IMG/VR virus record: IMGVR_UViG_3300026519_000003
Coordinates: 1-46,847 of that record
DNA from: a virus
Direction: 5' to 3' (one strand)
Length of the DNA stretch: 46,847 bases
The translations under genes and the position numbers were made by a program. Below the pieces are notes generated by a model. It worked only from the letters and a program-made list of their open reading frames with translations. It was not told the DNA's origin and searched no databases. Shown in pieces: positions 1 through 46,847 of the stretch; within the stretch, counting starts at the first letter, position 1; each line of letters starts with the position of its first letter.

Positions 1-127
1 TGTATCGGCAAGCCCGCCGTCATTCAGCAGGCGGGCGAAGACATCCGCAAAGGCCGAAAAGATCAAGCGCGCCTCAGCCATGCCGAGCGGGAAAGGGCAG
101 AAGGTCGAGTATCTGGAGAGCAAATGG
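1..127. repeat. Terminal direct repeat, left copy (circular overlap)
   Basis: These 127 bases are identical to the last 127 bases of the window (46721-46847). The repeat lies inside one continuous reading frame, and 127 is a common assembly k-mer size. I therefore read it as the overlap of a circular assembly, giving a 46,720-bp unit. It implies a circularly permuted or terminally redundant genome but does not locate the physical ends. Confidence 0.9.
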
Positions 128-3100
128 GGTTCGGCCAGAATCATGCGCGCGCTCGAATCGATGCCCGGCGTCGCGGAGAAGATCAAGGAGTTCGACGGTA
201 CCGCATGGGCGCGGACAGCGAAGCGCGCCGTTGTTGTGCGTGATGACATATTCGGAATAGCAGAGGGCCGCATCAAGCCGGAAGAGTCGCCTGTTATTCC
301 GATGGCTTTCGCAAAAGCTCTTGCAAAGAAGGGGATCGACGCGGTGTTCGACAGACTCAGCGCCGTTGGCGTCATTGGGTCGGCGTCGAAGCCTGGCGCA
401 AATGTCAACGGATCGTTCCTGTCGTGCAACCCGTCAAGGCTCTGCGCAGCCGGGTGCTATTCCGCGAACGGCAGGTCAGGAATATATGTGGCGGCGATCG
501 TGAAGCAGGAGGTTCTACAGATCGCCGCAGAAAGAGACCCGGCGCGCCTTGCCAAAATGATAAAGCAGGAAATCACCGATACAGCACTTAGCGACAAGGA
601 TGCGCTGCGGTTCTTTGAGGCCGGCGACCTGTCAGAGGCGTTCGTGAATGTGATCCGCGAGGTGAACAGGCTTGGAATCAGGGCGCATGTATTCTCGAAG
701 AACCCTGAGCTTCTTGAAAAGCTCGATGAGGGCAATGTCAGGCTTCTATCGATAGACGCATCGAACCACGAGATCGCGGACGGCAACAACCTTCCGCTCT
801 CAGTGATGTACACAGGCCCGGAGGACGACGCGCTTCTGATGCGATACATCGACAGGTTCAACGGCGAATCTGGAAAGGGCGTGATACTGCCCATCGAAAC
901 AAGAGGCGGATACATCCCCGCGGACACGATAAAGAAAATCCCAGGCGACGCGAAGCGGTTTATCTGCCCGGTGAACGCTGGCGCATGGAAGGGAGGGATG
1001 AAAGTGTCCGCCTGCATAAAGTGCAATGTCGGGATCGGGTGCTACCGCAACCATTCCAGCATAGAGGTGGATTTTGAGCCGAGGCTTATCATGGAAAGCC
1101 TCAATAAGATTGAATCAAACATCGAGGTGATGAGTGGTGAAGAAGCAGCAGAAGCAGAAAAAAGACTCGAAGCAATACTTGCCGAAATCAAGGCAAGACG
1201 AGGAACTGAACAGGATGGAGGAGAAGGCGATCGACCTGATCTTCGCGGTGAAGGAACGCAGGGCGAAGCTGGCTGGGAAGATGGCCCTGTAGCCTACTCA
1301 CGGAGAAAAACCAAGAAGACGAGGCTTGTTGTCGGCAAAGACTCTGACGGAAACCCGATCGAGGTTGAGACAACGCACCCGTCGTCAGAAGAGATGTCCG
1401 CAGTCCGCAGGCTGATCCAGGTATGGATCACGAAAGAGGGCGGCCTTGGCGACGAGGCGTTCCTTCGCCGCGTCGAGATGGACGGGATGAAGAACGCGGA
1501 CGAACTGAATGTGAAGTTCTTCATAGCTGACATGATGAAATCCGTCCGCAAGGGGTACGGAAAGCCGTACAGCAAGCTGACCGATGAGCAGCGCGAAGAC
1601 ATGAACAGCTACCTGTCCGGCGATATTCCCGGCTCCAGCATCCCGGAGCCTGTGAGGGCGTCGCTCGATGTGATGAGGACGGTTATTGATTCGTTCTCAG
1701 GCAAGCTCCAGGGCACCATAGCCGACAATATCAACTATCGAGTCGAAGAACTGTCCGGAGAAGCGCTGAACAACACGCTGGCCTATATCTCGGCAGTCTC
1801 CAATGGAATGGCCGACGAGGCAGACATGCTTGCGGCGAGCGCAGACCCGTATGTCGTCGCCAAGATGCGCCTTCTGTCAACGATTGGAAGCAATCTCGGG
1901 CGGTACATCACGAGATCATATCGCGCGTTCGATGATCCAGGCTGGACGAAGAAGGTGCGCGCGGACAGCGACCTGATGGCGGATGCCGAGAACTACTTCA
2001 TGATGGAGCTTGAGGATTCGGTGCCGCCGGAGAGCCTTAATGATGCCGTTCAGGGCGCGATCAATGAAATACTGTTCTCGGCCGAGAAGAAGCGAGACAT
2101 GCTGTCGTTCATGTATTCCGCATATCTTGGGCAAAAAGATACATCAATCTTGAAGCGCAGAAAGGATGTGCCCGAGATAGTGCGCAGACTTCTCGGTGAG
2201 TACAAAGACCCGCGCCTGAACTTCGCCCGGTCAGTCTCCAAGATGAGCTATTTCATTGCGAACCACTACTTCCTGAAGAAGATCAGGGAGGACGGGATGG
2301 GTGTGTACCTGTCGAAGGAGCCTCGCGGACGGTTCAGCGTTCGGCTCGATGACTTCGACAAGGAGAGTCTGCGCCCGATAACCGGCCTCTACACATCGCC
2401 GGAGATCGCCGACGCGCTGCGCGAAGCGACAAAGGACACTGTCAGGGAGGAGTGGCTGCGCTACGCGCTGGCGATGAACAGCATGGTCAAGATGGGGAAG
2501 ACCGTCCTCTCTCCGCTCACGGCCGCGAGGAACTTCTACTCGGCGTCCATGTTCAGTATTGCGAACGGGCACTTCAACCTTCTCAGGGCGACCGTTGCCG
2601 CAAAGCACACATTTGCCGACCTTTTCACCCAAAAGAAATCAAGCAGGGAATACCTTGAGCGCCTGGTGAGGCTTGGCGTGTTGCACGACAACCCGTATTC
2701 GAGCGAGCTTGACGCGGCAATCCGGGACTTCACGAATGCGGACACCTACGGGGACGAAGGAGCCGCGACAAAGGCCATCAAATCGCTGCTACTTGTGGCC
2801 CAGAGGTTCTATCAGTCAGGTGATGATTTCTGGAAGATCATCGGGTTCGAGAACGAGAAAAAGGCGCTTGAGCGCGTTGGCCTCCATCCGCGCCGCGCAG
2901 AGATAGAGGCGGCGAAGCGAGTACGCGACACATACCCGACCTATTCGATGGTTCCGAAACTGATCAGGTGGCTTCGCGTGTTCCCACTGATCGGATCGTT
3001 TACCAGCTTCCCGTGGGAGATTGCGCGCACCAGCGGCAGAATCGTCTCCATCATGGCGCAGGACGCCAGAGACGGGCGGGTAGAGCTTGCATCGCGCAGG

Positions 3101-4114
3101 GCAGTCGGGGTAATGATAGCGGCTGCATCAAGCTGGGCCATCGCAAAGGCGATGATGTCTGCGCTCGGGATCGACGATGAGGACGACCTGAATATCAGGA
3201 AGTTGGCACCACGATGGCAGCGATACGCTGACCTTGCGTATATCGGATACGACGACGATGGCCGCCTACGGTGGATTGACCTTTCGCACCTTGACCCATA
3301 CACCTACATCAAGGAGCCGGTGAAGATAATCCTCGACGGTAACACTGAAGGAAAGGGCATCGAGGATTCCGCCGGGAAGGCGCTATATTCGCTGCTGGAG
3401 CCGTTTATCAGCCCTGAGATAGGATGGGATGCCGTGAACAGCGTTTGGGTGAACAGGGACACCGGGACAGGACGCAAGATAGTGTTTGAAGGCATGACTC
3501 CGGCCGAGGCTGTCGCTGCGCAACTGTCGTATCTGCGCAAAAACCTTCAGCCAGGCTTCATCGACCTGTCGGAAGACCTGTACAAGGCGATCACTGGTGT
3601 GGTCGAGCCGAATGGCAAGGTGTACAGAGTCGGAGACGCGGCCAAGGCGTTTGCCGGCCTTCGCCTCTCTACTCTCGATATCAATGCGGCGCTGATGTAC
3701 AAAGCCTATGATGTGCGAAGAAGGGTGCGCGAGGCTTCCATCGTCGTTGCGCGCGTCGCCTCTAGAGTGCCTGATATTGAGGATGACGAGCTTTACAGTG
3801 CCGTGGAGCGCTCGATGAAGGCGCGCAGGAATGTGTACAATGAGATGATTTCTGCGGTTAAGGCCGCCCGGAATCTCGGCGCGCCTGATGAGTCGATATA
3901 TGGCGCGCTGGTAATAGCAGGGATCGGGAAGTCGGCGGCGAAAAGCATAGTCAATGGCGAAGTCCCGAGGTACGAGTTGAGCAAGCAGGTAGTAAAGGCT
4001 GCGGAGAGGCGTGCGTTTGCGATTACAAGATCGAATGACGCGCCAAGAAAGATCACGGAGCGCGCGAAGCGCATAGAGCAGGCAATTCGAGAGGCAGAAA
4101 ATGGCGCTGACTGA
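2..4114 (+). CDS. Giant polyvalent virion protein, C-terminal part (Gp88-like and LPD-type regions)
   Basis: This is the 3' portion of the gene that starts at 43308. Across the circular joint the frames agree, giving a composite protein of 2508 residues; an ATG at 80 is therefore probably internal. Near positions 350-1090 a cysteine-rich domain is visible: C-x5-C-x3-C around 425-455 (CNPSRLCAAGC), a central FFEAGD segment, and a closing set of cysteines near 965-1045. This order resembles the phage Gp88 family (Cys-rich, function unproven). A charged linker follows. The rest is mostly helical, with a VLSPLTAARNFYSA-like hydrophobic stretch near 2510-2560 and a FPLIGSFTSFPWEIART segment near 2970-3020, typical of the C-terminal large polyvalent-protein domains of phage ejection proteins. 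I infer packaging in the capsid and delivery with the DNA. The stop overlaps the downstream fibre gene by 14 nt. Confidence 0.85.
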   Translation, partial: VSASPPSFSRRAKTSAKAEKIKRASAMPSGKGQKVEYLESKWGSARIMRALESMPGVAEKIKEFDGTAWARTAKRAVVVRDDIFGIAEGRIKPEESPVIPMAFAKALAKKGIDAVFDRLSAVGVIGSASKPGANVNGSFLSCNPSRLCAAGCYSANGRSGIYVAAIVKQEVLQIAAERDPARLAKMIKQEITDTALSDKDALRFFEAGDLSEAFVNVIREVNRLGIRAHVFSKNPELLEKLDEGNVRLLSIDASNHEIADGNNLPLSVMYTGPEDDALLMRYIDRFNGESGKGVILPIETRGGYIPADTIKKIPGDAKRFICPVNAGAWKGGMKVSACIKCNVGIGCYRNHSSIEVDFEPRLIMESLNKIESNIEVMSGEEAAEAEKRLEAILAEIKARRGTEQDGGEGDRPDLRGEGTQGEAGWEDGPVAYSRRKTKKTRLVVGKDSDGNPIEVETTHPSSEEMSAVRRLIQVWITKEGGLGDEAFLRRVEMDGMKNADELNVKFFIADMMKSVRKGYGKPYSKLTDEQREDMNSYLSGDIPGSSIPEPVRASLDVMRTVIDSFSGKLQGTIADNINYRVEELSGEALNNTLAYISAVSNGMADEADMLAASADPYVVAKMRLLSTIGSNLGRYITRSYRAFDDPGWTKKVRADSDLMADAENYFMMELEDSVPPESLNDAVQGAINEILFSAEKKRDMLSFMYSAYLGQKDTSILKRRKDVPEIVRRLLGEYKDPRLNFARSVSKMSYFIANHYFLKKIREDGMGVYLSKEPRGRFSVRLDDFDKESLRPITGLYTSPEIADALREATKDTVREEWLRYALAMNSMVKMGKTVLSPLTAARNFYSASMFSIANGHFNLLRATVAAKHTFADLFTQKKSSREYLERLVRLGVLHDNPYSSELDAAIRDFTNADTYGDEGAATKAIKSLLLVAQRFYQSGDDFWKIIGFENEKKALERVGLHPRRAEIEAAKRVRDTYPTYSMVPKLIRWLRVFPLIGSFTSFPWEIARTSGRIVSIMAQDARDGRVELASRRAVGVMIAAASSWAIAKAMMSALGIDDEDDLNIRKLAPRWQRYADLAYIGYDDDGRLRWIDLSHLDPYTYIKEPVKIILDGNTEGKGIEDSAGKALYSLLEPFISPEIGWDAVNSVWVNRDTGTGRKIVFEGMTPAEAVAAQLSYLRKNLQPGFIDLSEDLYKAITGVVEPNGKVYRVGDAAKAFAGLRLSTLDINAALMYKAYDVRRRVREASIVVARVASRVPDIEDDELYSAVERSMKARRNVYNEMISAVKAARNLGAPDESIYGALVIAGIGKSAAKSIVNGEVPRYELSKQVVKAAERRAFAITRSNDAPRKITERAKRIEQAIREAENGAD

Positions 4115-5882
4115 TATAAAGGACTGGCACGAGGAGCCGAGAAAGATAAAGTCGCCCCTTGTGATGGGGCCGGCCGGCGCGCGCCCAGACCAAATATCTC
4201 ACGCGATCAGGGGCGTGATGTCTGCCGTGTTCAGGCACTTCGACCAGGTCAATGCCAGCGACGGAGGCCTGCTGGTCTATGACGGGGCAGCCGGAAGGTT
4301 CTCCATGAAGTCCGCGACGGGCGCTGGGCTTGTCACCGAGGCACCGGCTGGCGGGAACGCATACGGGCGGTCTTCTGGGGCGTGGGTGAAGGTTCCAAAG
4401 GAAGCGCCGTATGATGGCGTGAGCTATGGCCGGCGCAGCGGAGCATGGGCCGAGGTGATCGACACGCTGGGCGGCCAGAGCATAGCTGGGAGCCTTGATG
4501 CGGCATCACTCAGCGAATCAGGCGTCAGCATTTCAAGCAAGTACCTGGCCTCGCATTCTGCGCTGTGGCACACCATAGGAAACGGGGCTTCGGCTCCTGT
4601 GTGGGCGGCGGTTTGCGATATCGATGTTACCGGCAACTATGAGGGAGCGTTCGTAGATGTCGATGTAATGAACAGATATGTGTCGGGATCATTCAGGGTC
4701 TGGGTGCAAACCGGGCCGACGGCAACATCGAACGGCGGAGTTGAGATCATCACTGCCGACCCAAGGCGCAGCGTTACACGGGCCGCTGATGGCGTTGTCG
4801 TTACGGTGGATCGAAGTGGCACGACAACGAAGGCAACGGTCTGGGTTCTCCTTGAGGCATGGAGCCAGAACTGCTACGCGAGAGCCAGAGCGGCAGGGAC
4901 ATCTCAGTCAAGAAACCCAATTACAAAGTGGTACTCAAAGAACGAGCTTATTTCAGCCACAAAGCCGTCAGGCGTCTCTCAGACTGTCAGCAGCACCCGT
5001 TCACACGATCTTTTCTATGCGTCATCAAAGCGGCTTTCAACCACAAGCAACGGAATATCGGTTGTCGGAGGAGCCTATTCGGTTGATGCAAATAACGCAA
5101 CGAACTGGTCGCTGACCGTTGGAGGCGGCGGAAACCTTGACATAAGGAACCACAAAGCCGGCGCATCGGTATCGTTCGGCGTCTCAAATTCGAGCGGTGC
5201 CGCCGTATGGCAGGGCTATGTCAATTCGAGCGGATGGGTTTTGCGTCACGGAGGAAAGGATCGGCTATTGACATCGCCGTCAGGGGTTACTGTAAGGTCT
5301 GACAATACAGACATCGTGGCTGGGGTCGCGTCGCTGGTTATTGCTGGCGGCGATGGCGTTAAATGGGCGCGGCTTGGTGTCCTCAACGCGACAGACAAGA
5401 ATCTGTATTTGAAGAATGACACCCCAGGCGGGCTTACGCTTATAGCTGGATCATCATCATCTGGAGCATATAGGAACCAGATTCTGCTTAATCCCAATGG
5501 ATCGGTCAGCATCGCCTACAACGGGATCTATAAGCTGTGGACGACATCAGCTGGCATTAGCGTGAGCGGAACCGGAACAGCGTCGGATTGGATAGCTACA
5601 TCCGACGCCAGGCTGAAAAGCAACATCAGGGAGATCGAGACAGGCGTCGCTGATGCAGCGCTCAAAAACATCAATGCCTACACATACATGAAGAAGGGGC
5701 ACAGGTCGATGCAGGCGGGCCTGATCGCGCAAGAAGTCATGTCTGTTTCCCCTGAAGCCGTCGCAAAGTCTGGCGACGGTATGCTGTCAATATCGCAATC
5801 AGCGATGAATGCTATAATGTGGGCGACCATAAAGCGCCTGAACGAGAAAATAGAATGGCTCTCCCAGCAAGTGGCACCATAA
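4101..5882 (+). CDS. Tail fibre or spike with C-terminal S74 self-cleaving chaperone
   Basis: The 593-residue product is a receptor-binding fibre candidate. Near residues 80-120 are two YGRxSGAW repeats (YGRSSGAW, YGRRSGAW), common in phage tail-fibre shafts. A Ser/Gly/Asn-rich beta-structured body follows. The C-terminus from about residue 490 is an intramolecular chaperone of the peptidase S74 family: ATSDARLKSNI carries the Ser501/Lys506 dyad, and GLIAQEV and a terminal coiled coil follow. In this family the chaperone trimerises the fibre and then cuts itself off before the serine. The start has a GAGAGG-type ribosome site and overlaps the giant virion gene by 14 nt. A second S74 fibre lies at 32381-33784, so the virion may carry two adhesins or assemble two fibre parts. 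Confidence 0.88.
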   Translation: MALTDIKDWHEEPRKIKSPLVMGPAGARPDQISHAIRGVMSAVFRHFDQVNASDGGLLVYDGAAGRFSMKSATGAGLVTEAPAGGNAYGRSSGAWVKVPKEAPYDGVSYGRRSGAWAEVIDTLGGQSIAGSLDAASLSESGVSISSKYLASHSALWHTIGNGASAPVWAAVCDIDVTGNYEGAFVDVDVMNRYVSGSFRVWVQTGPTATSNGGVEIITADPRRSVTRAADGVVVTVDRSGTTTKATVWVLLEAWSQNCYARARAAGTSQSRNPITKWYSKNELISATKPSGVSQTVSSTRSHDLFYASSKRLSTTSNGISVVGGAYSVDANNATNWSLTVGGGGNLDIRNHKAGASVSFGVSNSSGAAVWQGYVNSSGWVLRHGGKDRLLTSPSGVTVRSDNTDIVAGVASLVIAGGDGVKWARLGVLNATDKNLYLKNDTPGGLTLIAGSSSSGAYRNQILLNPNGSVSIAYNGIYKLWTTSAGISVSGTGTASDWIATSDARLKSNIREIETGVADAALKNINAYTYMKKGHRSMQAGLIAQEVMSVSPEAVAKSGDGMLSISQSAMNAIMWATIKRLNEKIEWLSQQVAP

Positions 5883-6448
5883 AGCTGTCAGACATCAAGG
5901 CAGAGTTTGGCGGCAACGCAAACGCCAAGATAACCGACTACTATGCAGGCGGGGCGTTCGTTCCTGCCGGAACAACAGACGGGGCAGGAAACGCAATACC
6001 ATCGAGCGGAACCATAAAGATAAGCAATTTTTATGGCGCATCAAAAGAACTAATATCAATAACGAGCCGCACAATAAGCGACTCGGGCGTGTCCGGTCAG
6101 GATGTCGCGGTTTCAGAATATCACCTGCTGCCTGGCGGCGGGTCGGAGACAAAGATCGGCGCGACTGTCTCTCCTATTTCTGGAGAGTGGAACAACTTGC
6201 AACCGAATGCGAATGGCGCAGCGTATGAGTGCAGAGCCACCCTGTCGTTAGGCGTGGCTCCATACGGAAGCGCGACTGGGTCTTGGCTGCCGTTATCCTC
6301 TGTGGTGTCATGGGGTATATCAGCCTCCGCTCCATCTGGAAACATTTCATCCAAATCATCTGACATTCTCGTCGAGATCAGGAAGTTAGGCACGACAACT
6401 GTGCTTGCGTCAGCAACAATATCACTAAGGGCGTTAGTAACCCCGTAG
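5855..6448 (+). CDS. Small virion adhesin-like protein
   Basis: The start at 5855 gives a 197-residue protein beginning MALPASGTIKLSDI. An upstream ATG in frame (5819) lies deep inside the fibre gene and has no better ribosome site. The N-terminal 60 residues hold the motif SGTIKLSDIKAEFGG, then a short DYYAGG segment, then the related SGTIKISNFYGA. This repeated pattern is frequent in small phage tail-tip, baseplate or fibre-associated proteins. The remainder looks beta-rich and ends in a hydrophobic strand. It overlaps the S74 fibre gene by 28 nt and is the last gene of the rightward structural operon, which supports a role at the fibre tip. The receptor is unknown. Confidence 0.7.
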   Translation: MALPASGTIKLSDIKAEFGGNANAKITDYYAGGAFVPAGTTDGAGNAIPSSGTIKISNFYGASKELISITSRTISDSGVSGQDVAVSEYHLLPGGGSETKIGATVSPISGEWNNLQPNANGAAYECRATLSLGVAPYGSATGSWLPLSSVVSWGISASAPSGNISSKSSDILVEIRKLGTTTVLASATISLRALVTP

Positions 6449-6455
6449 CGCAGCA

Positions 6456-6779
6456 TTATTTCTTCTTGCGATACCCAAACAAGAAATCAGCCGTCCTTGT
6501 GCCCATGTATCCGCCGAACCCGATTGCTGCGGTGACGGCCGATTGCCCCATTCCGTGCTCCCCAGCAAGCAGCCCAAGCATCCAGCCAAAGAACACAGCA
6601 GACACGGAATGAACCACGAAGTCGATAAAGCCTGGCACACGAACGCCCCTTGCGACCTGATTGGCGTAGTCAACTGCTCCCCCGATCAGGGCGGGGGCGA
6701 TGATGGCAGTCTTGTATGCCGCATCCCTGGCGAAAGAGGCGACCGCATTTGCTGCTGCCGCTATATCGTCGATGCTCAC
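6456..6779 (-). CDS. Holin (three-helix, phage holin 3-like)
   Basis: The 107-residue product starts at a GTG that overlaps the stop of the preceding 30-residue gene as GTGA. Three hydrophobic segments are visible: around residues 22-42, 50-73 and 80-100. The last includes GFGGYMGTRTADFLFGY, and the protein ends in a basic RKKK tail. A glycine-rich last helix followed by a basic C-terminus is typical of holins that form membrane lesions and release the endolysin or trigger lysis. It is the last gene of the leftward operon, only 7 nt from the convergent adhesin gene, and I see no terminator in that gap. Two other small membrane proteins in the cassette could share or compete for the holin/antiholin role. 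Confidence 0.72.
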   Translation of the reverse strand: MSIDDIAAAANAVASFARDAAYKTAIIAPALIGGAVDYANQVARGVRVPGFIDFVVHSVSAVFFGWMLGLLAGEHGMGQSAVTAAIGFGGYMGTRTADFLFGYRKKK

Positions 6780-6868
6780 ACTTGAATTGTCGAAAATGCT
6801 GCGGCAAGAAGAAGAAATGTTGCTATTGATATAGCCTCCCAGACCAACCGCTGAATCGCGCTGGTCAT
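6776..6868 (-). CDS. Thirty-residue single-pass membrane protein in the lysis cassette
   Basis: This small gene encodes MTSAIQRLVWEAISIATFLL and ten further, mostly hydrophobic, residues. Its ATG overlaps the o-spanin stop as ATGA and its TGA overlaps the holin GTG as GTGA, so translation is probably coupled on both sides; there is no clear Shine-Dalgarno sequence of its own. The product is a short amphipathic N-terminus plus one transmembrane helix (about residues 12-28). Possible roles are an antiholin, a pinholin-like peptide or a lysis accessory factor. It is too short for most gene callers. Confidence rests on the double four-base overlap and the clean hydrophobic profile. Confidence 0.6.
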   Translation of the reverse strand: MTSAIQRLVWEAISIATFLLLAAAFSTIQV

Positions 6869-7119
6869 TCTGCTTTGCCGTGGGTTGATCTGATGATGCT
6901 CTCCAGCGTCTTGATCCTCGCGTCCCTCATCTTGCAGTTCTTCACTATCTTTTGGTAGGTTTCCTCTGAAAGGGACGACAGTTCGCTTGCGTCGATCCGA
7001 GGGTACACCTGGGGGGATGGGAGCGGAAGCTCGACGGCGATCATTGACGGCTGTGTTGTGCATCCCAGAACCGCGCTACTCAAAAAAATCGCGGCGGCCG
7101 CCGCTGTTCTCAGATTCAT
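6865..7119 (-). CDS. o-spanin (Rz1-like outer-membrane lipoprotein)
   Basis: The 84-residue protein has a lipoprotein signal: a basic N-terminus, a hydrophobic stretch, and the lipobox AVLGC with the modified Cys at residue 20. The mature part is rich in Pro, Ser and Leu near its start and ends in a charged helix. Its start lies inside the i-spanin gene in another frame (44-nt overlap), the usual Rz/Rz1 arrangement, and it has its own GGAGG site six bases from ATG. With the i-spanin it should span the periplasm and fuse inner and outer membranes in the last step of Gram-negative lysis. The call rests on lipobox, overlap and position. Confidence 0.8.
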   Translation of the reverse strand: MNLRTAAAAAIFLSSAVLGCTTQPSMIAVELPLPSPQVYPRIDASELSSLSEETYQKIVKNCKMRDARIKTLESIIRSTHGKAE

Positions 7120-7330
7120 GTTCGACCTCCGACTCGGCCTTCATCCCGTCTATCATCGCATCATATCCGGCTCGCTGGTACTCGGCAGCCTCCTCTGCCT
7201 CTCGTTTTGCCTTGATCGCAGCATCCAGCTTCAGCTTCGCCGACCTCGTGCGCATCGACTGAGCCAGCATTACGGCGATCATCGCAATACCGGAGGCAGC
7301 CGCAGCGATGTACTTCCAGATAGCGCTCAC
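7076..7330 (-). CDS. i-spanin (Rz-like inner-membrane spanin)
   Basis: I chose the GTG at 7330, which has a GGAGG site six bases upstream and overlaps the stop of the previous gene as GTGA; longer upstream readings would be arginine-rich and overlap that gene heavily. The 84-residue product has one N-terminal transmembrane helix (about residues 5-24) followed by a charged helical region rich in Lys, Glu and Ala (KLKLDAAIKAKREAEEAAEY) that should form a periplasmic coiled coil. That is the topology of class-II inner-membrane spanins. The o-spanin gene is embedded in its 3' end, supporting the pairing. Confidence 0.78.
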   Translation of the reverse strand: MSAIWKYIAAAASGIAMIAVMLAQSMRTRSAKLKLDAAIKAKREAEEAAEYQRAGYDAMIDGMKAESEVEHESENSGGRRDFFE

Positions 7331-7563
7331 TTGCTGCCTCCATCTTCGCCTCTGCGCGAAGACCAGCCCTTCGCCCTCCACTCGCGAAGCAGCCATATCC
7401 CGAGTATCAGAGACACGGCCTGACCGTATGCCGACGGGCCGATGTATTCTTGACCAGGTATTGCGCCGCCGGCGACATACTTCATCGAGACAAGCACCCA
7501 TGACGCAGTTACGAACCGAAGCGTCGTTGACTCCCTGAACCTGTCCTTCATTCCGTCAATCAT
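7327..7563 (-). CDS. Small two-helix membrane protein of the lysis cassette (holin or antiholin candidate)
   Basis: The 78-residue product begins right at the endolysin stop (8-nt overlap) with an AGGA site upstream. It has two hydrophobic segments: about residues 16-33 (FVTASWVLVSMKYVAGG) and 43-60 (YGQAVSLILGIWLLREWR), then a basic and acidic tail. Small two-helix proteins directly after an endolysin are often class-II holins. A separate three-helix holin candidate ends the cassette, so this one could be the holin, the antiholin, or part of a two-component system. Which of the two makes the lesion cannot be decided from sequence. Confidence 0.6.
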   Translation of the reverse strand: MIDGMKDRFRESTTLRFVTASWVLVSMKYVAGGAIPGQEYIGPSAYGQAVSLILGIWLLREWRAKGWSSRRGEDGGSK

Positions 7564-8134
7564 AGCTTCCTGACCTCATGATCTCTGCAAGCTCGGACGC
7601 CCTGAACCCGACCTGCCGCGCCCACTTGCTATCCAGCATCTCCTCCGCAGCGCGGAAGTAGTCGCCTTCACGCATGGCCTCGATCATCTTCACGAACCCG
7701 GAGAATCCGGACAGGCCAAGATTGAAGACCATGTTCACGACGACATCGCGCCGCGCGTCATTCAGGGCAGAGAACCAACTCCGGTTCTCGACCGCGCCGT
7801 GGGCCACGGCAATATCGTTTTCCAGCATCATCACCGCCACACCATCAGAGATACCGCTTTCCTTGATGTCGATGGACATCACCACGGAAGGGCTGCTGTC
7901 GCCTTCGCCGACGAAATCCACTTTCGCCTTCTGCGCCCGGTACGGGTGGCCGACAACATCGAGAATGATGCGCCTCATCTCAGTCTGAGATATGCCGACG
8001 GAAGAAAGATTGCGGCCATATCCGATTGTGGTGTGCCCAGTCGAATCCGTGTAGGGGATATGGCGGCCGTCGCGCACGACTCTTCCTTCGTGCCTTTTCA
8101 GCATCTCAACGCCTTTTTTCGTCATCTCACGCAT
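7556..8134 (-). CDS. Endolysin, T4-lysozyme-like muramidase (GH24)
   Basis: The 192-residue enzyme should cut the MurNAc-GlcNAc bond of peptidoglycan. The GH24 signature is visible: Glu16 in KRHEG, Asp30 in YTDSTGHTTIGYG and Thr36, matching the Glu/Asp/Thr triad of T4 lysozyme, although the Glu-to-Asp spacing is 14 here against 9 in T4. I see no signal peptide or SAR helix, so it should need a holin for export. I chose the ATG at 8134, five bases after the preceding stop; an upstream start at 8170 would overlap that gene. It heads the lysis cassette yet sits in the same leftward operon as replication genes. Confidence 0.88.
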   Translation of the reverse strand: MREMTKKGVEMLKRHEGRVVRDGRHIPYTDSTGHTTIGYGRNLSSVGISQTEMRRIILDVVGHPYRAQKAKVDFVGEGDSSPSVVMSIDIKESGISDGVAVMMLENDIAVAHGAVENRSWFSALNDARRDVVVNMVFNLGLSGFSGFVKMIEAMREGDYFRAAEEMLDSKWARQVGFRASELAEIMRSGSYD

Positions 8135-8138
8135 AGCC

Positions 8139-8915
8139 CTATGATACCCCCAATGTGAAGCCAGAAGCAATCGCTACCGATTGCACCCTGTCCAGTATTG
8201 ACTCATGCGCTCCGGCGTCAGAAAGCGCAGAGTACAAGGAATCTGGCGAAAGATCGGTCATTGACTCGACGCCTGTCATGCTCTTTACCGCGTTCACTGC
8301 CCACTCCTTCACCAGCCTGGCGGCAATCTTGCGCCCCCTTCCGCGCCCGAGGCCGACCGCCGACTCGCCCTTCTGGTGCTGGACGACATGGTGCGCGTGA
8401 CACAACGGCACCGAGAAGTAGCGCGGCTTGTAGGCTGTCCCGCTGTCCTCTGCTGATCGCATGTGCGCCTGCTCGCATCTGCCTTCGCCGATCTCTGCGA
8501 TGTAGTCCTGCTTCCCGCACACGACGCAATCGAGGCGTCTGATGTACTCGGCATGCGCATCCTCTCCGCCAACCGCGTCCCAGAGCATCGGCATCATGAA
8601 CAGGCCGCTGCCGTGCAGGGCTTTCGCGAACTCGGAGAACGGGCCAGGCTCGCGCTTCTCCTTTTTTGGCTCAATACCCCCTTCGCGCTGCATCCCCTCC
8701 CTGATCTCTGGCGCAGGCCCGCCGGTGTCCCGCGCGGGCTGCATCACGCAGTCGAGGATCATGCCGTCGGTGTTTGAATCCATGAACTCAAGCCAGTCTT
8801 CTTGCGTCAGTTCGAAGCTGACGCGGTAAATTGGGCCGTCCTTCCGCTTTGAACTGGTCGGATTCGGGTTGCACATCTGGATTGCCAGCATCTCGCCGGC
8901 GTCTAGCTTTGTCAT
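8139..8915 (-). CDS. HNH-type nuclease-like protein (DUF968/Ref-like)
   Basis: The 258-residue protein has an N-terminal region with a short beta-rich segment (residues 25-60), a linker, and a C-terminal zinc/HNH-like core: CVVCGK near residue 131, a CEQAHMRS segment, and VPLCHAHHVVQHQKGE near residues 165-185. The CxxC...H...LCxxHH pattern matches treble-clef HNH folds of DUF968 proteins and the phage P1 Ref nuclease, which act in recombination. I infer a metal-dependent DNA nuclease; no activity is proven. A GAGAGGTGAG ribosome site precedes the ATG, which overlaps the upstream stop by four bases. It lies between replication genes and the endolysin. Confidence 0.6.
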   Translation of the reverse strand: MTKLDAGEMLAIQMCNPNPTSSKRKDGPIYRVSFELTQEDWLEFMDSNTDGMILDCVMQPARDTGGPAPEIREGMQREGGIEPKKEKREPGPFSEFAKALHGSGLFMMPMLWDAVGGEDAHAEYIRRLDCVVCGKQDYIAEIGEGRCEQAHMRSAEDSGTAYKPRYFSVPLCHAHHVVQHQKGESAVGLGRGRGRKIAARLVKEWAVNAVKSMTGVESMTDLSPDSLYSALSDAGAHESILDRVQSVAIASGFTLGVS

Positions 8916-9544
8916 CTCTCACCTCTCTTTTCTGAATACGCGCCTCGCTCGATGGCTATCATGCCGAGAGCGCAGGCAAAACCGTGTGGCGTCTCCTTCG
9001 CCACCTTCTTTCCGCAGCTTGGGCGCTTCCCGTTGGACTTCCCGCCGCTGCCCTTGAATCCTACCTGATGCGTCCCCTTTGCCGGCCTCCAGTCGAGCGG
9101 AGGCGGCGCAGGCCCGGCCGAGCAGTACAGCCATGTCCGTTTGTCCGCGACATGACCGTAGGCGGCCTGGCGAATCTCGGTTATCCACCCGTCACCATCA
9201 GCAGACCGCTTCCACTTTCCAGGCTCAGGCGACCCCAGGTCGAAGTATCCGAACGCCATTGATTCGGCCGGGTGCTCAAGAACGCCGCCCCACCTCCTGA
9301 CGCTGCACAGCGCAGACTCGAACATCCCATCATCATTGCCTGGGAAGTTGTGCGCGCCGCCATATCTGGCGAAGTTCACAGCGGCAAACCTCCCCCATAG
9401 TGAGCATGGCGGATGGGCGACGACTGGAAGGTCGCCACGGTACAGTCTCGCGTCCCGGCCTTCATGCCATGCGTCGGCGAACGAGATAGACCCGTAAACG
9501 CCGTTCTCGAACACGAACAGCGCCGCGAACAGCTTGTCACCCAT
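8912..9544 (-). CDS. PPC/EHPA protein, cytosine-methylase-like fold
   Basis: The 210-residue product has two motifs recalling C5-cytosine methyltransferases: AHPPCSLWGRF near residue 45, where the methylase catalytic loop has a Pro-Cys pair, and VLEHPAES near residue 91, like the ENV/ENP motif. The usual N-terminal SAM-binding glycine loop is not evident, and the protein is shorter than active methylases. The C-terminal part is rich in Lys, Gly and Ser. It may be a reduced methylase, a base-modification enzyme or a non-catalytic homologue. It lies four bases after the helicase-loader-like gene and overlaps the HNH gene as ATGA, so it is made with the replication proteins. Function uncertain. 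Confidence 0.45.
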   Translation of the reverse strand: MGDKLFAALFVFENGVYGSISFADAWHEGRDARLYRGDLPVVAHPPCSLWGRFAAVNFARYGGAHNFPGNDDGMFESALCSVRRWGGVLEHPAESMAFGYFDLGSPEPGKWKRSADGDGWITEIRQAAYGHVADKRTWLYCSAGPAPPPLDWRPAKGTHQVGFKGSGGKSNGKRPSCGKKVAKETPHGFACALGMIAIERGAYSEKRGER

Positions 9545-9548
9545 CGCC

Positions 9549-9914
9549 TCACCCGTTCAGTATCCGCATGATCTCTGACAGCGCCTTCTTGGCGGCTGCC
9601 TTGTCCCTTGGCGATGGAAGCGCCGGAGGCTCATACTCAGGCTCCACGCGAGCGGCCTTGACCGCAGAGACTACTTCCCCGAGCGTCGGAATCCACCTTG
9701 GATAGTGAACCGGAAGCTCGGTTATCGCGGCCGCGATCTGCTCCGAATCAAACCGCCTCAGTGTTGCCCACCAGGCGCGCATCGAGACCTGTATGTCTTC
9801 CTCTGTCGGCCACCTGCGGCTGAATCCTTCCGGGTACTGCGCCGACAAGAAGCCAAACAGTTCCGCGATGACTGGAGGCGGCTTCGATCTACTCCCATTC
9901 TGGGGCGTCGTCAT
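9549..9914 (-). CDS. Replication protein P-like helicase loader
   Basis: From ATG 9914 the product has 121 residues; a longer form from 10025 would add a low-complexity Ala/Glu/Ser segment overlapping the initiator gene. The core holds WWATLRRFDSEQIAAAI, then a short loop and YPRWIPTLGEVVSAVKA, a pattern seen in lambda P-type and related helicase loaders, which bring the host replicative helicase to the initiator. Position directly after the O-like initiator, with a 26-nt overlap from the chosen start, matches the O-P order of lambdoid phages. The start is the least certain part because neither candidate has a strong Shine-Dalgarno site. Confidence 0.62.
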   Translation of the reverse strand: MTTPQNGSRSKPPPVIAELFGFLSAQYPEGFSRRWPTEEDIQVSMRAWWATLRRFDSEQIAAAITELPVHYPRWIPTLGEVVSAVKAARVEPEYEPPALPSPRDKAAAKKALSEIMRILNG

Positions 9915-10707
9915 CGATGAGGCTGGCGATGTACGCCTGCTGCCGCCTGATGATGTCTCCAGTGCACTCCTTGCTGCTTCTGCCGCTTCTGCCGCTTCTG
10001 CTGCTTTTCTCACCTTTCCCCCCATTGTTCTTCGGATACAAAGACTTCCACGAGTTGACCACCGACTGCTCGATCATCTCGTTCACATCATGCCCTGCCT
10101 CGATCGCCCTGTCAATGATCCCGTACAACAGTTTTATCTGATACGGTGAATTTGTGCAGCCCTTCGACATCCTCTCCCGCATGAAGGCATCCCATAAATC
10201 CTCGCGCACGCCTCTCTCCCTATATATATCTAATAGGTTTATGTCCCTATTTTGGGACTTGGGCCGCGTCCCAATTTTGGGACTTGGCTTACTCCCCTCT
10301 TTTTCGTTTTCATTCAACGACTTATCGCCGTTTTCACTGGCTCCACCCATGTCCCCATTTTGGGACTTGGCCCGTGTCCCAGTTTTGGGACTTGGGTCAT
10401 CACTTATGCACAGGTTATCCACAGGTTGTTCACGGCCCGAAACGCCGATCAGTCGGTAGGTGTTTGTGATCTTTCTTCCCGCTCCATCCCTGCGGTGAAT
10501 GATCTCTACCAGGCCGACCGCCGCCAGCTTTGCGATGTTCGCCATGATGGTCTTCCGGTTGAGTCCGGTGTCCATCTCAAGCCGTTGTATGCTGGGCCTG
10601 CATTCGTGATCCTCTCCAGCCCTGTCGGCTAGACTCAGAAGGATCAACTTCTGAGTAGCCGACACTGACCTTTGCGACCACGCCCAGCGCGTCGCATCGA
10701 TGCTCAT
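9889..10707 (-). CDS. Replication initiator, lambda O-like, with origin inside the gene
   Basis: The 272-residue protein has an N-terminal winged-helix domain (about residues 1-90; ATQKLILLSLADRAG then a PSIQRLEMDTGLNRKTI recognition region) of the type found in lambda O and HTH_36 replication proteins. The middle (about residues 100-170) is low-complexity and contains two near copies of a PKxGTRxKSQN segment, each encoded by a pair of the 20-bp iterons below. The C-terminus (about 175-235) is helical and should contact the loader. As in lambda, the initiator gene carries its own binding sites followed by an AT-rich stretch. The start overlaps the upstream Cro-like gene by four bases. Expected role: bind the iterons, melt the origin and recruit the loader. 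Confidence 0.78.
   Translation of the reverse strand: MSIDATRWAWSQRSVSATQKLILLSLADRAGEDHECRPSIQRLEMDTGLNRKTIMANIAKLAAVGLVEIIHRRDGAGRKITNTYRLIGVSGREQPVDNLCISDDPSPKTGTRAKSQNGDMGGASENGDKSLNENEKEGSKPSPKIGTRPKSQNRDINLLDIYRERGVREDLWDAFMRERMSKGCTNSPYQIKLLYGIIDRAIEAGHDVNEMIEQSVVNSWKSLYPKNNGGKGEKSSRSGRSGRSSKECTGDIIRRQQAYIASLIDDDAPEWE
10220..10242. other. AT-rich stretch of the putative replication origin
   Basis: A run of about 23 bases (TATATATATCTAATAGG and flank) is nearly free of G+C in an otherwise G+C-rich genome. It lies directly beside the first iteron. In the direction of the initiator gene it follows the iterons, as the melting region does in lambda ori. I infer a DNA-unwinding element. Confidence 0.6.
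10243..10395. repeat. Four origin iterons (20 bp, with internal inverted repeat)
   Basis: Four copies of GTCCCNNTTTTGGGACTTGG occur at 10243-10262, 10268-10287, 10351-10370 and 10376-10395. Only the two N positions vary. Each contains the inverted repeat GTCCC/GGGAC. They form two pairs with five bases between members, so starts are 25 bp apart within a pair. They lie inside the O-like initiator gene, as the iterons of lambda ori do, and are its likely binding sites. Confidence 0.78.
10404..10434. other. Tandem DnaA-box array
   Basis: Three units with an 11-bp period follow the iterons: TTATGCACA (10404), TTATCCACA (10415) and TTGTTCACG (10426), each followed by GG. The first two match the DnaA consensus TTATNCACA exactly; the third has two mismatches. 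Placed next to iterons and an AT-rich stretch, they suggest that host DnaA assists this origin, although they also encode part of the initiator. Confidence 0.65.
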
Positions 10708-11006
10708 TTGCTTTTACCGCCTGCCTTCTTGGCTGCTCTCTTGGACGCCTTCTTGGCCGCCTTCTTTCGCCGCACGGCCGGGCGCGTTGCAGACAGCGAC
10801 TTCTTGGTGACGATGCCACTGCTGACCGGGTTCTTCTCTGCGAACTTGAGGACGGCCTCAATCTCCAGTGGGGCGACGGGGCGGTTGTACCCGCTGATGC
10901 AGCGGTAGATGTAATTCATGTCGCGCCGCAGCGTCTTCGCCAGGCGCTTCTTTTTGGCGGGTGACAGTTCTTTTGCGTACTGATAGAACTCAAGTTGTTT
11001 TGCCAT
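10704..11006 (-). CDS. Small Cro-like DNA-binding protein with Lys/Ala-rich tail
   Basis: The 100-residue protein is the first gene of the leftward operon. Residues 12-60 form a helical region (LAKTLRRDMNYIYRCISGY, then PLEIEAVLKFAEKN) resembling Cro/YdaS-type helix-turn-helix proteins. Residues 70-100 are a basic tail of Lys, Ala and Arg repeats, like histone-H1-type tails. It probably binds DNA near its own start and regulates the divergent early promoters, or acts as a nucleoid-like packing protein. An AAGG site lies nine bases upstream of ATG. The end overlaps the initiator start as ATGA. No CI-like partner repressor is visible. Confidence 0.6.
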   Translation of the reverse strand: MAKQLEFYQYAKELSPAKKKRLAKTLRRDMNYIYRCISGYNRPVAPLEIEAVLKFAEKNPVSSGIVTKKSLSATRPAVRRKKAAKKASKRAAKKAGGKSK

Positions 11007-11017
11007 AATGTTTTACC

Positions 11018-11046
11018 TTGACTTGTTGATGGAGTGAGCATAGTAT
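11018..11046 (+). promoter_or_regulatory. Rightward early promoter in the divergent region
   Basis: TTGACT (11018-11023) and TAGTAT (11041-11046) are separated by 17 bases, a good sigma-70 promoter for the rightward operon. A partial palindrome, GTGA-N8-TCAC (11034-11049), spans the -10 element and could be an operator for the Cro-like protein encoded on the other strand. The leftward promoter must lie in the same 73-base gap but I cannot pick its hexamers with confidence. Confidence 0.65.
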
Positions 11047-11079
11047 CACGAATCCAACATGAAACTAGAGAGGTTGCTC

Positions 11080-11958
11080 ATGAGCGCGATCGTTATTGCA
11101 AACGAAGACACCATTAAGGAGATCATGCGCGGCGGGTCTGACTCCCCGGCAGCAAGGTCAGTGCTTGCAGCCGCCCGGACAATCCTTTCCGACGCCCCGA
11201 GAAGCATCGAGACGCGGAAGGACGAGGCGGCAGTCGTCTCTGCGGCCGAGATTGTGAAGCGGACTGCCGTAGCCATTGAAAAGGCCGCGGCAGGAGAGAA
11301 GCGGCGGATCATGGGCGAGGCGCGGAAGATGGCTGCAATGGTTGATGATGCCGCGTTGCAGGTGGCATCAGAGCTTCGCGCTGTCAGCGATGAGGCGCGG
11401 AAGCCTGTGGATGAGCTTCGTGGACGGCGAAAAGAGCTTGTCGAGCAGGCAAAGAGGATGGCCAGTGAAGCGGCCATGCGCTACGCGAACGGGGAATCAG
11501 CTGATGTTTTTGAGGCTGATCTTGATGTGGTCAGGTCTATTGTCGCTGAGGTGAGCGGCATATCAAAAGACATCGACGAAATCGTGGAGAATGCCATCTC
11601 TACGGCAAAAGAGCTTCGCGCGAAGAGGGAGCTTGAGGAAAAGCTCGCAGAGGCCGAGCGCAAGGCCGCCGAGGCAGAGCGCAGGGCCGCCGAGGCCGAA
11701 AAAAAGGCGGCGGCCGAGAAGAAGGAGGCGGCCGAAGGCGCGGGGCGCGGCGAAGAGCCGTCCGCCAGCATGGCGGCTACCGATGACGGCGGAGCCGGCG
11801 ACTGCGGCGCGGCCGCGAAGTACAAGAGCACAGTTGATTTTATCTCCGAGTCGATCGTATCAGCCGCCGGGGTTGATTACCGGTGCGCAAAGAAGGTGGC
11901 GAACGCGATCATCGACGGGGAAGTGCCTGGGGTTGTTTTCGATGGTGTGAATGGATGA
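11080..11958 (+). CDS. Long coiled-coil early protein (recombination-operon leader)
   Basis: I chose the ATG at 11080, with AGAGAGG six bases upstream; the ATG at 11059 has no ribosome site. The 292-residue product is helical throughout. Its N-terminal half has regular Ala/Glu/Lys heptads, and residues 180-230 form a highly charged coil with a repeated A-E-R-x-A-A-E unit. A short Gly-rich linker leads to a C-terminal domain (about 250-290) with DYRCAKKVANAIIDGEVPGV, a small helical module often seen at the C-terminus of phage proteins placed before single-strand annealing genes. The function is unknown; position suggests a partner of the Erf annealing protein or exonuclease. It overlaps the next gene as ATGA. 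Confidence 0.6.
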   Translation: MSAIVIANEDTIKEIMRGGSDSPAARSVLAAARTILSDAPRSIETRKDEAAVVSAAEIVKRTAVAIEKAAAGEKRRIMGEARKMAAMVDDAALQVASELRAVSDEARKPVDELRGRRKELVEQAKRMASEAAMRYANGESADVFEADLDVVRSIVAEVSGISKDIDEIVENAISTAKELRAKRELEEKLAEAERKAAEAERRAAEAEKKAAAEKKEAAEGAGRGEEPSASMAATDDGGAGDCGAAAKYKSTVDFISESIVSAAGVDYRCAKKVANAIIDGEVPGVVFDGVNG

Positions 11959-12158
11959 ACAGAGCGGCGGTCAAGCGCGAAGGATTGAGGCCGGCCGCGA
12001 GATTAGCGATGGGCGACTGCCTGGGCGACCTGATCGAGAAGTGCGAGAGGCAGAATACAGCGGGCGCTACCGTGATTGAAATTGATATCGAGAAAGAGCT
12101 CGATTTTATGAGGCAGTGCGCCAGCCAGATGCGCAAACTGCACGATCTTGTTGATTGA
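11955..12158 (+). CDS. Small hypothetical early protein
   Basis: The gene begins with ATGA overlapping the previous stop, giving 67 residues. The first third is basic (MNRAAVKREGLRPAARLAMG) and the rest is a mixed helix with IEIDIEKELDFMRQCASQMRKL. No domain is recognised. The tight coupling upstream and a 25-nt gap to the Erf gene place it in the recombination operon; it could be a small regulator or partner of that machinery. Confidence 0.6.
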   Translation: MNRAAVKREGLRPAARLAMGDCLGDLIEKCERQNTAGATVIEIDIEKELDFMRQCASQMRKLHDLVD

Positions 12159-12183
12159 AAAACTGATATAGCGAGGAACCGAA

Positions 12184-12912
12184 ATGAGCAAAGAAACCAA
12201 AATAGAAGAAACGAAAGATATTTGCGATGTAATCGTGAAGCTCGCGCCCGTTATCGGCGCGTCAAGCGCGGAAGCGTTCGGGGAAAGGATGATGAACGCA
12301 AGGATGGCGGCCGCTGCTGCGGCGGCGGTTGACGAGATAGGAAGGATCAAGGCCAAGAAGCTGGTGTCGTTCAACGCGACATCGTATTCGTACCAGCCGC
12401 TCGACCTGATCATTGAGCAAACGAAGGGCGTGCTCAACAAGCACGGACTCTGGGTGAACTGGGAGACAAGCAGAGGCCCGGACGGGGAGCTTTCGGTGGT
12501 CGCAGTTCTGCGGCACAAGGACGGCGGAACCGCCACATCAAGAATGAGCGCATCGCCGGACATGAGCGGGAAAAAGAACCCGATACAGGCGGCAAAAAGC
12601 GCGATCACCTATATGAAGCGCATCACCTACATGAGCGTTATCGGTCTTGAGGCCGGAGAAGAGGATGATGACGGCGTGAGCGCAGGAGCAAATGATGGCG
12701 GCATGGCCGAGAAAGAGACTGTATCGATGGCGCAGGCCGAAGCGCTCAAGAAAATAGCTGCCGAGGCGCAGGCTGATGTAGACGCCATATTCAACCACTT
12801 CGGCGTCAGTTCGTGGGATGATATTCCAGCGCTTGCGTTCCCGGCGCTGCGGGCGCGACTGATGAACAAGATTGCCGAAATGAACGAGAACGGGGCGGAC
12901 TCCAATGCCTGA
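12184..12912 (+). CDS. erf: Erf-family single-strand annealing protein
   Basis: The 242-residue protein matches the ERF superfamily, typified by P22 Erf, which anneals complementary single strands during phage recombination and genome circularisation. Visible landmarks are FNATSYSYQPLDLIIEQ (residues 63-80), a GELSVVAVLRHKDG beta segment and the family hallmark AAKSAITYMKRITYMSVIGL ending in an acidic EEDDDG turn. The C-terminal third is helical and acidic. A GAGGAACC sequence precedes the ATG. It is followed with an 8-nt overlap by a YqaJ-type exonuclease, the usual exonuclease/annealase pairing. Confidence 0.85.
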   Translation: MSKETKIEETKDICDVIVKLAPVIGASSAEAFGERMMNARMAAAAAAAVDEIGRIKAKKLVSFNATSYSYQPLDLIIEQTKGVLNKHGLWVNWETSRGPDGELSVVAVLRHKDGGTATSRMSASPDMSGKKNPIQAAKSAITYMKRITYMSVIGLEAGEEDDDGVSAGANDGGMAEKETVSMAQAEALKKIAAEAQADVDAIFNHFGVSSWDDIPALAFPALRARLMNKIAEMNENGADSNA

Positions 12913-13546
12913 GATCATTTGGGATGTTGAGCAGGGCAGTGATGAATGGCTCGATCTGCGCATGGGGATCCCGACCGCAAGCGAGTTTGGCCGGATAATC
13001 ACCGAATCCGGTAGCGCCTCGTCCCAGCGAGGGAAGTACATCACTTCCCTTGCGGCGCAGCGGTTGACGAGGAGCGATGACGGGAACTGGACCGGCAACA
13101 GCGACACCGAGCGCGGGCACATGCTGGAGGGTGAGGCTGCGGATGCGTACAGGGATTTGCTCATGCTCGAAGAAGCGGAGCCGAAGGTGGTCGGGATCGT
13201 GTTCAAGGACGACAGCCGGAAGGTGGCGTGCAGCCCAGATCGGCTTCTCATGCGAGGCGACGAAATCGTTGGCGGTCATGAGATCAAGTGCCCGCGTGCC
13301 TCTACGGTGGCCGACTACATCCTGAACAGCAAGCGGCCCTACAAGCAGCAGGTACACGGATCGATGTGGGTGTGCGAGGTCGAGTCATGGACGCTTATCG
13401 TCTATCATCGCGTGATGGGGATCATCGAGATAGAGTACAAATGGGATTGGTACACCGATGCGCTCGGAAAGGCCGTGGAGAAATTCGTCGATGACCTGGA
13501 TGCAGCGGTCGATAAACTGGCCGAGTACACCGGGCTTAAACCGTAA
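12905..13546 (+). CDS. YqaJ/lambda-exonuclease-like recombinase nuclease
   Basis: The 213-residue protein belongs to the YqaJ viral recombinase family (PD-(D/E)XK fold). The N-terminus has the family signature [16 protein letters not shown]. Catalytic motifs are visible: Asp112 in ACSPDRLL, and Glu126-x-Lys128 in GHEIKCP. A conserved [11 protein letters not shown] segment follows near residue 150. It should resect 5' ends of duplex DNA to leave 3' single strands for the Erf protein encoded just upstream. The eight-base overlap implies coupled synthesis. Confidence 0.88.
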
Positions 13547-13587
13547 ATCAACCGCCCGGAATACACGGGCCGCAACCGGAGAAAATC

Positions 13588-14031
13588 ATGAGCGTGAACA
13601 AAGCAATAATCGTCGGCACCCTGGGCTCCGACCCTGATATGAAATACACGGCCAGCGGGAGCGCGGTCACGAATATCAGCGTGGCAACCAACGAATCATG
13701 GAAGGATAAGGCCACAGGAGAAGCGAAGGAGCGCACGGAATGGCATCGCATCGTCATGTTCGGGAAGCTGGCGGAGATCGCCGGCAAGTACCTGAGCAAA
13801 GGCTCGCAAGCATACTTCGAGGGCCACATACAGACGCGGAAGTGGCAGGACAAGAGCGGGAACGATCGCTATACGACGGAAATAGTCGCCAACCGGATGC
13901 AAATGCTCGGCGGGCGTTCAACGAACAGCGGTGGTAGCGCAGATCGCGGTGCCGAGCACGGAGGTGGCGCTGGGCATGGCGGCGGAGCCGGCACCAGCGA
14001 AGACGACGGATTCGATGATATTCCGTTCTAG
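13588..14031 (+). CDS. ssb: Single-stranded DNA-binding protein
   Basis: The 147-residue protein is a canonical bacterial-type SSB. It starts [20 protein letters not shown] and contains the OB-fold signatures [20 protein letters not shown] and [16 protein letters not shown] Gly/His-rich linker (residues 110-135) leads to an acidic tip ending DDIPF, which in bacterial SSBs recruits repair and replication proteins. It protects single strands made by the exonuclease and replication. A CGGAGAAAA site precedes the start. The intact DDIPF tip suggests it can engage host partners. Confidence 0.95.
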
Positions 14032-14131
14032 CGCGGATCGTGCCGCGTGATGAAGCCGTCTGGCGCTTGGCTGAGATCGAGCGCCAGGCTTGCATGAACA
14101 TTCCGCCGATGGGTTCGGCTAGGAGAGGAAA

Positions 14132-14914
14132 ATGTATTCAAAATACGAGAAAAAGCGGTGTCTGCACTGCAACCGCCTGCTGATGAAGGCGTTTGCTGAT
14201 GACGGCAGGCCGATCACGAGCGAAACGCTCAAGCGCAACAAGTATTGCAGCGATGACTGCCGGCACGAGCACAACCGGGTCAGGACGATACCGAAGGAAG
14301 ACCTGGAGAGGAAGTGTAAGGAGTGCGGCGGGGTGATCTATCAGGAGCGCAAAAAGAAAGGGATGCCTGTTTACCGCAAGATCATGGCGATAGCCGTTTT
14401 CTGTGACAGCGAGTGCAAAGAGAAGTGGAGAAGCAAAAACAAGGCAAAGATGCCGAAGAAAAGCTGCATCCAGTGCGGAGAGGACATCGCAACGAAACGC
14501 GAGCGCGCAGGGAAGAAGATCAGCGTGCCGACGATAAAGAAGGCGAAGTATTGTTCAGAGGAGTGCCGCGACGCGCACCTGCGGGAAAAAAGGGTAAGCC
14601 TCAACAACTGCGACCATTGTGGCGCGGTGATTGAGCGCAAGGAGCGCGAATCGATCAAGGGCTACTCGCGCAGGCGGTTTTGCGGGCTGTCGTGCGAGAG
14701 AGCGCACGCGGAGGGAGAGCGCATCAGCGCAGAGGAGCGGGAGCGGCGCGCCAGGCTGACGGCCGATGTCATAACCGTGGCCGGAGGGTGGAGGACGCCG
14801 GTATGCGGCCCGATAATGCGCATTCAGGCCGATTACCTGTACAAGCGCCGACCAACATACGGGGCTAAGGTGCGCAAAGCAAGCCCATTACTACAGAAAT
14901 CAACCGGAGCATGA
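14132..14914 (+). CDS. Four-module zinc-finger protein
   Basis: The 260-residue product contains four tandem modules of CxxC-x(20-25)-[YF]-C-x3-C: C10/C13/C39/C43, C62/C65/C91/C95, C112/C115/C141/C145 and C160/C163/C184/C188. Each should bind one zinc in a treble-clef or FCS/MYM-like fold. Basic linkers rich in Lys, Arg and Glu separate them, and a non-finger C-terminal tail of about 60 residues follows. Duplicated zinc modules with basic linkers suggest nucleic-acid or protein binding. I do not recognise the family at full length. AGGAGAGGAAA gives a strong ribosome site. It sits between SSB and unknown early genes. Confidence 0.72.
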   Translation: MYSKYEKKRCLHCNRLLMKAFADDGRPITSETLKRNKYCSDDCRHEHNRVRTIPKEDLERKCKECGGVIYQERKKKGMPVYRKIMAIAVFCDSECKEKWRSKNKAKMPKKSCIQCGEDIATKRERAGKKISVPTIKKAKYCSEECRDAHLREKRVSLNNCDHCGAVIERKERESIKGYSRRRFCGLSCERAHAEGERISAEERERRARLTADVITVAGGWRTPVCGPIMRIQADYLYKRRPTYGAKVRKASPLLQKSTGA

Positions 14915-14917
14915 GAG

Positions 14918-15565
14918 ATGAGAATCACAAACCAACAACGAGCAGCGATTGTCGGAAAGGCCATAAAAAAGATCGCGGAGAGCGACGAGAAGGTGAGCCG
15001 GTATCGATCAATGGTCATCGATCTCTACAGTGCATCAGCCGAGGCAATCTATTCCGAACCCGTCAAGAGGTGGATCAAGGAGTGCCCGGACAAGTCTATG
15101 CTGACGAGGATCGATTCGCCGAGGTACGATTGGACGAAGCGGGCGATCAACCCTGATATGGTTGAGGACATATCGAAGGCTGTGCCGATCGGAAAAACCG
15201 TTCCGGCAACAATGGCCCCTGATCGACTGATATTGAGCCGATCCGGGTTGAGTGTCGCCCCTGTTTTTGTGCTGGCGGACAAGGCGATGATGTATTACAT
15301 CGAAGTCTGCGAAACGAGCGACAACATCAAGCAGATGGCCGATGAGGTCAATAAGGAGTCGGATGCGATTTTCGGCAAATACCTGGAGGCGACAAGAACC
15401 ATCGTGTCGGCGCTCATGTCGTGCTCAACGCTGAAGATGCTGGAAGATCGGTATCCCGAGCTTGCCGAGCTTGCGGACAAAACCACAACAGGCGACCAGA
15501 GGGCCATCGCGGTTCCGCCTGGCAGGATCAGGTCGCTGCTTTGCGGCGCTGGAGCGCTGAAATGA
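14918..15565 (+). CDS. Hypothetical early protein
   Basis: The 215-residue product begins three bases after the zinc-finger stop, with GGAGCATGAGAG upstream. It is mostly helical, has a short beta segment near residues 100-120 (RSGLSVAPVFVLADKAMMYY), and a C-terminal block STLKMLEDRYPELAEL. The overall plan (helical N-terminus, central strand region, a TLKxLxxxxPE block near the end) is reminiscent of phage proteins labelled nucleotide-modification-associated domain 5, but the resemblance is from memory and weak. It overlaps the next gene as ATGA. Confidence 0.6.
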   Translation: MRITNQQRAAIVGKAIKKIAESDEKVSRYRSMVIDLYSASAEAIYSEPVKRWIKECPDKSMLTRIDSPRYDWTKRAINPDMVEDISKAVPIGKTVPATMAPDRLILSRSGLSVAPVFVLADKAMMYYIEVCETSDNIKQMADEVNKESDAIFGKYLEATRTIVSALMSCSTLKMLEDRYPELAELADKTTTGDQRAIAVPPGRIRSLLCGAGALK

Positions 15566-15771
15566 CCAGCCCGGAGAGGGTCGCCGGCCGCCGTGAGCGG
15601 CTGCGCGATTACCTGCCGCGCCTTCCTTCTGGCGCATGGAGGCGCTGGTGGGGCCAAATTGCGGCGCAGGCCGCGTGCGGTAAAATCCCGTCAGAGCACG
15701 GCCTCTGGCTGTTTGTTGCGGATGGCGGTGTGAACTGCGGAAGATGCGGGCGCACCCTGGGGCTGCGATGA
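15562..15771 (+). CDS. Small basic hypothetical protein with CxxC
   Basis: The ATG at 15562 overlaps the preceding stop as ATGA, giving 69 residues. The N-terminal half is basic and Trp-rich (LPSGAWRRWWGQIAAQ) and the C-terminus ends NCGRCGRTLGLR with a single CxxC, perhaps half of a zinc site. No family is recognised. It is coupled by ATGA to the next small gene. Confidence 0.55.
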   Translation: MTSPERVAGRRERLRDYLPRLPSGAWRRWWGQIAAQAACGKIPSEHGLWLFVADGGVNCGRCGRTLGLR

Positions 15772-16028
15772 TCGACAAGAGGGGCTGGCGTGAGTCAGAG
15801 CGGCCAGCAAAGGGCGCGAGCGCCGATGAGGTCGAGAGCTACCGCCGGAGGTGCGAGGTGCGCGGGTGGGTGGCGCTGATAAGGCGGCACGGCAGCGGGT
15901 GGTGGGCTACCCAGCGCCGCACGATCGAGAGAATCAGGGGGCGCGAAGAGGCCGGCAGGCTGTTTCGAGATGTGGCCGCAGAGGTTCAGCGGCTCAAATC
16001 AAAGCGGGGCGCAGCGGGTCGCCGGTGA
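15768..16028 (+). CDS. Small basic hypothetical protein
   Basis: The start overlaps the previous stop as ATGA. The 86-residue product is rich in Arg, Glu and Ala, with YRRRCEVRGWVALIRRH near residues 28-45 and a C-terminal helix GREEAGRLFRDVAAEVQRL. Short Arg-rich helical proteins of this kind occur in the NinX-like part of phage early operons; the function is unknown. Confidence 0.55.
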   Translation: MIDKRGWRESERPAKGASADEVESYRRRCEVRGWVALIRRHGSGWWATQRRTIERIRGREEAGRLFRDVAAEVQRLKSKRGAAGRR

Positions 16029-16080
16029 GGCGATCCGGCGCAGCCCCGCCACAATCAACGACACAGAGAAGAGGAACACA

Positions 16081-16260
16081 ATGGCAAACATTTTTTACAC
16101 ATGCACCGGGTGCCGTGCGTACTACCCGAAGAGCACCGCAATATGCGTTCTTGGGAAGAAGGTCAGGAAGTCATGCTCAGGGCACGCGCCTGCGGAAAGC
16201 TGTCGCAAGCCGAGGACGACGGACGAGGTGCGCTATGCGCTGCTGCGAAATGACGACTGA
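16081..16260 (+). CDS. Small cysteine-containing hypothetical protein
   Basis: The 59-residue product starts at an ATG preceded by GAGAAGAGGAACACA. It contains YTCTGCRAYYP near the start and further Cys and His residues (CVLGKK, SCSGHAPAESC), consistent with a small zinc-bound fold. No family is recognised. Confidence 0.55.
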   Translation: MANIFYTCTGCRAYYPKSTAICVLGKKVRKSCSGHAPAESCRKPRTTDEVRYALLRNDD

Positions 16261-16372
16261 AATCATCCCGGCCCCAATGGTGCGGGTGGGCGCGTCCGCC
16301 GCGCGCCATGCTACCGGGCGCGCTGCCGGCGATGATGGAGGTGCCGGGCGGCACCTGGAGGCAGGGGAATGA
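16250..16372 (+). CDS. Very small coupled gene (about 40 residues)
   Basis: An ATG at 16250 overlaps the end of the preceding gene by 11 bases and the reading frame closes at 16372, overlapping the next ATG as ATGA. The product starts MTTEIIPAPMVRVGASAARH and continues Gly/Ala/Asp-rich. It has no Shine-Dalgarno site of its own. It fits the coupled style of the operon and fills an otherwise empty gap, but composition alone does not prove it. Confidence 0.4.
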   Translation: MTTEIIPAPMVRVGASAARHATGRAAGDDGGAGRHLEAGE

Positions 16373-16779
16373 GATGGAGGGCGGCCGGACAGGGCGGGCG
16401 CAACAAGTACCGCGCGCGCGCGCAGTGGGTGTGCCCGCAGTGCCTGGTATCTGTCGGCAGCGCATCGGCTCAGTTGCCGTGCGGGCATCAGGGGAAGCCG
16501 ATCTATTTCCACAGCACCGGAGAACTGCGCAGGTACGCCGAACTGGTGGCGCTTGAGGAGGCCGGCGAGATCAGCGGGCTGACGAGGCAGCGCAGGTTCG
16601 ATCTCGATGTGAACGGTGTCCATGTGTGCCGGTACACGGCGGATTTTAGCTACACGGACAGCAGCGGGACGGAAGTCATCGAGGACTACAAGGGCGTTGA
16701 TACCACCGACTCAAAGCTGCGCCGTAAACTGCTGTATGCGCTGACTGGCATTGAGGTTCTTGTGACGAGGGCCAGATAG
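16369..16779 (+). CDS. DUF1064-type nuclease-like protein
   Basis: The 136-residue product starts after GGAGGCAGGGGA. It has an N-terminal NKYRARAQWVCPQC segment, then a core that fits DUF1064: ELRRYAELVALEEAGEISGL, a beta region ending YTADFSYTDSSG, and VIEDYKGVDTTDSKLRRKLL. The D-F...E-D-x-K arrangement resembles PD-(D/E)XK nucleases, and the family is thought to act as a Holliday-junction or branch nuclease. It closes the recombination operon just upstream of a new promoter. Confidence 0.72.
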   Translation: MRWRAAGQGGRNKYRARAQWVCPQCLVSVGSASAQLPCGHQGKPIYFHSTGELRRYAELVALEEAGEISGLTRQRRFDLDVNGVHVCRYTADFSYTDSSGTEVIEDYKGVDTTDSKLRRKLLYALTGIEVLVTRAR

Positions 16780-16794
16780 CCGACGAACGGCCTA

Positions 16795-16822
16795 TTGACA
16801 TCCCGCTGTAGCATGATAGGAT
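16795..16822 (+). promoter_or_regulatory. Sigma-70-type promoter
   Basis: TTGACA (16795-16800) and TAGGAT (16817-16822) are separated by 16 bases, 31 bp before the ATG of the next gene. It lacks the TAGCG...CGCTA operator of the later cassettes, so it should be regulated separately. Confidence 0.7.
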
Positions 16823-16853
16823 GAAACACTCAACATAACACAGGAGAGAGAAA

Positions 16854-17153
16854 ATGACACTACCTGGATATGGCGACGAAGCGACATGGGGGCCGGTGAC
16901 CGACCCACGCGACCCCCGATGGGAAGAGCCAGAGCGACCGAGCGCGGGTGAGATCGTCAGGGATGCGGCGATCGGGATGGAGGACGCCATCACCATAATG
17001 TACAATGCTGTCGTCTGGGCGCTCGACAGCGACACCGCGTTCATTGAGGCGCTTGCCGCCGTCGTATCAAATGACGGAGTGGGCGACATGGACGCGGCGC
17101 TTGAGGTTGTCCGCGACACCCTCAAGCAGGGTGTCGAGGAGGTGTTGCCATGA
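16854..17153 (+). CDS. Small acidic hypothetical protein
   Basis: The 99-residue product follows its own promoter and a CAGGAGAGAGAAA ribosome site. The first 30 residues are Pro/Glu/Asp-rich (DPRDPRWEEPERPSAGE), followed by an amphipathic helical region. No family is recognised. It leads a short operon of membrane proteins and ends in an ATGATGA overlap with the next gene. Confidence 0.6.
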   Translation: MTLPGYGDEATWGPVTDPRDPRWEEPERPSAGEIVRDAAIGMEDAITIMYNAVVWALDSDTAFIEALAAVVSNDGVGDMDAALEVVRDTLKQGVEEVLP

Positions 17154-17320
17154 TGATCATCGTGGCTGTACTCAGCGTCATCCTGGCGGCCGCATCCCTG
17201 TTTTTTGCAGGGGCGGCGCTTTCGTATGGCGGCATCGCGTCGTCAGCGCTGTTCGTTGCAGCCGCTGGAGTCGCCGCCATCGCGGCGAGATCAGCGTTTC
17301 TTCGCATCACGGGAGGGTAG
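17150..17320 (+). CDS. Small two-helix membrane protein
   Basis: The ATG at 17150 overlaps the preceding stop and has GAGGAGGTG five bases upstream. The 56-residue product begins MMIIVAVLSVILAAASLFF and contains a second hydrophobic segment (SSALFVAAAGVAAIAA), ending in a short basic tail. It is too short for many gene callers, but the ribosome site and clean membrane profile support it. A role in membrane interference or superinfection exclusion is possible. Confidence 0.68.
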   Translation: MMIIVAVLSVILAAASLFFAGAALSYGGIASSALFVAAAGVAAIAARSAFLRITGG

Positions 17321-17323
17321 GCC

Positions 17324-17563
17324 ATGTTCGGTATTGCGATATTCTTGGCTGCGGCCGCAGAACTGTTTGCCGCGTGGGAGGTCGCCCGTGGTGGTGGCAG
17401 CCCTGAGAGCGCCGCAGCGCTGATCGCGCTGTCGCTGTCGCTGATCGCCGTCGCTGTAGCGGTTTCAGGGCAGCGCATATTGCCTCCGCGCCGTCGCAGG
17501 CATAAGGGCGGCCCACTTGCTCGCGCAGAGAAGCGAGGCCGCCGGCCGGGCGGTGAGAAGTGA
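17324..17563 (+). CDS. Small two-helix membrane protein with basic tail
   Basis: The 79-residue product has two hydrophobic helices (about residues 3-20 and 30-48) and a strongly basic C-terminus (PRRRRHKGG). GGGAGGGTAGGCC precedes the ATG. It probably sits in the inner membrane with its tail in the cytoplasm. With the preceding gene it forms a membrane-protein pair of unknown role. It overlaps the next gene as GTGA. Confidence 0.65.
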   Translation: MFGIAIFLAAAAELFAAWEVARGGGSPESAAALIALSLSLIAVAVAVSGQRILPPRRRRHKGGPLARAEKRGRRPGGEK

Positions 17564-17946
17564 GCAGGCGGCGGAGGCCGTTCTCTGGGGCGATACCTGA
17601 TGGCGCGAGGGAATACTGGCGCGCATTCATTGACCCTGGCGGGAGCGATAGCGTCCAGTTCCGCCGGTATTGGCGCGTCAAAGACACGCCGGCCGGATTC
17701 TGGGTGACATCAGGCCCAGGCCAACCGATGCACTGGACTACAGGGGCGGCAAAAAACAGGTTTGTCGATGAGACGCAAGAGGCGGCGGTCGAGTCGCTGC
17801 TGATACGCGCCATGTATCGCGTGGCACACAAGGAGCAAGAGCTGTGGTATGCCAAGCGCGATCTGCGCGCTGCTCGTAGGTTCGCTAGGGACGCGTACCC
17901 TGACCTGGTCGCCGACCTGATCGTTGAGGATGAGATAGATGGTTGA
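17560..17946 (+). CDS. Hypothetical protein
   Basis: The 128-residue product starts at a GTG overlapping the previous stop (GTGA). It has a basic N-terminus, a Trp-rich centre (FRRYWRV, TSGPGQPMHW) and a helical C-terminus ending in an acidic run. No family is recognised. Its TGA stop lies inside the TTGACA of a decayed cassette promoter, the same arrangement seen after the Aca1-like gene. Confidence 0.6.
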   Translation: MSRRRRPFSGAIPDGAREYWRAFIDPGGSDSVQFRRYWRVKDTPAGFWVTSGPGQPMHWTTGAAKNRFVDETQEAAVESLLIRAMYRVAHKEQELWYAKRDLRAARRFARDAYPDLVADLIVEDEIDG

Positions 17947-17967
17947 CAGTAGCTACAGGTGGTGCGA
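17943..17967 (+). promoter_or_regulatory. Relic of a fifth cassette promoter
   Basis: TTGACAGTAGC-T-ACAGGTGG matches the cassette promoters base for base over the -35 and left operator half, but the right half-site (CGCTA) has become TGCGA and no good -10 follows. The position over a preceding stop codon is also shared. I read it as a degraded copy upstream of the broken acetyltransferase-like gene. Confidence 0.6.
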
Positions 17968-17987
17968 TCAGATCACGAATGGACTGA

Positions 17988-18290
17988 CTGATCTATCCCT
18001 GTTGGCCGGATCGGTCGGGGTGGTTAGCGACGCTCGAGGTTATCCCGGTATCGTTGGCCGAGGCAAACGAATTTGTGTCTCGGCATCCCCGCCACCATAA
18101 GCCAGCGGTTGGGCACAAATACTCGATTGCCGTTACGGACGGGCGGAGCGTGCGCGGCGTGGCGATCATCGGGCGGCCGGTCGCCAGTCATGTAGACGAC
18201 GGAGTGGCCCTAGAGGTGAGTCGCGTCTGCACGGATGGAGCAGAAATGCATGCTCAATGCTGTACGGCGCGAGATCGTTCAAAAAAAACG
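17988..18290 (+). pseudogene. Truncated, frameshifted GNAT/XF1762-like gene
   Basis: No intact gene lies between 17947 and 18379. The frame through 18036-18240 encodes VIPVSLAEANEFV, then RHHKPAVGHKYSIAV and GVAIIGRPVA...LEVSRVCTDG, which matches the start of phage proteins usually labelled XF1762 family, related to acetyltransferases. After CTDG the sequence slips frame: bases from about 18247 read NACSMLYGA in another frame, the expected continuation. It then stops short, without the C-terminal half, at the promoter of the first cassette. No good start codon with a ribosome site is present. It is a dead gene, probably truncated when the cassette arrived. Confidence 0.65.
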
Positions 18291-18291
18291 C

Positions 18292-18373
18292 TTGCATTAG
18301 CGACATGGTGCGCTATATTGTGCCCATGAGCGCAGGGGGTTGGCCCCGAGCGCCAAAACCGACCGAGAGGTGA
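18292..18373 (+). promoter_or_regulatory. Cassette 1 promoter, operator and RNA leader
   Basis: The -35 is TTGCAT (18292-18297) and the -10 TATATT (18314-18319). Between them and overlapping the -10 is the operator TAGCG-N8-CGCTA (18298-18315). The leader has hairpin 1 (GGGG/CCCC around GTTGG with flanking GCGC, 18330-18353) and hairpin 2, ACC-GAGA-GGT, just before GAGAGG. The hairpin-2 stem differs from other copies (ACC/GGT against GCC/GGC) but still pairs. Confidence 0.75.
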
Positions 18374-18379
18374 GAGGAA

Positions 18380-19003
18380 ATGAAATCTATTGAGCTTGAC
18401 GCAGCATATACCCCGGATTCCTTCGCTTTTGACGCGGGCGCTGAGGCCCGCATCATGGGCGGCGGGGTAGCGATGATCCCCGATACGGTTGCCGAGGATC
18501 AGGAAGGGAGCGACGGGGAGTTCTTCCCCGTCATGGTCATCAGCGGAGGCCGCCCCGTTCCGGCTGTCGGACGCCTTGAGGGCGACGAGTATGACCTGCA
18601 CGGATCAGGAACGGGCGACCCGGTAGTCTCAATCCACGGCTATCTGCCGGAGCCTGGCGACGAGCCGGATGTCATTGTCGAGGAGTCAGAGCGCATCATT
18701 GATGACGACGGAGGAGCGGCTTCCGTCGGATGGGTTTACTACGAACTGCGGATGGCCGACGAAGACAACCCGGAGCAGGGCTGGGAGGCGACGATTCAGT
18801 CGTGGTTCAAACGGCCAGACGACAGCGACGCCGAGCCGGTCATCACGGATGAGCACGGCGCGGAGACGCACCGCATCGACGACATCCCGGCTTCCGTCGC
18901 CGCGCTGCCGCTCAATGAGCGCAAGGAGTGGAATGACTTGGTGGTCGCCTACCTTGAGCGCAACTTCGACGCCCCTGGATCGCTACCGGAGCAGCCGGAA
19001 TGA
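18380..19003 (+). CDS. Acidic protein, candidate anti-defence factor
   Basis: The 207-residue product follows cassette promoter 1, with GAGAGG near the ATG. It is strikingly acidic, with Asp/Glu runs such as DEPDVIVEESERIIDDDGG, few Lys or Arg, and a probably beta-rich centre (GWVYYELRMAD). No family is recognised. High negative charge is typical of DNA-mimic inhibitors of CRISPR or restriction complexes, but charge alone is not proof. It is coupled by ATGA to the Aca1-like regulator, the gene order of many anti-CRISPR operons. Confidence 0.62.
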   Translation: MKSIELDAAYTPDSFAFDAGAEARIMGGGVAMIPDTVAEDQEGSDGEFFPVMVISGGRPVPAVGRLEGDEYDLHGSGTGDPVVSIHGYLPEPGDEPDVIVEESERIIDDDGGAASVGWVYYELRMADEDNPEQGWEATIQSWFKRPDDSDAEPVITDEHGAETHRIDDIPASVAALPLNERKEWNDLVVAYLERNFDAPGSLPEQPE

Positions 19004-19230
19004 CTGCTCAGCCTGACATTGCCAATCACAACCCTGCCCCGTCCTATCTGCGCAGCCTTATTGCGCGGATAGGGCTGTCCCAGCGAGCCATTGCCCGCCG
19101 GCTCGGTATCGATGAGACGCTGCTGCGCCGGTACATCACGAGGCCAGAGAACGCGAGTTACCGCCGTTGCCCGTACCTGGTGCAGTTCGCGCTCGAGGTG
19201 TGGTCTGATGGGTGCGAAAAAAACTGTTGA
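19000..19230 (+). CDS. Aca1-like helix-turn-helix regulator
   Basis: The 76-residue protein is a small HTH repressor. Its centre SQRAIARRLGIDETLLRRYI forms the HTH; before it is NHNPAPSYLRSLIARIGL and after it YRRCPYLVQFALEVW. From memory this follows Aca1 of Pseudomonas phage JBD30 almost without gaps (NHDPDPRYLR..., SQRRAAELLGL, PYTVQFALE). Aca proteins repress the anti-CRISPR promoter by binding an inverted repeat there, and such repeats occur in all four cassettes here. The ATG overlaps the acidic gene as ATGA, and its TGA lies within the TTGACA of cassette promoter 2. I expect autoregulation and control of the other cassettes. Confidence 0.8.
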   Translation: MTAQPDIANHNPAPSYLRSLIARIGLSQRAIARRLGIDETLLRRYITRPENASYRRCPYLVQFALEVWSDGCEKNC

Positions 19231-19319
19231 CAGTAGCGACAAGTGGCGCTATAGTGCTCCCCATGACGCAGGGGGTTGGCCCCGAGCGCACAACCAGCCG
19301 AAAAGGCGAGGAGATCATC
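19111..19319 (+). repeat. Duplicated block, copy A
   Basis: The C-terminal half of the Aca1-like gene plus promoter, operator and leader is repeated at 20091-20299 with high identity and nearly the same length. It indicates that the regulator tail and promoter moved together as one unit. Confidence 0.75.
19227..19313 (+). promoter_or_regulatory. Cassette 2 promoter, operator and RNA leader
   Basis: TTGACA (19227-19232), TATAGT (19250-19255) with a 17-base spacer, and the operator TAGCG-N8-CGCTA (19234-19251). The leader carries hairpin 1 (GGGG-GTTGG-CCCC, 19266-19289) and hairpin 2 (GCC-GAAAA-GGC, 19297-19307) followed at once by GAGGAG. Confidence 0.82.
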
Positions 19320-19604
19320 ATGAAAATAATTATCGGGAATGCAAACTTGGCCGTTGTAAAGGCGGCAATCAAAAGCGGACTTATGGACAGCATCGGGGCC
19401 AGCAACAACTGGCTGGCCCCGTCATACAGCCGCGACAAGGCGGCAATAGTCGTGTCTGGTGGGCCTGGATTCTCCAGGTATTGGACGGTCAAGGTGGTCC
19501 AATACGGTGATGTGACCGACATCACATCACCAGACGGGCGCACCTATGCACAGGCATTCGTACACGCGAAAGTGCTGATTCCAGCAATAGCGGGCATCGA
19601 ATAG
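19320..19604 (+). CDS. Small orphan protein, cassette 2 (candidate anti-CRISPR)
   Basis: The ATG at 19320 follows GAGGAG in the conserved leader; the product has 94 residues. It begins MKIIIGNANLAVVKAAIKSG, with a central SNNWLAPSYSRDKAAIVVSG and a hydrophobic C-terminus (VHAKVLIPAIAGIE). It looks like a compact alpha/beta protein. No family is recognised. Being a small orphan gene with its own Aca-type operator is the main reason to call it an anti-defence candidate. Confidence 0.62.
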   Translation: MKIIIGNANLAVVKAAIKSGLMDSIGASNNWLAPSYSRDKAAIVVSGGPGFSRYWTVKVVQYGDVTDITSPDGRTYAQAFVHAKVLIPAIAGIE

Positions 19605-19608
19605 CCTG

Positions 19609-19692
19609 TTGACAATAGCGCCAACAGTCGCTAGTCTGTAATTGAGCGCAGGGGATTGGCCCCGGCGCACAACCAGCCGAAAGGCGAGGAGA
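19609..19692 (+). promoter_or_regulatory. Cassette 3 promoter, operator and RNA leader
   Basis: TTGACA (19609-19614), a weaker -10 TAGTCT (19632-19637), and the operator TAGCG-CCAACAGT-CGCTA (19616-19633). The half-sites are intact although most spacer bases differ from the other copies. The leader has hairpin 1 (GCGC-A-GGGG-ATTGG-CCCC-G-GCGC, 19646-19668) and hairpin 2 (GCC-GAAA-GGC, 19676-19685) next to GAGGAG. Confidence 0.78.
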
Positions 19693-19698
19693 GAAAAA

Positions 19699-19971
19699 AT
19701 GAAATACGCAGTCATGCAGACCGGATACGCTATCTATGGTGTTGGCGATACTGAACGCGATGCCATGGAGAACGCAGTGCAATGGATCGACGAGGCTCGA
19801 TCAGCCGACGATGTGGCCGATTTGATATCAAAAGGAAACGGATTTCACGGTGATTTCAAAATCGCAAAAATCACTGACAAACTGGCCGATCAGGCAGGAA
19901 GCGATGGGGCGCTGCCATGGGATCAGCTCGATGACGGAACATACTGCACAGTAGAAGAAGCAGCAGAATGA
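19699..19971 (+). CDS. Small acidic orphan protein, cassette 3 (candidate anti-CRISPR)
   Basis: The 90-residue product starts MKYAVMQTGYAIYGVGDTER, continues with an acidic helix (MENAVQWIDEARSADDVADL), and ends in a DDGTYCTVEEAAE tail. The opening TGYxIYGxG resembles small phage proteins I have seen without known function. It is acidic overall. Its promoter carries the Aca-type operator, and its stop overlaps the start of a second HTH reading frame as ATGA, echoing cassette 1 (candidate plus regulator). Confidence 0.62.
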   Translation: MKYAVMQTGYAIYGVGDTERDAMENAVQWIDEARSADDVADLISKGNGFHGDFKIAKITDKLADQAGSDGALPWDQLDDGTYCTVEEAAE

Positions 19972-19977
19972 GCAGTC

Positions 19978-20004
19978 GCCATCCCCCCTCTGGGATGGCT
20001 TTTT
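19978..20004 (+). terminator. Rho-independent terminator after cassette 3
   Basis: GCCATCCC (19978-19985), a six-base loop and GGGATGGC (19992-19999) form an 8-bp stem followed by TTTTT. It lies seven bases past the cassette 3 stop, so cassette 4 needs its own promoter. Confidence 0.85.
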
Positions 20005-20090
20005 CCGACCTTCGGCTGTCCCGCACAGTCGAAGGCGATCTGGAATTCGATGCAGATGCAATCCTCCGCATCTGCGCCGCCAGCGGCCTC

Positions 20091-20299
20091 GACGAGGCCC
20101 TGTTCCGGCGCTACATCACGAGGCCAGAGAGCGCGAGTTACCGCAGATGCCCGTATCTTGTGCAGTATGCGCTTGAGGTGTGGGCTGATGCGGGGCGTGA
20201 AAAAACTGTTGACATTAGCGACAGGTGGCGCTATAGTACTCCCCATGACGCAGGGGATAGGCCCCGAGCGCACAACCAGCCGAAAGGCGAGGAGAGAGC
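20091..20299 (+). repeat. Duplicated block, copy B
   Basis: Paralogous copy of 19111-19319, covering the tail of the second HTH frame, promoter 4 and its leader. Differences are mainly third-codon, spacer and loop positions. Confidence 0.75.
20209..20294 (+). promoter_or_regulatory. Cassette 4 promoter, operator and RNA leader
   Basis: TTGACA (20209-20214), TATAGT (20232-20237) with a 17-base spacer, and the operator TAGCG-N8-CGCTA (20216-20233). Hairpin 1 is GGGG-ATAGG-CCCC (within 20248-20271); hairpin 2 is GCC-GAAA-GGC (20279-20288), then GAGGAG. Confidence 0.82.
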
Positions 20300-20647
20300 A
20301 TGACTGCTGCTAATCGTGTCAAGAAGATCGTGGAGACGGCGATCAGAATGATGGATGATGGGGACTGGAACCCATCTCTCGGTGGGCGTTGGGAATCTGA
20401 GTTCGCCGATGTGAGCGTCGAGTTTACAGGCCCGAACCGGTTCTGCACAAAGGCGGCTTACCGCGTTGTCGGCAAGGATGTTGGCGTGTGGGTCGGCAGC
20501 ATGAACGGCGCGAGCCACAAGAATGTCGGAAAGCCTAACCAGCATTACACACCCTCTCAGCTTGAGAGGGAGATCGAGCTGAGCAAACGATCGCTCGAGT
20601 CCATTGTTGCGTCAGGGCTGGGCGTAGATGCCCATGATTCAGCCTGA
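20300..20647 (+). CDS. Orphan protein, cassette 4 (candidate anti-CRISPR)
   Basis: The 115-residue product starts after the conserved leader. It has an N-terminal helix (ANRVKKIVETAIRMMDDGDW), a beta-rich centre (FADVSVEFTG, YRVVGKDVGVWVGSM) and a C-terminal helix (QLEREIELSKRSLESIV). No family is recognised. It has its own promoter and terminator, making it a self-contained unit, and the Aca-type operator predicts control by the regulator at 19000. Confidence 0.62.
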   Translation: MTAANRVKKIVETAIRMMDDGDWNPSLGGRWESEFADVSVEFTGPNRFCTKAAYRVVGKDVGVWVGSMNGASHKNVGKPNQHYTPSQLEREIELSKRSLESIVASGLGVDAHDSA

Positions 20648-20670
20648 CGCATCCCGCCCGCCGAGAGAAT

Positions 20671-20692
20671 AGCCGCCGCAATGGCGGCTTTT
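20671..20692 (+). terminator. Rho-independent terminator ending the accessory island
   Basis: AGCCGCC (20671-20677), loop GCAAT and GGCGGCT (20683-20689) followed by TTT form a compact terminator. The remaining bases up to 20760 hold a possible -10 (TATAGT, 20731) for the terminase operon; the nearest -35-like hexamer (TTGAAA, 20704) is 21 bases away, too far to be convincing. Confidence 0.75.
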
Positions 20693-20760
20693 CCGTGTGC
20701 GCATTGAAAAAGCTGGCGTAGCTGTTACTCTATAGTCACATTGTTCGCGGCGGAGGGCGC

Positions 20761-21846
20761 ATGGGAGACATAGAGATAATCGACGACGACGGCAGCCCGG
20801 AGATTGAGATAGAGATCATCGACGATGACGGCGGCGACCAGCCAGACCTCGAGTCGGCACCTAAACCCAAGGCAAAGCCCAAGACGAAACACAAGGCAAA
20901 GCCCAAGATGAATCCGGGCGGCGACCGCGACAAGCCGGACAGGTCCGGCGAGTACGAGCGCCGGCGGAAGAAGGCGAAGCAGGCGCGCGAGCGCGCGGTC
21001 AAGCGCTCGCTGGAGGCCACGCCCGAGGAGCGCGCGGAGGAGCTGCGGAAAAGCGTGGAAGAGGGCAAGCGGCGCAAGTCTTCCAGGCCGAGAGGCGAGG
21101 CCAGGCCGCAATACACTCGCGCGTCTGGCAGTGGGCGCAAAGCGGAACGGCTCGGGATCGAGATAGGCCAGCCGACGCGCCGGAGGAAGGACGCCCTTGG
21201 TTGCGCCGGGACGCCAGAGGCCAGCGAGCACCTGCGCGACCCCAAGAACAGAGAGAAGCTGCGTAGGATGCAGGATGACGACAAAACAGCCAGATGGCGG
21301 GCTGTTGCCCGTCACTACATCGCAGGCCCGCCAGGCGTGATAGGCAGCCGGACGCTGGCCTACCTGAGCGTGTATTCCTGCACCTACAGGGCAGCCACGA
21401 GGGGCGCTGCGCGGCTGTGGGCCGACCCTGAGTTCCTGTCTGTGCTCGATGCCGAGGCAGAGGACATCCGGGCGGCAACAAAAATCGACGCCAATTGGGT
21501 GCTATCCCAGGCGGCGCTGATCCTCGATCAGTCGCTAGGGCGCTCCCCGATAACCGAGGAGGTGCCGATAATGGACGCTGACCGTGCGGCCGATGCGGAC
21601 GCCAACGGGGAGATCCCGACGGTTGAGGTCACGCGCAGATCGTATAATTCGCAGGCAGCGCTCAAATCGCTGGAGCTGATCGGGCGGAATGTCCTCGTGG
21701 GGGCATTTAACGATGCAATCACCGTCAACACGGACGGCCTCGCTGATAAGCTGCGGGAGCGCCAGCGCGCACTCGAATCACGCCGTGCCGAGATCGAGGT
21801 CAGGGTGCGCGGGGGAGAGGCTGAGAGCGGCGAGGGCGAGGAATGA
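20761..21846 (+). CDS. terS: Terminase small subunit
   Basis: The 361-residue product is longer than usual because of a 120-residue N-terminal extension: first acidic (repeats of EIIDDDG), then Pro/Lys repeats (KPKAKPKTKHKAKPK) and a charged helix. The terminase part starts near residue 180 and includes a helix-turn-helix-like segment (YSCTYRAATRGAARLWADPE) and the YNSQAALKSLELIGRNVLVG motif common near the C-terminus of small terminases. It should recognise phage DNA and load the large subunit. The basic/acidic tail may bind DNA or the motor. GGAGGG precedes the ATG. The stop overlaps the large subunit as ATGA. Confidence 0.75.
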   Translation: MGDIEIIDDDGSPEIEIEIIDDDGGDQPDLESAPKPKAKPKTKHKAKPKMNPGGDRDKPDRSGEYERRRKKAKQARERAVKRSLEATPEERAEELRKSVEEGKRRKSSRPRGEARPQYTRASGSGRKAERLGIEIGQPTRRRKDALGCAGTPEASEHLRDPKNREKLRRMQDDDKTARWRAVARHYIAGPPGVIGSRTLAYLSVYSCTYRAATRGAARLWADPEFLSVLDAEAEDIRAATKIDANWVLSQAALILDQSLGRSPITEEVPIMDADRAADADANGEIPTVEVTRRSYNSQAALKSLELIGRNVLVGAFNDAITVNTDGLADKLRERQRALESRRAEIEVRVRGGEAESGEGEE

Positions 21847-23300
21847 GCGCGTCCGCGATGCCGCGCGACAATGGGATGGTCGATATTTCGGCCGAGGAGC
21901 AGCTACAGGACGCGATCGCGGAGTTCTACGACGATCCGCTGGGCTATGTGCTGTTTGCGTTTCCGTGGGGCGAGCCTGGGCCGCTGGAGGATCACGATGG
22001 CCCGGACGATTGGCAGATCATGCAAATGCTGTCGATCAGCAGGCACATCAAAAAAAACCCGCTTGGAATCTATCAGGACGCGACGGCCTCCGGGCACGGG
22101 ATCGGCAAATCCGCAGAGGCGGCCTGGATCGTGCTCTGGGCCATGAGCACGCGCCCGCATCTCAATGGTGTAATCACCGCAAACACATTCCCCCAGCTCA
22201 AAACAAAAACATGGCGCGAGCTGGCCGTCTGGCACAAACGCGCGATCAATGCGCACTGGTTCAAGTGGACCGAAACCAAGTTTTTCCACATCGATCACCC
22301 GGAGACATGGTTTGTTACGCCAATCGCCAACAATGAGCACAATTCCGAGGCGTTCGCCGGCCAGCACGCGGAGCACTCGCTGATCATCTATGACGAGGCG
22401 TCGGCGATCCCGGATAAAATCTGGGAGGTATCGAGCGGCGTCAAAGACCCGCGCACGATGTGGTTTGTGTTCGGGAACCCGACGCGCAACACCGGGCGGT
22501 TCAAGCGCTGTTTCAACCGGGATGGCCGATGGGTGACGCGCACGGTGGACAGCCGTGACTGCAAGATGCCCAACAAGGCCGAGCTGCAAAAAGAGGTCGA
22601 GGAGTACGGCGAGGATTCGGACTATGTGCGCGTCCGCATCCGGGGGTTGTTCCCACGGATCGGCGACCGGCAGCTCATCAGCATGGACACGGTGTCGGCA
22701 GCCGTTGCTCGATCTGTCGATGTGCCGCTCGGCGAGGTGCGAATCATCGGCGTGGATGTGGCGCGGTTCGGATCGGATATGTCGGTGATCGCCCGCAGGC
22801 ACGGCCGGAAGCTGGAGCCGCTGATCAAGTTGCGCGGCGCAGACACGATGGAACTGGCCGCCAGGGTGGCGCTGGAGATCGAGCAGGCCAGGCCCGACGC
22901 GGTCATGGTCGATGAGGTCGGGGTAGGCGGCGGCGTGGTGGACAGGCTGCGCCAGCTAGGCCACTCGGTGATCGCGGTAAACGCCGGGAAGCCGCCGGAC
23001 GCGGCCAACAAAGACCGATTCCTGAACAAGCGCATGGAAATGTGGTATAGAATGATGGAATGGTTGCAGGGCGCGGATATACCCGACGACGCTGATCTGG
23101 TGGCCGACCTGACGAACATGACCTACACATTTGACGACAGGGCGCGCATGGCGCTCACGCGAAAAAAAGTCATGCGCTCGATGGGGCTGCCGTCGCCCGA
23201 CTGCGCAGAGGCGCTGGCCCACACATTTGCCTACCAGGTTGCGCCGGCATCAGTCCGGCAACAGCGATCCGTGATTCCAGAGTACGAGGGCGACTATTGA
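21843..23300 (+). CDS. terL: Terminase large subunit (packaging ATPase and nuclease)
   Basis: The 485-residue motor has its ATPase domain first: Walker A SGHGIGKS at residues 83-90 and Walker B LIIYDEA at 180-186 with catalytic Glu185, followed by a coupling motif near FGNPTR. The RNase-H-like nuclease follows, with Asp305 in IIGVDVARFG, Asp357 in VMVDEVGVGGG and Asp453 in PSPDCAEAL. It pumps DNA into the prohead through the portal and cuts it at packaging ends. All catalytic residues seem intact. Whether it packages by headful or at fixed ends cannot be told from the sequence alone. Confidence 0.95.
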   Translation: MSASAMPRDNGMVDISAEEQLQDAIAEFYDDPLGYVLFAFPWGEPGPLEDHDGPDDWQIMQMLSISRHIKKNPLGIYQDATASGHGIGKSAEAAWIVLWAMSTRPHLNGVITANTFPQLKTKTWRELAVWHKRAINAHWFKWTETKFFHIDHPETWFVTPIANNEHNSEAFAGQHAEHSLIIYDEASAIPDKIWEVSSGVKDPRTMWFVFGNPTRNTGRFKRCFNRDGRWVTRTVDSRDCKMPNKAELQKEVEEYGEDSDYVRVRIRGLFPRIGDRQLISMDTVSAAVARSVDVPLGEVRIIGVDVARFGSDMSVIARRHGRKLEPLIKLRGADTMELAARVALEIEQARPDAVMVDEVGVGGGVVDRLRQLGHSVIAVNAGKPPDAANKDRFLNKRMEMWYRMMEWLQGADIPDDADLVADLTNMTYTFDDRARMALTRKKVMRSMGLPSPDCAEALAHTFAYQVAPASVRQQRSVIPEYEGDY

Positions 23301-23482
23301 TGGCGGAGTACAGCAAGATTGACTACAGGGCGGTCGTGATGGCCATCGATGGCAAGGATCAGCTCGCCCCCGAGACTGATTACCTGTTCAGCAACGGGCG
23401 CAGGTTCCTGCGCGGAGACGCGGACGGAATCTATGCGCCGGACATTCAGGCCGCGATTGACGCGGAGCAGAGCAGCAAATGA
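23300..23482 (+). CDS. Small hypothetical protein between terminase and portal
   Basis: The ATG at 23300 shares a base with the terminase stop (TGATG), with GAGGG upstream. The 60-residue product includes PETDYLFSNGRRFLRGDADGIYAPD and ends in an acidic helix. No family is recognised. It is coupled on both sides in the packaging operon. Confidence 0.6.
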   Translation: MAEYSKIDYRAVVMAIDGKDQLAPETDYLFSNGRRFLRGDADGIYAPDIQAAIDAEQSSK

Positions 23483-23862
23483 ATGACATCAATGACGCGC
23501 CGCTCGACTTCGAGCGCGCAAGCCTTGACAACAACGGCAACCTGCCGCCACCGGCGGTGTCAACGCTGGCGCGACAGATCATTGAGGCGCTCAACAAGCA
23601 TCACCCAAAATGGTCGGGGTCATGGAATGTCACGATCGACACGCGCGGCGGCATTGTACAGATCATCAACACCGCCCTGTCCGGCCGGATGGGGTTTGTA
23701 CTCAAAATCACCAGCATCGATCCAGAGATGCGCGCGATCCGCGACGCCGCTGGCGAGCTGTTCGAACGGTACGGAATTGCGAGGGATCGAGCGATGGGAA
23801 TACGCGCGGCGATAGAGGGCGCGCAACGAGACATCAAGGGGAACCTGACGCATGACGACTGA
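23479..23862 (+). CDS. Hypothetical packaging-operon protein
   Basis: The 127-residue product overlaps the previous stop as ATGA and the portal start by 11 bases. The centre (WNVTIDTRGGIVQIINTALS, GFVLKITSI) looks beta-rich and the C-terminus helical with a final acidic run. No family is recognised; the position suggests a head or packaging accessory. Confidence 0.6.
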   Translation: MNDINDAPLDFERASLDNNGNLPPPAVSTLARQIIEALNKHHPKWSGSWNVTIDTRGGIVQIINTALSGRMGFVLKITSIDPEMRAIRDAAGELFERYGIARDRAMGIRAAIEGAQRDIKGNLTHDD

Positions 23863-25903
23863 CATAGACTGGCTCCAGGCCGCGAACAGCGCTTTTGAAG
23901 AGTCGGCAAGCTACTTCGACTCATCCATCCGCAAAGGGATCGAGGAGAGCCTGGCGCACAACCAGAGCCGCCACGCGCCCGGCTCGAAATACTACAAGGA
24001 GGGCTACAGGCACCGGCACAAGGGGTTCCGCCCCAAGACCCGGACGATGACGCTGCGCCGGGAGGCTGACGCGGCTGTCGCGCTGTTCTCGACCGAGGAC
24101 ATCATATCAGTCAGCCCTGCCGGAGACACGGTTCAGGACGCCGTCGCCGCAGAGATCAACAAGGAGTTGTTGCAAAACAGGCTGCACAGCGGCGGCTGGT
24201 TCCAGACCGCCATCGGCGCGTATCAGGACGCAAATGTCACTGGCATCGTCATATCGCACCAGACATGGCTATACGAGGAGGCCGAAATCTCGGAGCCGAT
24301 CGTTGACGAGTCAGGCAACATCGTGATCGGCGAGGACGGGATACCTATGATGCGCAGCCAGCGCATCGTCGTGGAGGATCGACCGGCGGTAGAGCTTAGG
24401 CCGATCGAGAATGTCATGTTCTCCAAGGCCGCCGATTGGGTTGATCCTATCAATTCCAGCCCGTTCATCATCGATCAGGTGCCGATGACAATAGACTCCG
24501 TCAAGGCACTGGCGAACCGCAACGGTGGAGTGTCTCCGATCCGCTGGCTCGATGCGTCCGAGGAGGCGCTATCGACTGCCGCGTCGGCGTCGTCCGCCCA
24601 GGCTGACAGTGTCCGCCGGCAGCGCGACGGCAAGCGCGAAGACTCGACGGACACCAGCTACTCATATCATGGGCACAATATCGTGTGGGTGCGCCGAGTC
24701 ATCATGCGCGTCGATGGCATTGATATGTTCTACTACACCCTGGGCGGCCATGCGTTGCTGTCTGAGCCGATAGAACTGATCAAAGCCTATCCGTGGCTCA
24801 AGCCCGGCGAGCGGCCGTATGTCCTCGGGATGTCGGTCATTGAGTCGCACCGCGTGTACCCCGATTCTCCGGTCAAGATGGTTTCCTCAGTGCAGAAGGA
24901 GGCCAACGAGATCAACAACACGCGGCGCGATAATGTGGCGCTGGCCTTGAACAAGCGCTGGTTCGCTAGAGAGGGCGCAAACATCGACGCAGCAGTGCTC
25001 CAGCGGTTGATCCCAGGCTCCGTGCTGACGGTGGGGGACATCAACGCAGACATCCGCGAGGAGCGCGTCAGCGATGTCACCGCGTCAAGCTACCACGAGC
25101 AGGACCGAGTCAATATGGATTTTGACGATCTTGCTGGCACATTCACCGGCGGAACTGTCGGCGGCGCCAAGAACCTGAGCGAGACGGTTGGCGGAATGGA
25201 CCTGATGCGCGGCGACGCGGACACCCTGACCGAATACCACATGCGGGTGTTCGTGCAGACATGGGTGCGCCCGGTGCTGATGCAGGTCATGGCACTGATT
25301 CAGGAGTACGAGACTGACCAGGCATTACTGGAGTCGGTCGCTCGGAGCCTGCGGCTTCGTGAGCGATTCGGGATCGAGGAGATCACTGATGCACTGCTCA
25401 AGGCGCCGATGGGAGTCGAGGTCAATGTGGGGTTCGGCGCGACAAACCCGCGACAGCGCGTCGAGCGGATCGCGTTTGGCCTCAGCACCGTGCTCAACCT
25501 GGCTCCCGGAATGGCGCAGAGGCTCAACGGCGAGGAGGTAGCCAAGGAGGTATTTGGAAGCCTCGGGTACGCCGGATCGAGCCGGTTCTTCTCCGGGGAA
25601 GAAGCCGCACCTGTGCCGATGGAGGCTGATGCGATGCAGCCTGATCCGCGCATCGAGCTGGAGCGCGAAAAGCTGGAGATGCAGCGCGAAGCGCTGGCTG
25701 CCGAGCTGGACAACAAGGAGCTGGAGCGGATGAATCGGCTCGAACTGGCGTACCTGAAGCAGGAGGAGCTGCTGTACCGCCTGGCGCATGACGAGAAAAT
25801 CAGCATGGCTCAACTGGAGGCCAAGCTGCGCGCGCTCGACATTGAGCGGCAGAACAAGGTTGACGAGATGAAGCTGAAGATCAGGATGGGGAGCGGAATA
25901 TGA
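23852..25903 (+). CDS. Portal protein
   Basis: The 683-residue protein fits a podovirus portal, the dodecameric ring through which DNA enters the head and to which the tail attaches. Landmarks are a FRPKTRTMTLRREADAAVALFS segment near residue 60, a long central wing, a QKEANEINNTRRDNVALAL helix near residue 350 typical of podoviral portals, and a GGAKNLSETVGGMDL loop near residue 430. The last 100 residues are a charged coiled coil (REALAAELDNKELERMNRLE) that may form the barrel inside the capsid. Placement directly before scaffold and capsid genes supports the call. Confidence 0.88.
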   Translation: MTTDIDWLQAANSAFEESASYFDSSIRKGIEESLAHNQSRHAPGSKYYKEGYRHRHKGFRPKTRTMTLRREADAAVALFSTEDIISVSPAGDTVQDAVAAEINKELLQNRLHSGGWFQTAIGAYQDANVTGIVISHQTWLYEEAEISEPIVDESGNIVIGEDGIPMMRSQRIVVEDRPAVELRPIENVMFSKAADWVDPINSSPFIIDQVPMTIDSVKALANRNGGVSPIRWLDASEEALSTAASASSAQADSVRRQRDGKREDSTDTSYSYHGHNIVWVRRVIMRVDGIDMFYYTLGGHALLSEPIELIKAYPWLKPGERPYVLGMSVIESHRVYPDSPVKMVSSVQKEANEINNTRRDNVALALNKRWFAREGANIDAAVLQRLIPGSVLTVGDINADIREERVSDVTASSYHEQDRVNMDFDDLAGTFTGGTVGGAKNLSETVGGMDLMRGDADTLTEYHMRVFVQTWVRPVLMQVMALIQEYETDQALLESVARSLRLRERFGIEEITDALLKAPMGVEVNVGFGATNPRQRVERIAFGLSTVLNLAPGMAQRLNGEEVAKEVFGSLGYAGSSRFFSGEEAAPVPMEADAMQPDPRIELEREKLEMQREALAAELDNKELERMNRLELAYLKQEELLYRLAHDEKISMAQLEAKLRALDIERQNKVDEMKLKIRMGSGI

Positions 25904-26229
25904 GCAAGACAATCCAACCCGGCGCATGGTTCGCCGGCGTGCCGGATGGTGACATCGAGCTGGCAAAGGTAGCGCTTGGTGAGGATGCGAAGGTTTTCCT
26001 CAACTCGCCGCTTGGGCGCTATCTGTTCGACCGTGCAGAGGTCGAGATCGAGAGGCTGCGCGATGAGCTGGAGTCAGCCGACCCGGAGGATCGCGCGAGC
26101 CAGTACCGGATCAGGAACAAGATCAAGGCGTGCCGCCTGGCAGGCGAGTGGATCAATGAGGCAATCATGTCGGCGGCAGCCGCAGAGGCCGCAATCATCG
26201 CGGACGAGGCGATAGACGACGATGAATAA
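25900..26229 (+). CDS. Small head-module hypothetical protein
   Basis: The 109-residue product overlaps the portal stop as ATGA. It contains SPLGRYLFDRAEVEIERLRD near the centre and an Ala-rich, acidic C-terminal helix. Small proteins of this plan often sit between portal and scaffold genes in podoviruses; the function is unknown. Confidence 0.6.
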   Translation: MSKTIQPGAWFAGVPDGDIELAKVALGEDAKVFLNSPLGRYLFDRAEVEIERLRDELESADPEDRASQYRIRNKIKACRLAGEWINEAIMSAAAAEAAIIADEAIDDDE

Positions 26230-26253
26230 AAAAGCCCCGCCGTGTGGCGGGGC
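26228..26253. other. Strong hairpin with A-tract on its left
   Basis: GCCCCGCC (26234-26241), loop GTGT and GGCGGGGC (26246-26253) form an 8-bp stem. Six A residues precede it and no T run follows on the + strand, so as a terminator it faces the - strand, where no gene is near. It may instead stabilise or process the mRNA between portal and scaffold. The remaining bases to 26400 show no clear promoter. Confidence 0.6.
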
Positions 26254-26400
26254 AGGTGCTCTCGGTGGGAGCTGACGAGCGCGGGAAGGTTAGGCCCGCA
26301 GGTGAGTAGAGAGGATTTACTCGTCAAGAGCGATAATATCATCAACCAGCCTATTGGCAACAGAAATGCCCACCCGTTCGCGGGCGGCAGGAGAAAAGAC

Positions 26401-27519
26401 ATGAGCAAGCACGACGCAAATCAACCGGCGGACAAACAAGAGCCTGAGAGCAGCACCACGAAGGCGACCCCCGTCATCGACCCTATTCGGGCAGAGATTT
26501 ACAAGCGGGCAGACACGCGCAGGGACGAGGCATCTGGAGACGAAGGCGGCGAGCAGGCTGGCGACGAAGCCGATCGCGTCACCGGCGACCATGCCGCAGA
26601 AGGCGCTGACGCTGGACACGACACAGAAAACCGTGATAATGGGAATCAGCCTGGCGGCGACTTCGCCGAAGGCGAGCCGGAGGTCAGCCCTGATGACTAT
26701 GTTCAGGTGAAGATCAACGGCACCGTGCGCATGGTATCCCGCGAGAAGGTCGAGAAGGCCGGTGGCGTGGAGGAGTACCAGAAGCGCGCGGCAATCGATG
26801 AGGGATTCAAAACCCTCGCCCAGCGCCGCAAGGAGCTGGAGGAAAAAGAGCGATTGCTTGCGGAGCGCGAGCAGGCAATCCTCGCGGCTGCGCAGACTAG
26901 CCCACCCGCAACGGGCGGCGAAACTGGCGCACCGGTCAGCGATCTACCCGCAATGGATGATCGAAAGGCGCAATTGCTTGATCTGGTGAAAGCCAAGAAT
27001 CAGGCGTTCCTCGACGGCGACGATGACAAGGTCGCCGAGCTTGAGCTGCAAATCCTCGAACTGAATGCCGCACAGGCCGCCCCGGCGCAACCTGAGCAGC
27101 AGCCCAGCGCAGAGGAAATCGCGGCGATTGCTGCCAAGCGGGCACGCGAGGAACTGGAGCGAGAGCAGCAAGTGGCCTCGGTTATCAATGCGAAAAACCG
27201 TCTGCTCAGTGAGCACCCTGAAATCGCATCCGACCCTATGCTGTTCAGCGCTGTCGATACGCAAAGCGCTATCATTGAGGCCGAGGGCGATCTCACCGAT
27301 CCCTACGACATTCTCAAGGAGGCGCACCGCCGGGCTGTTGCCTGGATTGCCGCCCAGAGCAAGCAGGACTGGAGGCAGGAGCGCATCGACGCAAAGCGCA
27401 ACGGTAGCGGCGTTACCGGGATGACCGGGCGCGCGCCGGCGCGCAAAGAAGAAGCCAAGCCCAAGCCAACGCGATCATCCTATGTTGAGGAGATCAAGCG
27501 GATGCGAGGGCAGGCGTAG
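26401..27519 (+). CDS. Scaffolding protein
   Basis: I chose ATG 26401, with AGGAGA six bases upstream. The 372-residue product is acidic, low-complexity at the N-terminus, and helical with coiled coils (RRKELEEKERLLAEREQAIL near residue 145) through the middle. The C-terminus is basic and ends YVEEIKRMRGQA. This plan, acidic coil then basic C-terminal helix just before the capsid gene, is that of podoviral scaffolds, which shape the prohead and leave before or during packaging. A KPKPT linker precedes the last helix. Confidence 0.78.
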   Translation: MSKHDANQPADKQEPESSTTKATPVIDPIRAEIYKRADTRRDEASGDEGGEQAGDEADRVTGDHAAEGADAGHDTENRDNGNQPGGDFAEGEPEVSPDDYVQVKINGTVRMVSREKVEKAGGVEEYQKRAAIDEGFKTLAQRRKELEEKERLLAEREQAILAAAQTSPPATGGETGAPVSDLPAMDDRKAQLLDLVKAKNQAFLDGDDDKVAELELQILELNAAQAAPAQPEQQPSAEEIAAIAAKRAREELEREQQVASVINAKNRLLSEHPEIASDPMLFSAVDTQSAIIEAEGDLTDPYDILKEAHRRAVAWIAAQSKQDWRQERIDAKRNGSGVTGMTGRAPARKEEAKPKPTRSSYVEEIKRMRGQA

Positions 27520-27552
27520 CCTTTTACATCAAACCCATAGGGGGAAATCAAA

Positions 27553-28500
27553 ATGCCCGGACAAGTCTGGTCTGTAAATCAAGCCGGTGGATATGCCTAC
27601 TCCGGCGAACTGACGGATGTACTGCGAACCGCAGTTCAGCCGCAAACCCGGTTCGTCCAGCACTGCGACGCTGACGACTTCACTGACAAAGGTCTGCACG
27701 CAGGCGATGCGTTCCAGTGGACGGTGTATTCCGACACCAAGAAGCAGGGCGGCCGCCTCGTCGAGAACCGCAAAATGCCGGAAACTGGGTTCACTATCAC
27801 CCGTGGCGATGGCACCGTGTACGAGTTCGGCAACAGCGTGCCGTACTCCGGCGTTCTCGATGACCTGAGCTACCACCCGATCAAGGTCATCATCAACAAG
27901 GTGATGCGCAACGACGCCGTGAAGGCGTTCGAGAAGGAGGCGCACGCAGAGTTCGCCAAGACCCCCATCAAGGTAGGCCCGGCAACCGGCACCAGCACGA
28001 CCGCCATTGCTGTGTCCACCAACGGCATTGCCCCGGTCACGAACAATGCCCCGATGACCAAGGAGCACCTGAAGAAGATCGTTGACCTGATGAAGGAAGA
28101 CGATACCCCGGCATACGCTGATGGCGACTATCGCTGCATCGGTCGCCCGTCAACCTTCCGCCAACTGAAGGACGATCTGGAGCCGCTGCACAGCTACACC
28201 GCCGAGGGCTTCCGCCAGATCATCGCCGGCGAGATCGGCCGCAGCTACGAAGGCGTGCGGATGTTCGAGCAGACCGCGATCGCGTCTCAGGGCTGGGTAA
28301 ATGGCAAGTCTGACCAGGCGTTCTTCTTCGGCGAAGACACCGTGATCGAGGCCATCGTCATTCCGCCTGAGATTCGCGGCAAGCTGCCCGGCGACTATGG
28401 CCGTGACAAGGGTGTCGCTTGGTACGCCATCGAGGGATTCGCCCTCGTTCACGGCAACCCAGAGCAGGCCCGAATCTACGAATGGGCGTCTCAGGGTTAA
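27553..28500 (+). CDS. Major capsid protein
   Basis: The 315-residue protein follows the scaffold gene with an AGGGGG site. It has an early extended segment (SGELTDVLRTAVQPQTRFVQ), an FQWTVYSDTKKQGG loop, a long spine-like helix region (SYHPIKVIINKVMRNDAVKA) and a C-terminal beta domain. Size, spacing and order (scaffold, this, small decoration-like gene) support a HK97-fold major capsid protein as in other podoviruses. I cannot verify the fold by eye. Confidence 0.85.
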   Translation: MPGQVWSVNQAGGYAYSGELTDVLRTAVQPQTRFVQHCDADDFTDKGLHAGDAFQWTVYSDTKKQGGRLVENRKMPETGFTITRGDGTVYEFGNSVPYSGVLDDLSYHPIKVIINKVMRNDAVKAFEKEAHAEFAKTPIKVGPATGTSTTAIAVSTNGIAPVTNNAPMTKEHLKKIVDLMKEDDTPAYADGDYRCIGRPSTFRQLKDDLEPLHSYTAEGFRQIIAGEIGRSYEGVRMFEQTAIASQGWVNGKSDQAFFFGEDTVIEAIVIPPEIRGKLPGDYGRDKGVAWYAIEGFALVHGNPEQARIYEWASQG

Positions 28501-28532
28501 TCGCCTGACGCCACAACAACAGGAGCAAAGCA

Positions 28533-28892
28533 ATGAGCTATAGCAATGGCATCACTGAAACCATCCGCCTGACCGGTGTCGCGCTGTCTGCGGCGGGCGT
28601 CAAGGCCCGGCTGATTGGCCCGGAAGGCGCACAGGGCACCGTAGAGTCCATCCGAGCCGTGGTCACAACCGCCAACAACGCTGATCAGGCGATCAATGTT
28701 GGCGTGGCCGGAGACGCGGCGAAGCACTCGACGCTGACCATCCCCAACGGCACTGCCGCTGGTGCTGGCGTCAACACCAGCAAGGACGGCCTATCGCCTA
28801 TCATCACAGAGGATTCCGTTCTGGAAATCTCCGCCGGTGGCGGCGGAACCGCTGGCGCGGCGGATGTGTTCGTAACGATCAACTGGTTCTAA
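28533..28892 (+). CDS. Small capsid-associated protein (decoration-like)
   Basis: The 119-residue product is beta-rich, with many Gly, Thr and Ala residues and no Cys. It has repeated hydrophobic strands (IRLTGVALSAAGVKARL, VESIRAVVTTANNADQAINV) and ends DVFVTINWF. An AGGAGCAAAGCA site precedes the ATG. Position right after the capsid gene suggests a decoration or cement protein on the shell; other virion roles are possible. Confidence 0.6.
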   Translation: MSYSNGITETIRLTGVALSAAGVKARLIGPEGAQGTVESIRAVVTTANNADQAINVGVAGDAAKHSTLTIPNGTAAGAGVNTSKDGLSPIITEDSVLEISAGGGGTAGAADVFVTINWF

Positions 28893-28918
28893 CGAGCCAG
28901 ATCAACCGGAGATAAACA

Positions 28919-29101
28919 ATGAAGAAGCTCGGAATCGGCGACAATCCGAAAGAGAAAGCGCCCATCGAGGACGGCCTGGCCATGCGCGAGAAGTTCGACG
29001 GCAAAGAGAAGCTGGTCGATAACGCGGGCAACAGCCAGCGCCCCGTCCGCAAGAGCGGCGACACCGTCATGTCAGACCGGGGCACCTTCCCGGTCAAGTG
29101 A
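28919..29101 (+). CDS. Small hypothetical head-module protein
   Basis: The 60-residue product is charged and probably disordered (MKKLGIGDNPKEKAPIEDGL, SDRGTFPVK). It is followed at once by an intrinsic terminator. No family is recognised. Confidence 0.55.
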   Translation: MKKLGIGDNPKEKAPIEDGLAMREKFDGKEKLVDNAGNSQRPVRKSGDTVMSDRGTFPVK

Positions 29102-29107
29102 CCGAAC

Positions 29108-29135
29108 AGCGCCCGGCATGTGTCGGGCGCTTTTT
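29108..29135 (+). terminator. Intrinsic terminator or attenuator after capsid genes
   Basis: AGCGCCCG (29108-29115), an 8-base loop and CGGGCGCT (29124-29131) form an 8-bp stem followed by TTTTT. It sits seven bases after the previous stop inside the structural operon, so it probably lowers expression of tail genes relative to capsid genes. Confidence 0.82.
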
Positions 29136-29150
29136 CAGGAGCGCAACGGT

Positions 29151-29366
29151 ATGGCGAAAATTGAAATCATGGGCGAGGAGATGGAGGATGAATACTCAGA
29201 ATCTCCGGCCCCAGCAAGCACCGAGATCGGCCGGAACTGCCGCGCGGAGCGGCTGAGAACCCCGAGGTTCGGAACACAGAATGGCATGGCCATCGATGAC
29301 GGCCTGGGGTATCTCGACGAAGAAGACGCCGCAGAGACTGGCCTCAACTACAGGAGAAAAATCTGA
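29151..29366 (+). CDS. Small acidic hypothetical protein
   Basis: The 71-residue product starts at ATG 29151, preceded by AGGAGCGCAACGGT, just after the terminator. It is acidic at the N-terminus (EIMGEEMEDEYSESPAPAST) and basic at the end. The gene shares one base with the next as TGATG. No family is recognised; it is probably a head or connector accessory. Confidence 0.55.
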   Translation: MAKIEIMGEEMEDEYSESPAPASTEIGRNCRAERLRTPRFGTQNGMAIDDGLGYLDEEDAAETGLNYRRKI

Positions 29367-29617
29367 TGCTCGACAAGAACAGGCACTACATTCGCATCGT
29401 CGGCGAGACTGAGTACGGTCACGCATTCGAGCAAGACGGGATCATGTACGACGCGGCCGGGAAGCCGTGCAAGAAGCAGACAAAGGACGGAGCAAAGGCG
29501 CTCCGCGCCAAGATGAAGGAGTTGGAGCAGAGCCTCAAGGACGCCGAAGACGCGATCAGCGGCGAGGGTGCCGGTGATGACGGCAGCGCCGAAAGCGAAG
29601 AAGCCGGCAAAGGCTGA
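29366..29617 (+). CDS. Small hypothetical protein with acidic tail
   Basis: The 83-residue product has a short beta-like start (YIRIVGETEYGHAFEQDGIM), a basic helix (KALRAKMKELEQSLKDAE) and a Gly/Asp/Glu-rich tail. No family is recognised. It ends two bases before the connector gene. Confidence 0.55.
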   Translation: MLDKNRHYIRIVGETEYGHAFEQDGIMYDAAGKPCKKQTKDGAKALRAKMKELEQSLKDAEDAISGEGAGDDGSAESEEAGKG

Positions 29618-29619
29618 CG

Positions 29620-30297
29620 ATGGACTACCTGACCCTTTGCCGGCGGACGCGGCTGCTCGCCGATGTTTCCGGCAATGGGCCAGCGTCCGTAGAGAACCAG
29701 ACGGGGGTGTCCCAGCGAATCGTCGAGTATGTCCGCGAGGCATGGCTCGACATCCAGCGCGACCCGTCCGTGATCTGGAAGTGGGCCTGGACAGCATCGC
29801 CGCAGGTGAAGACTGTCGTCGCCGCCCCATCCATCCCCCTGCGCCAGTTTGGCGTGAAGGCGATCCTGCCTGATTCTGTCGCCACGATATACCCGGACGC
29901 GGTCGGCGCGTCAGGCAAGACGCAGATCGCCATCATCGGCGCTGACGACATGCTCGGCATCATGTCAGGCAGTTCTTCCGAGCTTGGTGTGCCGCAACTG
30001 ATCGCTGAAATGCCGAACGGCGACATCGCATTCCATCCCACCCCGGATGCCGCCTATACCATCAACTTCGAGGCTGTCATGACCGATCAGGTGCTCACCG
30101 CGAACACCGACACGCCGAGAATGCCAGAGGAGCACCACATGGCGATCGTTTACGGTGCGCTCATCAAGTACGCGACCTATGACGGCGCGGACGACCTGCT
30201 GCGCGGGGCGCTCAACGACTACCAGAACGCACTCGTCCACCTGCGCAAGACGCAGGCGGCCCGTCGATCTCTGGTGGCCATCATCAGGCCAGAGTAA
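29620..30297 (+). CDS. Head-tail connector (adaptor) protein
   Basis: The 225-residue protein matches the plan of podoviral adaptor proteins that bind beneath the portal: an N-terminal helix pair (LCRRTRLLADVSG, RIVEYVREAWLDIQRDP), a beta insertion (residues 60-140), and a C-terminal helix bundle starting EEHHMAIVYGALIKYATYDG. The WLDIQ segment followed by a tryptophan pair (IWKWAW) is common in this family. Its place between capsid and nozzle genes is as expected. It shares one base with the nozzle start. Confidence 0.72.
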   Translation: MDYLTLCRRTRLLADVSGNGPASVENQTGVSQRIVEYVREAWLDIQRDPSVIWKWAWTASPQVKTVVAAPSIPLRQFGVKAILPDSVATIYPDAVGASGKTQIAIIGADDMLGIMSGSSSELGVPQLIAEMPNGDIAFHPTPDAAYTINFEAVMTDQVLTANTDTPRMPEEHHMAIVYGALIKYATYDGADDLLRGALNDYQNALVHLRKTQAARRSLVAIIRPE

Positions 30298-32381
30298 TGG
30301 CCTGGCGGGCCGTATCCTTTCAGCTTGGCGGCGGCCTCGATGTCGTCACTCCGGCCGACAGCATGCCGCCCGGCCGCGTCATTGGTGCGAGCAACTACGA
30401 GCCGGACGACCAAGGCGGATACCGCAGGATTCAGGGGTTCGAGCGGTTCAGCGGCAAACCGTCACCGTCAGAGGCGTCATTCTGGACGGTCGAGTTCTCA
30501 TCCGGCACAAGCGCATTTGTCGATGGAGAGACGATTACCGGCGGAACCAGTGGCGCGTCCGGCAAGGTTCTCTACTCATCGGTTACTGCTGGCGGATTCC
30601 CTACATCCGACGCGGCGGGCTTTGTCGTGTTCGGAGACATAGCCGGGGCATTCCAGCCCGGCGAGCAGCTTCTATCAGGCGCGACAGTGAGGGCGATCTC
30701 CAGCACCACACAGGCCGAGAACCGCGATGTCACGGGGAACGACTACGCCATGCTGCGCGATCTCGCTATCGCGGAGCGCAGGGCAGGCATTGGCGCAGTT
30801 CCAGGCAGCGGGCCGATCCGTGGCGTGTTTGTCTCGCGCAAGGGGGACACGATCTATGCCGTGCGCGACAACATCGCGGGGACAGCCGGGGTGATCCACT
30901 ACAGCACCCCGGCGGGCTGGGCTGCGCTTCCGCTTGGGGAGTCTCTGGCGTTCACCGGCGGCACGGATGCCTTCGTAGAGGGGGACACCGTCACCGGCGG
31001 CACCAGCGGCGCGACCGGCGTCCTGTCGGCGGCCGGCGTCACATCCGGGGCATTCACCGGCGGCGATGCGGCCGGGACGCTGTACCTGACGAGCGCCACC
31101 GGCACATTCCAGTCCGGCGAGACGATCTCCGGCTCCCAGGGTGGATCAGCTACCGCTGCCGGGGCGCAGGCGGCCACGGCGCTTCCGCCCGGAGGTCGGT
31201 ATGAGTTCATTGAGCACAACTTCGACGGCTCCGCTGACAGATACTTCGTATTCGGCGCGAACGGAACCGGAAGGGCGATCAGATTCAACCTGTCCGAGTT
31301 CGCCATGATCCACATCACCGGCCTCACTGATGCCAACGACAAGCCGGAGCATGTCGAGGCGCACAAGCAACACCTGTTCTTGTCGGCTGACGAATCGCTG
31401 TTCGCATCGAGCATCAACAACCCGATGGAATACGACGCCATAACGGACGCAGCAGAGTTCGCCACCGGCGACAGGATCGTGGCGATCAACCGGCTGACGG
31501 GCGGCGTTCTTGCGGTGCATTGCCGCGACAGCGCGTATATCCTCTATGGCGACGACAGCACAAACTTCGACATGCAGCCCTATGCAGAGGGGCGCGGGAT
31601 GATCGAGTGGTCGCTGCAAAACGCGCCGGTGCCGACCTACATGGACGACAGGGGCATCCATCAAATGACCGCGACGCAGGCGTTCGGCGACTTCGAGATC
31701 AAGTCGGCATCGAGCTATATCGACCCGTTCCTGCTGACCTACCGCGACTCGGTCGTTGAGTCGGTGCGCGTCAAAGGCAAGAACCAGTATCGCCTGTTCA
31801 TGATCGACGGCTCCTTCATCATTGGGAAAGTGATGCCAGACCTGTCGATCCAGTTTATGCCGTGCTCATACGGCAAGGTGGTTCGCGTGGCATCCAGCGG
31901 CTCAACGCCGAGCCACGGGGAGATCACGGTATTCGGGAGCGATGACGGCTTCGTGTACCGGGCGGACAAGGGCGGCGCGTTCGATGACAAGAAAATCACT
32001 GCCTACATCCGCCTGGCGTTCACAAACTGCCGCACTCCGCTGGTGAACAAGGCATTCAGGAAGTTCAGGATGCAGGTTGACGCAGTTGACCAGCCGGTCA
32101 TGACCTACTCCTTTGATCTTTCGTTCGGCGCAACAGACATCCCGTCTGCCGCGCTGCTTCCTATCGCAGGCGACAATATCCGCGTCACTGGTGGGTATTG
32201 GGGCGAGGTGACATGGGGGGATTTCATCTGGGGCGGGCAGCCGGTAGGCGAGGCAGAGGGATACCTTGACGGAACCGGGTACAATATCAGCATGATGATC
32301 CGGTCTGAGTCGATGAACCAGCCCGAGCACACGATCAAGAGCATGACGCTGTACTACAACCCCCGGAGGCTGAAACGATAA
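30297..32381 (+). CDS. Tail nozzle protein with two inserted repeat domains
   Basis: The 694-residue protein starts MAWRAVSFQLGGGLDVVTPA, like podoviral tail-nozzle (tail tubular B type) proteins, and contains a beta-propeller-like centre (EHVEAHKQHLFLSADESLFA, GDRIVAINRLTGGVLAVHCR). Near residues 60-125 and 215-300 are two copies of a module with GxTITGGTSGATG, FxxGD and FxxGE motifs that look like surface-exposed beta domains. It should form the tail tube end and DNA gate; the inserted modules could contact the fibres or the host. It lies directly upstream of the S74 fibre. Confidence 0.78.
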   Translation: MAWRAVSFQLGGGLDVVTPADSMPPGRVIGASNYEPDDQGGYRRIQGFERFSGKPSPSEASFWTVEFSSGTSAFVDGETITGGTSGASGKVLYSSVTAGGFPTSDAAGFVVFGDIAGAFQPGEQLLSGATVRAISSTTQAENRDVTGNDYAMLRDLAIAERRAGIGAVPGSGPIRGVFVSRKGDTIYAVRDNIAGTAGVIHYSTPAGWAALPLGESLAFTGGTDAFVEGDTVTGGTSGATGVLSAAGVTSGAFTGGDAAGTLYLTSATGTFQSGETISGSQGGSATAAGAQAATALPPGGRYEFIEHNFDGSADRYFVFGANGTGRAIRFNLSEFAMIHITGLTDANDKPEHVEAHKQHLFLSADESLFASSINNPMEYDAITDAAEFATGDRIVAINRLTGGVLAVHCRDSAYILYGDDSTNFDMQPYAEGRGMIEWSLQNAPVPTYMDDRGIHQMTATQAFGDFEIKSASSYIDPFLLTYRDSVVESVRVKGKNQYRLFMIDGSFIIGKVMPDLSIQFMPCSYGKVVRVASSGSTPSHGEITVFGSDDGFVYRADKGGAFDDKKITAYIRLAFTNCRTPLVNKAFRKFRMQVDAVDQPVMTYSFDLSFGATDIPSAALLPIAGDNIRVTGGYWGEVTWGDFIWGGQPVGEAEGYLDGTGYNISMMIRSESMNQPEHTIKSMTLYYNPRRLKR

Positions 32382-33784
32382 TGGCGAACAACTACTTCAA
32401 CCACAGCATTTACCGCGTTCCTGATGGGATCAGGGCTGTCGCCGACCATATCAACAATGTGGCCGATGAGATTGCCGCCGGGTTCGACAAACTTCCAGCC
32501 GAGAACGAGCTAAAGCAGGGGCGCGCAAACTACGCGACCGACACCGGGACGGCGAACAACTATGTCATCACGCTGAGCTACACGCCGACGCTGACCGCCG
32601 GGCTTGCGGTGTCGTTCCAGGCTGCAAACACGAACACCGGCCCGTCAACACTGAATGTCAACGGCCTTGGCCCAAAGGAGATCAGATCGAACAGCGGTAC
32701 GCCAATGGTGGCCGGGCAGATCACGGCCGGGCAGATTCTCGAACTGCGGTATGACGGCGCAGCGTTCCGCGTCATGGCGACCGACATTCCTGTCGCCGCG
32801 ATCAAGCAGATATACGAGAGCAACCCGAACACCAATGTATTCACGGATGCGGAGAAGGCCAAGCTATCAGGCATCGAGGCTGGCGCAACAGCAGACATGA
32901 CGCCCGCTGAGATCAAAACGGCCTACGAAAGCAACGCCAACACCAACGCCTTCACCGACGGCGAGAAGCTGAAGCTAAGCGGCATTGAGACTGGCGCAAC
33001 TGCGGATATGACTCCGGTAGAGATCAAAACCGCCTACGAAAGCAACATCGATACCAACGCCTTCACGGATGCGGAAAAGGCAAAGCTGGCCAGCGTGGCC
33101 GCAGGTGCGAACAACTACTCTCACCCTTCCTATATCGGCGATGACATTGCCATAAACATCGGCCCGCTTGGGAATGCGGCAGTAATAAGCCAGATCACAC
33201 TGTCACTGAACACCGACCTACAGGGGCATGTCACATCGGCCTCAGCGACCACGGCAACACGAAACATCACCCCGGCGAACATCGGGGCGATCCCGGCTTC
33301 TGGTGGCGCGGTGAGCGGAAGCCTATCATTCAGCGACAACAAGGGGATCAGCCTTGGCTCGACCTATGGTTCGCCGCCGATCATATATGGCGACGCATCC
33401 GGCCGGCTTGTGATGAAGTCATCGCAAGGGTTGATCCGCATGGTCGATTCAGCGAGCGCGGTAAAAGTGGAGTTCAACCTGTCAACAGGCACAGGGACGG
33501 CGGCCGACTGGATCGCGACATCCGATGAGCGGCTGAAAAGCGATATCGAGCTGATTGAATCACCGATTGAGCGCATAAAGAAGATCAAGGGCGTCACTTT
33601 CTACATGAAGGGCAGGGACGGAAGGAAGACCGGCGTCATTGCGCAAGATGTCCTGAGCGCGCTACCGGAGGCGGTTGTCAAAGGAACTGACGGCTATCTT
33701 GCGGTATCATACGGGGCAATGATTGGCCTCGTAATTGAGGCGATCAAGGAGATCGAAGCGAATATGACGAGAGGCGCAGCATGA
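32381..33784 (+). CDS. Tail fibre with tandem repeats and S74 chaperone
   Basis: The 467-residue protein starts MANNYFNHSIYRV, a likely attachment domain. Residues 141-244 hold about two and a half copies of a 37-residue unit (YESNxNTNxFTDxEK, then KLSGIExGATADMTP), common in fibre shafts. A beta region follows, and the C-terminus from residue 375 is an S74 intramolecular chaperone: ATSDERLKSDI with the Ser381/Lys386 dyad, then GVIAQDVLSALPEAV and a coil. It should trimerise and self-cleave like the fibre at 4101. The start shares one base with the nozzle stop (TAATG). Confidence 0.88.
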   Translation: MANNYFNHSIYRVPDGIRAVADHINNVADEIAAGFDKLPAENELKQGRANYATDTGTANNYVITLSYTPTLTAGLAVSFQAANTNTGPSTLNVNGLGPKEIRSNSGTPMVAGQITAGQILELRYDGAAFRVMATDIPVAAIKQIYESNPNTNVFTDAEKAKLSGIEAGATADMTPAEIKTAYESNANTNAFTDGEKLKLSGIETGATADMTPVEIKTAYESNIDTNAFTDAEKAKLASVAAGANNYSHPSYIGDDIAINIGPLGNAAVISQITLSLNTDLQGHVTSASATTATRNITPANIGAIPASGGAVSGSLSFSDNKGISLGSTYGSPPIIYGDASGRLVMKSSQGLIRMVDSASAVKVEFNLSTGTGTAADWIATSDERLKSDIELIESPIERIKKIKGVTFYMKGRDGRKTGVIAQDVLSALPEAVVKGTDGYLAVSYGAMIGLVIEAIKEIEANMTRGAA

Positions 33785-34185
33785 GAGTCAAGGTGGAGCA
33801 GGTAGTAAATTCGGCAGACGCGATTGGAAAGCTGAGTCGGCTTGAGCTTCCGATAGCAACAGCAGTGAAGGTGCGCAGGCTGTTCGCAGAGATGCGAGAA
33901 GTTGCGGAGTCGGCCGAGCGCCGCAGGATCGGCCTGGCAAGCAAGTACGGAACGCTGGATGGCGATGTGTTCAGGTTCGATGGTGATGCGGCCGAGAAGT
34001 TCTCATCGGAGTACGGGAAGGAGCTGCAACACGAAGTTGAGATCACCAACACCGTGAGCCTGGCCGATATCCCAGACGACGCGAGCATGTCTGCGGCAGA
34101 CATCGACGCTTTGTGGTGGATGCTGGGAGACGACGAATCACCGGAAAACCCGGAGGAACGCAGTGGCGCAGAACCAGCAGATTGA
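33781..34185 (+). CDS. Hypothetical protein, DUF1617-like
   Basis: The 134-residue product overlaps the fibre stop as ATGA. Its helical start (KVEQVVNSADAIGKLSRLEL, PIATAVKVRRLFAEMREVAE) and following KYGTLDGDVFRFDG turn recall DUF1617-type phage proteins of unknown role. The end is acidic. The position suggests a chaperone or accessory for internal virion proteins. Confidence 0.55.
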   Translation: MRVKVEQVVNSADAIGKLSRLELPIATAVKVRRLFAEMREVAESAERRRIGLASKYGTLDGDVFRFDGDAAEKFSSEYGKELQHEVEITNTVSLADIPDDASMSAADIDALWWMLGDDESPENPEERSGAEPAD

Positions 34186-35344
34186 CACCAGCGGCTACGG
34201 ATACCAGCCGGATGACTACAGCACGCAGCCATCCGGTGCCGTCGCTGCGCCGGTGTCCCAAGCCCAGGCGCCAGCCAGCATAACCGGAAACAAGACGGCC
34301 GGGTATCAGGGCTTTCAGGCTCCCACGATCCAAAGAGCGGCGGGCGTAATGTCCAAGGGATTCGATCTTGAGGCCCAGCAGGACAGCCAGAACGCATACG
34401 CGGTGAACCGCAAGTCAACGGTCGGAGGCCAGATGCAGGGACTTCTGAGCCGCACCAGCGACTACATGCGCGCCGCAGAGACTCGCGCAAAGCGCGCAAT
34501 GGCCAGGCGTGGCCTGACAAATTCATCAATCGCGGTCGGCGCAGCGCACGCGGCAGCCATCGATGCCGCCCTTCCCATCGCCCAGCAGGACGCAGGCACC
34601 TATGCCGGGATGCAGACCGAAACCATGCGGGGCGAGAACAGGGCGCGCGAGATCAACGCCGGCATGGAGCAGCAGACCAATCTGGCGCAGGCGCAGTACG
34701 AGGCCGACCAGGCAAAGACAAACGCCCTTGCCGCGCAGCAGGAGCGCGAGTTCAACGCAGACATGGGCTACAAGCAGCAGGTGACGAGCGCCGAGCTTGC
34801 CCAGAAGACCGGGATGTTCAATGCTGAACAGCAGAACAAGGCAGGGCTGCAATATGCCGAGTCACTGAACAAGGAAAGCTACGCGGTGCTTTCAACGAAG
34901 CTCAATGGCTACATGAAGCAGCTTGACAACGATCTGGCAATGCAGCTGAAGACACTGGAAAGCCAGTACCGTCTCGCAGAGAACGCAGACTCAGTGAACG
35001 GCGCGATCTATCAGGAGCTTGTTCGCGGCGTGTCTGATATTTTCATGAATGAGAATGATGTCGCAAAGGCGAAGGCAAAGGTCAAGCATCTGCTGAACGC
35101 CGCCGGGTATGAGTTGGACTTCGCGGGGGCCGCTCCTGCGGCGGCATTCACCGCCGGAGGGCAGCCGTCTCAGACGCAAGCACCAGTGCCGCCGCAAGGC
35201 CAACCGCAGGGGCCGGTGTCGCAGGGGCAGCCGCAGGGGCCGGTGTCTGGGCTTGTCCCGCAGTCAGGGCAGTTCCCGCCTGGAGGGCACATCGCCCCGC
35301 CTGGCGGAAGGTTCAACAAGTACGAGCTTGAGTACATGAAATGA
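34163..35344 (+). CDS. Internal virion (ejection) protein, Gln/Ala-rich
   Basis: I chose the GTG at 34163, six bases after GGAGG; it overlaps the previous gene by 23 bases. The 393-residue product is rich in Ala, Gln and Asn and mostly helical. Near residue 110-135 it has RRGLTNSSIAVGAAHAAAID, a segment typical of podoviral internal proteins that help form the DNA-ejection channel. The last 60 residues are Gln/Pro/Gly-rich with a repeated QGQPQGPVS unit, then a short KYELEYMK end. A GNAT-like gene follows with a four-base overlap. Confidence 0.7.
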   Translation: MAQNQQIDTSGYGYQPDDYSTQPSGAVAAPVSQAQAPASITGNKTAGYQGFQAPTIQRAAGVMSKGFDLEAQQDSQNAYAVNRKSTVGGQMQGLLSRTSDYMRAAETRAKRAMARRGLTNSSIAVGAAHAAAIDAALPIAQQDAGTYAGMQTETMRGENRAREINAGMEQQTNLAQAQYEADQAKTNALAAQQEREFNADMGYKQQVTSAELAQKTGMFNAEQQNKAGLQYAESLNKESYAVLSTKLNGYMKQLDNDLAMQLKTLESQYRLAENADSVNGAIYQELVRGVSDIFMNENDVAKAKAKVKHLLNAAGYELDFAGAAPAAAFTAGGQPSQTQAPVPPQGQPQGPVSQGQPQGPVSGLVPQSGQFPPGGHIAPPGGRFNKYELEYMK

Positions 35345-35787
35345 TTCGAGACGCCACCGCCGATGACTACGATCAGGTGGCAAGGCTTGCGGAAAGCGCA
35401 ATCAAGTCAAGCGCGCTGTCCGATATTGAGCCTGACGCAGCAACAATGATCCGCGTGTTCGCGGTGTGCTGCTCCACTGACAACGGGTTTGGCAAGGTGG
35501 TCGAAAGAAACGGAAAGATCACTGCCGCGATGTTTGCAGTGGTGACAAAGAATCAGGTTGGCGCGATGGTGGCGTCTGACCTGATGACAGCAGGAAGGCT
35601 CGGGATTGACCTTCTTCTCGATGAGTATCGGAAATGGGCTGTTTGCCGTGGCGCGAGCGTTGTGCTAGTGTCTAACATAAGCGGCAATACCCGCTACGAT
35701 AAACTTATTGAGGAGAAAGGTTATGAACAGATTGGCAAAATTTACAGGAGCGTTAATCATGGGCGCAGCAGTAGCCGTAGCGGCTGA
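35341..35787 (+). CDS. GNAT-fold acetyltransferase-like virion-module protein
   Basis: The 148-residue protein begins MIRDATADDYDQVARLAESA, a typical GNAT start. Strands and helices follow in GNAT order, with VSNISGNTRYDKLIEEKGYE near residue 115 as the usual C-terminal motif. The acetyl-CoA loop (R/QxxGxG/A) is not clearly present; GRLGIDLL may be the degenerate equivalent. GNAT-fold proteins between internal virion genes occur in many podoviruses and may be structural or assist assembly. The next gene starts 65 bases before this one ends. Confidence 0.72.
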   Translation: MIRDATADDYDQVARLAESAIKSSALSDIEPDAATMIRVFAVCCSTDNGFGKVVERNGKITAAMFAVVTKNQVGAMVASDLMTAGRLGIDLLLDEYRKWAVCRGASVVLVSNISGNTRYDKLIEEKGYEQIGKIYRSVNHGRSSSRSG

Positions 35788-36481
35788 TGTACTTTGGACG
35801 GCCGTCGCCTCGGCGGCAACAACGAAGATCGTCACCAAGGTGGCAAAGAAGATCGGCATGTCAGACGACCTCGCCTCGGTTGTTGGCGCGGTCACTGGCG
35901 TTGCCGCAGGCGGAGCCGCGTGGGGCGGGGCGAGCAAGGCGCTTGGCCTTGGCGCAGACACCGCGAAGGCAGCGTCCGACGCAACGAGGCTGGCTGACGC
36001 TGGCGCGAGCGTTGCAGACCCGTCGGTCGCGGCGGATGTTATCGGCAGCGCTGAGTCAACCGGATCGGCGGCAGGCGGATCGGCAGGCGTATCGGCTGGC
36101 GGCGCGCCTAGCGGAGCCGGCGGAGGGCTGCTGTCTCGCGCTGGGAGCGCGTTCAAGGACATCGGGGCGGGAGCCGTGAGCGGGGCTGCGCAGGGATACA
36201 TTCAGGGCAGCATCCAGCAGGACATCGCTGATCAGCGCATCCGCGAGCAGAAGCGCCTTGAGGAGATCGAGAATGCGCGCATCAAGGCGTGGCAGGAATC
36301 GGCGGGCAATCTGCCGCCAAGAGCAATGCGAAACTTCCAGGCCCCTCCGCTCGGGCCGTACCCTGGCCAAATGGGCGAATTTCAAGGAGTAACCTATCCT
36401 GCCGGGCAGGGCGGGCAGAACCCCGGGCAGCCGCTCATCAATATGCCGAGCATCGTAAAACCGGGGCTGTTGAGCCGATAA
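35723..36481 (+). CDS. Internal virion protein, Ala/Gly-rich
   Basis: The ATG at 35723, with GAGGAGAAAGG just upstream, lies inside the GNAT gene in another frame; the strong ribosome site supports the 65-base overlap. The 252-residue product has a hydrophobic N-terminus (FTGALIMGAAVAVAADVLW), then long Ala/Gly/Ser-rich stretches and a basic/acidic helix (IREQKRLEEIENARIKAWQE), and ends Pro/Gly-rich. It probably inserts into membranes and is one of the ejected internal proteins. No family is recognised with certainty. Confidence 0.65.
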   Translation: MNRLAKFTGALIMGAAVAVAADVLWTAVASAATTKIVTKVAKKIGMSDDLASVVGAVTGVAAGGAAWGGASKALGLGADTAKAASDATRLADAGASVADPSVAADVIGSAESTGSAAGGSAGVSAGGAPSGAGGGLLSRAGSAFKDIGAGAVSGAAQGYIQGSIQQDIADQRIREQKRLEEIENARIKAWQESAGNLPPRAMRNFQAPPLGPYPGQMGEFQGVTYPAGQGGQNPGQPLINMPSIVKPGLLSR

Positions 36482-36493
36482 CAGGAGGAAGAC

Positions 36494-36994
36494 ATGGGAC
36501 TACTTATGACAGCAGGCGCACAAAAGCCCGATCCGATGAATGGCGACATGGCCGCCGCCCCATCCGATGCTGAGATCGCGGGCGGAATGCAGGCCGAGCC
36601 TGGCGGCAGCGCCGATGTAGGCGAGATTGAGAAGCGCGCGTTCAAGTATGCCTATGGCGAGAAGTTCGACACGCTTCTCGCCATGTTCAAGGAGAACGGA
36701 GCCGAGAATTTCGCAAAATCAATGGCCGTTGCAGTGAATGGGGCGCTCAAGAACGCCGGGGAGATGACGCACGAGCAGGCAGCAGAAGTCGGAATGAAGC
36801 TGTACCTTGCGCTGCTTGAGGACATCATCACATCCGATGTGGTGCCTGGCATCACTGCCGAGCAGGTATCGCAGGCGCTGCCGATGACGCTGCGCATGTA
36901 TGCCGAATCGCACCCTGATGTGTCCGAGCAGGACATGCAGGCGCTCATGACTGAAATCGAGAAGCGCGCGAAGGGCGCTGTCGCTGGAGGCTGA
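36494..36994 (+). CDS. Small internal virion-module protein
   Basis: The 166-residue product starts after ACAGGAGGAAGAC. The first 45 residues are Ala/Pro/Gly-rich; the rest forms a compact helical domain (FKYAYGEKFDTLLAMFKENG, AEVGMKLYLALLEDI). No family is recognised. Its place between ejection-protein genes suggests an internal virion or assembly role. Confidence 0.6.
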   Translation: MGLLMTAGAQKPDPMNGDMAAAPSDAEIAGGMQAEPGGSADVGEIEKRAFKYAYGEKFDTLLAMFKENGAENFAKSMAVAVNGALKNAGEMTHEQAAEVGMKLYLALLEDIITSDVVPGITAEQVSQALPMTLRMYAESHPDVSEQDMQALMTEIEKRAKGAVAGG

Positions 36995-36998
36995 TCCG

Positions 36999-37871
36999 AT
37001 GGGCCTTCTCAAGTACGCTGTAGCCGGGGCGCTGAAAGGCGGGGCCGATACCTACATCGACCTGCGGAAGGAGGAGCGAGCGGCAGAGCAGCGCGCGATC
37101 GAAGCCGAGCGCGAGCAGTCGATCTGGGAGAAGCGCCAGCAGCGCCTCGATGAGATCGAAAGGGAGAGGCACACCGAAAGGACGGCCGAAGAGCAGTCGA
37201 TCTGGGAAAAGCGCCAGCAGCGCCTTGCCGAGATCGAGAGAGAGAAGGATAAGCGCAAACAAGAGGCTGAGATCGAAAGCTACCGCAAGAAGAAGGAGAT
37301 CGACCTTTCGTTCAAAGAGGCGGAAGGCGACGGAGACAGCCTTGGCGGCGAGTACCACGGATATAAGAGCCGGGCCGAGTTTGACCGCGTGCTGTCGTCT
37401 CTCGCAAGATCATCGGTCGGATACTCTGATAATGTCGGGTTCAACACGGAGGAGGACAAAAAGAAGTACACCGAGATCGTGCGCGCAGCCAAGAAGAAGT
37501 ATCTTGACAGGGTTGGGTCAGGCGACGCGAACTACACCCTGGCTGACGCCGTTTCCGAGATCGCCGGATCGAAGGAGGACGAGCTTGCCGGGCGCGCGGC
37601 CGGCGAGAGCATCCAGCGCTACGCCAAGAAGCGCGCGAAGTCGTACCTTGCAGAGAAGACAGGCATCATCGATAAGGCGCTCGGGGTCGTCGGCATTGGC
37701 GATAACGACGCGCCAGACCCTGCCGTCGTCGAGGAAGCATACAGGCGGAAAGCCATTGAGGCGCGCGCAGAGGCGAAGCGTCTGATAGAATCACGCAGGG
37801 GCGACGGCGAGTTCCGCGCCCGCGTACTATCAAAGCTGAGGGCCGAAGGAATCCCCACCGACGGCCTCTGA
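36999..37871 (+). CDS. Coiled-coil internal virion protein with tandem repeat
   Basis: The 290-residue product contains two copies of a charged coil unit, EQSIWEKRQQRL-x-EIERE (about residues 38-56 and 66-84), then a globular helical region (residues 110-230) and a basic C-terminal helix. Its start MGLLKYAVAGALKGGADTYI is hydrophobic and amphipathic, suggesting membrane contact. It is probably part of the ejection apparatus. It is followed by 49 bases and then the first giant gene. Confidence 0.65.
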   Translation: MGLLKYAVAGALKGGADTYIDLRKEERAAEQRAIEAEREQSIWEKRQQRLDEIERERHTERTAEEQSIWEKRQQRLAEIEREKDKRKQEAEIESYRKKKEIDLSFKEAEGDGDSLGGEYHGYKSRAEFDRVLSSLARSSVGYSDNVGFNTEEDKKKYTEIVRAAKKKYLDRVGSGDANYTLADAVSEIAGSKEDELAGRAAGESIQRYAKKRAKSYLAEKTGIIDKALGVVGIGDNDAPDPAVVEEAYRRKAIEARAEAKRLIESRRGDGEFRARVLSKLRAEGIPTDGL

Positions 37872-37920
37872 TTGTAGGCGCGCAGCAGTCGCGCCAGAGT
37901 GAAAACAACGAGGGCGCGCA

Positions 37921-40900
37921 ATGGCGGGAAACGACGATCTTTCGCGGCTGGATGAGATTCTATCCAGCGATCCTCTCACCATGTCCTACAGCAGCGACAA
38001 AGACCTTTCGTCGCTCGATGCAATCCTTTCATCGCCACCAATCCCTGAACCACGGGGCGACGGCGAGCTTTCGCCGCAGACCGTGGCGCAGCCCGCAGAG
38101 GCAGATCAGCAGCTACAACCCGACAGGCCCATCGGCAGAGCGATCGACTCAGTGCCGGGCATGACGCCTGACGATATGCCGCTCACAAACAGGGAGAAAA
38201 TGCTTGAGCGCGTCGAGATCGCCGGAGCGCAGACTGCCGCCGGCCTGGGGCAGTGGCTTGCAAACACGAAAGCAGACCCGTCAGGCGTTGAGAAAACAGC
38301 AAGGTATGTCTCTGAGCGCCGGATGGATGCCGGCGCAATCCTCCCCCCGCTCGTCAACTACCTGAGCGATCTTGCTGTTCAGGGCTGGGGTGACATCGCG
38401 GAGGCGGCGCATCCGGGGGCGCGGGAGGAGATCAACGACGCGGCCGCAGAAGTGCATCGAGCGGCGACAGACCTTCTCGGATCGAAGGAGCTTGCCTATA
38501 GCGGCAGCACGGGCGAGAAAATCGGATGGCAGGTCGCCGAGGCGATCACAAACATGGCCCCCATGCTCACCGTCGGCGCGATCACGAAGACGCGAGGCGC
38601 ACCGCTTGGGATTATGGCGATGCAGGTCGGCGGGCAGGCATACGCCGACGCATACGAGAAGACAAAAGACCCTGGCCTGGCGAAAGAGGCCGCGATCTTC
38701 AAGTCGCTCGCCGAGGTGATCCCAGAGACGATCCCGGCTGGCGTGCTGCTTCGCCCCATCGGATCGAATTGGGCGAAGCGCGTCATTGACGCCACTGCCG
38801 GGGAAGGCGCTCAGGAGGCGCTGACCGAGTTCCTGACCACCGTCTATGATGACGCAAGACTCGGTGACATGACCCTTTCCGAGGCGCTGCGCAATGTGGA
38901 TTGGGCGGCTGTTGCCGAGGCCGGCGGGCTTGGCGCGCTGGTCGGCGGCACGCTTGCGGCAGGGATCGGCGCTGGCGACTATCTGATCACGCGGAAGCGG
39001 AAGGAAGCCGAGGGCGAAGCGAGAGCGGCCGAGGAGGAGCGCATAAAGGCATGGGAGGCCAGGCTCAAGGACGACATCAGGAGCGGATGGGAGGCGTGGA
39101 AGGCGCAGAAGGAGGCGCAGGCAAGGGCGGAAGGCCCGTGGTGGGAAGACCCGAGGCGCAGAGGGAAGGACGAATACCGCGAATGGTACGAGGCGAACAC
39201 CGGGAAGCCTTGGGATGACGGCCCCGTAGGCCCGGACGCCGGCCCGTCCCCCGCCGGCCCCGGCCCTGACACCGGCCCCGGCCCGGACGCAGGCCCGCCA
39301 CCCGCCGGCCATGCCGCGGCCCCGGCTGGAGAGATCAGCTTCGATGTGCTCCCAGCCGAAGAAAACAAGTCGGCAATCGATGACGAACTGTCGGCTGCCG
39401 AACAGCTGGCAAACGCCAGTCGCGAGGCGGCGCAGCAGCCCCAGGCTGACAGCGGCGACGCGGCGCATGGGGGCATGTACTCAGGCGATATCAGCCCAAC
39501 CGGGCTTGACAATTCCACGCTTGAGCCAGACATAGACGCCATTGAGCGCGCGCGCCAGTTCAGCCAGCGGGAGCAGCAGGAGCAGCAGGAGCGGCAGGAA
39601 CAGCAGGGGCAGGGCGGGGATGGCCGGCAAGACGGCGATGGATTCCAGCGCCAGCCTGGAGACGAGCAGGATGTGATCTACCAGCCACCGCCAGAGCCAG
39701 AGACGGAGGCATCCGCTCGCGCAGCAAAGGCGGCATCAGAATCCGCAACAAGCCCGGAGTCTCCAGTACCTGAGCCGACGGAGGCCCAGAAGTCCGCCGG
39801 CAACTACAAGAAAGGCAAGATTCGGTTCTCTGGCCTCGATGTATCGATAGAGAACCCTGCGGGCACCATCCGCCGCCCGGAATGGCCGCCGCTCGCCCAC
39901 CACTACGGGTATATCCGGCGCACCGAAGGCGCGGACGGAGAGCAGATCGACGCATTCATCAACGCGCGCAATGCGGACGAGGGCGCACCCGTGTTCGTCA
40001 TCGACCAAGCTGATGAAACCGGCGGGTTCGACGAGCACAAAGCGATGCTCGGGTTCAATACCGAGGACGAAGCCCTGCGGGCGTACCACGAAAACTACTC
40101 TCCAGGCTCACCAGAGCCGATAGGCGTGCGCAGGTTCGCCACCGCGAGGCAGTTCAAGGACTGGCTGACAAGCTCAGAATCGAACAGCATCCCGGCGTCC
40201 GCAGGCTCACCGATGTTTTCGAGCGCGATGCCGAAAGAGGCGCGATCAGCGCTCGCGAGGCCGGCCGAGCACAAGAGGTTCATTCGCGGATCGCTCGGCT
40301 CCGCATATCTCACCCCTGACGGGTTCATTGCGCCGAAGGGCGTGGCCCGTAGCGTGTCGGGCAATACGCGCCCTGACGACCTTGGCGCGGTCATTGTCGA
40401 GACAAAGAAGAAATCAGGGAAGAGCCACATCTACATCACCGTGCGGCCTGGGCGGAAGCTGACGCTCGATCAGTACAACGCGATTGCCGAGGCGAAAAAG
40501 CGGATGCCGAAGTCGGTCATCCACTACGGCGTCAAGTTCAGCAACACGACACGCCCGACAGAGTACCGCAGGGTGACCTTGCAGCGGCTTCTGTCAAGAA
40601 ACACCTACGAGTTTGACCCCCACCGCCATGAGCCGACAAAGGCGGAGATCGCGCGCGCTGACGCCAGAGCCGAGAAGGCCGAGAAGGCAAGGGTGGCGGC
40701 GTCTTCGCGGATGACGAGGAACTGGTGGAAGTCAGCGCCAGCAAAGGGCGATCTGATCACATTCATCAGGGCGCACGGCGGAATCAACACGGACATCGAA
40801 AGCGATGTGCGCGGCCGGCTCAAGCACCTTGACCAGCAAAACCGGGCAGTTGGCCTTCCGAGCATTGAGCAGCGCGGCGGGAAGGGCATGACGCTCGATG

Positions 40901-43311
40901 ATCTTGGTGTGCTGCTCGCCGAAAACGGATACATCAAGCGCGGCGAGATCTGGAACGGCGTCGATAAGACGGATGTCCTCGATCTTCTCTGGCGCGCCGA
41001 GGATGAAGTCGTGCAGCCGGAATACGGCGACATGGCGGACGAGATCGCGCGCGAGAGGATGGAGCGCGAGCTTGAGGCGCAGAAGGAGGAGGCCGACCGC
41101 CTGTTCATGGAGGGCGAGAAGGAACGCATCGAGCTTGGCGCGACCGAGCGCGAAATGTACGGGCCTTCGCCGGATGAGATCGCCCAGGCCGAGGCGGACG
41201 CAGCAGCCGCATCGGAATACATGGGCGACATGACCCCGGCGGATTGGGCCGAGGTGATCGCGGTACTGACCCCAGAGGAAAGGGCCATCCTTGGCGGCTC
41301 TCAGGAGCGCGAGGAGCTTTCCAGGCTGATGATGATCGCGTCCGGCCTGAATGAAGACCGGATGATGGGGATACTGGAAAAGGACATCACGGACGCGGAG
41401 GTGATCGAGCTTCTGCGGGACATGATCGACGATGAATCTGGAGTTCCAAGTGAAAAGAGAAATCGCAAGGCAAAAGGCCAGAAGGCTGAAGATGGCAAAG
41501 CTGGTGAAGAAGGCGCTAAGAATCAAGGCGATAGCCGACCTGAGAGCAAGGAAGCGGAAGGCTTCGAGCTGACAAGCGAGGAAAGCGAGGCGCAGAAGAT
41601 CAGGAACGAGGAGCTGCGCCGCGACAAGGAGCGGTCAGGGCAGGGAGATGTCCCGCTTGTCCAGTCTGGTGACGACCTGTTCGCAAACGGCGGGAGGCTG
41701 GAGCCAGACCTGTTCGAGAACGACGCGCAGCAGGCGAATGACATCGCGCAGATCAGCGGCGAGGTGATCGACGCTGATGCCCCTGTGTTCGTGTTCGACC
41801 TGTACCGCCCGAAGGACGGCGTGAAGATCGTTGATTCCGACTACATCAAGTCGGTGGTCATCCGCGACCGGCAAACGCTGTCAGAGGCCGCGGATGTCGC
41901 AGCAAGGGAGGGCGGCGTGCCCGTGCTCGCACTCAAGATCGAGGGCGCATCGACGGTTACAGACAAGGCCGCCGAGGTTTCGCGGATCATGGCGAACAAG
42001 GAGCAGGGCGAACCTGTCGGCGACAGGCCGAAAAGAATATCAGATATCGAGGAGCGAGTTGCTGAAGCGAAGAAGCGCGGCGCGCAAATGACGAAGGAGG
42101 ATATGAGGGCGGTAATGTCAATGCGAGAGGCGCTATTCTGGAACCCGAACAAGCCAGTCAAGGCGGCAGACAAGGCAGCAGAGCAGGGCGTACTGTCCCC
42201 AGAGAAGGCGGCAGAGATCATTCAGTCATGGGAAACCGAGATCGACCGCATGGCGTCAGATGGTGTCGGCAACGGGAAGACCGTCCTGTCTCTCTTCGAC
42301 GCGACAGGAGAATGGGCGCGACCGTGGGCGGATGCCGGGTACGATGTCCGCAAGATCGACCTGAAAACAGATGGCGTCGATGTGATGGACATCGACAGGC
42401 AGTGGCTGATAGATCACGGGATGGATAATGTCGATGTTGTCCTCGCCGCGTGCCCATGCACCGACTTCGCGTCATCCGGGGCGCGCGACTGGAAAGACAC
42501 CAAGTCATCGAGGGTGAAGGGCGGGAAGGATGACACAGGGATCACGCACAAGAGCATTGACCTTGTGAATCACACCCTGGCAATCATAGACTTACTTCAG
42601 CCGTCGATCTGGGCGATTGAGAACCCGGTGGGGCGGATCACGAAGATCACCGACACGCCGGGCGCGAGGTATGCCTTCGACCCGCACCACTTCGGCGACC
42701 CGTACACGAAGAAAACGATCCTATACGGCAGATTCAACACCGACCTTCCGGTTGCCAATGTGGCCCCAGAGCAAGGTTCCCTGATGGTGAAGCTGTCAGG
42801 ATCAGACGAGGACAATGCCGGGCTTCGGTCAGTGACGCCACGCGGGTTTGCGATGGCGTTCTTCATGGCAAACAACCATGAAGCATACCCGAGGTGGAAG
42901 GCGGCCGCAGATGAGTATGTCGAGCTTTTGCCAGAGAAGGAAAGAAAGAAGCGCGGCGGCGCAATGCGCGCGGCGTTCACCATCGGGGCGTCCGGCAAGA
43001 AGTTGAGCGCACCGCTGCCGCAGCCGCTTGAGCGAGCATACCTTGACGGGGCCGGAGCCGCAGAGGAAGATTGGAGGCTATCGGATTCAGTGCCAACCGA
43101 GAAGGACGCTGCGGACGCCATGATCGAGATCGTCGAGTCTGGAGAGCTTGGCGAACAGCGGTCAGTCATGGAGGCGATTGGCGAGAGGCTGTACGCATCC
43201 AGAAAGAAGGCGTCGAGAAGGGGGCGCAACAAGATCGGAAGTGAAGTTGCCCCGGTTGATGAGCGAATCGAGAAGATCAGCGAAATTGTGAATTGCGAGA
43301 AGAAGACATGA
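37921..43311 (+). CDS. Giant polyvalent virion protein 1 (pyrophosphatase-like and methylase-like domains)
   Basis: This 1796-residue protein is modular. Residues 180-355 hold a hydrophobic, glycine-rich segment typical of ejection proteins. A Pro/Gly (437-463) and Gln-rich (547-566) linker follow. Residues 629-755 match the InPase domain of phage polyvalent proteins: KGKIRFSGLDVSIENPAG, HHYGYIRRTEGADGEQIDAF, then FDEHKAMLGF. Residues 764-905 and 943-1025 are further polyvalent-type regions (DLITFIRAHGGI). Residues 1450-1657 are a C5-cytosine-methylase-like domain: VLSLFDATGEWARPW (SAM loop, near 1455), ACPCTDF (catalytic Cys1513), and IENPVG at 1567. By family knowledge such proteins travel with the DNA and counter host defences; here that is inference. 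GAGGG precedes the ATG, and the stop overlaps the next giant gene as ATGA. Confidence 0.85.
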   Translation: MAGNDDLSRLDEILSSDPLTMSYSSDKDLSSLDAILSSPPIPEPRGDGELSPQTVAQPAEADQQLQPDRPIGRAIDSVPGMTPDDMPLTNREKMLERVEIAGAQTAAGLGQWLANTKADPSGVEKTARYVSERRMDAGAILPPLVNYLSDLAVQGWGDIAEAAHPGAREEINDAAAEVHRAATDLLGSKELAYSGSTGEKIGWQVAEAITNMAPMLTVGAITKTRGAPLGIMAMQVGGQAYADAYEKTKDPGLAKEAAIFKSLAEVIPETIPAGVLLRPIGSNWAKRVIDATAGEGAQEALTEFLTTVYDDARLGDMTLSEALRNVDWAAVAEAGGLGALVGGTLAAGIGAGDYLITRKRKEAEGEARAAEEERIKAWEARLKDDIRSGWEAWKAQKEAQARAEGPWWEDPRRRGKDEYREWYEANTGKPWDDGPVGPDAGPSPAGPGPDTGPGPDAGPPPAGHAAAPAGEISFDVLPAEENKSAIDDELSAAEQLANASREAAQQPQADSGDAAHGGMYSGDISPTGLDNSTLEPDIDAIERARQFSQREQQEQQERQEQQGQGGDGRQDGDGFQRQPGDEQDVIYQPPPEPETEASARAAKAASESATSPESPVPEPTEAQKSAGNYKKGKIRFSGLDVSIENPAGTIRRPEWPPLAHHYGYIRRTEGADGEQIDAFINARNADEGAPVFVIDQADETGGFDEHKAMLGFNTEDEALRAYHENYSPGSPEPIGVRRFATARQFKDWLTSSESNSIPASAGSPMFSSAMPKEARSALARPAEHKRFIRGSLGSAYLTPDGFIAPKGVARSVSGNTRPDDLGAVIVETKKKSGKSHIYITVRPGRKLTLDQYNAIAEAKKRMPKSVIHYGVKFSNTTRPTEYRRVTLQRLLSRNTYEFDPHRHEPTKAEIARADARAEKAEKARVAASSRMTRNWWKSAPAKGDLITFIRAHGGINTDIESDVRGRLKHLDQQNRAVGLPSIEQRGGKGMTLDDLGVLLAENGYIKRGEIWNGVDKTDVLDLLWRAEDEVVQPEYGDMADEIARERMERELEAQKEEADRLFMEGEKERIELGATEREMYGPSPDEIAQAEADAAAASEYMGDMTPADWAEVIAVLTPEERAILGGSQEREELSRLMMIASGLNEDRMMGILEKDITDAEVIELLRDMIDDESGVPSEKRNRKAKGQKAEDGKAGEEGAKNQGDSRPESKEAEGFELTSEESEAQKIRNEELRRDKERSGQGDVPLVQSGDDLFANGGRLEPDLFENDAQQANDIAQISGEVIDADAPVFVFDLYRPKDGVKIVDSDYIKSVVIRDRQTLSEAADVAAREGGVPVLALKIEGASTVTDKAAEVSRIMANKEQGEPVGDRPKRISDIEERVAEAKKRGAQMTKEDMRAVMSMREALFWNPNKPVKAADKAAEQGVLSPEKAAEIIQSWETEIDRMASDGVGNGKTVLSLFDATGEWARPWADAGYDVRKIDLKTDGVDVMDIDRQWLIDHGMDNVDVVLAACPCTDFASSGARDWKDTKSSRVKGGKDDTGITHKSIDLVNHTLAIIDLLQPSIWAIENPVGRITKITDTPGARYAFDPHHFGDPYTKKTILYGRFNTDLPVANVAPEQGSLMVKLSGSDEDNAGLRSVTPRGFAMAFFMANNHEAYPRWKAAADEYVELLPEKERKKRGGAMRAAFTIGASGKKLSAPLPQPLERAYLDGAGAAEEDWRLSDSVPTEKDAADAMIEIVESGELGEQRSVMEAIGERLYASRKKASRRGRNKIGSEVAPVDERIEKISEIVNCEKKT

Positions 43312-46300
43312 AGAAAGGGTGCATAAAGGCGAAGGCCAAGATCGACGACAAGGACAGAGGGCTTTTCGATTCGATATATCAGGACCTTGTCGCAAGCGGA
43401 ATCCCTGAGACTGATGCGTACACGCAGGCCGCAGAACTCGCCATTGAGACGCTGCTCGATGAGAGAAACGCGGTGATCGAGGAGATCGAGCCGTCGGCGG
43501 TTGTCACCATAGAGGACGCCCTGCGCCCAGAGTCATCATTGAGGCTTGCGGCAGGAAAGCGGAGCGCGCCGGCGAGGCTGTTTGAGGTGATCGCGTCAAT
43601 GCCCGACGCCTTCCAGTCGCGCACGAGCGACAAGAAAGACCTATCCGGAATCGTGGACGACATGCTGGGGGACTACACCTTGCCCAGCGGCAAGAAGGCA
43701 TACTTCGCCATGAATGACGGCATATTCATTGTCCGCAACACCACTGGCGGCGGCGTCGTGCCGTCAGAGATCGTCAAGATACACAACGCAAACACGGACA
43801 CGCCGTTCGTCAGAATCTTCACCCAGCGCGGCGAGCGCGGGAGCGCGGCATATCAGGCGGCGATGGCCTGGGCGCACAACAACAAGAAGCGGCTGGTGCC
43901 TGACCCGTCTGGAATATCGCGCGTCAACAGGCTGCGGAGAACCGAGGCCATGATCAGCAGCATGCTGCGCTTTGGCACCGCAATGCACCTTGAGCCGCAT
44001 CGCGACCAGTTCGTCGGCGCGCTGTCAGCCGAGGACTATGCGAAGCTCGCGCTCGGTGAGCGTACCGGCGACGGCGGGTATTCCGACACCACCGGCGAGA
44101 TTGAGATAGGGGAGAAGCTGGACAAGCTGAAGGCAGACCTGTGGGATTCAGCGGACTACCATCGGTCGCTCCACAATTTGCTGATCGCAAGTTATATGCT
44201 AACATCAAAGCGAATCAAGCAGGCACTGGAGAGTGGATTCTATGAAAACGAAATCGAAGAACACGGCGTTTTTGGTATTGGCCGCACTACATACCGCAGG
44301 TATCACGCGGTCAAATCCGCGCTTCGCGGCGACGAGTCTGCGGGGATTCATGAACTTGGCTGGTTCCGCGATAAGCAGCCACCGGCAGATGTCATCGATG
44401 CCGAGCTACTGGAGGACAGCGTTGATCGGAGCATTGACGCTTTCAAGAAAAAGTTTGGCGGAGATCGCGCGATCGACTTCATCCTCTATTCGCGCAAACC
44501 TGGGCGTGGAGTCGGGGCGGCAAAGGTTGAGGGCTGGCTCAGGAAAACGATAGACAGCCTCGACCCGGAAATATCGAAGAATATTTTCATCCACGACAAG
44601 CCGTCGGACTACGCGCCGTGGGTGGCCTCTGATGCTGGGGGCATGTACTTCAACGGAGAGGTGCATATATTCGCCAGCAACATCGAGACGCGGGAAGACG
44701 CGGAGGTCGTCATCGCCCACGAGGTTGTCGGACACCTTGGGCTTGAGGGGCTTCTTGGCAGGAAGCGCTTCATGCAGTTGATCAGGGAGGTCAACAGGAT
44801 GAAGGCCGAGGGGAACAAGGCTGTCATCGATGTACTGAAGGAGATCAGGGTCAACTATGTCGATGAGAACGGAGACTACAACCTTGACGCCACGCAGGAG
44901 GCGCGCGAGGTACTTGCCCACATCGCTCAGAACCGGGCGAGCCAGTCGCTTCTGAACAAAATATGGGAGTGGATCAAGGAAGCGCTGCTGAAGATCGGCC
45001 TTTTCAAGAACGGCGACCCAGACACCGACGCGATATATTCTCTCATCAAGGAGGCCGCGAACCATGTCAGGGGGCGGCCGGCTCGCCCGGAAAGCCCGCT
45101 GTTTGACGGGTATGCCGATGTTGTCGCGGCGTCTCGTGCGTCGATCCGCGAGGATGAGGGCGCGGCGCAGATGGGCTTGTTCGACAATATCGACAAGCTG
45201 TCTGATGAGCCGGCGGCGCGCGACGCGGCCATAGAGTCCGCCAGGGTGAGGTACAGGAACCTTCCAATCGGCGAGATGAAGGTCGGCATCGCCCGGGCAT
45301 CAACGCCGGAGGAGGCGCTGCATATCGTGGCCGGCATCAGGAAGCGCGCAACCGAGGTTGTGCTTGCCGTCGTGCTCGATGAGAACGATAAAGTCCTGAC
45401 CGTCATCAGGCACTCCAGCGGCACGGCAAACTCATCATCGCTCGACCATGTGAAGCTCGCAGGCTCCATCGCCTCAGTTGACGGGGCAAAGGGGTACTGG
45501 CTGGCTCACAATCACCCTTCTGGAGAATCAGAGCCTTCTTCTGCGGATATTGGCGTGACGAAGCGCGTCAACAGGCTGCTTTCTGCCGTCGGGATATACA
45601 CCAAGGGGCACATAGTCGTCGGCGCAAATGGGCGCGGCGTCGCGTTTCATGCTGTCAGCGGATCAGACCCGGCAACAATCGGCATTCCGTATGGCGAAAG
45701 CGGGGTGAAGATAGAGGCATTCAAGGCGGCGAGGAAAAAGAGTGTCGTTGTGACCGAGGTCATGGCGGCGATGGCACCGCGATACGAGACGACCATCGGC
45801 TCCCCGGCCGACGCAAAAAAAGTCGCAAGCAAGATCGGGAAAGAGGGAATCATCCTGCTCAGCAACCGCTCCCATGTTGCGGGATTCTGGCCTGTCTCCG
45901 GGGCCGATGTGGAGAACATCAGGGAGTCGGGCGCTCTGCGCGGCATCCTGCGGGCGATCCACGAGTCGAACGCCACGGCCGCGATTATCCTGACCGACAA
46001 TCAGAAGGCGGCAAACAAGCTGGCGGCCGCCCTCAATGGAAGCGTCAATGTCCTTGACAGGATAGACCCGAATACCGTGCGCAGCGCAGCAGAGTCAGGT
46101 GCGCCGCCCGACCCAAACCTTGAGCCTTCATGGTCGATTTCTCGCAGATCACCGTCGCCAGGCGGCGGCATTCAGGCTTTGGCATACCGATCTGGCGTCG
46201 CCGAAAAGAGCGCGTCAGCACTCGATGAGGCGATGGGTGCCGGGGCAAGGGAGGTGTCGCGCAGGAAGAACGGGAGCGTAACTGTCGCCGAGTACGCGGT

Positions 46301-46847
46301 CGCATCACTGCCTGCGGTGACGGAGGACGCGGTCATCATGAAGTCAGGTGGCGCGTACTACTACGAGAGCCTGGACACCGTTGACGAGCCGGCAGGCCCA
46401 TTTGCTACCGAGCGCGACGCGCGCAACCATGCAAGGGCGATGGCCGGGTATGATCCGATCCGTCGCGGCGACCTGATGAACAGCGATGGAATCACCATCG
46501 TGCCGATTCGCATGCGAGAGGCAGGCGCATCGTCGTCTGTGTCTGTCGGGATTCCGCCGGCGTCTCTCGGCGTTGGTGAGCGCATCGGCGTGGGCATCGC
46601 CATCGCAAGACTGGCGCGCGATGCTGGTGCTGGCGTTCTTCGCGGAGGGATTCTGTCTGACCCTGTTGTGTCTGCCGCGCTAGAGGCGAGCGGGTACACA
46701 ATGACGGTCGCGTCCGGCGCTGTATCGGCAAGCCCGCCGTCATTCAGCAGGCGGGCGAAGACATCCGCAAAGGCCGAAAAGATCAAGCGCGCCTCAGCCA
46801 TGCCGAGCGGGAAAGGGCAGAAGGTCGAGTATCTGGAGAGCAAATGG
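43308..46847 (+). CDS. Giant polyvalent virion protein 2, N-terminal part (zincin and JAMM domains)
   Basis: The gene starts with ATGA overlapping giant protein 1 and stays open to the window end, continuing in frame at position 2 to stop at 4114 (2508 residues in all). A zincin metalloprotease motif HEVVGH lies at residues 471-476, with the following LGLEGLLG. Residues 650-770 form a RadC/JAMM-type domain: HNHPSGESEPSSAD places His734, His736 and Asp747 for zinc. Further on, an AAIILTDNQKAANKL segment and a Ser/Gly-rich linker precede the Gly-rich region at the joint. Two metalloprotease-like domains in one virion protein suggest self-processing or cleavage of host proteins (or removal of conjugated groups) after injection. 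Activities are inferred from motifs. Confidence 0.85.
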   Translation, partial: MKKGCIKAKAKIDDKDRGLFDSIYQDLVASGIPETDAYTQAAELAIETLLDERNAVIEEIEPSAVVTIEDALRPESSLRLAAGKRSAPARLFEVIASMPDAFQSRTSDKKDLSGIVDDMLGDYTLPSGKKAYFAMNDGIFIVRNTTGGGVVPSEIVKIHNANTDTPFVRIFTQRGERGSAAYQAAMAWAHNNKKRLVPDPSGISRVNRLRRTEAMISSMLRFGTAMHLEPHRDQFVGALSAEDYAKLALGERTGDGGYSDTTGEIEIGEKLDKLKADLWDSADYHRSLHNLLIASYMLTSKRIKQALESGFYENEIEEHGVFGIGRTTYRRYHAVKSALRGDESAGIHELGWFRDKQPPADVIDAELLEDSVDRSIDAFKKKFGGDRAIDFILYSRKPGRGVGAAKVEGWLRKTIDSLDPEISKNIFIHDKPSDYAPWVASDAGGMYFNGEVHIFASNIETREDAEVVIAHEVVGHLGLEGLLGRKRFMQLIREVNRMKAEGNKAVIDVLKEIRVNYVDENGDYNLDATQEAREVLAHIAQNRASQSLLNKIWEWIKEALLKIGLFKNGDPDTDAIYSLIKEAANHVRGRPARPESPLFDGYADVVAASRASIREDEGAAQMGLFDNIDKLSDEPAARDAAIESARVRYRNLPIGEMKVGIARASTPEEALHIVAGIRKRATEVVLAVVLDENDKVLTVIRHSSGTANSSSLDHVKLAGSIASVDGAKGYWLAHNHPSGESEPSSADIGVTKRVNRLLSAVGIYTKGHIVVGANGRGVAFHAVSGSDPATIGIPYGESGVKIEAFKAARKKSVVVTEVMAAMAPRYETTIGSPADAKKVASKIGKEGIILLSNRSHVAGFWPVSGADVENIRESGALRGILRAIHESNATAAIILTDNQKAANKLAAALNGSVNVLDRIDPNTVRSAAESGAPPDPNLEPSWSISRRSPSPGGGIQALAYRSGVAEKSASALDEAMGAGAREVSRRKNGSVTVAEYAVASLPAVTEDAVIMKSGGAYYYESLDTVDEPAGPFATERDARNHARAMAGYDPIRRGDLMNSDGITIVPIRMREAGASSSVSVGIPPASLGVGERIGVGIAIARLARDAGAGVLRGGILSDPVVSAALEASGYTMTVASGAVSASPPSFSRRAKTSAKAEKIKRASAMPSGKGQKVEYLESKW
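46721..46847. repeat. Terminal direct repeat, right copy (circular overlap)
   Basis: Identical to bases 1-127. See the left copy: the match closes the sequence into a 46,720-bp circle within the second giant gene. Confidence 0.9.

Follow-up and report, generated by a model that had tools for sequence, protein, structure and literature searches.

The closest described systems to the locus analysed here are the acr-aca1 operons of Pseudomonas phages (JBD30, D3112 and MP29 types), in which one or more small genes are followed by aca1, a strong promoter contains a palindromic operator, and each locus has a single operator promoter. Aca2 of phage ZF40 is likewise an HTH repressor; the acr operon under its control has a structured leader, and Aca2 reportedly binds this leader RNA as well as repressing acr transcription. 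For Aca1-Aca3 and others, a burst of expression on phage entry, the accumulation of Aca and the shut-off of the promoter have been published (PMC9410906, PMC9410881), and Aca-like regulators are also found without acr genes (PMC9410906). Aca2 has its own dimerisation domain and forms a family different from Aca1 (PMC8434428). Multi-operon counter-defence regulons with repeated leaders are already known from the pLS20 family of plasmids, as the pLS20/p576 establishment regulons (EGeRS) comprise variable operons, anti-restriction genes included, each behind a copy of a conserved regulatory leader, with genes thought to be transiently expressed on entry (PMC8708921).

The window, by which is meant the whole stretch of 46,847 nucleotides from a virus (IMG/VR record IMGVR_UViG_3300026519_000003), contains an array made up of one acr-aca1-type operon and three single-gene cassettes, with recombination genes on one side and terminase genes on the other (Table 1). 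It is like the JBD30-type operons in its order of small gene then aca1, in having a palindromic operator within a strong promoter, and in a related hairpin that in those operons precedes acr. It differs from the Pseudomonas-phage operons in having four operator promoters, with three units lacking aca1, and in its TAGCG operator and two-hairpin leader, their operator being AGGAAC/AGGCAC. With the pLS20/p576 regulons it shares several variable operons, each after one repeated conserved leader; those, however, belong to Gram-positive conjugative plasmids, have EGeRS1 regions of 420 to 751 bp and no Aca1, so that regulator, size and element all differ. We consider it probable that the array is an Aca1-controlled multi-promoter regulon, built by accretion of acr-aca1-type operons, to which the leader would add a proposed RNA-level layer.

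Table 1. Features of the four-cassette array, with positions in the window.
Feature	Position	Strand	Basis
Promoter U1, TTGCAT / TATATT, operator TAGCGACATGGTGCGCTA at 18298-18315	18292..18319	+	Motif search
5' GC hairpin of leader U1, GCGC..GGGG / CCCC..GCGC	18330..18353	+	RNA fold
Leader hairpin U1, ACC-GAGA-GGT variant, compensatory G-C to A-U pair	18359..18374	+	RNA fold; unrecovered by held-out model
Orphan gene, 207 aa, pI 4.05, charge about -36, first in aca1 operon	18380..19003	+	ORF
aca1 homologue, 76 aa	19000..19230	+	PDB 7c0g/7fa3/7vjn E 5e-15; phrog_3865 2.9e-18
Promoter U2, TTGACA-17-TATAGT, operator 19234-19251	19227..19255	+	Motif search, promoter scan
5' GC hairpin of leader U2	19267..19289	+	RNA fold
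Leader hairpin U2, CCAGCC-GAAAA-GGCGAGG	19294..19311	+	Pattern, RNA fold, held-out model R3 E 2e-4
Orphan gene, 94 aa, pI 9.4, driven by U2	19320..19604	+	ORF
Promoter U3, TTGACA-17-TAGTCT, -10 weaker, operator 19616-19633	19609..19637	+	Motif search
5' GC hairpin of leader U3	19646..19668	+	RNA fold
Leader hairpin U3, CCAGCC-GAAA-GGCGAGG	19673..19689	+	Pattern, RNA fold, held-out model
Orphan gene, 90 aa, pI 4.1, driven by U3	19699..19971	+	ORF
Fossil frame, MAFSDL-orf N-terminus fused to degenerate aca1 3' end (20070-20195)	19968..20303	+	Sequence comparison
Intrinsic terminator GCCATCCC-CCCTCT-GGGATGGC-TTTTT	19978..19999	+	Terminator scan
Promoter U4, TTGACA-17-TATAGT, operator 20216-20233	20209..20237	+	Motif search, promoter scan
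5' GC hairpin of leader U4	20249..20271	+	RNA fold
Leader hairpin U4, CCAGCC-GAAA-GGCGAGG	20276..20292	+	Pattern, RNA fold, held-out model
Orphan gene, 115 aa, driven by U4	20300..20647	+	ORF
Intrinsic-terminator-like site closing the array, just upstream of the terminase small subunit gene	20675..20688	+	Terminator scan

The preliminary description had assigned one small orphan gene to each promoter; the lengths given there (207, 94, 90 and 115 aa) stand, but promoter 1 serves an operon of two genes, as the 207-aa gene, with its stop at 19001-19003, shares an ATGA with the start of aca1 at 19000. The description of four separately transcribed cassettes likewise holds for the four promoters, with the reservation that one unit is an ordinary gene-aca1 operon and that transcription across the units upstream of 19978 may read through, since the first intrinsic terminator of the array occurs only after the 90-aa gene. 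The aca1 stop codon falls inside the -35 of promoter U2. A similar terminator is found ahead of the MAFSDL orf in the related locus L003.

Using a motif search, perfect copies of TAGCG-N8-CGCTA were found four times in the window and nowhere else in it, one copy between the -35 and -10 of each promoter, with identical half-sites and variable 8-base spacers as had been reported. When two mismatches were allowed, 20 sites were observed against 22 expected, and it is because this count is no higher than chance that the four perfect copies were taken as the signal. The maximum number of copies of any single 5-bp half-site, in the same geometry and within 2.4 kb, was three in 60 shuffles, reached in two of them. 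The position of the operator relative to the TTGACA/TTGCAT -35 is constant and in register in all four promoters, which can be aligned through the operator and about 60 bases further into a leader conserved downstream of each. Promoters 2 and 4 match the sigma-70 consensus at 11 of 12 positions, with promoters 1 and 3 being weaker matches that the promoter scan did not call. The predicted operator at 18298 lies within the core promoter of the operon encoding the 207-aa gene and aca1. The overall operator length is 18 bp in the window and 17 bp in most Aca1 operators, a difference that counts against the regulon model.

The 76-residue HTH protein encoded at 19000 had been likened to Aca1 from the letters alone, and the likeness was borne out by its matches to crystallised Aca1 (PDB 7c0g, E 5e-15, over residues 4-68 of 76) and to phrog_3865. 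It has the PD-x-x-x-H-N-P, YLR and PYxVQFALE motifs in common with the family, is 41-48% identical to phage Aca1s and 72% to the Aca1 of L003, and a tblastn search with it returned 127 phage records, nearly all of them Pseudomonas phages. On these comparisons it is classed as a true Aca1 homologue. Among 55 non-redundant Aca1 sequences, the PD/HNP/YLR start and the PY.VQFALE end are almost fixed and the recognition-helix positions are variable. Helix and operator classes across Aca1 loci, grouped by eye and with no statistics applied, pair SxRxxRYY with operators TAGGAACA/TAGGCACA, SWxGFRNY with TGGGTAAC/TGGGGTCC and [ST]AAGFQNY with GACAAACA/GACATACA. The TAGCG-N8-CGCTA operator is found in both the window and L003, the recognition helices of which are IDETLLRRY and IDETLFRKY, respectively. 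This covariation is supporting evidence for TAGCG as the predicted site of the window Aca1.

The promoters bearing TAGCG-N8-CGCTA in other viruses (L005-L021) were considered as possible members under the same regulator and rejected, as a search with the protein found no Aca1 in six complete records (those of L005, L007, L010, L014, L017 and L021); the 17 such promoter stretches in IMG/VR are, L021 apart, about the number expected by chance on a rough estimate. L004 was also rejected as an aca1 locus, its partial aca1 match being due to chance. Operator-bearing promoters were counted by one common, strict criterion in 90 Aca1 loci (80 from IMG/VR, nine from GTDB genomes and the window), which span at most 6 kb either side. 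One such promoter was found in 47 loci, none was recognised in 42, and four were found in the window only; with so strict a criterion and so limited a span, some cases may have escaped the count. The suggestion that a multi-promoter Aca1 regulon would be unusual thus agrees with its occurrence in one of 90 loci screened.

The region ahead of promoter U4 contains, as the preliminary description had not noted, a degenerate aca1 3' end (71% identity) fused in one frame to the N-terminus of the MAFSDL orf, which is intact in L003 (103 aa). As the block of aca1 3' end, promoter and leader is present twice in the window, at U2 and at U4, and one of the two aca1 ends is degenerate, the comparison suggests that the array grew by operon addition followed by loss of the spare aca1.

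Each unit also has a leader hairpin, likewise absent from the preliminary description, between promoter and start codon, with the consensus (G)CC-A-GCC-loop-GGC-GN-GG(C), which ends at the ribosome-binding site, the SD adjoining it or lying just after. The pattern CCAGCC-loop-GGCGNGG in this position occurs three times in the window against 0.02 expected, the fourth copy (U1) being a compensatory variant. A held-out model, containing no sequences of the window or L003, placed three window leaders among its top four window matches (E 2e-4, 1.6e-3 and 0.01, with one unrelated match between), the best being that of U2. As this model misses both leader U1 and the L003 leader, the window leaders are considered a divergent form. 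A search of IMG/VR for the window-type leader gave only L003 and unrelated matches, and Rfam holds no family for it.

By its sequence, the window leader is related to an almost invariant leader of most other Aca1 loci. Its core, with an additional G-C pair, precedes genes in Pseudomonas acr-aca1 loci, and across the 846 kb that the Aca1 loci comprise a covariance model gave 84 matches, of which 78 lie upstream of aca1 and six fall where aca1 is truncated or frameshifted; by our own count the leader is present in about 67 of the 80 loci having more than 900 bases upstream. A DNA-pattern scan of IMG/VR, which tests the association independently of aca1, gave 67 sites, with aca1 within 2.5 kb downstream in 61, the locus cut off in five and a frameshifted aca1 in one. 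Genes directly following the leader include AcrIF1, AcrIF7, AcrIE4, AcrIE3 and AcrIF3 (PDB or Pfam match) and, by record annotation, AcrIF2 in MP29 and D3112; in JBD88a the leader stands before the first gene and a second copy before AcrIF3. About 50 small-protein families follow the leader, a tally that includes some chance pattern matches, and it is found also on conjugative Xanthomonas plasmids. An AcrVA2-like gene lies ahead of aca1 in L034. No earlier report of the Aca1 leader hairpin was found in the literature searched, which does not prove that none exists.

In the regulon that we propose, incoming phage DNA would be free of repressor, so that four strong host-type promoters would fire together and four small proteins would be made. 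The Aca1 homologue from the first operon would then accumulate and, in dimeric form, occupy the TAGCG palindromes that lie between -35 and -10, shutting all four promoters. On each transcript the leader hairpin (CC-A-GCC-loop-GGC-GA-GG) may add control at the RNA level, possibly by Aca1 itself. This last step is proposed by analogy with the RNA binding attributed to Aca2, the model for a second layer, and because relatives of the leader mark genes in Aca1 operons; RNA binding by Aca1 is without report in the literature searched. The Aca1 homology, the four promoter operators, the operator/helix covariation, the leader conservation with its tie to aca1, and the aca1 fossil come from sequence analysis; we infer the repression, its timing, the anti-defence function and any action of the leader.

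Several readings of the leader have to be weighed. Its stem halves are fixed and its loop varies in sequence and length (4 or 5); a dimer-bound DNA dyad would require fixed spacing. The L003 leader has one added stem pair, and leaders with no recognisable operator promoter occur internally, before second genes (L028, L083, L261 and, less clearly, L089). Together with the compensatory change in U1, these features favour an RNA element that acts on individual genes, although covariation is weak, as the stem hardly varies and the 77 distinct sequences include a single compensatory change. A conserved leader peptide from the ATG of CATGCCAGCC was rejected, since variants of the loop bring in stop codons or a change of frame. 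It is quite possible that host factors use the hairpin as a generic 5' stabiliser or translation enhancer and that Aca1 acts on DNA only, as in canonical loci the predicted hairpin lies near the probable start of the transcript and the SD is at its edge. Against this, all strong leader matches found are within Aca1 loci, internal and second-hairpin positions distant from the 5' end exist, and the exact pattern occurs only three times in 199 Pseudomonas genomes, always with a near-identical C/G-rich loop unlike those of the leaders. A whole-genome covariance-model search of the same genomes was rejected as too lossy, having missed the known leader in G014.

That the promoter-leader block serves chiefly as a recombination joint at which phages and plasmids swap cassettes, leader conservation reflecting recent exchange and not RNA function, seems to us unlikely. 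Such a joint would fit the aca1 3' end, promoter and leader common to U2 and U4 as one duplicated block, the fused MAFSDL::aca1 frame, and two Xanthomonas plasmids in which leader and aca1 start are the same but the genes between them differ; however, the leader core is near-invariant over Pseudomonas, Xanthomonas and Zetaproteobacteria loci in which operators and aca1 have diverged, and fixed stem halves around a variable loop look like selection on the stem. A more ambitious reading, which we put forward tentatively and with some doubt, is that the Aca1 family are dual regulators, the variable helix reading locus-specific operators and the invariant N- and C-terminal motifs reading one invariant leader-RNA hairpin before acr genes. 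The hairpin would then flag anti-defence genes under Aca1 control almost universally, and would have been used here to assemble a four-promoter regulon.

With regard to the cassette products, no known Acr was identified in Pfam, PHROGs, NCBIfam, PADLOC, phage/plasmid tblastn or PDB (one or more products each), no known acr gene was found within the window, and no relatives of Acr or any other family were found in the phage and viral collections searched, the sole homology signal being a marginal phage match of the 90-aa product (E 0.07); that no product is similar to a known Acr or anti-defence protein speaks against the model. The predicted structure of this product (pLDDT 66) had no significant structural neighbour, and that of the 207-aa product was unusable (pLDDT 42). 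The Aca1 family overall does accompany Acrs, and from their association with an Aca1/leader module that precedes proven Acrs elsewhere, the four products are most likely inhibitors of host defences. Their position between recombination and terminase genes, and the known cases of Aca-like regulators without acr genes (PMC9410906), would suit ordinary early or late phage functions, such as replication or packaging helpers, placed under an Aca1-family regulator by happenstance. We regard this as improbable, given that core phage genes have relatives and the cassette genes have none in the collections searched, and that elsewhere the small variable genes after the leader include Acrs.

As proven Acrs of at least six types and dozens of small gene families lie behind the leader hairpin, its sequence could serve as a simple bait in searches for anti-CRISPR genes. 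The hairpin also prompts the question of whether translation, too, is under the control of Aca1, as with Aca2. Should the regulon function in the way we propose, a single repressor would gate a number of counter-defence genes that were acquired separately, an arrangement absent from the other 89 Aca1 loci screened.

Leader hairpins of the kind found between the promoter and start codon of aca1 loci were also seen before second genes (see table), and these flag further acr candidates within the operons of L028, L083, L089, and L261. A separate operator promoter was not recognised at any of these four second-gene leaders, and the palindrome upstream of that in L089 is unrelated. A leader is also present at the aca1 locus of a Zetaproteobacterial sequence (L034), which includes an uncharacterised 131-residue gene and an AcrVA2-like gene directly 5′ of aca1, and is a candidate type V anti-CRISPR locus.

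Coordinates of the features discussed
Feature	Location
Recombination genes 5′ of the cassette array (Erf-like annealase, RecE-like exonuclease, Holliday-junction resolvase)	window 12184-13546 and 16369-16779
Second-gene leader hairpins	L028:1030-1069; L083:5755-5793; L089:5700-5739; L261:12730-12769
Zetaproteobacterial aca1 locus	L034:4700-6195
Closest relative of the window aca1, with surroundings	L003:6001-7385
aca1 and leader hairpin, Xanthomonas conjugative plasmids	L281:3580-4207; L282:3630-4207
Nine TTGACACTAGCG-N8-CGCTAG promoters	L021:875-11768

The 56-kb virus IMGVR_UViG_3300021185_001079 (L021) has a start codon shortly downstream of each of the nine TTGACACTAGCG-N8-CGCTAG promoters. 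Aca1 was not found in this record, and the set is another putative many-promoter regulon.

The aca1 nearest in sequence to that of the window, in L003, is flanked by its own cassette operon and an integrase-like gene, which adjoins a tRNA gene. The two Xanthomonas plasmids have their leader and aca1 start in common and differ in the genes that lie in between, a pattern of probable cassette swapping. With the annealase, exonuclease and resolvase genes listed above, the window phage encodes a recombination system, which could aid cassette exchange.

Follow-up and report, generated by a model that had tools for sequence, protein, structure and literature searches.

A compact cytosine-C5-methyltransferase-like domain within a giant polyvalent protein of a phage genome

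The whole stretch of DNA analysed here, referred to as the window, is the IMG/VR record IMGVR_UViG_3300026519_000003 (positions 1 to 46,847, one strand). A giant protein encoded in the window, ORF1, contains a compact domain for which profile searches and a structural model support the fold of a cytosine-C5 methyltransferase, its catalytic Cys and Glu being preserved. ORF1 and the adjacent ORF2 together form a polyvalent locus, in which this domain would replace the adenine methylase and the helicase that are usual in DarB-type proteins.

Results

ORF1 and its domains

The original prediction had placed a protein of 1796 residues at 37921-43311, and the frame was indeed found to be open throughout: it starts with ATG and is free of internal stops over its full length. 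The positions of ORF1 and of the other features are given in Table 1. The InPase-like domain that had been read from the letters was recovered as a full-length match to PF18823 (profile positions 1-134 of 135; 124.7 bits against a cut-off of 26.8), and the InPase of the window scores 130.4 bits in a six-frame search. The same region of ORF1 also matches a PHROG family named DarB-like antirestriction (E = 1.1e-30). By tblastn, the leader region is related to the N-terminal part of the giants of two Vibrio phages, VvAW1 and 1.232.O, with identities of 35.6-38.7% and E-values between 3e-6 and 1e-9; by blastp, residues 212-331 match gp28 of 1.232.O with 35% identity (E = 5.6e-11). The NCBIfam search of ORF1 gave zero matches, and the Rfam and tRNA scans of the whole window were empty. 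The dinucleotide counts of the window (observed/expected: CG 1.17, GC 1.20) contain no depletion that would hint at a methylated motif, a result that is uninformative either way. As a separate observation, the profile of Nmad5 (nucleotide modification associated domain 5) reaches 24.3 bits at 14918-15565, short of its cut-off of 27, and this match could represent a member of a DNA modification pathway.

Table 1. Features of the window discussed in the text
Feature	Position	Strand	Remarks
Late block upstream of ORF1: terminase, portal, capsid, tail, head-closure, tail fibre, small genes	21843..37871	+	Collinear with Vibrio phage 1.232.O
ORF1, polyvalent protein (N-terminal leader, InPase, C5-methyltransferase-like domain)	37921..43311	+	1796 aa
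Leader region, residues about 191-331	38491..38913	+	tblastn and blastp matches to Vibrio phages VvAW1 and 1.232.O
InPase domain PF18823, residues 621-749	39781..40167	+	Pfam 124.7 bits, cut-off 26.8
Compact cytosine-C5-methyltransferase-like domain, residues 1449-1660	42265..42900	+	PHROG 757, AlphaFold model
Motif I-like FDATGEW, residues 1459-1465	42295..42315	+	Gly1463 in 80/80 rows
Motif IV-like Pro-Cys-Thr, residues 1512-1514	42454..42462	+	Cys1513, predicted nucleophile, 80/80 rows
Motif VI-like Glu-Asn-Pro, residues 1567-1569	42619..42627	+	80/80 rows
YTKKT, residues 1595-1599, putative motif VIII equivalent	42703..42717	+	Lys1597 and Thr1599 in 80/80 rows
RSVTP, residues 1636-1640, putative motif X equivalent	42826..42840	+	Arg1636 and Ser1637 in 80/80 rows
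ORF2, first part, LPD37 and RadC domains	43308..46847	+	ATG overlaps the ORF1 stop (ATGA); runs off the record end
ORF2, remainder, via the 127-base terminal repeat	1..4114	+	Joined length 2508 aa; C-terminal part virion-structural-like

Homology and fold of the methylase domain

PHROG 757, named 'DNA methyltransferase', covers residues 1451-1658 of ORF1 with an E-value of 8.9e-38, and PHROG 363 also matches ORF1 (E = 1.3e-4). The Pfam profile PF00145 (DNA_methylase) stays below its cut-off of 22 bits both for whole ORF1 (11.2 bits, E = 0.24) and for the cut-out domain (15 bits, E = 0.017). It was found at E ≤ 1 in 12 of the 12 aligned members, ORF1 included, with a best E-value of 3e-6. Because the PF00145 score is under the curated cut-off, the domain is named C5-methyltransferase-like and is regarded as a divergent branch. 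Taken alone, the Pfam result would lead to the verdict of a doubtful domain, and this verdict was overruled by the PHROG match, the structure, and the conservation within the family. The assignment of ORF1 as an adenine methylase was also considered and rejected, since such a domain is absent from the Pfam and PHROG matches.

An AlphaFold model of the domain was built from 54 aligned sequences (mean pLDDT 84.8), superseding a first model with a pLDDT of 68. The Foldseek search of the PDB matched 42 chains at E ≤ 0.001, and all 42 carry the titles of DNA cytosine methyltransferases or their complexes. Superposition with a second aligner gave Z scores of 14.6 to DNMT3B/3A and 14.4 to M.HhaI; the superpositions extend over 188-191 residues with an rmsd of 3.1-3.5, and the identity to the best structures is 12-15%. 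Sequence profiles were also compared with the PDB sequences. The profile of the divergent set of the family (A3) matched 3lx6, 3me5, 3g7u, and M.HaeIII at E = 0.002-0.008, which are weak values in a match list that also contains coiled-coil chance matches; in these alignments the Cys and the Glu-Asn of the family fall on those of the cytosine methylases, in agreement with the structural result. The close-family profiles (A1 and A2) gave mostly coiled-coil chance matches in the same search. The second plasmid methylase (L111), tried as a bridge to the canonical enzymes, was too divergent, and hhalign found zero relation. As to the fold, the apparent cytosine methylase of the original prediction is thus borne out by the PHROG 757 match, the Z score of about 14.5, and the intact Cys and Glu.

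Conserved residues and the size of the domain

The three motifs on which that prediction was based were located where it had them: FDATGEW at residues 1459-1465, ACPCTDF at residues 1510-1516 with Cys1513 within it, and IENPVG at residues 1566-1571. In the family alignment, all 80 rows agree at Gly1463, Pro1512, Cys1513, Glu1567, Asn1568, Pro1569, Lys1597, Thr1599, Arg1636, and Ser1637; the rows comprise 53 of the 62 IMG/VR loci, 21 of the 41 genome loci, five phage records, and ORF1. The IMG/VR loci omitted were eight presumed copies and one locus with stops; the 20 genome loci omitted were copies, frame-broken, or very divergent, and seven of the divergent ones enter A3. The invariance of Pro-Cys, Glu-Asn-Pro, and Lys-x-Thr is partly by construction, because the searches that retrieved the IMG/VR and genome loci used patterns containing Pro-Cys, Glu-Asn-Pro, or Lys-x-Thr, one pattern being sufficient for each locus. 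Arg1636 and Ser1637 were part of none of these patterns. Further, the five stand-alone phage proteins that were recovered by tblastn similarity, without the use of motifs, retain all of the invariant residues (5/5 aligned). In the divergent set A3, Cys, Glu, Lys, Thr, and Arg are kept in 30 of the 30 rows, and the Pro preceding the Cys is lost in three of them. Among the divergent small relatives, L103, L105, and L107 were observed to keep the catalytic Cys and to have lost the Pro preceding it.

In the textbook C5-methylases, motif VIII is QxRxR and motif X is GNS or GNA. We propose that YTKKT is the equivalent of motif VIII and that RSVTP is the equivalent of motif X, the latter on the basis of the span of the structural alignment. 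About 30 residues lie between YTKKTILYGRF and RSVTP. Because of this short distance between YTKKT and RSxTP, the large recognition domain is taken to be absent from the ORF1 methylase, and its sequence specificity would be short or relaxed. The domain resembles DNMT3A/3B, M.HhaI, and M.HaeIII in the fold, the Gly of motif I, the Pro-Cys of motif IV, and the Glu-Asn of motif VI, whereas it differs from them in its length of about 200 residues, in having Glu-Asn-Pro, YTKKT, and RSxTP where the usual later motifs would stand, and in its apparent lack of a large recognition domain. Most of the stand-alone relatives are about 180-255 aa long, and this size indicates, as far as the sequences go, that the compact form (~200 residues) is a complete methylase domain. 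It would then be a very compact cytosine methylase.

ORF2 and the gene neighbourhood

The first and last 127 bases of the record (1-127 and 46721-46847) are identical and constitute an exact direct terminal repeat; probably the record represents an entire genome that has been opened within ORF2. The C-terminal part of the joined ORF2 matches PHROG 22602 (E = 7.4e-83), a family named 'virion structural protein', gp123 of phi18:3 (28% over about 790 residues), whose record carries MS/MS evidence, and Pseudoalteromonas phage Y3 (32% over 900). The GP88 match in ORF2 is sub-threshold, and a HEVVGH stretch in ORF2 may mark a zincin-like peptidase. In the relatives L003/L016 and L029, the methylase and an ORF2-like C-terminal part are fused in one ORF. 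Thus, ORF1 and ORF2 are one giant in split form. Both proteins combine unrelated enzymatic domains (InPase and methylase in ORF1, LPD37 and RadC in ORF2), and ORF1 adjoins the virion genes; both features are those of polyvalent proteins.

From the terminase through the portal (33-36%), the capsid protein (47.6%), the adaptor, and the head-closure protein (32.6%) to the tail fibre, the late block matches 1.232.O in gene order. At the position equivalent to that of ORF1, 1.232.O encodes gp28 (3292 aa), which bears the annotation of an N-6 adenine-specific methylase and in which helicase, LPD38, and small methyltransferase domains were found, the last of them just under the cut-off. This protein shares the leader of ORF1 plus one region of ORF2. 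The leader is also present in VvAW1, whose DarB-like giant is the last gene of the head-tail block and carries an Eco57I-type methylase, a helicase, and LPD38. From the comparison with 1.232.O and VvAW1, it appears that the place, the leader, and some other parts are retained among related phages, which differ in the DNA-modifying part: another methylase with a helicase in 1.232.O and VvAW1, and the cytosine methylase in ORF1.

Distribution of the domain

Relatives of the domain were collected from IMG/VR (13 loci, then 62 loci), from one genome per bacterial or archaeal species (41 loci), from plasmids (262 records), and from phage records (1007 records). Among the matches listed for the phage records, taken evenly down the ranking, most are 25-30% identical, and the annotated ones are mostly small methylase or hypothetical genes. 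In IMG/VR, ORFs of 1300 aa or more hold the domain at 52 of the 62 loci (one of these with internal stops), and the remaining 10 loci have ORFs of 204-382 aa. The 41 genome loci consist of 7 giants, 13 forms of 293-435 aa, several of them plasmid-borne, and 21 smaller forms. A cultured phage, Pseudomonas phage 8P, carries the domain in its gp23 of 5145 aa. This gp23 is annotated as 'structural protein', a label given there with no basis stated, and a literature search at the level of titles found no published basis for it. The copy in gp23 is the closest to the ORF1 domain in the phage records (45-49%), and gp23 is one ORF, whereas two ORFs are found here.

The domains accompanying the methylase were surveyed with Pfam in 47 records, namely 46 giant-bearing IMG/VR records plus the record studied, six further giant loci (presumed copies or frame-broken) being omitted. 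LPD38 exceeded the cut-off in 17 records and InPase in 16, both being found in two, so that 31 of the 47 records have either of them. One of the LPD38-bearing giants additionally has an ART domain. In a tree of 80 domains, which was made by a quick method and has many weak branches, the giant label needs 6 changes as compared with 24.3 in shuffles. The mid-size forms, often plasmid-borne, are nested among the giants, and the small forms stand apart; the ORF1 domain pairs with L016 and, less firmly, with phage 8P. The survey and the tree together suggest that the domain is long-standing in giant phage proteins and that it is common to phages and plasmids.

Discussion

Comparison with known systems

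The phage polyvalent proteins described previously (Iyer et al. 2017, PMC5512222) are like ORF1 and ORF2 in that they are giant and multi-domain, lie by late genes, and carry InPase, LPD37, and RadC. In both cases, domains are shared with plasmids. That survey restricts RadC to conjugative elements, whereas the RadC of ORF2 belongs to a protein encoded by a phage. The methylases described in the main text of the survey are adenine methylases, the word 'cytosine' occurring there only in a reference title, and an adenine methylase-helicase pair is proposed to methylate injected DNA (PMC5512222). In the literature searched, which was covered mostly by listing, no cytosine methylase in a polyvalent or virion protein was described; a cytosine methylase gene of a Roseobacter phage has been reported, for which, as is customary, a protective role against restriction was suggested (PMC6918029). 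Thus, polyvalent proteins and their InPase are already published, and we call the cytosine-C5 form of the polyvalent protein new, because the main text of the published account describes adenine methylases only; we also call it widespread.

DarB of P1, VvAW1 gp01, 1.232.O gp28, and JC1 gp69 are like ORF1 in their location at the end of the head-tail block and in having a DNA methylase domain, and the N-terminal region of ORF1 is common to the VvAW1 and 1.232.O giants. The DarB-like giants have the other methylase type together with a helicase, whereas ORF1 has the C5-cytosine type without an SNF2 or ResIII helicase; the DarB combination of an adenine methylase and an SNF2-type helicase in one protein was found in ORF1 neither by Pfam nor by PHROG. 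JC1 gp69 is likened here by description, its sole link to ORF1 being the PHROG of DarB-like proteins sharing InPase. The stand-alone phage 'DNA methyltransferases' of PHROG 757 belong to the same family as the ORF1 domain and have the same invariant residues. They are, however, small and separate proteins, encoded, in the two regions inspected, beside a primase (ECO1230-10) and NinB (1.206.O), whereas the ORF1 domain lies inside a giant.

Proposed role and alternative explanations

We propose that the ORF1 and ORF2 proteins are made late, are packed into the head, and are ejected together with the phage genome. By means of S-adenosylmethionine and Cys1513, the domain would modify cytosines in the phage DNA as it enters, with a short or relaxed sequence preference, and this modification on entry would help the genome to pass host restriction; the InPase and the other domains would act on other targets. 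Because ORF1 is without a helicase, it may scan the entering genome slowly, and, if it scans DNA at all, it would do so in some other way, perhaps while the DNA passes ORF1. The probability of this explanation as a whole is put at about 0.5. The fold, the catalytic set, the architecture, and the gene position are computed results, and packaging, ejection, catalysis, target, and benefit are what we infer.

The gene position, together with mass spectrometry that detected relatives or similar giants in virions, suggests that ORF1 is packaged in the virion. The evidence consists of the late-block position, the leader shared with the DarB-like giants, the MS/MS record of phi18:3 gp123, and JC1 gp69, a DarB-like protein of 4515 aa that was found with 51 unique peptides in CsCl-purified virions of the podovirus JC1 (PMC9144972). 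From a methylase domain in an injected protein, we infer the methylation of the incoming DNA. Dar, the nearest analogue, protects only in cis (PMC12707154, PMC11109961). Several points tell against modification on entry: the sub-threshold score of PF00145, the little room apparently left for target recognition, the seemingly altered motifs VIII and X, and the absence of a helicase from ORF1. In addition, the mechanism of DarB itself is called undefined, and where darB plasmids countered restriction, the cause was located in the plasmid DNA and not in the protein (PMC11109961).

These points have to be weighed together with other readings. The main rival is an ordinary late methylase that modifies phage DNA after its replication in the cell that makes the progeny, so that the particles would already contain modified DNA, the packaging of the enzyme being incidental or absent. 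The ORF1 gene does lie in the late block, close relatives of 293-435 aa exist as separate genes that are nested among the giants and are in several cases plasmid-borne, and forms of about 230 aa are found beside primase or NinB genes, where injection plays no part. Nevertheless, the giant fusion is kept at 52 of the 62 IMG/VR loci, with InPase or LPD38 in 31 of the 47 records, and a late methylase would have no obvious gain from fusion with polyvalent domains; we consider this reading unlikely, although it carries real weight. A smaller chance is given to the loss of methylation, by which the domain would now serve the ejected protein as a module for DNA binding or for structure. The weak Pfam score, the altered motifs I, VIII, and X, and the minimal recognition region would suit such a module, and so would the accounts of DarB, in which the mechanism is called unclear or undefined and physical shielding is proposed (PMC12707154, PMC11109961). 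A binding module would, however, be expected to lose the nucleophile, whereas the Cys and the Glu are invariant in 80/80 rows and in the 5/5 stand-alone forms found without motifs.

It is quite improbable that the target is host DNA or RNA (for example, in host gene regulation or tRNA modification) instead of the phage genome. Several host-directed domains are indeed carried by polyvalent proteins, but the nearest folds are DNA cytosine methylases, and the place of the locus matches that of the DNA-acting DarB-like modules. The slightest chance of all is assigned to the transfer of a non-methyl group, or to 5-methylcytosine being a handle for further modification. Arg1636, which is invariant in the block proposed as motif X, and the sub-threshold Nmad5 match elsewhere in the record speak for this reading; against it, DNMT3A has Arg-Ser at the corresponding point and uses ordinary AdoMet. 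The idea of another transferred group comes from CmoX, a phage relative of the C5-methylases, which uses carboxy-SAM by means of an Arg that replaces Asn304 of M.HhaI (PMC12783734), but the equivalence of Arg1636 to Asn304 is only putative at the residue level.

Modification on entry may also extend beyond the present phage. Tentatively, and with somewhat less confidence than for ORF1 itself, we suggest that in many podovirus-like phages a head-packaged, ejected giant with a small cytosine-C5 methylase marks the genome during or just after entry, as a cytosine counterpart of DarB. If this is true, DNA methylation would be virion-borne and would precede the expression of any phage gene, and the phage DNA would be modified at entry and not in the previous infection, so that protection would be independent of the last host. 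A second chemistry, that of cytosine C5, would stand beside the adenine methylase-helicase giants, and the DarB-like places of related phages would be sites at which the DNA-modifying part is exchanged. The locus would also offer a clean test of how the ejected anti-restriction giants work.

Finally, this methylase was also observed as a gene of its own (~350 aa) on Pseudomonas and Acinetobacter plasmids (8734-9789 in L110, 8728-9786 in L111, and 8773-9837 in L112). The copies on the Pseudomonas plasmids adjoin replication, partition, mobC, or LPD7-protein genes.
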